64,000 nucleotides of DNA from Tachypleus tridentatus (lineage: Eukaryota > Arthropoda > Merostomata > Xiphosura > Limulidae): the NCBI RefSeq assembly GCF_004210375.1, contig NC_134834.1, positions 37,600,264 through 37,664,263 of the forward strand, read 5' to 3'. Below the pieces are notes generated by a model that saw nothing but the letters and a program-made list of their open reading frames with translations, did no database searches and was not told the DNA's origin. Of this stretch, positions 1 to 64,000 are shown piece by piece (position 1 is the first letter of the stretch; every line of letters begins with the position of its first letter). A program made the translations under genes and the position numbers.

Positions 1-1730
1 GTTTAATAGCATTTATTAATGATCTGTTATATCAAAATTACAACATTGAACAACAAATGAAAAATCAAATAAGAAAAATTAATTTCTTTTCAAATAAATT
101 GTTTTCCTCATAAATTAACTTCTATTAACGACTGGATCTGAACTTTCTGTGCTACGCATGTGGTATTCAGAAACACTGATGTCCAAGAGATTAACTACCA
201 TTTCTGCATATAATACCAAGGTGTAGAAAGGAAATATTTTGCAAAGAATAAATTGGACTTAGACCAGTGGAACAAACATATTCAGTTTTCTAATAGTACG
301 ATCATTCTACTGTATATAATACAAATTACTATTACCTTCCGTCAGTTACAAACATAACGATGAAATCTTTTTCCGAGATTTTGGGCATTTTTAACGACAA
401 ATGTCAATATCAATGGCTAACATGTTCGAGTGGACCCACCCTCAGCTATTGTTTTATGTACTCATATTTGCTTCAAAAGCATCAAACAAGATGGAGGCAG
501 TGTTTAAATGTAGGTTGTTCACTCATCTGTTAGCTCTTTTTTGACTCATCTCTCATGTCTCAAGAGCCACAAAAGCCAATGCTCAAATATGCTATCTTGG
601 CTCTGTTAGTACCAGATGTTGTAGTAGCAATCACTAAGGTCCAGAATGTGTTAATTCGTGGTGCACTTCTTCAAGGTATCAAATGATGACTAGAATAAGT
701 TACAAAGGAGAAAAAGTTTATTCTCTACACTCATTACGGCACGATAAAGTATGAACAGGCAGTCGTTGTACTAAATAGATTAAATAGTTTAATACTGCAT
801 CCACAAAAGTACACTGATGTTCGCCAGATTAACTATAATTTATGCAGCTAACTAGACGATTCAAATAACCCAAACAACAAAAGGCAAATATTCACTGATG
901 ACATATGTGTCGCAATGAATAAAAATGAGTTTCTGGCAAATATGACGAATGATAATTTTAGTGGATACCTGCAAACAAAGTAATACCAGATTCAACATGC
1001 CCAGGAAAATGGAAATCTTCTCATTGTAAATAAGCAGTAGAGTTTGTAATGAGGATTAACACTGCGCTGGTAAGCAATCACACAGACCTATTGGTTCTAT
1101 TTTGTTACCTTAAAAGAATAGAGTTATATTATTTATTCCTCCAACATGACCCAAATAAAAATTCCAAAAATGCATCTTGCGTGAAATATAAAGGCTGTAA
1201 AGGAGCCGATAGGCTCAGTGATCTGCATAAACATCCTCTTTGTGGATACTATTATGAGGTGTGATACTATCTTTCTTCTCTAGGGAATCAGAAAGAGAGT
1301 TCACTTAAAAAAAAGTTCATTATCGTCAATGACTTTCTTAAACAGGCAAATGTGCTTGAGAGAATGTCTACCTCCAAGGGGAATATCATTAAAGCTGGAG
1401 AGAAAAACTTGGTCTGTCTGTACAATGAGAATCCTAACAAAGGACTTAATATTCTGTGGCACAAGTAATTTCACAAAAAGGTTACTTATCAACACGAGCT
1501 ATTATGTTTGACCAAAGATCCCTCCTACATCAGATGCTACACAATACTACAGCCTACATGTGTACTACCATATTTAACTGTGAAAAAGATCTGAAAGAAA
1601 GATATTTCCAGAAGAATATTGATGGAGACCTGGTAAATGATAAATTATTTCTGTGATGACAGACTGGCAACAAGCATATAACAAACTCCTACCAGTGATT
1701 AAATGAAGTATTAAATTAACATTATTAAGA
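1..1730. other. No recognisable gene
   Basis: AT-rich DNA with only short chance ORFs. I see no exon with flanking splice sites and no familiar protein. It could be 3' or intronic sequence of a gene to the left. Confidence 0.5.
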
Positions 1731-1991
1731 CTTACTGGGCCAACGCTAGGATGAATAATATTAAATGATGACTCACTTTTAACCTTTCGATGATTTTTTC
1801 CCTCTGCACGATTCAATAAGACTACTTAAATGTTATAAAGGGCAACTTTCTGAGTCTTGAATTAGCGCTTATTGGGCCCATGTTAGAACTAATTATATTA
1901 TATGATGGTCACTTTTGACCTGTTAATGAATTTTTTCCGTGTACACGATTCAATGAGACTATTTATATGATACAAAGGGCAGATTTCTGAG
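1731..1991. repeat. Two-copy tandem repeat, 137-bp period
   Basis: 1731-1854 and 1868-1991 share CTTA(C/T)TGGGC, GATGGTCACTTTTGACCT in varied form, CACGATTCAATRAGACTA, and AAAGGGCARNTTTCTGAG, in the same order and at the same spacing. They are diverged by many substitutions. Confidence 0.75.
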
Positions 1992-4900
1992 CATAAAACG
2001 GTTAAAATATCTTCTGTTGTAATCAGTAATAACTTAGATTTTTTTCCAGAATGATAGAGTAAAATAAATTGCCAATCAGCTTCTTTAGTAACCTTTGATT
2101 TAGCTGCTGGAGTTCTAAAGTAACACATCCTCACAAGACTAAGATCAGCAGAATTGTCTTATACCATACTTTTACAAAGTTGCACTTCACCTTATACAGT
2201 AAACAACAGTCCTAAGTTTCTAATACCGTCTTACAGTTCTGGAAAAAGAATAGCTCTTCTCACACAGTCCAGCATGAACTGTTTAGGTTTTAGTCAACGA
2301 ATACGATATAGCAGAGATACTTTTGTAGAATTACCCTTGAAGCATGTAATTGCCCGAGACCTGACTACGCCCTTTTCTACTTAAGCCAAGAACCCCTGTA
2401 TGGAAATTATATTTAATATATAAAAGGGTAAAATTAATGACAATTTTTCAGCTGCCATGCTCCTTTCCTCTTCTTATCTCAAGGTCTTTCTAAAACCGAA
2501 AAATGAAGCCTATCTATCTCAGGTCTAATTTCTGTAATCACGTTAAGAATTCATACTAGAGACAAACAAAAAAAAGCATTAATGAAAATAATTATTCTAC
2601 ACTTAACTTAGAAAAAACGTTAAATAAAACTAATATTAAACTTCAGGGTAACACTGAAACTAAAAGTCTTTAAAACTCAAAACATTGGATAAATTGAGAT
2701 AAAAATTAATTAGCAACAATGGATCATAAAATGTCAAAATCATTAAGAAGAAATAATACTTAAAATTATAACTACAGAACTGAAGAATAGGGTAAAAAAA
2801 GAGTTTAATACACTACATTTTATAATTCAAAATACGCTGGATAAAATATTAATTAAGGTAAATAAAAATTAAGATGATTCAAAATGGAGAAGATCATAAT
2901 TAAGCTTGTGAATAAATAATATTGCAACTCATAATAAAGAGTACAACTAAATAAAGAACCAAACTAAACATAACCAGGTAATAAAGTGACATGACATCAT
3001 TCGTTTTTCTTTGTTTATATTATTAGTAAGCACATTAGTATAGAAACTGGAATTTTATCATTATAATCTGTTAGACTTACCGTTGAGCCACTGGGGAAGG
3101 AGTTTACATGACTCGGTACAGAACTCAAAAATTATGTCTAATACTGCAAGATGAGAGCTGAAAGACGGATTAGTAAAACTGATGTAAAAATGTACACAAG
3201 TTTTCTGTGAATTGAAAATAGCATTTTATATTTATCACTGCCGAAATATATATACAATCAAACACCAAACTTAACGCATCTTCCACTATATGCTTGTACA
3301 TTGTTTGTCTAAAAGAAAATAAATGTTAATACATTAATCGCCTAGAATATACACACAACTAGGTGTTATTTTCTCAGAAACGTTACTGTAGACGACTAAT
3401 TACTCTTTAAAGGTTTTTTATGCTAAGTCTTTACACAGTTGCTCCAATTTTGTTCGACAGGTAATGATGATTGATTTCATCTGTCACAAGTCTATTTTTA
3501 ATACACAGTTTCTTATTCTAACTTTAAAAAATTACCTTCATTCCACAAACCACATCACCAATGATTATATAAAAGTTGCATTTCTTTCCTCACATTAAAT
3601 TAGCATTATTTGTCAGAATAAATTCAGTAATGATTGAACATATTGGCAAGTGGTGACTTCACTCATGGCACTTGATACATTTTAGCTTACTATTGAGCCT
3701 TCAGAACCTGTTGTGGCTCGAACAAAATTTCTGAACAATAATCCTGCTTGATTACACGATGCAGACTTCTGCACATTTAATCAGACTACAGCTAGATGAA
3801 CAAACAATTTTATTCTAGTTTCAAAAAGGTTTGGTTTTTGCTAAGCACAAAGCTACACGATGGACTATATGTGCTGTATCCACCAAGAGTATTGAAACAC
3901 TGTTCTGGGTGTTACAAGCCTTAAGACATACTGCTGAGCCATTGGAGAGCTAGCTAAGCTACCAAAAGGTAAAATACTGCTAGTTTACAACTATAACAAA
4001 GATAAAACATTCTCTCTTGAAACTGGGCGTTTAATAAATGCAAAGAAATAATGTCCTTAACCAACGGGCATTTTCATCACTTTCATTCAAATATTGTTTA
4101 TTTGTTGGGGTTCCTAAGCTTTAAAGCAACATATTTCCAAAAGCCTTACAGTGAGGCTTGACTTACTTTAAAATATACACAACCATAAAATATTTACAGC
4201 ATTCCTTTGTGTTAAGCACAAACCTATTTAATGTGCTATACCCCTCACGAATTTCTAAATCACATTCTTTTATTTGTTAACAAAAGCATCAAACACACAA
4301 AATTTCAATAGATTAGAATTGCTCTAGCTTATGGCTATCATTACATGTTTAAAACAAATGTGAAATATATTTATCTAAATACACCACTGTAACCTACTTC
4401 TTGGATACTGCATGCCCTAGATAAAGTGTAATTTTTTTGTACACACGACCAGCTGGTGATTTCAGTTTCAAGCAGTAAGTCATACTAAATTACAAATCCA
4501 ATCAGAAACTCGAAACTTATTATTTTGACTCTACTTGTTTTTCTCTCGGAATATGACACTGTTTCATTGGTTCCTATGAAATCATCTGTAACAGATGCTA
4601 GATTATTGTAGACCAATTTCCAGCTGACATGGCATTTCAGAAATAGCATCAGTTGTACTGAGGTACCTGAAAGAAATATATTTTCTATTCTTTCTTAGCT
4701 CAGAAAGATAAGCTATTTAGGTAACAAAATTTTCAAATATTTCCCTATATAGGCGCTTTTACAGTTCTTAACGGCTTTGACATGTAGAAAATCTGCTTTT
4801 TGTAGCCCTGAACTATTTTATGTGCTAGATGCACACAACAAGACAAGTAGCTCACAAAAATGAGACACAGTGTTTCTGGCAAATGAGATTGTTATCATTC

Positions 4901-5126
4901 AAATGTTGTTAATTTTCTCAAAATCTAGTAGATGTTAATACATTATTCGTATGTTCTTTTTTAATACATAAATATAACATCCTTTATATTCATTTACTAG
5001 TCAGTTTACAGTAATTTGTACCTTTTCTTAACCAGACTATATAATTAAGCCTGTTTTCTCGACTACTTTATTTGCAAAGTAGTGAATATCTTGTATCTTC
5101 AATTACTGCTCTGCTTTGGTCTCCAT
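1992..5126. other. Intergenic, SINE family B pieces only
   Basis: Apart from SINE B fragments (about 3076-3097, 3837-3965 and 4200-4260), I see nothing coding or structured here. Confidence 0.5.
3837..3965 (-). mobile_element. SINE, family B (tRNA-like), decayed
   Basis: The plus strand reads TTGCTAAGCACAAAGCTACA (tail side), GTGCTGTATCCACCA, then GCTGAGCCATTGGAGAGC (complement of the tRNA-like head). The same order is seen at 47433-47530, 57640-57752 and 62696-62790. A head-only piece (CTTACCGTTGAGCCACTGGG) lies at about 3076-3097 and a tail piece at about 4200-4260. Confidence 0.65.
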
Positions 5127-5136
5127 ACATTTTCTG

Positions 5137-5398
5137 GCTCGGCCCGGCATGGCCAGGTGGTTAAGGCACTCGAATTGTAATATGAGAGTTGCGATTTTGA
5201 ATCCCAATCACACCAAACATGCTTGTGCTTTCAGCCATGGGAACGTTATAATTTTACGGTCAATCCCACTATTCGTTGGCAAAAGAATAGCCGAAGAGTT
5301 GGCGGTGGGTGGTAATAATTAGCTGGCTTCCCTCTAGTCTTACACTGCTAAATTAGGGACGGCTAGCGCAGACAGCTTTACGCGAAATTCAAAAACAA
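5137..5398 (+). mobile_element. tRNA-derived SINE, family A, with 10-bp target-site duplication
   Basis: The tRNA-like head GGCCCGGCATGGCCAGGTGG is followed by a B-box-like GATTTTGAATCCC. The body includes CACCAAACATGCTTG, CCCACTATTCGTTGG and TGGCGGTGGGTGGT, and the tail is CGCGAAATTCAAAAACAAAC. ACATTTTCTG is duplicated at 5127-5136 and 5399-5408. Confidence 0.93.
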
Positions 5399-6184
5399 AC
5401 ATTTTCTGACACAAGTACTTCCGGCAATGCGGTTGGAATTTTAACGCGTCATCTATATTTATGTCATTTTTCTTGTAAAGTAGGTTAATTTTTCATAATG
5501 CATGCTTGATCGATGCTAAATTCAGACTAACGTTCTCTCTCTTATCTGTTAATTTTTAGTTCAATTTCATGTGAAATTGGAACAGTTTTTTCACAAGAAA
5601 ATTGGTGTTTCAAGTTATGCTTAAGAGTACATATTGCGGGGAACTGCAGACTTAAGCTGCCAGTATGGAATAGGAAAGAGATAATTGTTATAAATGTGAG
5701 AAACATGGCCATCATAATTGAAACGTTTGGAACTAAACAGTTGTTTAAATGTGCTAAAGTGACAATACCTACCCATATCATTGGAACAACAAAACCAACT
5801 AGACATTTTACAAACACGAATTAGATAGATTTATGGAGCAAAGTTCAGCTACAAATATTCCATTTGCCCAGAATAAGATAAAAATTCATTGTTTGAAGAA
5901 AACTTTCCACAAGTCCATAAGTTTATTGATAGAAAATCTTATAGTATGTTCATCAATACTGGTTCTACAGTTTCAATTGGTTAACAAACTTTGGTCATGA
6001 AAGGTGGGAAATTGCTTCCACAGATAATAAAAGAAAATTGAATTAGGCAACCAATAAGGGGGCATAAAACTTTAGCAAAATAAAATTTATAAGTTACCAT
6101 AATTCTAAGAAACTTCTCTATGTTTTGATGCGTGAGTGTTTGACATCAAGAAAGTGTGCATATTAGGAACTGAGTTCATACAGA

Positions 6185-6540
6185 TACGTGATATTGCCCA
6201 GCCCTGAATCGGTTCGCTTAGCGTTGATATTTACACTGACATCTGCTTGTCTGGCTCTGGCCTGGCTTACTTCTTCGGTGCCGCCTATGTTTTGCTCTTT
6301 CTCACCCGTCAGTTTTATTATGTCCAATCGCACTTCCTACTTTAAACAAATAAAAATTAAAACAGCAAAGTTTCAAGTACAGTTAAATAATATCTCACGT
6401 GAGAGGACGAAGAGGAACCACAGCGTTCCTGATAACCCCAGATGGGAAGGGAATTCTTCAAACTTCTCTGTCTATAAACCAAACCCTTGCCAAGTTCGTT
6501 TGCGTTTGCAGATATGTGGATGTTAGGTTAGGCTAGCTTC
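6185..6540. promoter_or_regulatory. CpG-containing block, possible first exon or promoter (strand unknown)
   Basis: CpG dinucleotides are denser here than in the surrounding AT-rich DNA. On the minus strand an open stretch (ADVSVNINAKRTDSG and neighbours) is bounded by a possible donor GGGTGAG. On the plus strand there is a TATAAA at about 6474. It could hold the missing 5' exon of sideroflexin or the start of a leftward gene. Nothing in the sequence decides this. Confidence 0.25.
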
Positions 6541-7423
6541 ACCTAGCTGCACACAGTCTATGACCAGAAAATTCCCATGTGATTCATAACAATCATGACA
6601 ACACGGGCTAAACTTCAGTGAAAACAAGGGCAATGGTCATGTTACCACTACAAAGTGAAATGCCCATACCAAGAAGAATTTAAATGAACAGTTTAATGTG
6701 TTTTATTTTTTATTTGAAATGTTCAAAGAATTTTTATAATCCAGGAAAGAGGTAGTACTGTAAGCTGTATTTTCTATCTTTTTAATCTAGATGTTATTTA
6801 CAGGAAGCGTAATGTTAAGGTCTAGTAAGTTCATAAAGTACTTCCAGATTACCTAGAAGGTTCACGATGAAAATGACGTCAATAATCGAGTAATTTAGAC
6901 TCGTATCTAGACACGGGTGCAACAAAATTGTTAATATGAGCAAGCAGCTATATAGTCCTATGATTTAGAGTTCAGTAAAGTATTCAACTCAACAATGAAT
7001 GAACATTCAGAAAAATGGTATATTAAGTGCTTGTAGTCTGTTACCAAAGTTATCAGTTAGTTTACAAAGAAACCGCGATGAAAGTGAAAACAGTTTTCTT
7101 GTAAACTTAGGCTTGTAAGTGGATACAAGTGAAAGTAGCCTGTAGCAAACGTTGAAGAAGAAATAAACTAATTTTGCCCAAATACTCCAAAAGAACTCTC
7201 ACAACAATATAATACATTACAAAAGTATCCTGGGGATCGTTATTGACGTGTTCTCTATGGCTCAACTTGTATACGATATTGCTGAATACGTTTTATAAAA
7301 TTACCAAAACATACAATATTGCTTTCTAAGTACCCACAAAGGAATTTATTGTTCTTTTATTTTCTCTATTGAGAAATAATAGTTTCCAATGGGATCAGCG
7401 GCGAGTATACGTATTTAGAAGTA

Positions 7424-7653
7424 CAGGGTGGCCCGTAAGTCCCTACCCATCCATATATCTTATGTATCCAGTGTATCTGTCCCTCATTCTCGCTGCATAA
7501 TATTATGTGACGACACGTTCTGTGACACATTTTCCTCAACATAGCAGGGGTTATTGTTCCAAATGCAGCGGGAACAGCTTCCTTCAACTCATTATTAGCA
7601 TTATTGAATATAACATAATAACATATGAAAGGGTTAGGACTTACGGGCCACCC
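7424..7653 (-). mobile_element. mariner/IS630-type MITE with transposase C-terminus
   Basis: Terminal inverted repeats of about 23 bp start CAGGGTGGCCCGTAAGTCC; the right end is its near complement (GGACTTACGGGCCACCC), with one extra base difference. On the minus strand the interior reads KEAVPAAFGTITPAMLRKMC and RHIILCSENEGQIHWIHK, like the C-terminal tail of mariner/IS630 transposases (AF..ITP.ML). About 230 bp remain, so the catalytic core is lost. Confidence 0.75.
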
Positions 7654-8289
7654 AAATTGTTATTCTTGAGAGTTATATCGAATTTTTAAGTTTTATAGAA
7701 AGGTAAGGAAAATACTTTCCTATACATTTTGATTAAAATTATTTTATGATTAATAAATAGATAAAATATCAAAAAGAAGAAAAAGTTGTAGTTGATTTCA
7801 CCTTGATTTAATTATTTCAATAATATTGAAACTACTTTAACCATATACTATAGCAAAGAGAGCGTTACATATCAAGGTGATTTATCGTTTGTCGGCCAAG
7901 TTAAGCCTGGATTTCTGTTTACTAGTTAAATCTTGATATAACTGGTATATCTGTGGTAGGAAAGTACATTTTCAGTTCGTTGTTTGTTAAAAGTTTAATT
8001 GGTAGTACATTTTATGGTTTATTCTTATTGTAAAAACGCGAAACAAAACTTTAAAAAATATATTATTACCATTACTTCGTAGTAATAATACATGCTGTTT
8101 TGATTTTATCTAAACTGTATATTACTAAGTAAATTATAAGAAACGATTTGACTTATTGAAATGATTTATATAATTGTAGGAGTTTTGTTAATACTATGTT
8201 ATTAGGATTATTCTGCAGAGGAAAGGGATAACTTATAATATTATAATTTATACAGTTATAGGGTTAGGTTAAAATATATGATATTCTTT

Positions 8290-8665
8290 TTTTGATGAGG
8301 AAAGAGGGGTTAAACTTAACCGGGAGTTTGAAGTATACAAAATTAACTGGGGTATTGTTAAGTTAAACGCCTATGATTTGTTTGTGCTTTATTCTAGACA
8401 GTTGGAAAAAGAAAACAAAAGAATTAACATTTGTAAAGATATCAGGCTTCAGTTAAGATAGTCACTAATTAAAGTTACAATTACTCATTTAGTTGTGGAA
8501 TGATTTGCTATCAGTGTCAACAGTAGTGGAGGCTGACACTTTACAATAAGTTTAAAAGGATGCTTGATAATCTTCCGAAAAGCAAAGGATGGAGTTAGAG
8601 TTTTATTCTATCAAAGGTGGTTCAGCAAGGAGAGCTTTGAAGGACCAAATGGTCTCCTGTTGTTA
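8290..8665 (+). mobile_element. 3'-end fragment of a CR1/L2-like LINE
   Basis: It lies upstream of the first sideroflexin coding exon. The stretch around 8495-8560 (TGGAATGATTTGCTATC, then GTAGTGGAGGCTGAC, then AAGTTTAAAAGGATGCTTGA) matches the C-terminal end of CR1/L2 ORF2 (W..L...VVEA.T...FK..LD). It resembles the other strand of the element at 20800-21000. The ORF is broken. The left boundary is uncertain. Confidence 0.5.
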
Positions 8666-8970
8666 TTTAACTATTTTCCTTGAAGTTTAATTGTGTATAA
8701 CAGTATCATTACCGTAACTTAGTGTAAGATAAACCAAGTGTGCTATTCTCAGTGTAATATATTCACACAAATAAATAACATAGTAGTTTTAATAAAATCT
8801 GTAACTATAGTTTGCTGAAAGATATACCTAGCAGTGATATTCCTTATATAATTTTTTTTATTCCTAGCTTATAGTGTTTCATGTAAATATATGGATTGGT
8901 GGTTTGAACTAATCAAAGGTGGACTGTGATATTTAATGGAAAATTCATGTTTTTTTTGGTTTTTCTTCAG

Positions 8971-9158
8971 AAATTTACATATAGTAGTTAAAGGAAGATG
9001 AGTGGCCTAGCAGGACGTATTAACGTTGACAAACCACGCTGGGACCAGAGTACCTACTGGGGTCGAGCTAAGCATTTTTTTACTGTTACTAATCCTCTGA
9101 ATTTACTTTGCACATCTTCTGAGTTAGAGAATGCTAAAGACATTATTACCAGATATTG
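8971..9158 (+). CDS. SFXN: Sideroflexin exon with start codon (27 nt 5' UTR plus codons 1-53 and two bases)
   Basis: A pyrimidine-rich acceptor ends at 8970 (TTTTCTTCAG). The ATG is at 8998, 27 nt into the exon, so at least one non-coding 5' exon lies upstream; I did not find it. The protein begins [20 protein letters not shown], close to the usual sideroflexin N terminus, which supports this start. The donor is TTG|GTATGT at 9158/9159, leaving two bases of a split codon. Confidence 0.93.
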
Positions 9159-12100
9159 GTATGTAAATTTCTCAGGTGGCTTCTTATAACAGTATTACAT
9201 AATGAACATTATGAACGAAAGACATCACAGTGTATAAGTAAATAAGATTTTGGAAGCATGATTGTTGGTATTAATTTGTATGTGTATGGATGTTGTCACC
9301 TAAATAATCATTAAGGTACAAAACAGAAGAGATTTGTTTTGTCATCTTCCTTGTATTGTAAAATGTTTTACCAAATATTTAAAGCATTGGATGTAACAGT
9401 TGAAATTTAAAATTGGTTTGAAATGTGGAGGATTTTCTTTACCTGCACCTACTTTTTTCGAGATCACTAACAGAAAGTTCTTGCAATCAAGCTATGAATA
9501 ATGTTATATAAAGTGCATCAAGAAATGATGGATTCACATGATTTATAACCACACACTACCTAGTTGTTATGGTTATTTAGAGTGAAAAATTTAATGGAAA
9601 GAAAAGTGCTTCTAGGTGTTTCTTACATCTTACAAAGTTTAAAAAAAAACAGGATTATATTTCCATTTCGTATTTTCTAGAAACTGGTTATGAGTGTTTT
9701 ACTGTATACAGTCTTTGTTATAGTTTATAATTTACAAGTATTAATGTTATTTAGACTTAACATGTAAATCAATTGCTAGGAAAGGAGAGGAAATACCAGG
9801 TGTAACTGAAGATGATCTCTGGCATGCCAAACATGTGTATGACTCTGCATTTCATCCAGATACTGGAGAGAAAATGTTTTTGATTGGACGAATGTCTGCC
9901 CAGGTTCCTATGAACATGTCAATTACTGGATGCATGTTAGCCTTTTATAAGTAAGTTTTAGCATTTGCATCTTTGGTGTCAGAAATTTATATGTATGGAT
10001 TTGGATTCTTTACAATAGGTGTCTGTGAATTGTTGTTGATAAATTTAAAATAATGTATTCAAAATAAGTCAAATATATGTGCAAAAATTCTGTTCACTTT
10101 TGGATATCATAATTTTATCTAAAGTTTCTGATCATTCTCTTGTTGTCAGAAGTCCACAGAGGGTGATTCAATTACTTTAGAATCCAACTAACAAACCAAA
10201 TTGTTTTTAACAATAGTATTAGTGAATAATTCACTTAAGTTACTCTGAGGGTTACCACAGTTTTATCCTGAAACTTAGATGTTTATCTTTTTTTTTAATC
10301 AAATTCCACACAAGTGGCATTTATTTCTATAAAACACCCTTTGACAAGACAAATTATTCTCCTTATGTCTGTTAAACTGCGAAACTTACTTTAAATATCA
10401 CCTGTTACAGTTAAACTAACAATTATATAATCTTAACTTTTTCTTATTCACTTCTTCTGATTTCTCTTCTTTCATCAGTTACCACATTGGTATTTAGAGC
10501 TTTAATTAACTGTCTCTTTTTTAATCAAAAGTTACATGGTTTGGTTTAGGTGACAAGTTATTGTCAGTTGTTACATTACAGTTGCAAAAAACACTACAGA
10601 AGGCACCCATTAAGGCTAATGACTTGCATGCTGACTAACTTCATGTTTCTTTCCATTGACTTTTATCTACCTTAAATTTTTATCTTTATTTGACTTGTGC
10701 TTGCTTGGTTACTTATACCTGGCCTAACTGAGGCCTTAAACTTCCTATAAACTGCAATGATTTAACAACACTCGGCAAGAAAAATACAAAAGGTTTGAGT
10801 AACTCAATACAATGTGTGACTTGTACAGAGTTATGTAACTAATTTTATTATAACTATCAGTTTTAAAATAACTAAATTTAACACACTTGTTATGGAAACT
10901 AAATAATCATTAAATATTAAATCACTAAATAATGACCCATACACTGAACAGCCTCGTATATCCAACATCTGAAAGCCATTATTACAGAAGAATACATGTT
11001 GACAGGTGAGGTTTATTTTTATTCAAAGCAGTTAAACATTATATAACTAAATAAAGCAACCACTCTATGTTGAATATTTAACTCAGTTAATATAAATAAC
11101 ATATAATAATAATTGTAATAGATAAAAACTGTTTGAAGAGATATTCTTTAATGTGTGATAACTGTTGATTTGTTATTGCACAATTTATATTCATCACTAG
11201 TTGTGCTTAGTAGGTCATCAAAATGGCAGAAGGTGTTTACAAGTTGCTATGTTTGTCCACAAAGCTTCCATATGATGATGAATATTTTAAAGTATGTAGA
11301 CATTTTAACATACTTCAAATATTTTATTGAGAAGTATATGTAGATAATAAAACCAGTAATGATATTGATACTTTTCATGCATGTTCACTAGTAAGATTAG
11401 AGCAGTGTGATAAAACCCAACACTTTTAGATTAAAATTATTTTATTATATTATTATTTTTTGTACATCATTATTTAAAATATAATTTCTTACTAAAGAAA
11501 AACTTTTTCAGTTAAAAATAAATATTTTGAAATACAAAAAAGTATAATGAAAATAAAGTTTGTATAGCATGGAATTCTAAATACTGTGCTATTATTATGT
11601 GAGATTTTTGTCTTGTTCAGAGTTTATGATTTTTAGTGTACAAAATGAAGAAGAAGTCGTGAATGGGCAATACCATATTGACTTCATTCTTTGAGGTACT
11701 GTACTTGTATGCTAAATCTCTCAAGGTGAATTTTTGTACACGATGATGGGATCTCTCAGAGAAGGTTCTGTACTTTCAATTTACCCCCTCTGGAATCTGA
11801 ACATCCACCCACATGTTTGTCACACATGGGACCTCTGAAGTAGAGGCCTTGAATTCATGTAATTGAACAGCCTTGTAGTGACTCCTCCAGGGTCAATCAG
11901 CTGGTCCACTTGGGCTAAGGTCAACCGAGTACTAGTGTTGAACATTTTCAGCAGATGTTGTGGACATTATATCTAATGTTGTTGTTTCAGTATAGTTCTT
12001 GTGAAACCCTGGCATTGCAGAGTATTCCCTTGTAAGGCTCTGTGGTGGGTGAGGACAGAGGGTATTAAAATGTTCTTACTTCATAATGGATACCCCCATT

Positions 12101-15100
12101 CGTGAAGAAAAATAAATAAATAAAATTGAGAAAAAAACGATAATTGGAAAACGGCCATGAAGGGATGACTATTCAACAATCACCATCACAATTGGTTTCT
12201 GTAGCTAGATTTTGCATTTTGCATTCATTTTTTTTATTCAGAAGGGATTAGAGGAGCTTGCTGTCTTCTTTGAGTAAATAAGAAAGTTATGCTCTATAGA
12301 CATTTTGGTGGAAACATCCTCACCACAACACACTGAACTCCTCTTGAAGTTGAAGGCCATGGGGGATATACCCACTGAGGTTACTCCCCATGCTACCCTT
12401 TATTCCTCAAGAGGAGTTATTATTGAGGGACTTGAAGAACATTCCCAAGTCAGAGAACCTCAGTGATTTTTTCAGGAGTTTCTGTGGTGTGCCGAATCAT
12501 CACTGGCAAAGATGAAATTATACTGACTTTGACATTTACATCACCACGTCCACCTGCCACAGTCAAGGCAGGTTATCTGAACTGTAAGGTATGACCATAC
12601 ATTCCCAACCCTCTCAGATGTTCCCAGTGTTGGCGGTTTGGTCACTTGAATACATTATGTTGTGGTTCTTTAACATGTTATCATTTTGATGGCAAAGACC
12701 ATGACACCTATGAGTGTTAATTGTAATGGTTCACACCCTTCTTAATTTCGCTCTTGCCCAAAGTGGTGGGAGGAGAAAGAGATGCAACATTTGAAGACTG
12801 TGAACAATATCTCTTACCCAAATACTCTGAAATTATTGTACCACACTCCATCTCATACATATGCTGATGCACTCCATTCCACTGCTACAGTGGAAGTGCA
12901 GAGAGATCACTCCATTCCTTCATCAAATCATTTGCAAAGCATTTGAAGTATTTTGCCCTCCATGGTTAAAATAGTTGAAGAGTCTATATCTACTTCCATC
13001 TTTATCCCTGCCACTTCTTCTGGTGGCTACCCAGATCCACTTTTTTTGGCTCCAGGTTTAGATGTTTTTTAGGTCCATCTTCTTCTGCAGCCCCGAGATG
13101 TATAATGATTATTTGTTCACACCTTCAGTCACTCCTTCCAATAATGAAAACAAAATGTAGTTGAAAACAGAAGGGCTCTCCACCCATTTCTCCTCCATCT
13201 AAGTAAAAATGGACATTTTGATAAGTGGAACTGTTGAAGTTTACATTTTAATATAGATGGCATTAAGGATTTCATTGATTCTTGCCACCTTGTGTATCTT
13301 TTATTACAGGAAACATTTCTGAAACCTGCTGATGCTTTTAGCGGTTTTTGTTGTACAGAAATAACAGGTTATGTGATGGATGAGTGCATGGAGGGGTGAC
13401 ACTGCTGGTCGATTAATATGTGCCTGCCCTGTCATTACCACTCGATGGAGGCAATAGCTTTCCATGTTTCCTTAGGTTGTTCCTTTGCTATTTGTTCTCT
13501 CTACCTGTCTCGTGGAGAGACACATGATCAATCAGAGTTTAATGCCCTCATTGAACAATTATCACTTCCCTTTATAATCCTAGGTAATTTTAATGGATGT
13601 AATCCCCTCTGATGTGGTGCTGATATTGATAGGAAGGGTTATTCCATAGAGCATATGCTCTTAGAACACAAACTTTCTCTCTTCAGTACTGGTTCTTATA
13701 CTTATTTGTGTGCACCAAGTCAGTCTTTCACTGCTATTGATCTCTCCATCTGCTCTTCATTTTTCTCTTACTTTTCTTGGAAGATTGATAGTAACTCATG
13801 GGGCAGTGATAATTTTCTTATCATTTTGAGAGAGACTGGCTCTGATCAATACCACCTGCCCTATGTACCTCAGTTGAAGCTGGACAAGTCTAACTGGCCC
13901 TCTTTCACTGCTTTCTTGGAACTTGATCCTGCTATCATCTGTAAGCCATCAATAAATGACTGGGGAAGGGGGGCAACAGTAACTGACTGTATTGTCCAGG
14001 CAGCTGCTCACTGTATTCCAAAAACCTTGATACGTCTTTCACGATTGCCTCTATTCTTTCAGGTTAATTGTCTTTGTTATTATGTTTGTACCTTTACACT
14101 GGTGGACCTCAAGTTTGCTCTTCATTAGTCTGGCGGTACATCAGTAAGACCTGATGATATTCACCACAAGATGCTATGCCATCTCCCTCCTCCCTCTCTT
14201 GCTATTCTCCTGGTTGTTTTTAACCAGATCTGGCAGGAGAAAGCTTTTCTTGATGCTTGGCACCAGACTATTGTCTTCTCTTTTTCTAAGTCCACGAAGA
14301 ATCCCAAGATTAGTTCAAAATACTGTTCAATTACTCTAATGAGCTGTCTCTGTAAGATTTTAGAGAGGATAGTTAATGCTCATCTTATTTGGTTCCTTGA
14401 ATCAAACAACTTCCTCTCACCCACCCAACGTAGGTTTTGATGACAATGCTCCACTGTGGACCATCTGATTCAACTTAAAACATCAACCAGGGAAGTCTTT
14501 CTCAAGCAACAACATCTTGATTCTGTTTTTAACCTTGAAAAGGTTTATGATACAAACATGGAAGTATGGCATATTCCAAGATCTCCACTCATAAGGATTG
14601 CATGGCCATTTGCCCATCTTTATCAAAAATATTTTTAATGGACTGGCAATTCTAAGTTCATGTGGGTTCAACACTTTCCCATTCTTTCCCACAAGAACTT
14701 GGAGTCTCTCAGGGTTGTGTTTTGAGTGTCACACTTTTGATTATAAAGATTACTTCCTATACTGGACAACTATCTTCTACAGTTGCAAATTGGCTCTATT
14801 TCGGCAACTTCCACATCTTGTGTCAGGCATCGAACATGAGGTTCATTTAGAGACAGTTACAGACTGTTCTCAGTTGTTTGTTTACTGAAGTGGACCACAG
14901 CAAATGATTTTACTTTTTCTCTCTCTAAAACTGTTTGCATGCACCTTTGCCACCAACATGGTATTTACCATGATGCCAAGCTCCATCTCAGTGAAGTTGT
15001 GCTTCCTTTGGTTTCTGATACAAAGTTCTTGTGGCTTATATTTAATCATAAGCTGACTTTCATTCCATACATTAAGCAGCTACACGTGAAATGTACAAGG

Positions 15101-18100
15101 GCATTGAACATCCTCTGCGTCTTCTCTTCCACCTCTTGGGAAGCAGATCATGTTCTGTGCTAAAGATCTATCATGCCATCATTAGATTGAAACTGTACTA
15201 TGAGTCTCTGGTCTGTGGCTTTGCCAGAACCTCAGCCTTGAAGATGTTAGACCCTGTTCACCATATGAGGCTTTGGCTTTACATGGTGGCTTTTCATACT
15301 TTTCCAGTTTGTACACTGGGTCTCACGAAACCTCTGTACACTTTTGCTGTTTGAGACTGTCTTTACTGTATACCTCAAAACTTTGATGTTTTTTACCACT
15401 GCATCTCCTCTGGAGTTGTGTTTTCCTTCCTCAGTGTGCCATGCTTTTTCAGAATAGGTGGTCTGCCATTGTTTCTTTTGGCCTATGTATCGAGGTGCAG
15501 CTGGTTGAATTGAGTCTGTCCTTGGATGACATTGCAGTCTTCATATATTAAACTATCTCACCATGGCTTATTACCATCCCAAGTGTGACCTTTTTTTGAG
15601 TCATTTGAAAAAGGCAGATATTCCTGATTGGAAATACAATCTTCTATTTGCCAAACATTGTATGAACCATCCTTCCAATCTCATTTACACGAATGTTTCA
15701 AAATCAGATGACTCTGTGGGCTTTACCATGGTTTGTTATGAGTTGGTGGTTGCACACAGAATACCCTGTACAATTTCTGTGTTCACTTCTGAATTGTATG
15801 TCATTTCTCTTGCCCTGGATCATGTAGATGCTATGCAGTACACAAATAGTACTATTTATACTGACTCACTTAGCTCTTTATTGGCCCTGGAATCACTTCA
15901 TGTTAGTTCTTACCCTGTTCTCATCAACATTCAAAACCAACTGGCTTATTTCTCTTTATCATCTACTTCTATCCAATTTTCCTAGATACCAGGCCATGTC
16001 TGTATTTGCAGGAAAGAGCTCGCTGACATCACAGTTAAGTCTGTCTGCTCTGATGCTAAACTGCCATGCCTGTTCCATACATGGATTATAGCCTTGTATT
16101 TAAGGCTTGGCTTTGTGCCACTTGGTAGTCGACTTGGAGAGAGCAATGTGATAAGAAGCTCTTCCACATAAAACCTTCTATTGGACTTTGGACATCATGG
16201 TTCTGTAAGGATCAGAAGGAGGAAGTTGTCTTAACTAGGCTACTTATTTATCACAGTTTTTTAACTCATTTTTTTCTTTTATCAGGGATTGATACACTAG
16301 TGTGTGGTCTGTGTGACACTCAAGTCACAAATAGCCCCACATTCTGTCGTGCTGTCATTATAACCACGAGCAATGGCACTATTTAAGACATTTTTACCAA
16401 GGGTTTACCTTTGACGTTGGAAAGTGTCATTGGCAATGGTGGTACTGTCCGCATTACAAATGCTTTCAAATTTTTAAAGACCATTGGCCTTTTTAATTGT
16501 ATTTAAGTTTTTATCTGATATTGGGCCACTGTATTTGTTTTGACTTAATTTCCTTTTACACTTTATAATAATTTTGCTGTTATTTTTATTTTTACTAATT
16601 GTTTGCTGCAGATAGCTAGTTGCTTTTGTACTATGAGACTCCAAACAACAACTTGTATGTTAAAAGTTAACCATCAGAAGTAAACCATTATTTGGATTTT
16701 CATGCATGAAGAACCTAGATTGAAGCATTAAATAAAAACCAAAGCATAGCATTGTTAATATTTTTTTCATACTGACATTACATAGATAGGAATTACTATA
16801 TAAAAGAAAGTTGATAAATTACTAACATTTTTTAATAGTGTGACAGATCTATATAATAAATTGAATTACACAACAAATCTTTATTACATTTTTATGTATT
16901 TCTTGTATAATCTCATGGTTGTAAGTGCTACTAGTAAGTTTAGTTTATAGTATTCTCCTCACTTCAAATTCACAGCACATTAATTGAAAAGGAAGGTAAA
17001 ACTGATACAAGAAAACAATGGTTATTAATTTTAAGAGTCATTTTTCCCTTCATCTGCCAAATAATATATGTTTACAATTGAAATATTTCTTCATGGCAAT
17101 CTGTTTTAGCATACTAAAATCTTTATTGTATTAAGGTTTCATATAGTTAAATTTGTAACTATTGTTATATTGTAACACAAATCTCATGAAACTTTCAGCA
17201 TATGTTTTTGAGGTTAGCACTCAAGAACCAGTATGTGCTAATAACTTCCTATTCAATATATTAATTCATCAAATAGATTTTATAAATGTCACATTTTATT
17301 TCTTTGTTATATACAGAACAACACCTCAAGTTGTCTTCTGGCAGTGGGTTAACCAGTCTTTCAATGCTATAGTCAACTACACCAATCGCAGCTGAGATTC
17401 TCCTATTCCTCTGACGTATGTTGGTTTTTTTCCTACCTCATTTGTTACACAAGTCACTCTACCTAAATATTTTAAAGATGCTTTATTTTTCTAACACTTG
17501 AGATACATTTATAACAAACAAGATTTTATATGTAAGGTAATGTTAAACAGATTAAAGGCAATGGTGCAGAGTAATGAATATATTGTTGCTTTAAACATTT
17601 ATGAGAAAAATATGTATTTTTATTATATCAAGTAGAATTATGTAGAGATAAGGAAGTAGCACAGTGGTTCAGATTAAAAGAGATGATGTGTGATATAAAC
17701 AGTCTTTTGTGTATTAAATTATTACTATTGATAAAATGATATTCCAAGCTATTGTATTGGTATAAAAGAATAACAGGAAGTAATACTATTGTTACTCACT
17801 AGGTTTTTATGTTATTTTTTTCAAATATTTCATGGAGCTTAATATTTGTTATATTTCATCAGTGAACTCAATGAAATGAACAGTACTTGTAAAATAAGAG
17901 AACATTTACAGTATCACACTCAAAAGAGTATTCAAAGGAATAAATTGTTCATTTTTATATTTTAGATATTTTTGAGTAAGAATGATGGAGAAATAAGGAA
18001 ATTACATTATTGTTTAGGTTAAAACAAGATATCTGTGTGATTGGCATTTCTTTTGTATTAAGTTACTACTGGTAATATTTTGGAAACAAAAAATAGTTAA

Positions 18101-21100
18101 AACATATTTTGTTCATGCCTTGGGATGTAGGTATATCAAGAATAAATCAATTTTGATGTTTTTTTATTATTTATCTTCAGCTCTGTGTAATTGTCCAATA
18201 GTTTTAAAGTGTTGTAGTGAGTGGACATGTAGGTTGAAGTATCAACTATTATATTTTGTCGAAGTTATTTACGATACTGCAAAAGTATTAATGAGCATGT
18301 TTGACAAGCTTGTGGCCCATTTCCCCCCTCTTTTAATTTGATTGCAACATATGCAAATAATGCAGTATGTTAAGGAATTTGAAACACAAATAAATGACTG
18401 CTTAATCTTATGATATTTCCTGAATGGCCTTTTAGGTATTGCTAAAAGTTTTTGCTAACATTGCACTAGTCTTTTATACCCATCAGTTTCATTCCACTTT
18501 AGAACTTGTACTAATCATATGACTACCCTTCACCAATTGTACTGCACCTTCTGTACTGGTGCAGCTAGCTTCCTCTAATATTTTAGAGTAATTCTCACTT
18601 TCGTGATTGGCATTCTTGTGTATAGACATATATTTTAACTTGCTCTACATGTTACTCACTGTAAAATTTTAATTATGCTTGACCATAAATTTGTATCTCA
18701 ACTCCAACTTTCGACTTCTTGTGTTTGCTTACCAATGTTTTTACTGGCAAGGAGGCTTCGTTGTTTCACTCTGTTTATGTCAGGCCTTCATTCACAAGAT
18801 ATCGGTTGCCTAGAAAGGTTGTTTAACCTTTTCTCCTATTTCCTTACTGTCTGCAGTCCCATTTGGATCTGGATTGAACACTTTGTTTGTTTCATTCTCT
18901 GCACCGTGATTGGCTCCCTTTGTGGTTTCCATCCCGTCTCTTTGTTCCATGGAATTTCACTGTTTTAAGTTATTTATCACCTATTACACTCACTGGTTGG
19001 ATTCATCAACTCATACAGCTGGTGTTTTATGACTTGTCCATGGAAGGCTGTCATTTACACAATGTTGGTTACACCACATTCATCATTTATCTATATGTTT
19101 TGCTGGTCAAATCTGTTGTCCTTTGGAGGAAATCATTCCTGCTGGTATGTGGACAACTCCCAATACATTTGTTGCACATTATCTGCAAGAAATAACTGTA
19201 TTTTCCTTGGGTGATTATCATTTTCCTTTCTGTTATGATTTTTACATACATCTGATTTCCTACCTTTGACTGAGGTAAGACAACCTATTAATGTTTTTTA
19301 TCTCCATTTTGTTTATATACATCATATTTCAGAATCCCACCTGGTGGCTGGTATTGGTTACCTGGTCAGGTATGCTTAATATTATATTAGCCCTAAATGT
19401 GTATACAACTGTACTGCTCACTGTTGGGATTGGGTGTTTCTATAAGACTGCTGGTCACTTACCTGGTGGTATGCATATATGTATATTCTTTTTTCTTCTT
19501 TTTTTTAATCACTTTCATATATAAAGGACTGTCACTCATGAACTTCACAAGTAAAGCAGATGGGGATTTCTGCTTATCCCTACTATCCATGATTCTTCCA
19601 ATCAGGGTCTAGGTGCTTTTCAGAATAGGGATTGTCATGATTGGTGGAGGGTAGTCATATAATCAGCACTTGTTCTAAAATGGAGTGAAACTGATGAGGT
19701 GTGAAATACTGGTGTAGTGTTAGCAAAGAATTTTAGCATTGCTTAGAAGACGGTCCAGGATCAAGATTGTTTTGGTTTAGAGGAGGTAAATACTTATTGA
19801 AAATACATTTTCAGTGTGAGATAATGCTATCTCTAATGTTCATTTTATCCTTTAATTAGTTTACTTTCTTTTAAGCTAACTAATACTTCATCATCTTAAT
19901 TTGCAAGAACTTGAATAAGCAGGAACTATTTATGGATAAAATAAAATCAGTTTTACCAAGGAGAAATTTATTAAGGAATTTATGAGTTGATAAGACTCTC
20001 CAACTTAAACACAAAAATAAGTATTTAATTATGATAGTTTTTAAAATCCTATGTACAGCCTTCTGCTAAGCATTATTCAGTTGTTTAAAAATCAAAAGGT
20101 TACTAGAATCCAGTTATATAAGTAGCAGTGAGTAAAGGATATTACAGACTTCATGCATGTAGGACACTTTTACAAGAAACCTGGGCTTGTTTTTCAGTTT
20201 GCCCCTATTCTTGATTATCAATAACAGACAAAATCTTTAAAACTAGTTTTTAACACTCATAATGTAAATGAAAAATTCAAGAATCTGAGTAGTATTAAAT
20301 TTCTTACTTTTTTGTAAACAAAGTTGAAGGTTTTCAAGCAGTATGAACACTGAGTAATATAGAAGAATATATGATAGCAGTAATGCTGCCTATTTAACAT
20401 ACACATATGTAATATATTCTCTATTACATACATTACACATGCATTGTAGAATGTATACACTTACAGTATTATTTATTCCAAAAATAATAATTGTTTAATC
20501 AGTATATGTACTTTAAACGTTTCTTAGCCTGTTAATTATTTTTAATATAGTCAGTTGGGTCTTTCCTATGTCCTTGCAACTTCAGGAGCTCTAGTAACTG
20601 CTTTAGGCCTTAACAGTCTTGTAAAGGTAATAAAATTTTGTTATTATGCTAAATATGACTTTTTTTTTTTCTTTAATAGTTGCAAATATATGTTCATCAA
20701 ATTCATTTCTGTGACTGAAAAAGAAGGAAAGAACTAAAAAGGTATTATCACATATTAATTAATTATTTCATGAAATTTTAAAGGAGCAAAAAGGAGATTC
20801 TTAGCCCATAAAGGATATGTCTTCCAGCTCCCAACTATAACCACCCCTTTCTACTCATGTATTCATCCAATCCTTTCTTGAACTCAGTTAAATTTTCTGC
20901 TTCCACCACCCTTGAAGGTGCAACTCATTCCAGAAGTAATATTGTCTAATCTTCTACTAAAATTTGATTTTTTTAACCCCTTGCTCTGTTGTTTTCACTA
21001 CTAAACACAAAAAATTTGATTGGTTTGTATTATCATTAGCCTTAATAATGGTAAATGCTTCAATCAAATTCATTCTGACCCTTTAGAGATTTTAGTTTCT

Positions 21101-24100
21101 CTTCGTAGGACAATCCCATCATCCTAGTGGTTCTTGTCTGAATATTCTCCAACAATTCAATGTACTTCTTGAGAAAGGGAGCTCAAACCTGTACACAGTG
21201 CTCTAAATGAAACCTTAGAAGTAATCTTTACAGTGAAACAGTAATATCCCTTGTCTTGTATTCGATATTTCTACCCCAAATCTCATTAGTCCTATTGCTA
21301 GCTACAATAAGCTGTTTACATGTCTAAAATGATTTTTCAATCACAATGCAAAGGTCTTTCTTTTCAACCACAATATTTAGTATATTTGCATTTAAATTGT
21401 AGTCATAATTTGAATTCTGAAAATTTACATGCATCACCTTACATTTTGAATAGTTAAACAGTGTCTGCCTTATATTGGACTAATACATCAAATGATCTAA
21501 CATCTCTCTCTGTGAGTATGCAACAATTTTGAAATAGTAGCTCAATAAAATATTGAATTCAAGTTATCAAATTCAGCAACATTGCCTTTGACCTATGACC
21601 TGTAGTGAAAGGGTTAAAACTCTAGGATAGGAGTTGTCTTGTCCAGGGGATTAATTAATTTTGAGGTTTTCCAACCTTTCTCTTACAATTTCAGAACTTA
21701 AAGTGATATCTTTTACATCTTTTTTTTCCCCCATATATTAAATGCTGTGGTTGAGACATAATACTTCTTTCTTAAAAACTGAAGAGAACGTATAGTTTAA
21801 TAAGTTAACCATCTCATAATCTTTTCACTTTCACTTTTAAGAGGCCCCAGTCCTCATCCTAACATTTTGCTTATTTAGCATATACCTAAAGAATTCCTTA
21901 TTGTTTGATTTAACTCTCTCAGCCAACCTTCTTTCTTATATAAATATAGCCCTCTTGATTTCCTTACTAATTCTAGTAACTTTAAATTTTTTGAATTTAT
22001 TTTGTTTATCCCTAATACAATCTCTTAAACTTTTAATAAACTATACTGGCTTATTCTGCTTTATACTTTTTTTTCTATAGGGAGTATGCATGTTGTATAT
22101 GGGTATCAGTTTTTTCTAAATGCTTCCCACATCTGTTCAAACCTCTTTCAACTCCTCTGTTTAGTCTATATAAGCCAGATCATGTCTCATTCCATCAAAA
22201 TTGGCTTTCTTAAAATTTGGAATCAGGGTACTGTTCTTCTTATATTTTACATGTAGTAAAATACCAAACTAGTTGCTTGTATTAAATGCTCACTAACCAC
22301 AACTCTGTTTAACATATTCATATTGGATGCTAATATTAAATATAATATAGATTCCTCTCTTGTAACTTCCATCACCAGTAGGTGTATAAAACTATCCTGA
22401 ACTATTTTGAAAAGCCTATTTCTTTCACTGTCAGACTCAATAATCAATATCCATAATAACATCTTTTTTCCACTACCATTCTGATCTCATTATACAATTT
22501 CTCATTAAATTCCTCATTCTGACCTGGTTCTTTATAACATATCCCAATTACAAGACATTTCCCTTTATATCCACTAACAATAATCCAAATTGACTTGACC
22601 TCAGTGCTATTTTCTTTAATATGGTCTAACTTAACATGATGCAATTCACTCCTCACATATAAAGCTACTCCTCCCCATTTTTCAATAACCTATCCCAAGT
22701 GAATAATCTGTAGCCTGATATTTCAGAAAAAATTCTGTCACCAGAATTGTTTAAATTCAACCAAGTCTCAGTGATACTCATAATAATGAGATTATCAGTT
22801 TCCACAACTGCTTTGAACTCATTGACTTTGTTTCTCATACTCCTAGCATTTGCAGTAGTAACAATTAATCATAGATTTTAAAACATGTTCATATTTTATG
22901 ACTGTTGTACATGTTTCCCAGTCATTTATATTTCCTATTTTACTAATATCATAGCTCTAACCTCTGTCTAGCCCTACTTTAAATCTACCATTATAACTGA
23001 GGTACTAGCCTTTGCTAATATGCTAGCTCATGTTTTGTTTAAGTGTAAGCTATCCATTCCAAAAAGATTAACTTTCCCATTAGAAATATCTCACAGATCC
23101 AACCAGTCTATTTTCTCATCCCTTCATATTGATCTAAGACTGGCATTCAACCATAGTCACCAACTTGATATCTGATCCCCACAATTTATTCTTGACAATA
23201 CAGCAGACAAAATTATTAAGCTGTGACCCCCTTTCCTTAAATACCCTTATCATTGTTTTATATTCATAAATAAACTCCTCAGATCAATTTTTCCTTGCAT
23301 TATTAGCCCCAGTATGTTCCATAAAACCTGCATTGCTACGAGCACCCTTAACCGTCTCTCTGGTTCTGTCAGTTATATCCTCTGCCCCTGCTCCTGGATA
23401 GCATTAGCATATTCTTTTGCTTCTATTTACTCCATATACTATATCTATGCGCCTAACTAGAGAGCCACCTACAACTATAACTTTCCTGTCATTTACACTG
23501 TCATCTCTTATGATCCTATCTGTTTTCCTTACCTGCTTCCCCTTATCACTAGCAAGTGCTTAGATCCAGTTGCTTAACCTAAACCCAAATTGAATCTTAC
23601 TTCTAAGTGCATTACTTTCCAAGCTGTTAGCCCTAACTATAAAACAAAAGTTCATGAATTAAAACATTTCATGTCTACAGATAATCATATCTAAGATTAA
23701 TATTTCTTTTTCTATTTGGTTATAATTTTAAGATGCACAAGACATAATGCTAACTGAAAGTATGGCTTAATATTATAATTTTGTTGTAGTATTAAAATTA
23801 TTCAAATTGATAGGTAATAAATGTTTTACACATCACTTGACATAATTATCGATGTAGTGGGATAAAGTAAAAGTGTAAAACTGCTCATCTTTTCTAAATC
23901 TTATTTTATTTGTGAGTGTAAGAAATTTGTTTATAAATTTGTTTTCTGTAGGTTTTATTTTAAAATATATGCTTAAATAAATCCTTAACTAATACACCCT
24001 TCTTTATACATTTGTATTTCTCAAACCTAATCTTTGTTTTCAAGATAAAATTCATCTAAGGTTTCTTTTATATTCTACATAATTTTCAGCATTACACTCA

Positions 24101-24853
24101 CTCACTGGGTAGCTAATATTTTGTGTGAAGTTTGTAATCACAATGTATGTTTATGTGTGTGACATAAATTAGTTAATATAACTAAATAATTAAAACTGAA
24201 GAAAATACTTTAAGATCTACTGTAAATGTAATTCTACAAAAATGCATATTCTAACTGAGGGAAAAGTTAGGACACCCTACCCACTAATAGCTAGTGTTAA
24301 CCCCCTTGGCTGGAATAACTGCAGTGAGATGCTTCTTGTAGCCATCTACCAGTCTCTGACATCGGTCTGAAGAAAGTTTGCCCCACTCCTCAATGCAGAA
24401 TTCTTTCAGCTGCTTCAATTTTTTTTCTGAAGGCCTCAGACAGCTCTTTTGCTCTCACCATGGTGCTCACTCTCACTTCAACAGTCAGGAGCACACCAAA
24501 CTAAATGTCTGAGGTTTAAATAGGGCAAGCCTTATTCAAAATGCTGAGTAACGATCTTCTAATCATGTGCACCTGGTGTGATACACCTGTGTTTGAGTTG
24601 AGCCATTTTAAGTGGGAATAAATGTGGGGTATCCTAACTTTTTCCTCAGTTAGAATATGCATTTTTGTAGAAATACATTTACAGAAGATCTTAAAGTATT
24701 TTCTTCAGTTTTAATTGTTTCAGTTATATTCCTATAATCTCTCAGTATTGTTAAAATTGAGATTAAATATCTATATATCCAAAAATGTTACAAAAATACA
24801 CATGCTTTCATAGGGTGTCCTAACTTTTTCACATGACTGTACATACATGTGTG

Positions 24854-24890
<37 letters not shown>

Positions 24891-27800
24891 ACATTTTTCA
24901 TATACAGTCAGCTCCACCATTGATTGGACGATTTGTTCCATTTTGTGCTGTGGCTGCTGCTAACTGTGTCAACATTCCAATGATGAGACAAAGGTATGAA
25001 ATGAAATTAATTTCATCCTTATCAATAATGTTAATAACAGTGCTTAATGCAGTTAAGGAGTCAAGTGTATTAAGTCTTTGATTTTTGACATAGTAATTGT
25101 AACAAAGTGTTTTTCAGATGTAGTTTTGCAGATGATTGCTATTTAATTTTATATATATATTGAGGTTTTATTTGGCTACTTGTAAACTATGAAAGCTAGT
25201 TACTTGAATTTTTACTCTTATTATTTAAAATCAAGATAATAAAAATCTGTAATAACATGCATTAAACTGCTGAAGTTTAGAAAAAGTTATTGAAAATAAT
25301 AACTTCCATTAAAAGTTGACAATTTATGAACAGTTGGTCATCTCTTCCATGAAAATTGATTTCCACTTATCATCAACCTGTGATTCGTGTAATCCGAGTC
25401 TGTAAATAAAACCTTCTTTACTAATTTCCACACATAGCACTAATGTGCCTGTTGTTAATCAAACAAGGAAGGAGTTTTACATAAATGTTGGAAATTGAAA
25501 ATACTACAAATATGCAAAAATTCCAGTATTTTCATGCAGAGAAACTTTCAGTGTTAATGCAAATAATCAGTTTAATCATTGTTATCAAAATTTGTTACTA
25601 ATACACCTGTGTACATCAGTTTGATGCTCCTGTTATATATTTTGCTTTATTCCATTATAAAAAAAAAAAATAAACAAAAACATAAAACTTGCAACATGAG
25701 ATTAACTTTATACAGAGTCCTAGCAAGAACTAGTAGTTAAGGCACCTAACTCACAGTGTATAGGGAATAAATCTTCTCTTTACATGCTTTCCCTTTCTTT
25801 TGTGAAGGCATTGTAATGTGATGATTAATCATATTATTAATTGTGAAAGAATAACCCAAGAATTGGTAGTGGGTGGTGATAAAGTAATTGCCTTCCCAAT
25901 AGTTGATTTCTTCAAAATTATGGACAGCTAGCACAGATAACTTGAGTAGCTTTTCTTGAAATTCAACAAAACAAACTTTGTTCATATTGTGTAGCTTTTG
26001 AAAATAAAATATTTTTGTTTTATACTTCTTTATGTAAATTTGCATGTGTAAACATTTAAAAATATTATCATTGTGATGTTTCCTCTTGAGAAACAAATAG
26101 AAATGTTTCTCTTTGTTCCAGATTCCAGTAACTCCTTTTTTGTTTTCATACATTGTTTTAAAACTTCCTATAATTTTTTTATTTTACAAAACTAAGTTTT
26201 ATCTTTAGTTTAATTTGAAAAGTATAGCATGTAGTTTTGCTGTGAATACTATTGCTGTTACACAATAAGACGTGATACCAAAATTAAAGACAAATCAGCT
26301 TTTTTTTTCAATTATTACTCAGAAGGTTTAATTTAACTCTTTTGAGCCTTGATTGTGCATCTTACTTGGTGGGTAAATAATACCATGAATTAAAAAGTAC
26401 ATAGAAAATACTTTTGTAGCCATTCTTCTCCAGTTTTAAAAATGCTTCAGAGTTGAAATTTATTCTATAACATTTTTTGGAGTAATATTATACATAAATA
26501 TTTAATAATAATCAAAAATTGTATTTTACATTTAGTTTCAGATTACTACAAATGAGTATGTATTAGTTTTATGAATTTCCAAAAATTTTTCTGGGCATAA
26601 ATATGTAACTCATAACTCCCTTCTAAAGAAAGATAAAATATTTTTTTAACAATACAGATCTAATTTGACTTTGCAACTTCAATACAAGTATAGTTTATTC
26701 ATTTTAACTAATTACTGTTTCTCAATTTCAGTTGTTGTGTTGTAATATAATTGGCTATATGGCTATAAGAAGTCATAGGCTAATGATATAAATGCATAAT
26801 AAAAACTAATTTTTTAGTTCTTTTAACTCTATTAAGCCTGGCTGCCAAAATTCTTGACAGCTAATGTTGCCCTTGTCATATTTCATTACAAAAACAAAAC
26901 TAGCAGATACAATTTGTTTGAAATTTGATAAGAACTTTCCTAAAAATTTGTATTTGGGGAAAAGTATTAAAATGTAACTTTTTCTGCAACTTGTAATAAA
27001 AAATTCATTATTTAATGCAGTTATTTGTAGTACGACTCTGAATAGTTCACCTACGAAGTGATTTTTATATGAAGTATAAAAATACATTTTTTATTTTACA
27101 GTTTTCACATTTCATTTGTGTAATGTCTAGAACCTTCTAAATGAATATCAAAAGATTTTTAAAGTAAATGTTTATATTTTATTTTCCATTTTCTCTACTA
27201 TATCACTAACTTTACCTCTTATCATCAACACACACTGCAATAAAACATTTAAAATGTAAGAAATGGAAATATGTACGTTCCTTTTAGCTCTTTATAGAAA
27301 TCTTTTGAAACTTGATTTTTAAATATGCATAATTTAACTTATAGTTTATTTTTAATTTTCTTTTCCAGTTCTTTGTCTTTTAATACTTACATTGATATGT
27401 CAACTGCTGCCCACTGGAACTTTATTGTTACTTGTTATTTGACAACTCCTTTACAGAGACTCATTTCACTAATAATGATTTACACACGTGAATAACATCA
27501 TCTTGTTTATACACTTTTAAAATCCAGGCAACAAGTTAAACTTATAAAAATCATCAAACCTTTCAAATATGATTTTTAAAATGAAAATAATACATAATTA
27601 ACTAAATACAATTTAATTGTGTCTTTAACTATAGCATAGTTAGGTAAGAAACACTGTAAGTACTATAGTCAATCAAGCAGACAACAATACTACTAGCTGT
27701 TACATGTACACTGTAAGGAAAACTCCACATCAATTTCATATTAATTGTTGGTAGAGTATAGTTTAAAGTGAGTTCTTTCTAACTACTATATACACTTGTG

Positions 27801-30800
27801 TCTACTAAGTACATATACGCTGTATACCTCAAAGCAGTATAGAAGGAGGGGGGTGGCACTTGTCAAGTGTTGGAAAATTGACTTCTGTTTCCAAAGAAAG
27901 CAGCTACAGATTTTGGAAATCACATGTCGAGTAGATCAAACTCGCATGCTTAGTATTAACATACTCATTTACATTTCCAACTTATGTGGCTAAACTAATG
28001 ATATTTCACAGTACATGGATTGCATGACACAGAAACTGCATTTAAGTGTGTTTTGAAAGGTTTCCTTGGAAATAAAGGAATTGTAACTTAGATAACATAC
28101 ATTATAATGTTAATTTCATTGAATATATTGATAGTAAAGTGGTTTAATTAAATTTTGAATGTAATGCAGTACCATATGCAGAAGGGAATTTAAAAATGGT
28201 TTAGGAGCCATAGAGTAAAACTGTAGAAGCCAGTTTGGTTTTCAGTTCAATGGAGATTCACATAGAGATTACAACAGAATGTTACTAGAAGAAAAGACAT
28301 TCGTGAATAACTTTCACTGCCATTACACTCCTGATTTCTTTTTTAAAAGATTGTGAAAAGTTTACATTATTATTTTACACTTTGTTTAAATTATAATGTT
28401 AAGTGTAACAGGTAAGAAATGTTTTTCGTGGAATAAGATAAGATAGGCTTATAGACCAGGGGTTCCCAACCTTTTGGCACTCGCAACTTGAAAATGTAAT
28501 TAATGAAATAAAATTAATGTTATCCCAAGCTACTTCTCACAAGGCTACGCGACTCCCCTGCCAAGGCTTTACGACTCCCCTGCTAAGGCTTTTCGACCCC
28601 CCTGCCAAGGCTTTGCGACCCCCAGGGGGTCACGACCCACCGGTTGGGAACCCCTGTTATAGACCAACCATGTGAAGTTTCATTTTGCTGACAAAGCTAC
28701 TTTATTAGACCTTATTAGCTAAGTAATTGCTTAAGTTGGCAAAGAAAATCACTGGAAACAAATATAGAAACTATATGTTTACAAGTGAATATTGTTATGA
28801 ATTATAATTTCTCTCTTATGAGCCTCCAATTTACTATCCTATGTATTACAATTTAAACAGCCTAAAACTAAGTTAAATGACAATTTAAATTAGAAGTTAA
28901 ATAAATGTCAGTATGTATCCAGTTTATGATATTTGCCAACAAGATTGATACAGTTTTCTTTCTTAATACAAATATATTTTAATATAAAAATATTAATAAT
29001 ATAATTTATAATAATGGTTATTACAAATAGTTTATAAAGTAATGATTTGTTTACAAAAGTTTTACAAACTTACAAACAATATCAAGTCTTCTTTCTTGTC
29101 TAGAACTTTGTTGATATCTTATCAAAGGTTTTCTATGAGCAAATTAATTTCAAGTTGATGTAGATACGATTCACATAACAGGAATCTAGTTGGCTCTGTA
29201 TTATTCTTCACTAGCATCACACCAAATACAAGTTGAATTTTTTCACTGCTAAAGTAATATGATATTTTCATAAAAATATTTATATCTGATGTGAATCCAC
29301 TGAAATTGAATGGTTTATAATGTTCAAAATATATAAATATTCCTGGTCAAGTATTTGAAATTTACAATTAATGAGCATTAATCACAGTTATAATTTCCAA
29401 GGTTTATAGTACACTAGTTGTAGCAGTTCAGTAATATATGCTGTCTCTTGGCACCTCACGTTGATTAATTTTTGTAGGTATGAAGCGAGTTTCTAGAAAT
29501 TTCAGCCTGTACAACAATATTGGTGTTTATATACACATTGTTGATTTTTTATCTTAAGAGTCTTCTACAATGGGTAAAAACTCTGTTATATGGATTTAAA
29601 AGTATAGGTTATGTACATTTCTAGATATAAATTTAATTTGCACAAACACCAATATTAAAATAAATATATAATAATAAATCAGTCACAATATAAAATGTGT
29701 AAAAGTTTAAGAAAAGATGGCTTTCTTATAATTTCCCCTTGGTATGGATTCCTGTATGTGGTGAGGGGACCTCCCAGGGAAGGTTCTGTTCTTTCAGTTT
29801 ACCTCCTCTGGGATCTAAGTATCCACCCACGTGTTTACCGTGCATGGGAAGGAGAGGATCGTGGTGGTTGAAGGGTCCAACCCTAACACACCACTTTGGC
29901 CTTGAATTCCTGTAGACAGGCAGCCTTTGGGTGGCCCCCTTGAGTCAATAGGTTGGTCCACTTAAGCTAGAGTCAACCAAGTACCAGTGTTGCAAATTCT
30001 CAATGGGTGTTGTGGACATTGTGCCTGATGCTGGTGTTTGGGTATAGTGCTCACGAAACCCTGGCGTTGCTGCATTGTCCTTGCATGACATTGTAGTGCA
30101 TCCCTTCATAGGGCTCCATGGTGGGTGGGGTCAGTGGGTACCGAAATTTTTCTCTTTTCCTATAGATCCTTCTTCAAAAAATTTAAATAAAATAGTGAAA
30201 AAACAGTCAATAGGTAAGCGACCACGTCTTGAAGACTGAGCAGCGATCTTCGACATCTGTAACACAGATACCTCATTTTCTTATATTACATTCTCTTTCA
30301 GAAAAACCTTTAGGGCAATTATCCCCCATTTTTATTCAGAAGGGACTAGAGGATCTTGCTGGCTCTCCAAAGTCAGTAAAGAAGCTTCGACCTGGAGACA
30401 TATTGGTTGAAACATCCACATCCCAACACAGTGAACTTCTCTTGAATTCAAAGGCAATTGGGGATGTATCTATTGAGGTTACCCCTCATGCTACCTTGAA
30501 TTCATCACGAGGACTTATTGTTGAGAGGGATTTGAAGAATGCCCCCAAGTCAGAGATTCTCGCTGGTCTCTCCACTCAAGGAGTTTTTGCAATGAGGCGC
30601 ATCTCCACTCGCAAAGATCGAGTTACACTGCCAACAGATATCTTCGTTTTGACATTTACATCACCACATGCACCTGCCACCATCAAGGCAGGTTATCTAA
30701 TTTGCAGGGTACGGCCGTACATTCCAAACCCTCTCCAATGTTTCCAATGTCAGAGGTTTGGCCACTCAAAGATATCCTGTCACGGTTCCCTGACATGTGC

Positions 30801-33800
30801 TCATTGTGGTGGCAAGGACCACGATGCCTATGAGTGTCACGCAGACCCACACTGTGTCAACTGCAATGGTTCCCACCATTCCTACTTTCGTTCTTGCCCA
30901 AAATGGTTGGAGGAAAAATAAATGCAGCATTTGAAAACATTAGTTTTCCTGAGGCTTGGAAATTGCTGTTTGCCACTCCATCTTGGACATATGCTGCTGC
31001 ACTTCGTTCCACAACTACAGTGGGAGTGCAGACAAATCTCTCTGTGCCTCCAAGAGAATTGTTTTTGAAACAAATGAAAAGCCTTTTGACCTCCATGGTT
31101 AAAAAGGTTGATGAATCGACTTCTACACCCATCTCTGTTCCTCCCATACATTCCAACAAACCTCAAGATCCACATCCTTTGGTTTCAAATACAGGCATTT
31201 CTTCTGATACATCTTTTTCTTACACCCCACGATGCAAAACAATCATTTGTTCATGTCCTCAGTCACTGGAATCCCCTTCCAACAACAAAGACTTGCCCAA
31301 TCGACCCAGGGCAGGATCCATGGAGGTCAATAGACCTCGTCCGAATAAGGACAGTAAGGAAAAAAAGACATGGTCGTAAACAGAAGGGTTCTCCAGCCAC
31401 TTCGCCTACCTGTCATTAAAAATGGCCACCTTGATACAATGGAACTGTCGAGGTTTACGTTCTAATCTGGATGATATCAAAACACTGATTGCTTCCTACC
31501 ATCCTGTATGTCTTTCCTTACAAGAAACATTTCTAAAACCTGCTGATACAGTCACCATTCGGCAGTTTTCTCTGTACAGAAATGACAGGCTGTGTGATGA
31601 ACGAGTACATGGAGGGGTGGCACTATTGGTTGATCAGCATGTGCCCACCCTGTCTTTGTCACTCAACACACCCTTGGAGGCCATAGCCATCCGTGTTTCC
31701 TTGGGTCATACCATCACTGTTTGTTCTCTCTACTTGTCCCCTGGAGAGACATATGATCAATCAGACCTTTATGCTCTCGTTGAACAGTTGCTGTCTCCAT
31801 TTCTAATCCTGGGGGACTTTAACGGACATCATCCACTCTGGGGAAGTGCTGTTATTGATAGGAGGGGTCGCTCTGTAGAGCATATGCTCTCTGATCACAA
31901 TCTTTCTGTTTTCAATACTGGTTCTTCCACTTATTTTCATACACCTAGTCAGTCCTTTACCGCTATTGATCTCTCAGTTTGCTCCCCTTCATTATTTTCC
32001 AATTTTTTCATGGAAGGTTGACAGTAATCCACTAGGCAGTGTTTATTTTCCTATACTTTTGAGAGAGACTGGCCATTGTTGATGCCACCCTACACGCATG
32101 TCCTGGTGGAAGCTGAATCAGGCAGACTGGTCCACTTTCACTGCTCTCGCAGAACTTGATCTGCCATCATGAATCAGCCATTAATAGATGACTTATACAA
32201 GCAGCTGCTCAGTGTATTCCTAAAACCTCGAAACGTTTTCCACGATATCCTCATCTGTGGTGGAATCCTGATTGCCACTTGGTACAGAAGGCTCAAAAAC
32301 GTGCCTGGGATACTTTCCATAGATATCCCACACTTTCGAACTGCATCGCTTTCCAACGGGCCCGTGCACATGCTAGGTGGGTAAGACATCAAAGCCAGAA
32401 GGAATCTTGGATTAAGTTCACAACTAGCATATCTTCTACCACCAGTTCCAAGGTCATATGGGACAGGATTTGAAAGGTCAATGGGCTCTACAATTCTGTC
32501 CCCCACTCCATCTTATTCTCTGATGGCCAAGAGGTAGCTGATGTCTGGAGCATTGCTGATACTCTAGGTGAAAGCTTTTGCTGGGTATTTAGTACTTCTA
32601 CTTGTCCCTCCGCCTTCTTGGCCATCAAGACTCGGGCAGAGCATTCACCACTTTCTATTCGAACTGACTGTCTCTTTGACTATAATTGTCCCTTTACACT
32701 GGTGGAACTGAAAATGGCCATTCATTGGTCTGGCAGTGCATCTGTTGGACCTGATGATGTACACTATGACATGCTGCGCTATCTCTCTCCTGCTTTTCTT
32801 GATATTCTTCTGAGTGTTTTAACCAGATCTGGCAGGAGAATGTTTTACCTGATGCCTGGCACCAGGCAATTATCTTACCTTTCTCTAAACCTGGGAAAGA
32901 TCCCAAGATTCCTTCAGACTACCGTCCAATTGCTTTGATGAGCTGTCTCTGTAAGACCTTATAGAGGATAGTTAATGCTCATCTTGTTTGGTTCCTCGAT
33001 TCAAACAATCTCCTCTCGCCAACCCAGTGTGGGTTTGGTTGACAGCACTCCACCACAGACCACCTAATTCAACTTGAAACATCAATCAGAGAAGCCTTTC
33101 TCAAATGCCAACATCTTGTATCAATATTCCTTGACATTGGGAAGGCTTATGACACAACATGGAGGTATGGCATTTTGCGAGATCTCCATATATATGGGTT
33201 ACATGGCCATTTACCCATGTTTATTAAAATATTTTTAATGGACAGGAGATTTCAAGTTTGTGTGAGTTCGACACTTTCCCGTTCTTTTGTACAGGAACTT
33301 GGGGTTCATCAGGGCTGTGTTTTGAGTGTCACACATTACAGTGTAAAGATAAATGCCGTCACTGAACAACTCCCTCTCACTGTTGCAAACGGGCTCTATG
33401 TCAACGACTTTCACATCTCGTGTCAGTCGTCGAACATGAGATATATTTACCAGCAATTACAAACTGCCCTCAATTGTGTACTGAAGTGGATTACTGTGAA
33501 CGGCTTTAATTTTTCTCTCTCTAAAACTGTTTGCATGCACTTTTGCCACCAACGGGGGTATTCACCTTGATTCTGAACTCCATATCGGTGAAGTTTCGCT
33601 GCCAGTGATCCCTGAGACCAAGTTCTTGGGGCTTATCTTTGACCATAAGCTGACCTTTACCACACTTAAAGCAGCTACGAGTCAAATGCACAAGAGCACT
33701 GAACATCCTCCGTGTCCCCTCTACCACAAGTCGGGAAGTGAATCAATGTTCTATGTTAAAGATATATTGTGCTATTATTCGTTCAAAACTTGACTATGGA

Positions 33801-36800
33801 TCAATGGTCTATGGATATGCCAGACCCTCGGCCTTAAAGATGCTGGATCCCATTCATCATCAAGGACATTGACTCTGCACTGGGGCTTTCTGCACCTCCC
33901 CAGTTCACAGCTTATACGTAGAATCTCATGAACCTTCTCTGCACCTTTGCCATTTGCAACTATCTTTACTATATTCTTCGAAACTTCGTTCCTTACCAAA
34001 GTATCCCACCTGGGGATGTGTTTTCCTTCCTCAGTGGTCCTTACTTTTTCAGAACAGACAATCTGCCATTGCTTTTTTTGGCCTTTGCATCCAGGCACAA
34101 TTGGATGAATTAGGTCTGTCTGTGGACAACATTGCAGAATCCACTGGTCAGCCTATCCCCCCATGGCTTATTACAGCCCCCAAATGTGACCTTTCTTTAA
34201 GTCATCTGAAAAAGGCAGATACTCCAGAATGGAAGTACCGTCTTTTATTTACTGAACATCTTTCAAACAATCATTCCATTCCAATTTATTCAGATGGTTC
34301 CAAATCAGGTAATTCTGTGGGCTCTGCCATAGTTTGTTGCAGTTCGGTGGTTGCGCACAGAATCCCCTCTACAGCTTCTTTGTTCACTGCTGAACTGTAC
34401 GCCATATCTCTTGCCCTGGATCATATTGAAGCTGAGCAGTATTTCGACTGCACTATTTATACTGACTCGCTTAGTTCTCTACTGGCCTTGGAATCACTTC
34501 ACTTTGGCTCACACCCTGCTCTCGCAGATATTCAAAACCGACTGGCCCATTTCTCATTTACATCTACTTCTATCCAGTTTTTCTGGATACCAGGCCACGT
34601 TGGTATTCGTGGGAATGAGCTTGCAGACACGGCAGCTAAATCTATCTGCTCTGGCATTATCACCACTGTGCCTATTCCATACATGGACTATGGTCCTGTA
34701 TTCAAAGCTCGGCTCCATGACAGCTGGCAGTCCACTTGGAGTAAGCAACGTAACAATAAGCTTTTTCAAATAAAGCCCTATTGGGCTTTGGCCGTCTTGC
34801 TTCCATAAGGTTCGGAAGGAGAAAGTTGTTCTAACAAGACTATGCATTGGTCACAGGTTTTTAACTCATCATTTTCTTTTATCTGGAACTGATGCACCAG
34901 TGTGTAGTTTGTTTAACACTCAAATCACCATAAGCCATATTTTACTTTCTTGCCGTCATTACAACTCTCAACGAAGGCACTATTTTAAACATGTTCTGTT
35001 CCAGGGTTTATCTGTAACATTGGACAGTGTTATTGGTGATAGTGACACCGTCCACCTTGATAAAGTTTTCAGTTTTTTAATGGCCATTAAGCTTTTTAAT
35101 CTCATTTAAGTGTTTGATATTTATTCATTACATCTTTTTAATTGTGGTTCCCTTTTCAGAGTCTCATTCTCTCTAGTTCAATTTAACATTGGAAAATGGT
35201 CAGAACATTAAATAACTCGACACCAGGACTGGAAAGGACAACTTCAGGTGACTAATGCTGCTGTTTGAACTGCCTGTTAGTCGTCCTGGCGAGTTGTTAT
35301 TACAATTTTGCTGCATGTCTTTCAACACTTTTCTTACTTTACCTTTGGTACTGGTCATAATGACACATAACCTGGAACCAGGACTGGAAAGACCAACTTC
35401 AGGTGACTGATGGTGGTTCTTGTACTTACCTGTTAGTCTTCCTGGCAGGTTACGATCATTACCATTTTGTTAGAGAAAGTCCTTTACAACATCTCTTACT
35501 CTGCTTTCTCTCTTAACATTGTTGACTAGGTGTCAACATTAGTTTTATGCTTTTTCTATTTTTCAATGATGTTTTGTTTAACCTTCATTTCCTTTTATGT
35601 ATGTTAGTAGATTTAATTTATTTTTACCTTTTTACTGGACGTTTGCTGCAGATAGCCTAGCTGCTTTGTGCCATAAAACTCTAAATCAGTCAATCAATCA
35701 ATGCTTATAATTTTTTTTATGTGGCCCACTAAAAAGTGATTATAAACATATTAAAACTGATTAGAGAGTGTTTGAGGACTTAAATCATTTCTTTTCTTTT
35801 TTTCTTACAGTGTAGTAAAATGAACCACACAATGGCTGTTTAATAGTTAATATGTGTAATAAAGTTTTAAACTGTTGTGTATTTATATTTCTGGGTAATA
35901 TTAATTTTTTGCAAGTACTTGTGCTATTGAGACCACAAGTAAATACAGTGTAACAAATGCATTATTAGCAAAACAAAACATGATACAGTTAAGTTTTAAA
36001 TGACTTAACTAAGGTTACCTCAACTTGTACTACAAAAATCTTTTATTTTCTATCATATTACAACATCATGCTTGAGATGAAGTATAAAGTTATATAGCAA
36101 GCTTTTAGAAAAAAAATCAGGATTGTAATTGTAACAGAAGTTGTTCACAAACATTGTTTGTTTGAGCAACTTATCACCAAGCTACGCTTTAATCAGTTTG
36201 TCAGAGTGTCCATTGAAATGGAAGTTGTATTGGCTCAAACAGTGAAAAGCAGTGAACATTTATCAAATGGCAGACAGAATTCAATAGGGTACCAACTGTC
36301 GACTATTGTCTGTAGAGTATACCACAAAGAACTGAAAAAAATCATGTATTCTATTCAACCTTAAACAAATATAAATTATTTTCTTAACCACCTGGATTAA
36401 TGAACTAGCAATATTCTTTTAACTAGTTTATATTTGGATGACTTAGTCAAAAAAGTTGTCAAAAATATATGACTCAAAGATAAAAGTGGTTAACGTATGA
36501 TGACCAACATCTCTAATTCATCACATGCCATCTTCCAGCCATTAAAAAAGGTATTATAACTGCCCACAACCTTGAAACTTGTGATACTAACGTACATGTA
36601 TGCAAAAAGAAATGGACATTGAGAATAGTTATTTCAAACTTGTGAAAGAGAAAAAAATTTCAGCATGGAAACTTTTAACTATGCTACAATGTATGCTAGG
36701 ATTTTCATCTAACATCTGTATGATATGTTGAAAACAAAGTTCAAAATGCCTTAATATTTTAACCAGTTTAAAGTTAAAATCATTTTAAACCAGATACATT

Positions 36801-39800
36801 ACAAAGATACATGTATAGTTTTAATAGCTATGACAGAGAACTGTTTGAGGAGATCAAAAGACCTTTGAACATCAGGACATAAAAAGTCAGCTGTTACATT
36901 AACAATCTAGTTGACACTTGCTTCTTGGATTACAAAATGTTGTGCTTGAAATAAATGATTGGATGTGCTGTATGTTTGAGAGAAAACAGCATTGTACACA
37001 GAGATAAATAAAGGAGTCTCTGCAGAATAATAAAAACCCTGAATCTGAAAGTAGAATCATGAGGGATTTTTGGTAAAGTGAAGATCAGCTCTTTATTAAA
37101 GCCCTTTCATTTTTACACTCTTCTAGTTACTTGGTATTCAATATTATCATCTGTATTCTGTAAACAATATTCAATACTTTCCTTCCTTGTGATTTATTAA
37201 ACATATATTGTTTGTTAATATTTATTCTTTTCTCAAGGAGTTTAATGTCTTGGGTGTTCATTTACAAAAAAATAGTTAATTTTATATTTTGTTTGATATT
37301 GTGATGAAAGTTAATACCAAATGTAATTTCAACACAGCATTTTCAATTGTAAAATTTGGAAATTTATGCATAAGCTTACAAGTTCAAATAAAAGTTTGGG
37401 ATATGTGTAAAGTATGATTTATAAAGTCTGATTTCCTTCTATATGAGAGGGTGTTAAGACTGAATTGTAGTTTGTTTTTGTCTTGAAGAGAAATACGTCA
37501 TGGTATTCCAGTTATTGATCACAATGACAACAAACTTGGAGATTCCAAGATAGCAGCAAAGTGGGCCATCTCTCAAGTTGTTGTCTCCCGAATCCTAATG
37601 GCAGTTCCAGGAATGAGTTAGTGTGTGCATTTTATTTTATATAACATAAGATAACCTTTTGATGTAACTTGTAGTGTCAGAAGAGAAACGTTTATAGTCT
37701 TAATATGAAAATCCCTCAAGTTAAATTTTAATAAAACAAAAGGTTATGGTCCAAACTATTGAATTTGCATAAGGAGCAAAGAAGAAAAAAAAAAGTTTAA
37801 TGCTTTATTTGATTATTATAGTGCAAATGTACACAGTAGGCTGGGGAATAACTTCCTGGATTTTAGCAATGCAAGTCCATGAACTTATTAAGCTATTGGA
37901 GGGACTGTGCTATGTTTAATTTGAGCATATTTTCATTCTTAGAATTCTAGAAATAAATAATATCCTTATACAATTATATATTAATATACAAAGAGCTTAA
38001 TATATCTAAAACATACCACATATAAATTTATTTGATTTGATTAGTGAGAGTACTGCATCAGTTTGATTAGCAGACAGCCCAAATTCATGAGACTGATTTC
38101 AGGGAAACAGTTTTTCAGAATCTAAAAATAACAAGCCTTCAAAGCTGTTGTTAGCGTGATAACTATGTATGTTAGATAGACAGGTGATTACCAACCTTTT
38201 TCAATGTTGGTGGAACTCAGCGAATTCTCCACCTCTGAAACAAAGGCTGAATGTTTAGAAGCTCTTTGCGCTATCACCAAGTGATACTTCCCCATATTCA
38301 GCCTCAAACTGCATCACATGTCATTTAGAATAGTTCAATGCACAAGACTGTCATAGACACAAAAATACTTCAAAATATGTTGTAGAACTTGCTAGAATTT
38401 TCAAAAACCTTTTAGAATTTTCTAGAACTATCCAATGTAATATACAGCTGGGAGGTTATCAGAGACTGAGAATAGCTCAATGCACAAGACTGTCATAGAC
38501 ACAATAAAAATACTTCATCTCAACTGCCACAGGGAAACAGTTTCACCTCTCCTTTAGATTTTATTTATTAAGAATATTTCCCTACCTAAATTAACATACA
38601 CGTACTATTCACAATACACCATGTTATCTGTTCTAATCATCATGTTTTTCATTACAGCTTGGGCACAGGACAGACAGAATATTTGGTATCTGTCTTCTGA
38701 AAGTGGGTTTTCTAACATTTTCGCATCTATTTCCTATGTTTACTTTGCTGTAGCAACTGATGTATGAACTTGCTAAACATAAAGTACCGAATCACTGCTC
38801 TTCTCATTACACTGTTTATGTGATACCATCAATAGCAAGCATGGTTGCAAGACTTTCCCACAGAGTGTCCCATAATCATAACATTAAGAACACAGTAGGA
38901 AAGGATTATTGACTTGTTTAAAATTATGATTTCAAAAAAGTGCAAAAATTAACTGTCTTTGACTGTTGCTGTTTCACTTATTTCTTTTATAATGGCATCA
39001 ACTCTTTTCTTCTACTCTCCTCTAAAGTATTAATAAAGCATAAGGTCCACTACCACCAAATGAAAATGGTGTAATGGGGAATATTTTATTCCCCCTAACT
39101 AATTATTTCATATATAAAACATATAAAAAGTATATACACTTTAGACTTAGTTGTTAATTTTTAAGTGCCCTTATTGAAACAGATGGAAAGGTATAATGGT
39201 TATAAGATAGTGAATTTTTAAAATGATGGTATCAAGAAGTGTAAAGAATCAACTCTCATTGTGTATTTCTTTTATGTATAAGTATTTAATCGTACTCTTA
39301 TATCACATGATGCTTGTAAATATTATCTTTCATGCAACATGTTAGCTCTAGAGTACCAAAAATGAATGAAATTGTGGCAGGAGCTGTTAAGGCTAATTGT
39401 TATAGATTATATAGTATGTAAATTTGTTCTTTGCATGCAAAGCATATTTAATTTTTAGACATTATTGACTTTTAGGTTCCTGTTTGATTCTGTATTGAGA
39501 TATAATGGTATTACTATGGAAAGGCAAAGAATTACCTTAATTGGTTTTGTTGCATGTTTATGTTAGTAAAGTAATGGACTTTAAAGTTAATGTTGTGATG
39601 TCATAGTTTTGAATTAATATAGGATGATGTATGTAAGGTGTTCATTTCTACACTTATATAAATGTAAAAGTGTCATTACACAATTAGCCAATTTTTTGTT
39701 TCCACGTGAGCTAGCACTCGGACACACATTTTTCTTTTAATTTCATAGATAAGTAACATAACCTTATATAATATTTATGTTCTTTAAGTTACTTTAAAAA

Positions 39801-42800
39801 TGTGCACAGTAAAATACTTCTAGTGTGCCTACTCCTAACATTTTCTCCAGCCTGGTCTTTTTAGGCAGATCCACCAGAAATTAGGCACTGTTCAAAGCCT
39901 CCAAAGTTTAGCATGCACTATATGCATTGTAGAAAACATTAAGTAAGAAGTTTACACTTAACATAACCTTTTTTTCCTATTACAGTAATTATACAAACTA
40001 CACAATGTAATAAAATTTTTTTACTCTTTTTGTTACTGAGCAGAAAGTGTTATTTTCTAATTGCTTATGCCTAAAGTAAATGAAAAAGACAAATTTTTCT
40101 CTTCAAACTTTGTTTTCGTGACCTATGTAATGAAATTTTCAAATTTACCCATTTTCCAAAAAATTACAGGTAGATTCAGTGCTGAGTAGCTGATAGAGAA
40201 TTTTCAAGAACTTACAAGAATTTTCTAGAATGTTGTAGAACTTGTGAGAATTTTCAAGAACTTTTTAGAATTTTCTAGAACTTTCCATAGTAATAGAAAA
40301 AATGTTTAGAAGCGAGTAGTATTTTGAGACTTGTGACTGTAATGTAAATCACTTTCACGTATCACCCCCTAATATAGTCTCCCATCATGTTTTTGTTATA
40401 CTCTCTCTGGTAGCAGCGTTCATAGTCCAGTATATCTTGGTGGAAGAGCTTGCCTTGCTCCTCTGAGTATGCTCACGTGTTCTCCTTGAATTTATTAAGA
40501 GGAGCATCAAGGATGTGGACTTTCAAAGACATCCTGCAGCCCATTTTGCTGTAGTTCTTCACAAGAGTCTCAACCAGCTCCACATAATTTTCGGCCTTGT
40601 GATTACCAATAGCCCTGAACCACTGTGACAAAGCTGCCTCAAGCTTTTTTTCCTTCTTATTGAACTTCTTGGGGAATTCTGTGCACTCCAGGATCTTCTT
40701 TATTTGTGGTCCAACGAAGACACCAGCTTTGACCTTTGCCTCAGACAGCTTAGGGAAGAAGTCTCAAAGGTACTTGAAGGCTGCAGACTCCTTATCGAGA
40801 GCTGTGACAAATTGTTTAATAAGATCCAATTTTATGTGCAATGGTGGAAACAACACCTTCTTGAGGTCCACTAGTGGCTCACACTTGACATTGTGCCTCC
40901 CCACAGAGAACTCGATCTGTTGTAGTGTGCTGCAGTATTCCTGCTGTTTCAAAGGCAAAGATAACAGGGAAACTTGGTAAAGCCTCCTTGGAGACCCATC
41001 AGGAATGCCACCATTTTGAAGTCTCTGATAACCTCCCAGCCATACTCATCATACTTCAAGGCTTCTAGGAGGGTTTTGATGCTCTTGTATTCCTCTCTGA
41101 GGTGCACAGAATAAGGCAGGGAAAGAGACAGATACTTATTCTCATTATGGAGCAGTACAGCTTTGACGCTTCTGGATGCGTCATCAATGAAGAGGTGCCA
41201 CTTGTTTGGGTTACAGGCAATTCCAATTGCCTCACACAGACCTGATACATTGTGGCAGAAGCAGGGCCCATCTTGACGACTAAAGAAACTTGAAAAATGT
41301 CGGTGATGCTTCCTCTGACTTGTGACATGTAGTACAATTTCATCTAACAAATCTCACTCCTTGAGACAAGATGTCAAAAGCTCAGCTATTGACTTTGTAG
41401 ACCAAGATCTCTGATATTCTAAAAATATCTTGAAAATTGTTGTAAGTTCAGGAAAATTCTCTATCTAAATTTGAAAATTTCATTACCCAGGTCGCAAAGC
41501 AAAGTTTGGAGAGACAAATATGTCTTGCATTTACTTTAGGCATAAGCAATTGGGAAATAACCCTTTCTACCCACAAACAAGAAACGTAAAAATTTTGTTA
41601 CATAGTGTAATTACATGTGATACAACCCTGTGATTAACAGATCTTTTACTGACTTTGAGGTACTTTTATGTACAATTGTACTGATTCAAACTTTTCATTA
41701 AGCTGCAGGTGACATTGGTACAATTGTACATACTAGTAAAACTGTGTAGTTAATTTTTGATGTGTTTTTGTTTTAGCTTGACGTGAGCTGCAGGTTTTAG
41801 TTTTTTTAATACTTACATACTTTCAAATGGTTTTTAAATATTAATTGTTCTTAGTCATATTTGTGTCTTTATCTCCTGTTTTACGCACAGTAATTCCACC
41901 TTTCATCATGGATTACCTTGAGAAACGAGGGACCCTTCAGGTAAAATGGCATTTTTACTCATCTACATTATTATATACTTTGCATTTTTAAATTTATAAA
42001 TATATTTATAATATTTCCTTTAGCGACCAAATGTATGCAAGAGTGAAAATAAGAAGTGTTTTTGTGATGAGACTTAGTTTTATGTGCAAGAATTTTTGTT
42101 CTTGTTTTCTTTTAAGGAAAAAGGAAAAAAAAACAGCAAAGAGATATAGAAATTTATTAATAAATACTTGTCTGATAGAAATAATAAGCATGCAACAATA
42201 TTAACAGTACTCTAGTATGCTTTGTTGTTTTTACAAAATTTAACTCTTTAAAACATATTCAGCATTGCTGAGTTGCATATAATAGTGTTGTAATGTGTAT
42301 AAAGGTATATAATACCATAATATTTTTATCTCATTTTGTATTATGTATTGTAGAGACTACCTTGGATTAATGCACCTCTTCAAGTTGGTCTGTGTGGATT
42401 TTTGTAAGTTTATCTGGAATTCATGTGTATATTTATATCGAGAAGCAAAATATATTTCATGTGTAATTTTTTCCATATTCTTGCATGTAATAGTTCTAAG
42501 TACTTTAATGAAAGATCAAAAATTTACATTGTAAGTACAGCTAACGGACTAAAAGTGCCTGTATTTTTGATTGTTTTCTTCTTTTTTTCTGCTTTATAGT
42601 TTATGAAAGATCAATGGACATGTATATTACTTTAGATTACATATGCATCTTTTGGTCCCTTGGTGGAATGTTTTTATATGGTAAAAATAAATTATTCAAT
42701 TATCTTAGATTATAAGGTAAAAGCATTATTTCAGTTTTTGTGTAATTTCTAACTTCTTCGTGTTACCAGGCTGGTTTTTGCAACACCACTTTGCTGTGCT

Positions 42801-44006
42801 CTTTTCCCCCAAAAGAGGTATGTAAATATTATGGTTTGATTTTTTAAGGCTGTATAAAATAAGCAATTTGGATTATATATAAAGTGAAGAATGTATATTG
42901 CTTCTTAAATAAGGTTATATGAGACTTAAACAGGCAAGTAATTATACTTAGCTAAGAAATTATTTTTAAGTTTCTAATTCATGTAAGGAATGATATTGAT
43001 GTAATCTTTTATGTCTTTGTTAACTAACTATGAGCAACTTCTATAGTAATAATATATTCATCATTTGCTTTCAAGTACCTCACTTTAAAGTAAAAAGACA
43101 AATCACTTCAACATAATAAACCTCATAAACAATTAAACTACAACAATAAAACCTTACTGCATTTGACATTTTGACCTGTCTTCATTAGGAGTAAAAAATG
43201 GATGAGGACAGATCCACCTGTCTAAAGTAGTAGGATGTTATCAGGATTTGTCATGATGGTTTACTACCCTTTTTAGACCTGGGTAGTTTTTACTTTCGTG
43301 GACACGCAATAAACATTATTCAAGAATCAAGTACTTAGCACCTAAGGATTGTGTTACTGACTGATGTAAGCTAAAGGCTCATGTCTTGTTAGTAGTTTTA
43401 ACTCTTTCACTGCAGCTTGGACATGTGCTTCCCAGTGCACTGAGAAATGTGTGTTCCAGCCTTAGTGTGAAAGTATTTAGAATGTTCAAGGATGAGTTTG
43501 TTTTTCTTACCTATCGTAAACCCAAAATTTGTAACTGATTTTGCGTGTAAAGAATATATATTAAAAAATATTGTAACTGTGGTGATATTTGCTAAAAATA
43601 TTCTTAGTTACATTGTTATAAACTGTAAACCCATTAATAGGTAGAATAGAAATGTCAGGTAATATTCCTACATGAAAGGAGGCTATAATCATTACAAATT
43701 TAAACATGATATGACTTTGGAATAATTTCCTAAGTCATATATACTTTTGTGTGATACTTTTTATTTTCAGTATGGCTAACAAGCTAAAATATGTTATTTT
43801 TATTCATTTTATGTTTACTTCTAACACTTGTCTGAAAAAGTATCTAGTATCAGTAATTTTGAAGCTCTAAACAACTGGCCTTTTTTTTTCTTTCTTTCTC
43901 ACCCATCAGCTCCATATTTATCAACAGTTTAGAGCCAGAAATTCAGGAAGTTGTTCGTAAACTCCCAGATCCACCAAAATATGCATTTTACAATAAAGGG
44001 TTATGA
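8998..44006 (+). CDS. SFXN: Sideroflexin (SFXN1/3-like mitochondrial serine transporter), 10 coding exons, one in-frame TGA
   Basis: Coding exons 8998-9158, 9780-9950, 17317-17415, 20551-20626, 24908-24993, 37489-37616, 41891-41940, 42354-42403, 42770-42817 and 43910-44006 join with matching phases into 966 nt (322 codons with stop). Vertebrate SFXN1 is about the same length. All introns are GT-AG. Family hallmarks seen: [15 protein letters not shown] and NPLNLL near the N terminus, [21 protein letters not shown] in exon 2 (residues about 77-97), [19 protein letters not shown] in exon 3, [16 protein letters not shown] in exon 5, [11 protein letters not shown] in exon 6, [12 protein letters not shown] in exon 9 and a YNKGL C-terminus. 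Sideroflexins are multi-pass inner-membrane proteins; SFXN1 imports serine for mitochondrial one-carbon metabolism. Codon 137, glycine in relatives, reads TGA here. The rest of the frame is intact, so I read this as a sequencing error or a null allele more than an old pseudogene. The introns (up to 12.5 kb) are enlarged by transposons. SFXN1 and SFXN3 cannot be told apart here. Confidence 0.95.
9780..9950 (+). CDS. SFXN: Sideroflexin coding exon 2
   Basis: The acceptor is TTGCTAG at 9779 and the donor GTAAGT at 9951. It encodes the most diagnostic segment of the family, including [20 protein letters not shown] and [19 protein letters not shown]. It completes the split codon from exon 1 as TGG and ends two bases into the next codon. 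Confidence 0.95.
9951..11702 (+). other. Sideroflexin intron 2, part before the LINE
   Basis: Non-coding AT-rich intron sequence; no element recognised. Confidence 0.6.
12086..13200 (+). pseudogene. LINE copy 1 ORF1 (gag-like, CCHC) relic
   Basis: It starts at ATGGATACC (12086). Fragments match ORF1 of the second copy: [17 protein letters not shown], then a decayed CCHC region, then [20 protein letters not shown] and [15 protein letters not shown]. Reading it needs several frame changes. ORF1 proteins of this type bind the element's RNA and escort it to the target. No function is expected from this copy. Confidence 0.8.
13209..16506 (+). pseudogene. LINE copy 1 ORF2 (endonuclease-RT-RNase H) relic
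   Basis: It begins at ATGGACATT (13209) and ends at TAA 16504-16506, matching the ends in copy 2. The endonuclease part keeps [20 protein letters not shown] and ILGNFNG (usually GDFNG, so D to N). The RT active-site motif is degraded to YFGN, and the RNase H start reads IYTNVSKS where IYSDGSKS is expected. The C-terminal RNase H block [16 protein letters not shown] survives. Multiple frameshifts and stops make it non-functional. Confidence 0.85.
17317..17415 (+). CDS. SFXN: Sideroflexin coding exon 3, containing an in-frame TGA
   Basis: The acceptor is TATACAG at 17316 and the donor GTATGT at 17416. It encodes [25 protein letters not shown], then TGA at 17393-17395, then DSPIPLT. Relatives have NRSGDAPLT, so the stop sits exactly on a conserved glycine (GGA to TGA is one base). 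The exon resumes in frame after the stop and both splice sites keep phase with their neighbours. I see no alternative splice site inside the exon that would skip only the stop. Confidence 0.93.
18428..19752. mobile_element. Long-TIR (foldback-like) element of about 1.3 kb, unclassified
   Basis: In sideroflexin intron 3, about 18428-18540 is repeated in inverse at about 19625-19752. Shared stretches include GCTAAAA..TTTTTGCTAACA, CATCAGTTTCA(T/C)TCCA(C/T)TTTAGAAC and CATATGACTACCCT(T/C)CACCAAT. The interior is locally richer in G+C than its surroundings and has only short ORFs (up to about 100 codons) with no family I recognise. No convincing target-site duplication was found. It is likely a non-autonomous DNA transposon with long inverted ends. 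Confidence 0.6.
20551..20626 (+). CDS. SFXN: Sideroflexin coding exon 4
   Basis: The acceptor is TTTAATATAG at 20550 and the donor AAG|GTAATA at 20627. It encodes [20 protein letters not shown] then NSLVK, which aligns with the hydrophobic segment after NYTNRSG in relatives. It is a probable membrane helix (residues about 146-165) and ends in phase 0. Confidence 0.93.
20795..23650 (-). mobile_element. Decayed CR1/L2-like LINE with SGNH-esterase ORF1, RT core lost
   Basis: Read on the minus strand in sideroflexin intron 4. At 23640-23040, ORF1 esterase remnants occur: [25 protein letters not shown] and HTGANNARK, a degraded GDSL-like block. At 22870-22240, endonuclease remnants occur: [43 protein letters not shown] and LILASNMN. 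At about 22240-21640, the linker and RT start occur ([22 protein letters not shown]). The RT catalytic core is missing. At 21560-20800, the C-terminal domain occurs: [25 protein letters not shown] and a WNELH-type end. Stops are frequent, so the insertion is old. Confidence 0.82.
24175..24842 (-). mobile_element. Internally deleted Tc1-like DNA transposon
   Basis: Inverted repeats of about 100 bp flank the core: 24175-24281 against 24624-24730, each containing AAAATGCATATTCTAACTGA and a GTTAGGA(C/T)ACCC motif. The right side extends to an outer terminus ACAGTCATGTGAAAAAGTTA (minus strand, from about 24840); the matching left outer end is not seen. Inside, the minus strand has a transposase start, [15 protein letters not shown] (ATG at 24461), fused to a transposase end, [15 protein letters not shown] then [15 protein letters not shown]-stop (stop at 24284-24286). 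The DDE core between them is deleted. The terminal and start sequences look to me like Tc1 families of fishes and lampreys (recollection). Confidence 0.85.
24846..24892. repeat. (TA)n(TG)n microsatellite
   Basis: An alternating TA run followed by a TG run lies directly before sideroflexin exon 5 and takes the place of a normal polypyrimidine tract upstream of the TACAG acceptor at 24907. Length variation here could influence recognition of that exon. Confidence 0.9.
24908..24993 (+). CDS. SFXN: Sideroflexin coding exon 5
   Basis: The acceptor is TATACAG at 24907, just after a (TA)n(TG)n microsatellite that serves as the polypyrimidine region. The donor is AAAG|GTATGA at 24994. It encodes [20 protein letters not shown] then VNIPMMRQ. 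The [11 protein letters not shown] stretch is a conserved sideroflexin membrane motif. Confidence 0.94.
25720..25976 (+). mobile_element. Decayed family A SINE
   Basis: The recognisable order is AGTAGTTAAGGCACCTAACTC (head), AGGCATTGTAATGTGATGAT, AGAATAACCCAAGAATTGGTAGTGGGTGGTGA (in pieces), GACAGCTAGCACAGATAAC and a tail CTTGAAATTCAACAAAACAAAC. It is strongly diverged and lies in sideroflexin intron 5. Confidence 0.8.
25977..28448 (+). other. Sideroflexin intron 5, part between SINE and hAT MITE
   Basis: AT-rich with scattered short ORFs (for example minus 26806-27087). No homology is recognised and no repeat structure is evident. Confidence 0.5.
28457..28656. mobile_element. hAT-type MITE, 200 bp, with perfect 8-bp target-site duplication
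   Basis: The 15-bp terminal inverted repeats are CAGGGGTTCCCAACC and its complement. TTATAGAC is duplicated exactly on both sides (28449-28456 and 28657-28664). An 8-bp duplication and a CAGnGGTTCCCAACC end are hAT characteristics. The interior carries three and a part copies of a 22-bp tandem unit (28541-28623) like AAGGCTTTACGACTCCCCTG. It lies in sideroflexin intron 5 and has no coding capacity. Confidence 0.93.
30162..31379 (+). pseudogene. LINE copy 2 ORF1: gag-like protein with three CCHC zinc knuckles
   Basis: The expected start codon is ATA at 30162, where copy 1 has ATG before GAT. A frame break follows GKRPRLED near 30235. The long open part (30229-30921) has [19 protein letters not shown], an [18 protein letters not shown] segment, and three knuckles: [28 protein letters not shown] and [19 protein letters not shown] at 30919-30921 and a frameshift then divide it from the C-terminal part ([18 protein letters not shown] onward to 31379). 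ORF1 would coat element RNA. Confidence 0.9.
31422..35109 (+). pseudogene. LINE copy 2 ORF2: AP endonuclease, reverse transcriptase, RNase H
   Basis: The true ATG is at 31422, 43 nt after the end of ORF1. The endonuclease is open to 32021: [42 protein letters not shown] and [10 protein letters not shown] frameshift at about 32010 and several others follow through the RT. The palm motif reads LYVNDF (33394-33411) where YVDD is expected, so a catalytic Asp is replaced by Asn. RNase H at about 34275-34660 looks intact: [36 protein letters not shown] and [16 protein letters not shown]. The C-terminal part [20 protein letters not shown] ends at TAA 35107-35109. The copy cannot retrotranspose by itself. 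Confidence 0.92.
35214..35451 (+). repeat. Duplicated hairpin unit in the LINE 3' UTR
   Basis: Two related units occur, 35214-35295 and 35369-35451. Each closes with a stem interrupted by a 3-nt bulge: AACTCG/CGAGTT plus CCAGGAC/GTCCTGG in the first, and AACCTG/CAGGTT plus CCAGG/CCTGG in the second. An inner GACTRA/TTAGTC pairing is shared. The stems differ by paired changes, which supports selection on RNA shape. It may be the 3' recognition structure for reverse transcription. Confidence 0.7.
35714..37488 (+). other. Sideroflexin intron 5, part after the LINE
   Basis: No gene, repeat or element recognised up to the exon 6 acceptor at 37488. Confidence 0.6.
37489..37616 (+). CDS. SFXN: Sideroflexin coding exon 6
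   Basis: The acceptor is GTCTTGAAG at 37488 and the donor GTTAGTG at 37617. The acceptor was chosen over the AG two bases downstream because only it keeps phase. It encodes [20 protein letters not shown] and then a segment ending [11 protein letters not shown], as in relatives. Confidence 0.93.
38384..38433. repeat. Second 10-bp-phased GAA/TTC array, related transposon fragment
   Basis: Five decamers like AGAACTTGCT and AGAATTTTCT match the array at 40197-40286, including the ending AGAATTTTCTAGAACT(A/T)TCC. It is followed at about 38470-38514 by a direct repeat of 38330-38373 (CAATGCACAAGACTGTCATA with flanks). This is probably a piece of another copy of the same transposon family. Confidence 0.6.
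40197..40286. repeat. 10-bp-phased GAA/TTC array (heat-shock-element-like)
   Basis: Nine consecutive decamers of the form AGAANTTNNN run without a gap, with GAA at 40198, 40208, 40218 and so on to 40278. Several triplets fit the HSF site pattern nGAAnnTTCnnGAAn exactly (for example AGAATTTTCAAGAAC). It lies on the inner side of the left inverted repeat of the long-TIR transposon. A shorter, decayed equivalent is at 41411-41460 on the opposite strand. Confidence 0.85.
40330..41380 (-). pseudogene. Unclassified transposase-like protein relic (RNase H/DDE-like)
   Basis: Minus strand. The N-terminal part (to 40949) includes [79 protein letters not shown] and TKFPCYLCL. After a frameshift near 40955 it continues [71 protein letters not shown] and [20 protein letters not shown]. 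Breaks: the frameshift plus TGA stops after FKYL, KENT and [21 protein letters not shown] resembles the first RNase H-fold strands with an acidic residue, followed by RDFKMVAFL and HQDILDYE, so a DDE-type nuclease is my inference. The CYLCL cysteines may bind zinc. No Pfam family name comes to mind. Confidence 0.72.
41891..41940 (+). CDS. SFXN: Sideroflexin coding exon 7
   Basis: The acceptor is TTACGCACAG at 41890 and the donor CAG|GTAAAA at 41941. It encodes [16 protein letters not shown], matching the conserved IPPFIM..LEK motif, and ends in phase 0. Confidence 0.93.
42354..42403 (+). CDS. SFXN: Sideroflexin coding exon 8
   Basis: The acceptor is ATGTATTGTAG at 42353 and the donor TTT|GTAAGT at 42404. 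It encodes [16 protein letters not shown], matching the RFPW.SAP.QVGL.GF segment of relatives. Confidence 0.93.
42770..42817 (+). CDS. SFXN: Sideroflexin coding exon 9
   Basis: The acceptor is GTGTTACCAG at 42769 and the donor AGAG|GTATGT at 42818. It encodes [15 protein letters not shown], almost identical to the family consensus in the last membrane segment. Confidence 0.94.
43750..43863. repeat. Copy A of a 110-bp dispersed repeat (intron 9)
   Basis: This segment, including TTTTCAGTATGGCTAACAAG and AACACTTGTCTGAAAAAGTA, recurs at 46182-46292 about 2.4 kb downstream in the same orientation. It lies immediately before the last sideroflexin exon, so the two copies bracket that exon. Confidence 0.85.
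43910..44006 (+). CDS. SFXN: Sideroflexin terminal coding exon 10 with stop
   Basis: The acceptor is CACCCATCAG at 43909 after a long pyrimidine tract. It encodes [20 protein letters not shown] and ends AFYNKGL followed by TGA at 44004-44006. YNKGL-stop is the usual sideroflexin C terminus. The 3' UTR follows. AATAAA hexamers occur at about 45059 and 45266, but I cannot tell which is used. Confidence 0.94.
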
Positions 44007-45408
44007 TGGCTTAGTATTAAAAACAAAACATTATTTACGTATTTATTGGTGTTGTTTTGTTTCTTATTAACCAAAGTATTTGCACAATATACTGGAAATT
44101 ATTTAGTAGATTAGATAGAAAACTACCAGAAAAATGTGCATACAAATATATGTTGTAGTGAAAAGTAAACATAATGTTTATTGGTACAAAACAAAGTGTA
44201 TTTATATACATGTTTGTGTGTGCTAAGTTAATGTGAGTTATTAAATAACCACATTTATTTAAGAAATTTGTTGTGCAGCAAATTACTGTGTTTTAAGAAA
44301 AGTTTTTGATTATTATTGGTTTTGATAGAATATTTTAACAGTTTTAAACTTTTTAAAAATGTTTCTCACAAGACAGAATTTGTAAGAGAAAAAATGTATT
44401 GAATCATTTTCTGTTTTACTGTGCATCAAGATGTAATAATAATAATAATGTATTAGGGAAGAATGAAAATATTCCTGTGAGACATAACTTTTTTTTTCCT
44501 ACTGAAAATTGAACATTTCTGTAGGGTATCTTTAGATATTTTCAATTATTATAGTAGATAGTTGCATATGATTTTCTCATTGAGAAGAGAACTTCCCTTC
44601 ATCTTATGATTATCAAGCTCTCCTTGAAAATGTATTCACCAGAAGAAATGACAAATCTTCTATATGCTATAGAATGATAATTTTAAAATTTTGTGGTTAA
44701 TTCTTTGTGTTTTGTGTAGATAACTGGAAGAGTTTGGATCACATACTTAAGCCATTGATTTGCCCCCTTTAACCTCTCAACACAAGTACCAATGGGTTTC
44801 AAATCCTGATTATAAATAACCTTTGAGTAATATCAGTAGCTGTGATATCTTAGTTATCGTCTGTCATCCTTCATGCTTTTAACTTCAAGAATTATCAAGT
44901 GAATGGGATACTCCTAAGACTTTTCATTAATTTAACAGTTTTAAATCAGTTTCTGTAAACCACCTAGCATTGAAGAGAAGGATTAATGGTTTCTTTAACC
45001 TGTTTATTTTAGTTCAAATAATAATTAGGATTTGTTTGTTAATTAATACTTTACGTTAATAAATAAATGATAACTTCTAGACATTCCTCTAAAATGCTCA
45101 ATTTCCCAGTCATTGACTTGTATTTTTAAAAGTTAAAATTACATGTTTTGAAATCATTTTTGCTTATGTTATTTTCAGATTGATAAATTAGTAACATACA
45201 TTTTTTCGAGTATTCAGTCCATAAAAAAATGCAAGTTTTTATGTCAGTAGACAATTGTGGAAACAAATAAAGTGTGAAAGTTTAACAAAAATTTTCTAAT
45301 AATTTCTTAATATGTTGAATACCCATCAAATGAATGTTCTTTTAGAGAAATTTTATAAATGTTGAGCAATAATGTTTAACTAGGTGTATATGTTTAGTTA
45401 ATTTTGTA

Positions 45409-46045
45409 GGGCTTTATTTGAAATGTTTTTATTAATCTGCAACTAAGTTTACAAAGATATATTTATATAATTAGTTTTAGAGGGTTTTATTTCAAATCCT
45501 TTTGTTAATGTGTAAAAATATTAGAGTTGCATTAGTTAGGATTTTTGTAGTGTATTATTTTAAATGTTTTCATTATTGTGCAACAAAATTTACAGAAGTG
45601 TATTTGTTAAATTAGTTGTCTAGAGTTTTATCTGAAATATATTTAATAATGTGTAACAAAGATTACTGATACATATTTATATAATTAGTTATATAGAGTT
45701 TTTTCAAATGTTTTTATTAAGGTGCAACCAATTTAAAGAGGTCTAATTATTCATGATGACGAGAAACCCTCTTGAAGTGAAAATGTATTCTCAAGATAGC
45801 TGGTATGGGTATTAAAACTTTAATTAAAATAATGTACAGAACAATGTTTTGACCTTCTTAAGTCATCTTCAGGTTAACAAAGAAAAATATTGCAATCTCT
45901 CTGTCTTTGTTAACCTGAAGATGACCTAAGAAGGTCAGAACATTGTTCAGTATTTTATATTAATTAAAGTTTTAATATCCATACCAACCGTTTTGAGAAT
46001 ACAGGTCTAATTATGTAATTACTTTCTGGGTTTTATTTGAAGTTG
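45409..46045. repeat. Degenerate tandem array, about 71-bp unit, five copies plus one after an insertion
   Basis: The motif TTTTATTTGAAATG(T)TTTTATT followed by GTGCAAC recurs at about 45409, 45480, 45550, 45621 and 45695, a spacing of 70-74 bp. The sixth copy starts at about 46027. Subtracting the 252-bp insertion and its 12-bp duplication restores the spacing to about 68 bp. It lies 3' of the sideroflexin stop codon. Confidence 0.75.
45751..46002. mobile_element. Penelope-like foldback element with 12-bp target-site duplication
   Basis: The flanks carry AGGTCTAATTAT at 45739-45750 and 46003-46014. The interior is head-to-head: GGTATGGGTATTAAAACTTT, CTTAAGTCATCTTCAGGTTA and the reverse complement of both form a long hairpin. 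The recurrent core ACCTGAAGATGACCTAAG, AAGGTC, (G)AAACRTTGTTC resembles the terminal repeats of Penelope-like retroelements and a decayed hammerhead core (CTGANGA ... GAAA). The element class rests on recollection; the foldback and the duplication are directly visible. Confidence 0.7.
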
Positions 46046-46121
46046 TTTTCATTATACATAATGTTTTTTATTATAATATTTCCTTGTTTTGTTATTGGAT
46101 CTAGTGCATTCATCACCTTTT

Positions 46122-46390
46122 GTGACAAAAATTAACAGGAATCTGTTAATAATAGAATTCTGTAAAGATGTTAAAGTTGTTTGTATGATACTTTTTGTTT
46201 TCAGTATGGCTAACAAGCTAAAATATATGTTATTTCTATTCATTTTGTGTTTTCTTTTAACACTTGTCTGAAAAAGTATCAGTAATTTTGAAATGTGCTA
46301 AGACTTTTTTTTGTGACATAAAAATTACAGAAATGTGTTAAAAATAGAATTCTGTTAAGATGTTAAAGCTGTTTGTGTGATATGATAATG
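46122..46390. repeat. Copy B of the dispersed repeat, itself partly tandemly duplicated
   Basis: 46182-46292 matches 43750-43863. The preceding stretch, 46122-46190 (AATAGAATTCTGTAAAGATG, TTAAAGTTGTTTG), recurs at about 46313-46390, giving a tandem unit of about 191 bp. Confidence 0.75.
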
Positions 46391-47432
46391 TATTGACAAA
46401 ATCTTTTTTAACTCAGAGTTTGATAGCTGATTATGTTTTTTAAGTTTATGTTAGTTGTAATGTATTTGCAGCCCATAGTATATATTTATACTATACGTTC
46501 ATTTATTCTTATATTTATGGATCATGAGACATCTATTAGAAAATGAACATAGTCACTTTAAGATACTTTAAGGCATACTTAATCTACACTTCTGTCCCTA
46601 GTGTTAAATATATATCAACTTCCCAGGTAAAAAACTAATATTTCACACACACACAATGGGGTTATATGTTCATTTGCTCTTGTTGTTACTTGAAATTAAC
46701 AGTAGTAACTGAATCTCTGAACAGTCACATCCAACTGTTTGCCCTATTATTTATAGTTGGAATTTGAAACTAACTGATCTTTTTATGCAGTTTATATTTT
46801 TATAGTGGCAGTACCTGAGAAATATGTTAACATAACGTATTAAAACTTATGAAAAATTTTGTCTGATATTCAAGTAAAACTTAATTTTAAATAAACAAGG
46901 AGTAGAAAATAGAGAATTTAGAATTCCATGAAACAAATGATTCTTTAAAGTGAAGTTTTCTCATTGTTTATATAAAGTAGGGTCATCCATTTGAAGAAGA
47001 AAAGTGTCCTTTCATCTTGTTGGAAGTTGCTTGAAATGTACTATTATTATAATGTATTTAAAGGTATCAGGGTTCAGTGTGGATGAAAAGTATTGTTTGG
47101 GTCACAGTGTGCTTATTGATGCTAACTTCTCACTTAAACCATTAACTGGCACCATTAAAGTTTAGTTCTTATTCAAATACATGTATAAATATTTATAAAA
47201 CCTCTAATTTACTAGCTAGTTAATTTTTTTTTTATTTTTGTAATAAATGTATTATTACAAAATGATTGTAGGTGATTCAAAAGTGCAGTAAGAATTCTTT
47301 GCTCAGAATATTTTAATTCTTTTTTACCCTTTGTTTCACATTGTTGAAATGTATATGTCTTGTGTATATAGCATTCATTTAAAAAAATAGCAATTCTGAA
47401 TCAATTAAACATGCAACTTTCAGTTTTGTTTG
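46391..47432. other. Downstream of sideroflexin, nothing recognised
   Basis: AT-rich; may contain distal 3' UTR. Only short CA runs (about 46646) and poly(T) tracts are seen. Confidence 0.5.
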
Positions 47433-47530
47433 TATTTTCTCATTAAGCACAAAGTTATACCATAGGTATCGAAACCCAATGTTTAGCATCATAAGCCCTC
47501 ACACCATTCAGCCACTAGAAAAGGAGGTAG
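47433..47530 (-). mobile_element. SINE, family B, fragment
   Basis: Plus strand: TTAAGCACAAAGTTATACCA, TATCGAAACCCAATGTTTAG, CATAAGCCCTCA, ATTCAGCCACTAG. The complement of TATCGAAACCC is a B-box-like GGGTTTCGATA. Confidence 0.65.
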
Positions 47531-48039
47531 GTCAAATATGCCAAGTGTTTGTCAATATACTTTTTAATAAATAGATCCTTATATAATTGTAGATAGGTAT
47601 CACAGAATAAATTTAAATTTTCTTTCTTGATTTGAGGGAAAGCAATACATTAAGTGATGTAAAGAAAAGTTAAAATGAACAATTATATTTGGTTTTCGTT
47701 ACAAGGAAAAATTATTGGTTCTGTATGGATCTCATTTTACTTTTATTAAATATTTGGATTGATGTAGATATGGACTAATTATATTGAATAAACGCCGTTA
47801 TACATAAGTCTGTAAAACATGGTATTTGTTTTATATATTAATGTTTAAATAACACGTATTTGAAGTAATTCAAGAGTTATTCCCTTCTGTTTTTATACAA
47901 TTTAGACTGGATAACAGATGGCATCACAATAAAACAGTAAAGTGTGAAAAAATTCAGGATATCTTTAACTAAATCAATTCATTCAACATTGAATTATTTC
48001 AACCTGCCTTGGATAACACTGCAACTAAATCCATACATT

Positions 48040-48236
48040 TGAAAGGCTCCGTCAGTCACTGAACATGCTCGCTCTTTCAATATAGGGGTGTTATAACGTG
48101 AGGATCAATATCACTATTCTTAGGTGAAGAGTTGACATTTATGGAGATTTGCCTTCCCTGTAGTCTATTACTTTATAATGATAGATGGCTGGAATTAACA
48201 GCCTTCAGGTAACCTTGCGTTAAATTCAACAAACAC
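48040..48236 (+). mobile_element. Decayed family A SINE, head mostly lost
   Basis: The body and tail remain: CATGCTCGCTCTTTCAATAT, GGGGTGTTATAACGTGAGGA, CACTATTCTTAGG, TGCCTTCCCTGTAGTCTATT and AACCTTGCGTTAAATTCAAC then AAACACAAAC. Confidence 0.75.
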
Positions 48237-50811
48237 AAACCATATACTGGTTTTGAGCTAATTGTACTCTACGTTTTTAATTGTTCTAACGTTGTCATAC
48301 AGGAGTCTGAACGTTGACATGCAATAAGAAGAAACTAAGTTACAATCTGATTCCATCAAAGTACAACAATAACAATGTAAAAAAATCGCCATTGTTTGTT
48401 GTACCAAATTCGTAACAACCAAAGCACTTCTTTCGACTAACCACAATTTTGGAACTGTTAATTCCTCTACCAGTTTTTTAGTGATTGTCATAGTACTGTT
48501 TTATTCCTATTGAAAAACGGTTGTCTATCACATTGTTTAAGTTACTAGCAATGTCAGTTATTAGAGTTGAGTTGTGCATTTGCTTGGTGACTAGATGTAT
48601 TAATACAGGTACATCATGATTTACTAGAACAGAAATTTGTGTGATTTGCTAATGATCCTGCTTTAGAATAGGCTGTACTATAAACTGTAGTTTTCTTTTA
48701 GTTCCATTAATGCTACCAAATCTACCTTTCGTTTGGTATCTCGCTTTTATACTTTTAATAATACACTTGTGTCTAGTGTCAGAAGAGATTTTGAAAATGA
48801 TACTAATAAAAGATTTAAAATAATCTTTTTCATAGTAAATGCCATCAAAAAACGAGTATAATTGAAGAATATCAAAAGAAATTTTTACCAGTTACAAATA
48901 TGTTGTATTATAGCACAGGATTAAAACAGAAGACAGTCACAAAGTACCAATAATAATGTTTTGTTTAATTTCAACAAATGTGAATGCTCAGCCTCATATT
49001 TGCGTTGTTATATATTTCATTTCGGCAATCTTCCAGTAATACTAAATCATATAAGACCTTTAAGGATGATCTCTGACAGAGGAGAACCAGTAACAACGTC
49101 GACATCAGTTTTTCTTCGTCATTTGTCTTAATGCCTTGAATAATCACCATTCCTAAAACTACTTTGCTAAAATGCCAGTGTCGTCTTAAACCAAGAAAAT
49201 CCAGTACTCATTCAAATACATAGTTTTTGCTTATGATTAGTGGAGTGATGAGTTGAACTTCCAGTTATCTTCTGGCTTCAGCAGCATATTTTTCTTTCTG
49301 AGGGTTTAAAGCTATACAACTACGCATTGTGCATATCCCGAATGATTCCCAGTGTCCCTTGTGATTTGCGCAATGCGTAGTGAACAATTTTCACCTGATT
49401 TCACAACTATAATATGTCCATAAATCTAGTATTTAGAAAGTCGAATGTAGTTATTTGTTTCAGGTAAAATGAAAAGAAAGAAGATTTGATGTGAAACAAG
49501 TAAACAAATCACTTTTTAAAAGGAAAGACAAGATAGAAACATGAATTACCCATATTCATCATCTAGTAGAGAGACTTATTATTGAAACAACATTAACAAT
49601 TGTCATATGAAACACACATATCTCCAAAGAGGATGTGGATCAAGAGGGTAGTTTGGGCATTTTCAGAAATTTGTGTCTATCTTGAAGTAGCAAAACTTGT
49701 TGAATACAATACAGTTTTTCTGCAAAACAATTTGTCACCTTGATTAAATCCTGCTTCAGAATGTAACATCTGGAGTTAAACTGCCCTTGTACCTCAACCA
49801 TACTTAGGCTGCTAAGATCTACATAATGTAGGGAAAATCAATAAAGAATACCTGATTAATACATTAAAAGGTTTCAAAGGACGAAATTAGTTTAGTTCAA
49901 GATTGGTACATTCCTTTTGTCTAAACACTGAGTACTAAAACATATGTTTACATAGTTAAAATATGTATGATTCAGTCTTTTACGTGTTGCATTAGCAGAA
50001 ATTTTGAAAATAACGTTTTAGTAACTATTTTATTTAAGCTTTAACCGTGACATTCTCTTATGCTTAACTACAAGCTTAGAAACGAAGTTTTGACGCTTAT
50101 TTCTTTGAAGTTTTAATAAGCAAGCATAATAGGTGTGCGTTATCGATTTCCTTTATTTAGTAAAGTGAACATTTAAGAACACGTCAATTTTTTAAATCTC
50201 TAAAAGTTTCTGTAGGCATTAAAAGTAGAACATTAGCCAAGGAATGTAGCTAAATTAATTTCACACTAATTGCCTATTGTTTCTAATCATTTTCCCATGC
50301 TACCATGTGTTTTTTTCTGATTGGAAAGAATACTAGAAAGTAAAATGCGCAAAGTGAAAATGGCCATCAATTTTTTCCACTGGCAGATTAGTTGTTACAT
50401 TGAAGTTTTATTTATCATTCATTATTTTTCTGTTCAAATGATCATCAGTAAGGAGGTTGATTTTGTCCTACACGCATCTATTTTGGTTGTGTGAATAAAA
50501 GTGTTTTCTTTAATGTTGATAACATTGTGTCCCATCTCTTTCTTCCTCAGAATTTAATCATTATCAAAAGAACTGTGTTGGTATCTCCGTAATACGTTTT
50601 TGCTTCATTCTCTCGAGGGATACAGTTTACTCAGAAGCATATCAATGTAATCCGTGAAACTTTTGAGTTCTGAAGTACAGCGTTGTCTTGGCGCAAATGT
50701 AAGAAGTTATGAGATCACAGTTTTTCTTTCCAGACTGCATACAAAAATATACAAACCAAATTTGTTTCAAGGAGGCTTTATCACCTAAACGAAAATCGAT
50801 ATGTATTGTCA
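48237..50811. other. Intergenic between convergent genes
   Basis: No coding exon recognised. It contains the short inverted repeat at 49318-49382. Confidence 0.5.
49319..49382. repeat. Short inverted repeat
   Basis: AACTACGCATTGTGC (49318-49332) and GCGCAATGCGTAGT (49369-49382) form a 14-bp stem with one mismatch around a 36-bp loop. There are no other features nearby. Confidence 0.6.
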
Positions 50812-50985
50812 ATAGGGCTGGTATGAGTATTAAAACTTTAATTAAAATAAAGTACAGAACAACGTTTCGACCTTAAGTTAATCTGAAGATGATCTAAATC
50901 CTAAAATGTCATATTGAAATTTCTCATGACGAGAAACTCACTTGAAGTAAAAAGTTATTATCAAGCTTTTGAGGTATTTAGTCAT
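50812..50985. mobile_element. Second copy of the Penelope-like foldback element
   Basis: It starts GGCTGGTATGAGTATTAAAA, continues CAACGTTTCGACCTTAAGTT and AATCTGAAGATGATCTAA, and ends with TTTCTCATGACGAGAAACTC and ACTTGAAGTAAAAAG. The same sequences occur in the element at 45751-46002, but the CATGACGAGAAAC segment lies at the other end. Right arm decayed; boundaries approximate. Confidence 0.6.
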
Positions 50986-53403
50986 TCCTTGTGCTTTGGA
51001 AGTTGGAACTCTCTTATATTGTGGTTTAGGACGGTCAGTATTTTATTTTCTATGATAATTTCAATCGCCTTTCATAAAACACCAATTACATCTAGTATTT
51101 CAAGTCAACAATGTAATAACTGTTGACTTGGAATACCATAACTGCTAAATAATCTTGTACTGAATTTAAATGCTTTCATGAGGAGCAGAAAGAAAGAAAA
51201 TGATTAGCTAATTATAACTTATTTCTGCATAATTGTACAGTTAGCATGCCTAATCGTTTATTTATCTTTTCTCTATAATTACGGTTTGCTTTTTCAATAA
51301 TTCCATTCGCTGAATTATTGTGAACATGTCTTCATTTTTAAATATAAAATAAGCCATAGTTGTGTTATTTAAAGTAAACATGTAATTAAAAAGCATAGTT
51401 CAATATAAACAAAACATTATTAGCCATTTCTTAAAAATATATTTTAGAAATCCAAATTAAAAATAGAGATTATTTTATATTTTTAAAATCATATTATAAT
51501 TAATATTAAATATGAATAATGAAATACACTGTAGAAAAGCAAGTTTTCACAATGTTTTTAAAATATCTCATGATAATCGAGGACGTGGAAGATCATTCAC
51601 TACTAAATAATTCGAGGATGGTTCAAAAATGAAAATGGTTTTCAGACAAAATATCAATATTTTTAACGGTGGTTTTTGGAATTCACTTTAAGTAATGAAT
51701 AATATAAACTATCTCAGAAAAATGATGTATAATCAAGAATATAATAAAGTGCTGACGAAATAAATACAGTTAACAGAGTTACAGTGAATTTAATTATAGT
51801 ACATTTAAAATGTTGCGATTAATCTCGCACCATATATCAGTCTGGAAAACATTTTACAAAAACTTTTTGTAAATAAAATTTTCACAAAATATATAGGTTT
51901 TTCGTTTTCCCGCTTTGTGTAAGTGTTAATAAAATTAGGAGGCTCAAGTATTAAAATATTTTCGAGGGGACAAGAAAACCACGTTGTATTAGTTGATAAA
52001 ATCGTTATGATAATATTTTTTTTTGTATGTTATATTTTATCATAATTATATAGTTGTAAGCTATATTCTTAATATAGTCGAGAATCTAGCAGTTTCGTGT
52101 AGTAAGCAGAAGACTAGAAATAATATAAAAATGATTGTGTGAGTTGGTGTATTAACGAATGTTCAGTGAGTAATGCAGCTCAGTATCTGTTCGTGACTAA
52201 GTGAAAGTTTTGCGGCTGGTAAGTTACTGAATGAGTTAATCAGCGTTTTTGTTATCGTTCGAAAATTCTGTTTAGAAATTAAGTGTTAATTAGTTTCGAA
52301 CCTTCTTTTCTACTGAAACGTTATTTGTGAAGTTAAGCCTATAAGTAAACGTACTTCTTAACAAACGTTATCGAAGCGGTAAAATTATTTCATTATCGTT
52401 ACGTATGCTACAATTGGCTCTATTTTTACCACGGTACGAACTAATTTTTAGTTTATAGTATACTTTTTAAAACTATAATAACTTCTGATGCAAATTTATC
52501 GTAGTTTAATTTTGATAAGTTTAAATTAGACCGAAATACGCTTCTGACAGAAATAAAAGAATCTTACATCACATAAGGCATCTTTATACAAACTTTAATG
52601 CAATCTCGTTTCAATAAGACACCAGAAAGTGATATTTTCCAATATATACATTTAGAAGTAAATAAAAATAACTTATACATAGATGCTTGAAATAAAACAT
52701 AAAATAAAGAAATATTTACAAAGTAAATGTACTAATATTCAGTGCAATATACAGTAAGATATAACAATTCAAAATATACAAACAATATGTTTTTCTCTAT
52801 GAAACTAATAGTTAAATTACGTAACATAATGAACACTTGTAAGAAATATATACAGCAAGCAAAACATGTGGAAAAGTGACGTTTTCATTAAGATATTTAT
52901 ACCATACCAGACGTTTCTCACAATAACGAAGACACAAGACGATCGCCAGATGCACATAATGTATAAACTTCCCGAATGTTTCCGTAAAACATTGGTAAAT
53001 TTCATTTCCTCCTCTAGATCTGTACATTTATAGAACGAAGAGTACAAAAAATAAGTAATCAGTTGAAAAGGCTGTCTTAAAAATATCAAACAAGTAACTG
53101 AATTGAATTTTAAAACCGGGAAAGAAATAATTTTGATGAGCTTTCACTTCTGTTATTATTTTAGTATGTTTTAAAAATAGTATAATTGATAATGCTGATA
53201 TCGTCTTCTTTTGGATTAATTATCATAAAAGCAAAGCATGGCTACAAATCAACTCTTACTTTAACTATATCACTTTCAGACATTTTAGGTGAAAAGTTTA
53301 AACACAAGTTTCTTTAACATTTTGAGTAGAGAATACTAGCTTATAGTTTCGCGCTGTTCCACACGAAAGGATCTTAAATAAAGCTTTTCAGCACGTTACT
53401 TAC
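50986..53403. other. Intergenic, and likely the 3' end of the ImpL2-like gene
   Basis: The terminal exon and 3' UTR of the ImpL2-like gene should lie here on the minus strand, after the donor at 53403-53402. I could not place them with confidence. Confidence 0.5.
52100..52217 (+). promoter_or_regulatory. Possible plus-strand first non-coding exon with donor
   Basis: TTCAGTGAGTAATGCAGC resembles an arthropod initiator context and is followed by GTTTTGCGGCTG|GTAAGTTA, a strong donor at 52218. No ATG-initiated coding region follows nearby. It is offered only as a candidate start for an unseen plus-strand transcript. Confidence 0.2.
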
Positions 53404-53526
53404 CTTTACTGGATAAAGAAATGCCAAAGCTCTATCCGACCCGAAAGCATTACGAGCATTGCAAGTGTAAATACCCATATCTTCCCAGCTGATGTCCCGA
53501 ATGATTAAATCTCCATTGTTCAAGAT
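53404..53526 (-). CDS. ImpL2: ImpL2-like exon, end of Ig domain 2
   Basis: The acceptor is ATCTTGTCAG and the donor AAG|GTAAGT. It encodes ILNNGDLIIRDISWEDMGIY, TCNARNAFGSDRALAF and LYPVK (41 codons). The perfect donor implies one more exon downstream. Unspliced, the frame would stop after nine more codons. At about 53016 (minus strand) a TACAG acceptor is followed by ATC TAG, which would end the protein at once, but I cannot confirm that it is used. Confidence 0.9.
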
Positions 53527-56500
53527 CTGACAAGATATCCCAAAAAAAACATTAAAATATTGCTTTAGTTAATTATTGTAGTTAACATGATTTCAAATTA
53601 CTTTAATATAAATATTTTGTAGTTGTATATCATACGTATTCATCGCCTTCACCGGCCATAATTATTAATATGCGAGATGTTTGTGGTAGAGTTTCACTGA
53701 AATTCTCTTAACGTATCCTTAAATTCGTTTTTGCACTTCTCCGACGACCCGGCATGGCCAGATGGTTAAGCCACTCGATTCGTAATCTGAGGGTCGGAGG
53801 TTTGAATCTCTGTCACACCAAACAGGCTCGCTCTTTCAGCCGTGGAGGCGTTATAATGTGACGATCAACCCCACTATTCGTTGATAAAAGAGTAGCCCAA
53901 GAACTGGCGGTGGGTGGTGATGACTAGCTGCTAAATTAGGTCGGGATGGCTAGCGCAGATAGCTATCGTGTGGCTTTGCGCGAAATTGGAAACAAACACT
54001 ACTCCGAGAGCACCGCATTGACACTACAAAACGATAAAAAAGGCTACAAGTGCACTTAGTAAGTACTCTGCCTAATAAAATTGATATAGAAAGACGATTA
54101 ATCTGACAAAAGAAGTTAATTAATTTACTAAACTTACAAAATAATAGTATCATAATGTTTTAAGTAAATCATTACATAAGAAATATACGAATAAAATATG
54201 AATGTATTTAGTTGACAAGAACACTGGAAATTTCTGAAATTTTGATTTAAATAAAAAAAACATTATGAGCTTACGCTGTTTGACTTTTGTGTGGTCTAAT
54301 GGTTAGTGTTCCGAACTGCGGATCTATAGGTTTAAAGTTCGAAACGTTACATATCGTTATACATGATTCGCTCTTTCATCTCTAAGAGTTAAGGTGACGA
54401 ATGTTGTTGACAGGATTATTTCCCTTTAGATGAGGACTGTTATGGTTAAATTTCGTGGCCACTGACCTGGCTGTTTAGTTCCAGGTTTAAAAATTCTAGT
54501 ACCACATGTGATCTCACCACAATGATAAAATAATAAAGGAAAAGACGGAGACACTTGTGAATCTATTTATCATTGATTGAATATTATATAAAAATTTAAA
54601 ATAAACACGAGAAATAAAACTTTGTTTTGGGAATATTCGGCAAATATACTAAATAATTATGTATGTAAGATACCTTCCCTCTAGGTTATCACTTTCAAAT
54701 TGGAGAGTGATAGCGTGGATAGTCCTCGACTTGCTTTACGCGATCTTAAAAAAACTCACATATCGATTGAAATAACCCAAATAAAACAGAACAATAAAAT
54801 GGCAAACACCAATAACAGAAAACACATGCTTTCAAAGTTTTATCTACATAACATTCTCCTCCAAGTATCAGTATTACCCAAAATTTAGCAATTACTTTCG
54901 ATTCCAATTTAACTTGGCAACAGCACGTAAATAGTATTAAAATTGAAATCCGACAAAGAGTACATTATTTTAGGATTCTAACGGGCAATAGCCAAGGAGC
55001 CTAACCTGAAAATACACTAAACTTATAGAAAACATACATAAGAACCAACTATACAATACGCCTGTACAGTTTGACTATAGGTATCAAAAAATAACCAAAT
55101 TGCGAAAAATAAAAAAATAATTACATACTAACTAAAGTTAACAGAGTTTCACGATCAATAAACATAGCGTTTCTGCACAACTATTCGAACATACTGTCTC
55201 ACAGAGTCTTGAGTAACTCGCATTAATATTATTAATAGAAAAACATAGGTAAAAACGACCAGATGAGCAACCTACATCATACATGATAAATCTAGTCCTT
55301 AGTGCCTTTCTTCCCTAAGTATTGTTAATAATAATATGCTCGAAACGCCACATAATACCAGGCAAGCTGATTCTCTGATGTAGACATAGCTCTGTTTTAA
55401 AAGGGTACTTACGTCAAAATCGAATTATTGTGTATCAATGTGTGCACAACGTGCAACTGTATAGTGTGCAGATGACAGTATGCTCAATCATAGACAAGTA
55501 AAGTCTAGTGAAATGTACAAGTTAATAGCACTTCATGTATGGAAATGCTCTGTAAAAGGTGTATTAAATTAAAATATTTGCTGGCAATCATCACTGTATC
55601 AATACACGGTGAGGAATGCAACAGTGTATTACCAAAAAAACCAGTGAAGAAGGTACAAAGAAACAATATATACGAAGGAAGATGTCCAAGGAATACCTAA
55701 AACACCCATTGGCCACAAGCCTATAAACACTGATTCAGCGTACACAGAAACCCGCTGCAGAAAACTGGTGAGACATATAATGCGCACCTGATCCTTCTAG
55801 ATCCTATATTGTACCTAAAACTCGACCCAGATGAGGTAAAGTAATCCAAGAGTTGCAAGTTAAGCGTGTTGACTAGTTGCCTTCTCTCCAGTCTATTACT
55901 TCCTAATTAGGGACAGCTAACGCAGATAACCCTCTAATAGCTTTGCGCACAATTAAAACAATAAACATTTATTTTTCTTGATATAGTTTCTAGTCGTTAT
56001 TCCATAACCGACAAACACTTTACCATATACTTCTCGCCATTTTCTATCTGTGCACTTTCTTCACCTCTAGACCACGTCACTTCCGATTCCGGTAGTTCAG
56101 AACTACGACAGAACAACTGAACATCATTTCCTTGTCTTTCAAAACGAAAACGTGTCCACATGTAAATCCTTGCTGGCAAACCTGCATTTAAAGATTAGAA
56201 AAATAATCTTGAACAGTCCAAAGTTGCTTTAAAAACAAAGTTAACTTCGTTCTTTAAGTTCATTGCTTAATACAATAAATTGTTACGTTTTCATGAATGA
56301 AACTTATGAACTGACTAATGCTCACTCTCTATAGTGAACAGATTTACAACGCTAGAAACCACGTTTTGAAGCCCGGGATGGGCAGTGTACGGATAGTCTA
56401 TTGTATAGCTAATAAACTAGTGTTTATCAATATTCCATGCAGCAGCTGAAGTACTTCAAACTACTACAACTCGTACAATTGTTTATATTTACCAGTTATA

Positions 56501-59500
56501 AAGTCTTGTTTATTTCAAAAAGAAGACGCGTTACATTTGAAAATAATGTAATATTTACGAATGAGCACGTTTTTGACAAAATAAAACTAATCACATAGAT
56601 TGAGATGTATAACGACAATTAAATACATGGAAGTTTTGTTGTTTTTCCTTGCTTTCAAACGCATCTTATATGCTCTAACTGATAACATTGGTAATTGCCT
56701 TTTTATTCAGCTGAATTCGGTCGCACGATGTAAAAATGATGTCCAACATTCCTCGCTATCCTTGGATCTGTATTTCCTCTATTGTCCATCGTGCTCTGTT
56801 TAATGGCTATGATCATGTACAACTTCCAGACACCACAGTTTCTATTGCAACATTTTTTACGAAGAACACTGGTGTCAAATCTAAAGTCACACATCTTAAC
56901 AAACTATGCACAGAATCCCTGATACACAAAACTCTGTTTTCCAAAGTGTGTTTAATCAGACCTAAAATTGCATCCGTGATTTGTAAGATACGTTGTCAAC
57001 TAAAGTTGCTGTGATTCCAATATCTTTGTTACGAAAACAGCTGTTGATTTCTAGAGGTGCTTGTAAACTTTATCCTTGTTTATTATTCTGTTAATGGTAA
57101 CAGGATATATACCCAAATTAATCGCCATTATTATTATTATTGTGGAAATCGAAGATCTCTTATTCATAACCATATCCTTCACTTGGCTGCTCCGGACGGT
57201 AACGAGATATTTTCATCTCCCAGAACATTGAAAATTCTCTTCTTCGAAACGTTGTGTTCTTTGGATTTTTAAATCGTTTAACATTCCTCATTTATAAATA
57301 TTCTTCTTCGAAACGATCAGTAATTATGCTATTTTCATAGCTGTACTTAACAAAGAATGATTGGAAATTCACCTTGAACAAAATTTATAGTTGATAAGCA
57401 TGTCACCTGTAGCAACATTTTTACATCTGTAATAGCACTACAATATTGTATGTAGATCCTTCTTACAAAGTACTATTAACTCTCTGCTCTAAACGTGTAC
57501 TTATTGTATTTGATAAACACTTTCTGATAACAATTTTTTTGCCTTCTTGCATATAGGATGGATGCTTTTAAAAACTTACTTTCTAAATCCTGTCTTCCAT
57601 TACACAAAATAAAATATAATAGCATGTGTGTGTGTGTGTTTTTCTCATAGCGAAGCTACGTTGGGCTATCTCCTGAGTCCACCGAAGGGAATTGAACGCC
57701 CGACTTTAGTGTTGTAAATCCGAACACTTACCGCTGTACCAGCAGTGGACGAAATATAATCAGTAGAAAATTATGTGGTTCGCTTCCAAGATCCATGGCA
57801 TGCTTTTCTTTTAACTTTTAGGCAGTTAAGCTGAAATCTTTAAATTTCTAAAATGTTTGCCCACAGACTTTACATTAAAAGGATTATTTTACATATCTTT
57901 TATATCTTGAATATTGTGCACTTATACAGAAATATACTAATATGAAAACATATTTGTTTTTAAATATTTGGTTCTTATAGAGGTTCAAGAAATAAAATAC
58001 AGAAGGTTAACAGTAGTTAAGAGAGAAATACAAAGACGATACAACAATGTTCTTCTTTATTAAAGTTAAAATGTTCAGATATGTATTAAGGTTCGAAAGG
58101 CATAACAATTTAAGAAATTAGTGATAATTTAGTTTCGTGCATCGTAATTATAAGTTCTGTTGGGTTATTTTCAGACAAGTTCACGCCTTTAAGATATGAA
58201 TTATATCATGCAGAGGATAGGTACATTTATCAATTCAGTTTTCATATTAAAAAATTTGGACTAACCAATAAACATTTCTTTCAAACAGAGGGGTTCCTTC
58301 ACAACCCGTCCTTCCTTAGACATTGCAACTACAGTGTCACTGCTAACTCGACTGTAGGGGGTCTCTGCGACACACGTGTAAGTGCCCTCATCCTTCGGAG
58401 TAAAGCAATCTATGTATAGTTTAGACTGGCTTTGACTTGCCCCGTCCAGTGGTGAAGTATCAATGTTTCCATCATATATCAGTTTCATCTGAATATTATC
58501 CACAGAACCCTTTGAAATAAAGTAAAAACAACAACAAAACATCAACCAAGTTCCTTCTCTCTAAGACATAATTATAGTTGTTTGCAATTAATGTTTGCTC
58601 ATTAAAAACAAATAAATTTAATCATTGCTTTCAATCTGGGTAGTACAGAATATAACCTTGGGAGTGGAATGACAATGTACACGAAAAGAACATATCACAT
58701 ATTGTTTGCTAATAGATAAGATTAACTCACATAAAATTTACATTACTGTATAAATTACATACATCTCTGTTTGAACCTGTGGCGGACTACAATTTTTAAT
58801 ATTCGCAGGGTTTTTTCTTTACCAGTAGATGTGAGTGTGTGTGTTGTTTTTTTACGGATGGGCGTAACAAGAGGAAGATAGAGTGAGATTTGTCTAAAAA
58901 TCTTTAATAAAAAGGTGAGGGAGGAATGGAAGTGGAGTGGGCGTGGCCTAGTGGTTAGCGTTTTGGATTCGTAACAGAAAGGTTGCACCTACATATTTGG
59001 CTACTGCCAAGTCATCGTATCCTTGAGTGAGAAACTTTATCAGTATTTGCTTGAGTTTAACTTATTGTAGGGTGTTACCTAATGCACGGAAGCTAGCCTA
59101 CTTTGAACTAGCATCCTGTTCCTGTCCCCATTTTCATCCAGTTGTGCTACCAAAGCCAGAATTAAAACCTGCTGTGTGTCTCTTTCTGACAAGGATTGAT
59201 TAATTTCTAACGTCGGATTGCAAACTAGTTTAGTTCACCTTGTAACGACGTCCTAGGTATGATATTATTATTTACATTTGGAAAGCTGATGTTTTTAATT
59301 TTTGAGAAACATATCCAAATTACAGGATTATTTATAACAGTTGCTTATTTTATGGTAAAATGTTTATTTTATTTTATTTAATCATCAGCATGCTGATAAC
59401 AGCAGTAAATTAGCAAATCCCCGTAATTTAATAGTTTCACAAAATGCATTATATTTTCCGATTTAGAACTAATGTATCTCGACAGATGGCAGGAGCAGTT

Positions 59501-62392
59501 CCAAATGTTTGGTAGTAATCTCGAAATACTCGAAGAGATTTACAGAATATTTATTACGTAAGTTTAGAATACTTCTTAAACACTTTTGTGATACATTTGA
59601 AGAAACAAACAGTACCATAAAACTTGTTAGATGGTGTGTTCAGTTATGAAGCATTAATGACAGATAATATGATAAATACCAAATTTTGTAAACTATACAT
59701 TTCAAATTTTCAATATTTAGCAGAAAATGAATATATTTGTTTCAAACACTTTAATAATTATTATTGACATCAACTTAATGTAAGTTTATTTTCTTTAAAA
59801 ATAATGTTATAACTGAATTTTTATAATGTTTAGGCTTCTTTTTAGAAGCTTATAGTTTCTTTTTTTATGCTTGAAAAAAATGAAATTTTTATATCAATAG
59901 TTAGTTCTATTTGTTGAATTTGAAATTTATAAGACAGTTTCAAAACTTTTTACAAAAACTTTAAGTAGACTAACAACTAATATTCTATTTTCTGTTATTT
60001 TAAGAAAAAGCTGCAGAAAGTACGTGTTTAAAATATTGGAATCCTTGGATTGCTAGCCGTCCGTCACTTACAGACATTCATTTAAAATATTACATTTTAA
60101 CACTATCGTTAAATCTATAAGTAACAAAAATATTTTATTTTAATTATATGATAACAATAACAAAATAGTGTTACGACGGCGACGGTTTGTATGTATGTTA
60201 GTGAAAATAAAATTGTAAAGTTGAAACCATGGCTGAGACTGAAATGAAAAAAAAAATTATAATTACTATACGGGGAAAATAGACTTCAATTTCACCTTAG
60301 TTATGTAAAACTATAAATAAAATGCTTGGTCAAAGTAGGCGAAAAATATATACATTGTATGAAGTAATTTGAATACCTCACCTGTAATAATCTTTGACCA
60401 TCTTTTAACCAATGGATGATAGGAGGAGGACTTCCAACGGCTTGACACAACAATGCTGCACTCTCATAGGGCAACAACAACAAAACACTGTCGGGAGTTT
60501 GTGTTAAACGTAATTGATGACTGGCATCTGCATAGGATTAATTTGTCAATTTAGCACATGTAAGGTGCTTTAAAAGTACATAATTATTATAATAAAATAA
60601 ATCAACTCTTTATATCTTTATCTACTTGTTCAAAAAGAAAGAATTTCTAACAGCAGTACATCAGGATAAGATATGTGGTGTTTTGAAGCCATATCACACT
60701 CCATATCGTTTGTTGTTTTTTTACTTGCAAACTAGTGTTGGTTTTATTTCTCTTCCTTTGTTCTCTCTTACACAGTACTAGATTGGTAATTACCATAAAA
60801 TGCACGTAAAAAGTACTTTAACTGACGGGAGGACGCCGCATCTCTCATGAAAAGAAGGAAAAAACTGAAACTCCAACTATAAAATGCCTGGTTGTGAGAA
60901 TGTACATGTGTGAGAAGTTTTCTGGTAACTTCTTTTCAGAATTCAGATGGTGGAGTACGGAATACTGAAGGGATAAATTAACACCTTGAAGGTGAGGGTT
61001 GTTGAACTATATCTTGAACAGATGATACTTGTAATAGATGCGTCTGGGAGCAGGCTTAATGTACTGGTTGATAATGTTCTAACGTTAATGTGTCTCCTGT
61101 TTCAAACTGCCAGTTTGGAACTTTCAAGAGATCGAAACTCTTTAACAAAATTATCTGTTAACTCAAATCGAGAAACACTAAAATTCTCTGAACATCAGTG
61201 ATAAAATATAACGTTTACAAATTACTCCATTTAAATGTAAAATTTCATAGATATTTACTAAGAAATTATCAGAAACTCTCTATCAACTGTTTGCAAATTC
61301 ACTTCAAATGTCAAAACTTAATTTACTGTATTTGTATTTGTGGCAAAAGTGCCAATGATATCTCCCGCCATTCTTGATTTTGAACTGCTGACCAAAGGAT
61401 TGTTTGTTTGGAATTTCGCGCAAAGCTACTCGAGAGCTATCTGCGCTTGTCGTACCTAATTTAGCAGTGTAAGGCTAGAGGGAAGGCAGCTCTTGGGCTA
61501 CTCATTTACAAACGAGTAGTGGGATTGACCGTACTATATAACGCCCCCACGGCTGAAAGGGCGAACATATTTGGTGCAACGTTCATTCGATCCCGTGACC
61601 CTCGGATTACGAGTCGAGTTTCATAACCACCTGGCCATGCCGGGTCCTCCTGACCAAAGGAACGGCAGCCAGTCAAGCAACACTTACCATTCACTACTCA
61701 CTTTCATCTAATTGCCGGGAAGAAGCAAACAAAAGTATCATGCCCCCATTTCAAATTTTATTGAGTTTATGCATTTGTACAACATTTAATCAGGTGTAGA
61801 ATAACCTACCGTAGGTCGAAGTTCATAAAGTTTTTTTCGGGAAAGAAGAGATATCAGTCTAGTACAGCACTCCCGTAAACTCCCAGTTGGAGGGTTTTCG
61901 TTTGCTGCACTCGCTCGATAGCTCTTTCAGAAACAACTGAACGCACCAACTGCTTAAAATGTGTGCTGTATTGCACGAAATCAAACTCAGTTTGCCAGCT
62001 CTAAAATCCAAAGCTTAACTATAAGGCCAACCAAACTCTCCACCCCTAAACTACCTGCTTTTATTATAGATTAATTTCTAATAGCTATGATTGTGTATTA
62101 AACCTAATCAAGTATAACAAAATTACTTCTGAAGGAAGACAGTGGTTGATTGATTTTAGTTTGGTGAAAATATTGTTTATAATATTATTACATAAATTTT
62201 GATTTATCGTTAGCGCTGTGTTTGTTTAAATGATGCAAAGAGGACGTAGGGGGCCCTAGTGTAGTAAATACAAATAGTTTACGTGTGTATAAAGTTGGAG
62301 ACGCTTTAAAAATGAGCAACTCAACCTGAAAAAAAATTTCAAATATAATACTTGCCTTTCTCTGAGGCTCCAAGTGCAGAGACAAGTCCCGT
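53404..62392 (-). CDS. ImpL2: ImpL2-like secreted two-Ig insulin-binding protein, 3' part (five exons seen)
   Basis: Minus-strand exons 62392-62356, 60527-60382, 58509-58266, 56181-56024 and 53526-53404 join in frame (708 nt, 236 codons). Ig domain 1 has its cysteines in ALLCQAVG and GTYTCVAET and the core tryptophan in IHWLKDG. Ig domain 2 has QLFCRSS, VTWSRG and ISWEDMGIYTCNARN. The closing segment NNGDLIIRDISWEDMGIYTC and the end FLYPV match Drosophila ImpL2 (ANGDL..SEIKWEDMG.Y.C, FVYPV) and its domain order. ImpL2 is secreted, related to IGFBP7, and binds insulin-like peptides to dampen insulin signalling. The first seen exon (TGLVSALGASEK) may be the end of a signal peptide. The first exon and the final codons are not located. 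Another two-Ig secreted protein is possible, but the C-terminal match favours ImpL2. Confidence 0.85.
53745..53996 (+). mobile_element. tRNA-derived SINE, family A, with 11-bp duplication
   Basis: The head is ACCCGGCATGGCCAGATGG and the B-box-like stretch AGGTTTGAATCTC; the tail is GCGCGAAATTGGAAACAAAC. CACTTCTCCGA (53734-53744) and CACTACTCCGA (53997-54007) form a duplication with one mismatch. It lies in the ImpL2-like intron before the last exon seen, antisense to the gene. Confidence 0.92.
54288..54500 (+). mobile_element. tRNA-derived SINE, family C
   Basis: The head GTGGTCTAATGGTTAGTGTT (A box) is followed by GGTTTAAAGTTCGAAAC (B box). The body has GATTCGCTCTTTCA, TTTAGATGAGGACTGTTATG and GGCCACTGACCTGG. 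It lies in the ImpL2-like intron. Confidence 0.75.
54700..55310 (+). mobile_element. Decayed Jockey-like LINE, C-terminal RT fragment
   Basis: One frame reads LAITFDSNLTWQQHVNSIKI, then EIRQRVHYFRILTGNSQGA, stop, PENTLNL, stop, KTYIRTNYTIRLYS. This matches the typical FLGVTFD..L.W..H......K...R...LR.L.G...GA....L..LYK.YIRP...Y block after the RT of Jockey-type elements. Further down, LSHRVLSNSH fits the next block. Stops are frequent. It lies in the ImpL2-like intron, antisense to the gene. Confidence 0.75.
55846..55968 (+). mobile_element. 3' half of a family A SINE
   Basis: It keeps CCAAGAGTTG, TTGCCTTCTCTCCAGTCTAT, TTAGGGACAGCTAACGCAGA and TAGCTTTGCGCACAATTAAA. It ends about 55 bp before the edge of an ImpL2-like exon. 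Confidence 0.75.
56024..56181 (-). CDS. ImpL2: ImpL2-like exon, first half of Ig domain 2
   Basis: The acceptor is TAAATGCAG and the donor ATG|GTAAAG. It encodes LPARIYMWTRFRFERQGNDV, QLFCRSSELPESEVTWSRG and ENGEKYM. Drosophila ImpL2 has a comparable PRIIY start and an ITW core at this place. It ends in phase 0, directly before the ANGDL-like segment of the next exon. Confidence 0.9.
56182..57639 (-). other. ImpL2-like intron, unrecognised sequence
   Basis: Open stretches on the plus strand (56600-57272) are not recognised as any family. No splice-bounded exon is evident. Confidence 0.45.
57640..57752 (-). mobile_element. SINE, family B-like, well preserved head
   Basis: Plus strand: TCATAGCGAAGCTACGTTGG, GCTATCTCCTGAGTCCACCG, GAATTGAACGCCC, then TGTAAATCCGAACACTTACC and GCTGTACCAGCAGTGGAC. 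The complement has a B-box (GTTCAATTCCC) and an A-box-like GCGGTAAGTGTTCGG. It lies in an ImpL2-like intron. Confidence 0.75.
58266..58509 (-). CDS. ImpL2: ImpL2-like exon, second half of Ig domain 1 and linker
   Basis: The acceptor is TTTATTTCAAAG and the donor G|GTTAGT. It encodes GSVDNIQMKLIYDGN, a segment ending KLYIDCFTPKDEGTYTCVAE, and a linker ending CLKEMFI. DEGTYTC is the classic closing strand of an Ig domain. Two extra cysteines (DCF and PLC) could form a further bridge. Confidence 0.9.
58939..59180 (+). mobile_element. tRNA-derived SINE, family D
   Basis: The head is GGGCGTGGCCTAGTGGTTAG with CGTTTTGGATTCGTAAC; the B box is weak. The body includes CATCGTATCCTTGAGTGAG and CCATTTTCATCCAGTTGTGC. 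It lies in an ImpL2-like intron. Confidence 0.65.
59181..60381 (-). other. ImpL2-like intron, nothing recognised
   Basis: Very AT-rich intron sequence with homopolymer runs; no element identified. Confidence 0.55.
60382..60527 (-). CDS. ImpL2: ImpL2-like exon, first half of Ig domain 1
   Basis: The acceptor is CCTATGCAG and the donor CAG|GTGAGG. It encodes ASHQLRLTQTPDSV, then YESAALLCQAVGSPPPIIHW and LKDGQRLLQ. It carries the first Ig cysteine and the invariant tryptophan and ends in phase 0. Confidence 0.88.
61400..61649 (-). mobile_element. tRNA-derived SINE, family A, with perfect 12-bp duplication
   Basis: It is the reverse complement of the family: tail TGTTTGTTTGGAATTTCGCG at the left, head CCTGGCCATGCCGGGT at the right. 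CTGACCAAAGGA is duplicated exactly at 61388-61399 and 61650-61661, so it is a fairly young insertion. It lies in an ImpL2-like intron. Confidence 0.94.
61890..62032 (-). mobile_element. Possible tRNA-derived SINE head, family E
   Basis: The complement reads GGCCTTATAGTTAAGCTTTG (A-box-like), then TTTTAGAGCTGGCAAAC, then GAGTTTGATTTCG (B-box-like). The rest is not recognised. Confidence 0.45.
62356..62392 (-). CDS. ImpL2: ImpL2-like exon near the N terminus (37 nt), GC donor
   Basis: On the minus strand the acceptor is TGTTTCAG and the exon encodes TGLVSALGASEK plus one base. The donor reads AAAG|GCAAGT, a GC-AG intron whose other bases fit consensus. The nearest GT, four bases on, would break the frame of the next exon. 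The small hydrophobic stretch fits the end of a signal peptide. The exon is short, so the call rests on phase and position. Confidence 0.6.
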
Positions 62393-62695
62393 CTGAAACA
62401 TTAACACAACACGTGAATTCACTAAAATCCTAAATATAAATATATGAAAAGAAGCAGTAAACAAGATTTGTAGTCTTTGGTAAAAAACTTTGAAAACCCT
62501 TTAAAACATTCATGCTGTCTTATTTAACGCAATAAAATAACGTTACTAACTCGATTTCCTAAACGCAATGAATGACAAACTCCCATATAACTTTCGTAAA
62601 TGTTGAAAATCATTAGCAGTTTCTTATCGTTCACGCTTATAACACTATTGACATTAGACTGAAAAAACTATAAGCTTAAATGAGTTTTTAAATTT

Positions 62696-62790
62696 TTGTC
62701 TGTTTGTAGTTAAGCACAAAGCTACACACTATGGATTATTTGTGCTGTGCTCGCCTCAGTTCTAACAGCAGTACCATAAGGGATTAGTTT
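62696..62790 (-). mobile_element. SINE, family B, fragment
   Basis: Plus strand: AGTTAAGCACAAAGCTACAC, TGTGCTGTGCTCGCC, then a decayed stretch ending CAGTACCATAAGGGATT. It lies upstream of the first ImpL2-like exon seen. Confidence 0.6.
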
Positions 62791-62792
62791 TC

Positions 62793-64000
62793 CCAGCAAA
62801 ATTATACAGTTATAAACTCAAATGAACATGCACAGTAGTAAATTAATTTTCCTTTTTATTCTTACTGTTTGACAAGTACAGGAACGAGCTGAAATACACA
62901 CGGCAAACTTGACACCAAATAAAAGGTAATAAGGTAATTTAAAGGTAATAATGTAAAAATACGCGCTTCTTCATTGGTAAATGAACGTGTAAAATAAGTA
63001 TAAGCAAATATACACTTAAAGTATTCACCAAACATTCCCGAACGTAAGATCGTATTTTCTAATGTAAACATTACAAAAGTTAATCTCCTTTTTAGGTGTA
63101 TACATCATATTATATTTACTATTCATTCATATTCTAAATATTTGCTGCTGTAAAATCAATTTAAATATTTTAATTAAAACAAGAAGCCTCTTAAATCACT
63201 TAGTATCTTATCACTTTCTGTAATTCATACCTTCCAATGGACTAAGTACATTATCACTTATAGAATGAATATTACCTTTGAAAATTTGTTATCTGTGGCA
63301 TTCATCTTTCAACTAATTAGTTAAAATGATTAGAAGTTCTTGCGCTTTCGTTCATGTGTAATTAAACAAAATATAACATTCGCTGTATTATGCTGGGGAA
63401 ATCTTAAGAGCCAAAAGAATTAATTACCGCTCTGTCCAGTTCTTGTTGAAGTAGTGATTAAGATAACTGATTAGTTACAATCATATTAACTGACTTTTTT
63501 TTTAGAAACAAGTGCATACTATATGTATTTCCACAGGTTCCTCCAGAGTGTTCTGTTTCAAGAGTTAATAAAACCAAAATTAAGATTAACAAATTATTTT
63601 ATTTCTTGCTTTTGAAGGCATATGTCATGCTGTGTTGTAGTTCACAGAGCGCATAATTCTTATCGTGATTCATGGTATGCACACGTTTTATTAACCTTAC
63701 TATAGTAGAAGTGACAACGTTAAACGTTTCTTTTGTGACGTTATTTTAGTACCTACTGATTGACAGACAGACAACACACGAGAGGTTAAAACAGGTGACT
63801 TCTTCAGGCGGACCTTTGATCCACTTTCGGGGAAATAAATTTAGGATTGCCTAACACTGACACCATATCGGGATAGATATAATTGATGCTACTTATATTA
63901 CACATACAAATAAATATAATGAGAAAAGGATGAGTACGTCATATTAACGATTTTGGATCCGTTGGAGTACGCTTTACCACATCCGGTCGCGCTTTACTTG
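62793..64000 (-). other. Upstream part of the ImpL2-like gene, no exon found
   Basis: The first exon with the ATG and most of the signal peptide should lie upstream of 62392 on the minus strand. I found no hydrophobic ATG-initiated exon with a suitable donor here, so it may be beyond the window. Confidence 0.5.

Follow-up and report, generated by a model that had tools for sequence, protein, structure and literature searches.

CNEST, a fungal CMC element, is described as having termini that start with CAC, TA target-site duplications and a CMC-type transposase that groups with unclassified animal transposases, and its insertion at 37 °C was reported to be 22-, 83- and 36-fold more frequent in three isolates (PMC12810828). 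Chapaev transposons are characterized by CAC/GTG termini and by the motifs C(2)C, LH and H(4)H, and Chapaev3 by the duplication of TWA between A and T (PMC4079192). Transib elements also have CAC ends and are credited with 5-bp duplications (PMC7204232). ESTA, an EnSpm-like element from Pucciniomycetes fungi, combines a TA duplication and the motif order of the CACTA-Mirage-Chapaev-Transib (CMCT) kind with a TET/JBP gene, as described (PMC12730594).

Reports of heat-shock elements in mobile DNA concern certain LTRs of retrotransposons and Helitrons of nematodes (PMC12810828, PMC6927752). The Helitrons of Caenorhabditis that are bound by heat-shock factor (HSF) are described as carrying built-in heat-shock elements and as having a heat-induced transposase mRNA (PMC6927752); these are rolling-circle elements, whereas the element reported here is of the cut-and-paste type with its array inside terminal inverted repeats. 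The Helitron case is the only one mentioned in the cited portions of PMC13104882 and PMC9226531, and the corresponding portion of the CNEST report gives heat-shock elements for the LTRs of TCN3 and TCN12 and none for CNEST (PMC12810828). Within the excerpts of the open-licence literature covered, we found no CMC-type element described with such an array in its terminal repeats.

We analysed a 64-kb stretch of Tachypleus tridentatus DNA (the window), which is AT-rich (33% GC) and contains what is almost certainly a decayed and internally deleted cut-and-paste DNA transposon (table 1). The complete explanation that we consider best, with a probability of about 0.6, is that this is a decayed transposon of the CMCT kind with a heat-shock-element-like array as the promoter of its transposase.

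Table 1. Features of the element and of its second relic, numbered from the first nucleotide of the window
Feature	Positions	Strand	Remarks
Decayed DNA transposon	40001-41607		1607 bp, CAC...GTG ends
Left TA, possible 2-bp target-site duplication	39999-40000		
Right TA, possible 2-bp target-site duplication	41608-41609		
Left terminal inverted repeat, outer part	40001-40147	+	Within 83% identical pair
Right terminal inverted repeat, outer part	41466-41607	-	Within 83% identical pair
Inner left region with array	40192-40295	+	40192-40249 is the inner inverted-repeat part
Heat-shock-element-like array	40197-40286	+	Nine decamers AGAAn-nTTCn, head to tail
Right-end array counterpart, worn	41404-41465	-	Same 10-bp phase, five decamers
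Transposase piece 1 (P0001)	40910-41392	-	TGA read as W
First D, piece 1	41183-41185	-	
Second D, piece 1	41021-41023	-	
CYLC, piece 1	40955-40966	-	
Transposase piece 2 (P0002)	40381-40928	-	Other frame, TGA read as W
PPLHIKL, piece 2	40827-40847	-	
KVHILDAP, piece 2	40500-40523	-	
YSEEQGK, piece 2	40449-40469	-	
FHQDILDYE, piece 2	40419-40445	-	
Second relic	38373-38468	+	Array fused to coding piece, same reading direction

The original prediction placed a broken gene between two inverted copies of a sequence of about 110-200 bp and took the gene for that of a transposon. Both copies are present around a broken gene on the minus strand, and the repeat is longer than the lower of these estimates: 39996-40147 aligns with 41612-41466 in inverted orientation over 152 columns with 82.9% identity (BLASTN, E 1.8e-32), and an inner block of 58 nt (40192-40249 and 41408-41465) is 79% complementary, giving a layout of an outer part of ~147 bp, 44 bp found on the left only, and the inner 58 bp. 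The local-alignment score of the two 300-bp ends is 214; pairs of equal size and geometry that were placed at random 1,000 times within the window, the locus itself being avoided, reach 145 at best. The top four of these placements all fell on one other inverted pair (18418-18537 and 19640-19760, 79%), which bounds ~1.3 kb and is possibly a second DNA transposon.

The proposed ends of the element follow the CAC...GTG convention of CMC elements as applied to this one copy, giving end sequences of CACAATG at the left and CACTATG at the right, and some similarity between the ends still continues for a few bases beyond them. The dinucleotide TA that stands directly outside both ends may be a target-site duplication, a match of 2 bp only that chance could produce in DNA of this GC content. 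For these assumed ends, at which an old duplication could also have mutated, we rejected the TWA duplication of Chapaev3 between A and T (left A-CTA, right TAA-T, the 3 bp differing), the 5-bp duplication of Transib (AACTA and TAATT) and the 8-bp duplication of hAT (the flanks ACAAACTA and TAATTACA differ).

Four in-frame TGA codons interrupt the gene, two in each surviving piece, and the reading frame changes where the pieces overlap (40910-40928); the copy is therefore dead. The peptides quoted in the original prediction lie on the minus strand, CYLC in one frame and HQDILDYE in another. Two presumed members of the protein family, whose sequences are provisional and serve as leads only, align with both pieces, and this alignment suggests that the surviving part corresponds to the catalytic region. 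Long inverted repeats enclosing this gene are almost certainly those of a DNA transposon with its own transposase.

Inside the left terminal repeat lies an array that begins AGAAT TTTCA AGAAC TTACA AGAAT TTTCT and in which 14 of 18 alternating nGAAn/nTTCn pentamers match in phase. The best pentamer score was 6 in 200 Markov shuffles of the 64-kb window and 7 in 5,000 Markov shuffles of the 130-bp array region, against 14 for the array itself. Every one of the nine units contains AGAA, and five contain TTC. The worn counterpart in the right repeat keeps GAA in three of its five decamers and lies directly upstream of the surviving reading frame. Subterminal transposase-binding repeats are usual in DNA transposons, and the decamers could be sites of this type or a simple AT-rich tandem repeat, their likeness to HSF sites being coincidental. 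Such an origin would agree with the occurrence of the array at the same position in both terminal repeats and with the restriction of TTC half-sites to five of nine units. Two positions that are free in an HSF site are conserved, as in any tandem repeat (position 1, A in 9/9 units; position 6, T in 8/9), and tandem repetition may account for some of the regularity. Against it, GAA in 9/9 units, TTC in 5/9 and a strict 5-bp alternation make up the HSF pattern, the most variable columns (5 and 10) are both free in an HSF site, A at position 1 is presumably the form that HSF prefers, and nothing would oblige a binding site of the transposase to resemble an HSF site. We consider coincidence rather unlikely and an array truly responsive to HSF in intact copies moderately likely, judging by its sequence.

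The surviving protein keeps the residue order D...D...C(2)C...LH...E. The original prediction pointed to RNase H-like acidic motifs and a cysteine pair; the D...D pattern of an RNase H-type transposase is present, and the pair matters, as CYLC sits 19 residues past the second D, which gives the C(2)C before the last E that is a feature of CMCT transposases. The catalytic triad would be completed by an E that we infer to be in SEEQG of YSEEQG, the two D residues having been placed. For H(3-4)H, likewise expected between the second D and the last E, this copy has the first H in KVHILDAP and a P in place of the second; only the two presumed family members have the H(4)H motif in full. CA..TG termini, another CMCT feature, are present in this one copy, the boundary having been picked by that convention. 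CMCT elements are further marked by target-site duplications of 2-5 bp, for which the TA on either side is a candidate. The locus thus has the CAC/GTG termini, C(2)C and LH in common with Chapaev and Chapaev3 and differs from Chapaev3 in its flanks (CTA and TAA); it resembles ESTA in its possible TA duplication and motif order, and CNEST in its CAC ends and possible TA duplication, while CNEST is given as larger (~7.2 kb) with 33-bp terminal repeats (PMC12810828).

Comparison with RAG1 is possible over the same motifs. In mouse RAG1 (letters of the stretch from PDB chain 4wwx_B) the second D precedes CxxC by the same 19 residues and an LH-x-x-(I/L)-G region is shared; the spacing between the first and second D is 54 in the window protein compared with 108 in RAG1, the RAG1 first D being placed provisionally. 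Among the ungapped 25-residue diagonals of P0001 against the RAG1 stretch, the best one superposes the second D and CxxC with 8/25 identical residues. Alignment of the two presumed family members with RAG1 by hhalign brings the second D, CxxC and the LHxx(I/L)G region into register at E 0.053-0.059, with a score of 21.3 compared with 20.6 for the best of 40 shuffles and 19.0 for reversed RAG1. The protein as a whole shows no significant similarity to RAG1: 221 of 2,000 shuffled RAG1 stretches equal its best 25-residue score, reversed RAG1 outscores true RAG1 on this measure (32 vs 31), gapped scores are matched by shuffles (123/1,000 for P0001 and 533/1,000 for P0002), and the score of the LH stretch, 9, is below the 23 that P0002 attains in unrelated registers. 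A strong likeness to RAG1 as judged from one 25-mer (0/20,000 shuffles) and an LH 17-mer (36/20,000) was rejected, and since the control over all registers is not significant we limit the claim to motif order.

Searches of sequence and structure collections brought no credible match. No Pfam family passes its cut-off for the window protein, and we rejected matches to interferon (E 0.006-0.008, 17 bits against a cut-off of 26.8) and HycA (E 0.15), a PHROGs match of a presumed relative to a 55-residue family of unknown function (E 0.0076), and PDB sequence matches of E 0.1 or worse. Single-sequence AlphaFold models of the two pieces are unreliable (mean pLDDT 43 and 35), and none of the 23 PDB matches that Foldseek gave for the first of them reached E <= 0.001, the lowest E being 1.1. 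Viral contigs yielded no relative to the window pieces, two presumed relatives, degenerate patterns or 22 terminal-repeat bases, nor did scans of genome contigs or a tblastn search of PLSDB with one presumed relative; these collections are viral, plasmid and prokaryotic and hence uninformative on animals. A tblastn search of 38 loci (L001-L038) with the presumed family members and the window proteins gave a best E of 0.05, judged to be chance, apart from one phage-like contig (L001) whose match around KKFNKKEK was rejected as falling in an unrelated reading frame.

This dearth of credible matches in Pfam, PHROGs and the PDB, together with the nonsignificant overall similarity to RAG1, is what might be expected of an RNase H-type transposase from a superfamily outside CMCT that awaits description, the possibility raised by the original prediction. 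Its RNase H-type component agrees with the D...D pattern; the undescribed status is not supported, as the listed CMCT features include C(2)C, here spaced as in RAG1, as well as LH, CAC...GTG ends and a short duplication, here a possible one, and we regard a superfamily outside CMCT as improbable. It is because the CxxC spacing, LH, the CAC...GTG ends and the possible TA duplication occur together that we consider the element likely to be a transposon of the CMCT kind, an assignment by motif order and element anatomy and not by proven homology.

The gene had also been called repeated, which we could follow within the 64-kb window, where there is one further relic. In this relic 38377-38442 is 89% identical to 40230-40295 and has GAA in four of five units, and it is followed by 21 bp (38447-38467) identical to 41040-41020 reversed, that is, to the coding strand. 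Since the second relic retains both the array and the match to the coding region, the array is a trait of the family and lies upstream of the transposase. The same junction shows that end and gene belong together, and with a residue order that is that of a transposase it makes it very improbable that a non-autonomous element took up a fragment of a host or unrelated gene between its ends, a reading for which the small size (1.6 kb) and broken state of the copy might speak. A direct repeat of 46-49 bp (38327-38372 and 38469-38517, 92% identical) closely flanks the second relic; its length exceeds that of usual target-site duplications.

The element is probably situated in an intron of, or just before, an animal sideroflexin gene, because two exon-like stretches downstream on the plus strand (~41891-41940 and ~42354-42402, delimited by eye) give joined peptides that match the Pfam sideroflexin family (E 6e-6). 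Other repeats in the window include two diverged copies of a non-LTR retrotransposon (11744-16645 and 29762-35685; three main blocks of 67-75% identity), the second with Pfam endonuclease, reverse transcriptase and RNase H domains. There is a MITE-like sequence at 24175-24730, with inverted arms of ~106 bp and 93% identity around ~340 bp, and a 220-bp palindrome (86%) at 45784-46003, to which a stretch at 50801-50874 is related. Another repeat, up to ~260 bp long, is dispersed in three to five copies in both orientations (5140-5401, 53743-53998 and 61401-61649, also 25802-25880 and 55875-55961).

For a decayed CMCT-kind transposon with such an array, we predict the following mode of operation. 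The array upstream of the gene would serve as the transposase promoter, and under heat or proteotoxic stress trimers of heat-shock factor would bind it and turn the transposase on. The enzyme, a putative zinc-bound RNase H fold, would cleave at CAC/GTG, perhaps through a nick and a hairpin in the manner of RAG1, and reinsertion would be accompanied by a 2-bp TA duplication. With every jump a heat-shock enhancer would be spread as well. The array thus suggests that the intact element may have been heat-activated; the heat activation of CNEST is a suggestive parallel by description and not proof of kinship.

More tentatively, the element may represent an animal CMCT lineage, perhaps a separate superfamily close to CNEST, with a heat-shock-element array in each long terminal repeat, in which HSF controls the transposase and every insertion acts as a portable heat-shock enhancer beside host genes. 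If this is true, the placing of such sites inside the terminal repeats of a cut-and-paste element would tie jumping directly to stress, and even derivatives without a gene would spread heat-shock enhancers. The array would also provide a sequence-level hypothesis for the heat activation reported in a fungal CMC element. The same reading, if true, would assign a function to proteins that we take to be known only as an uncharacterised and repeated family in arthropods.
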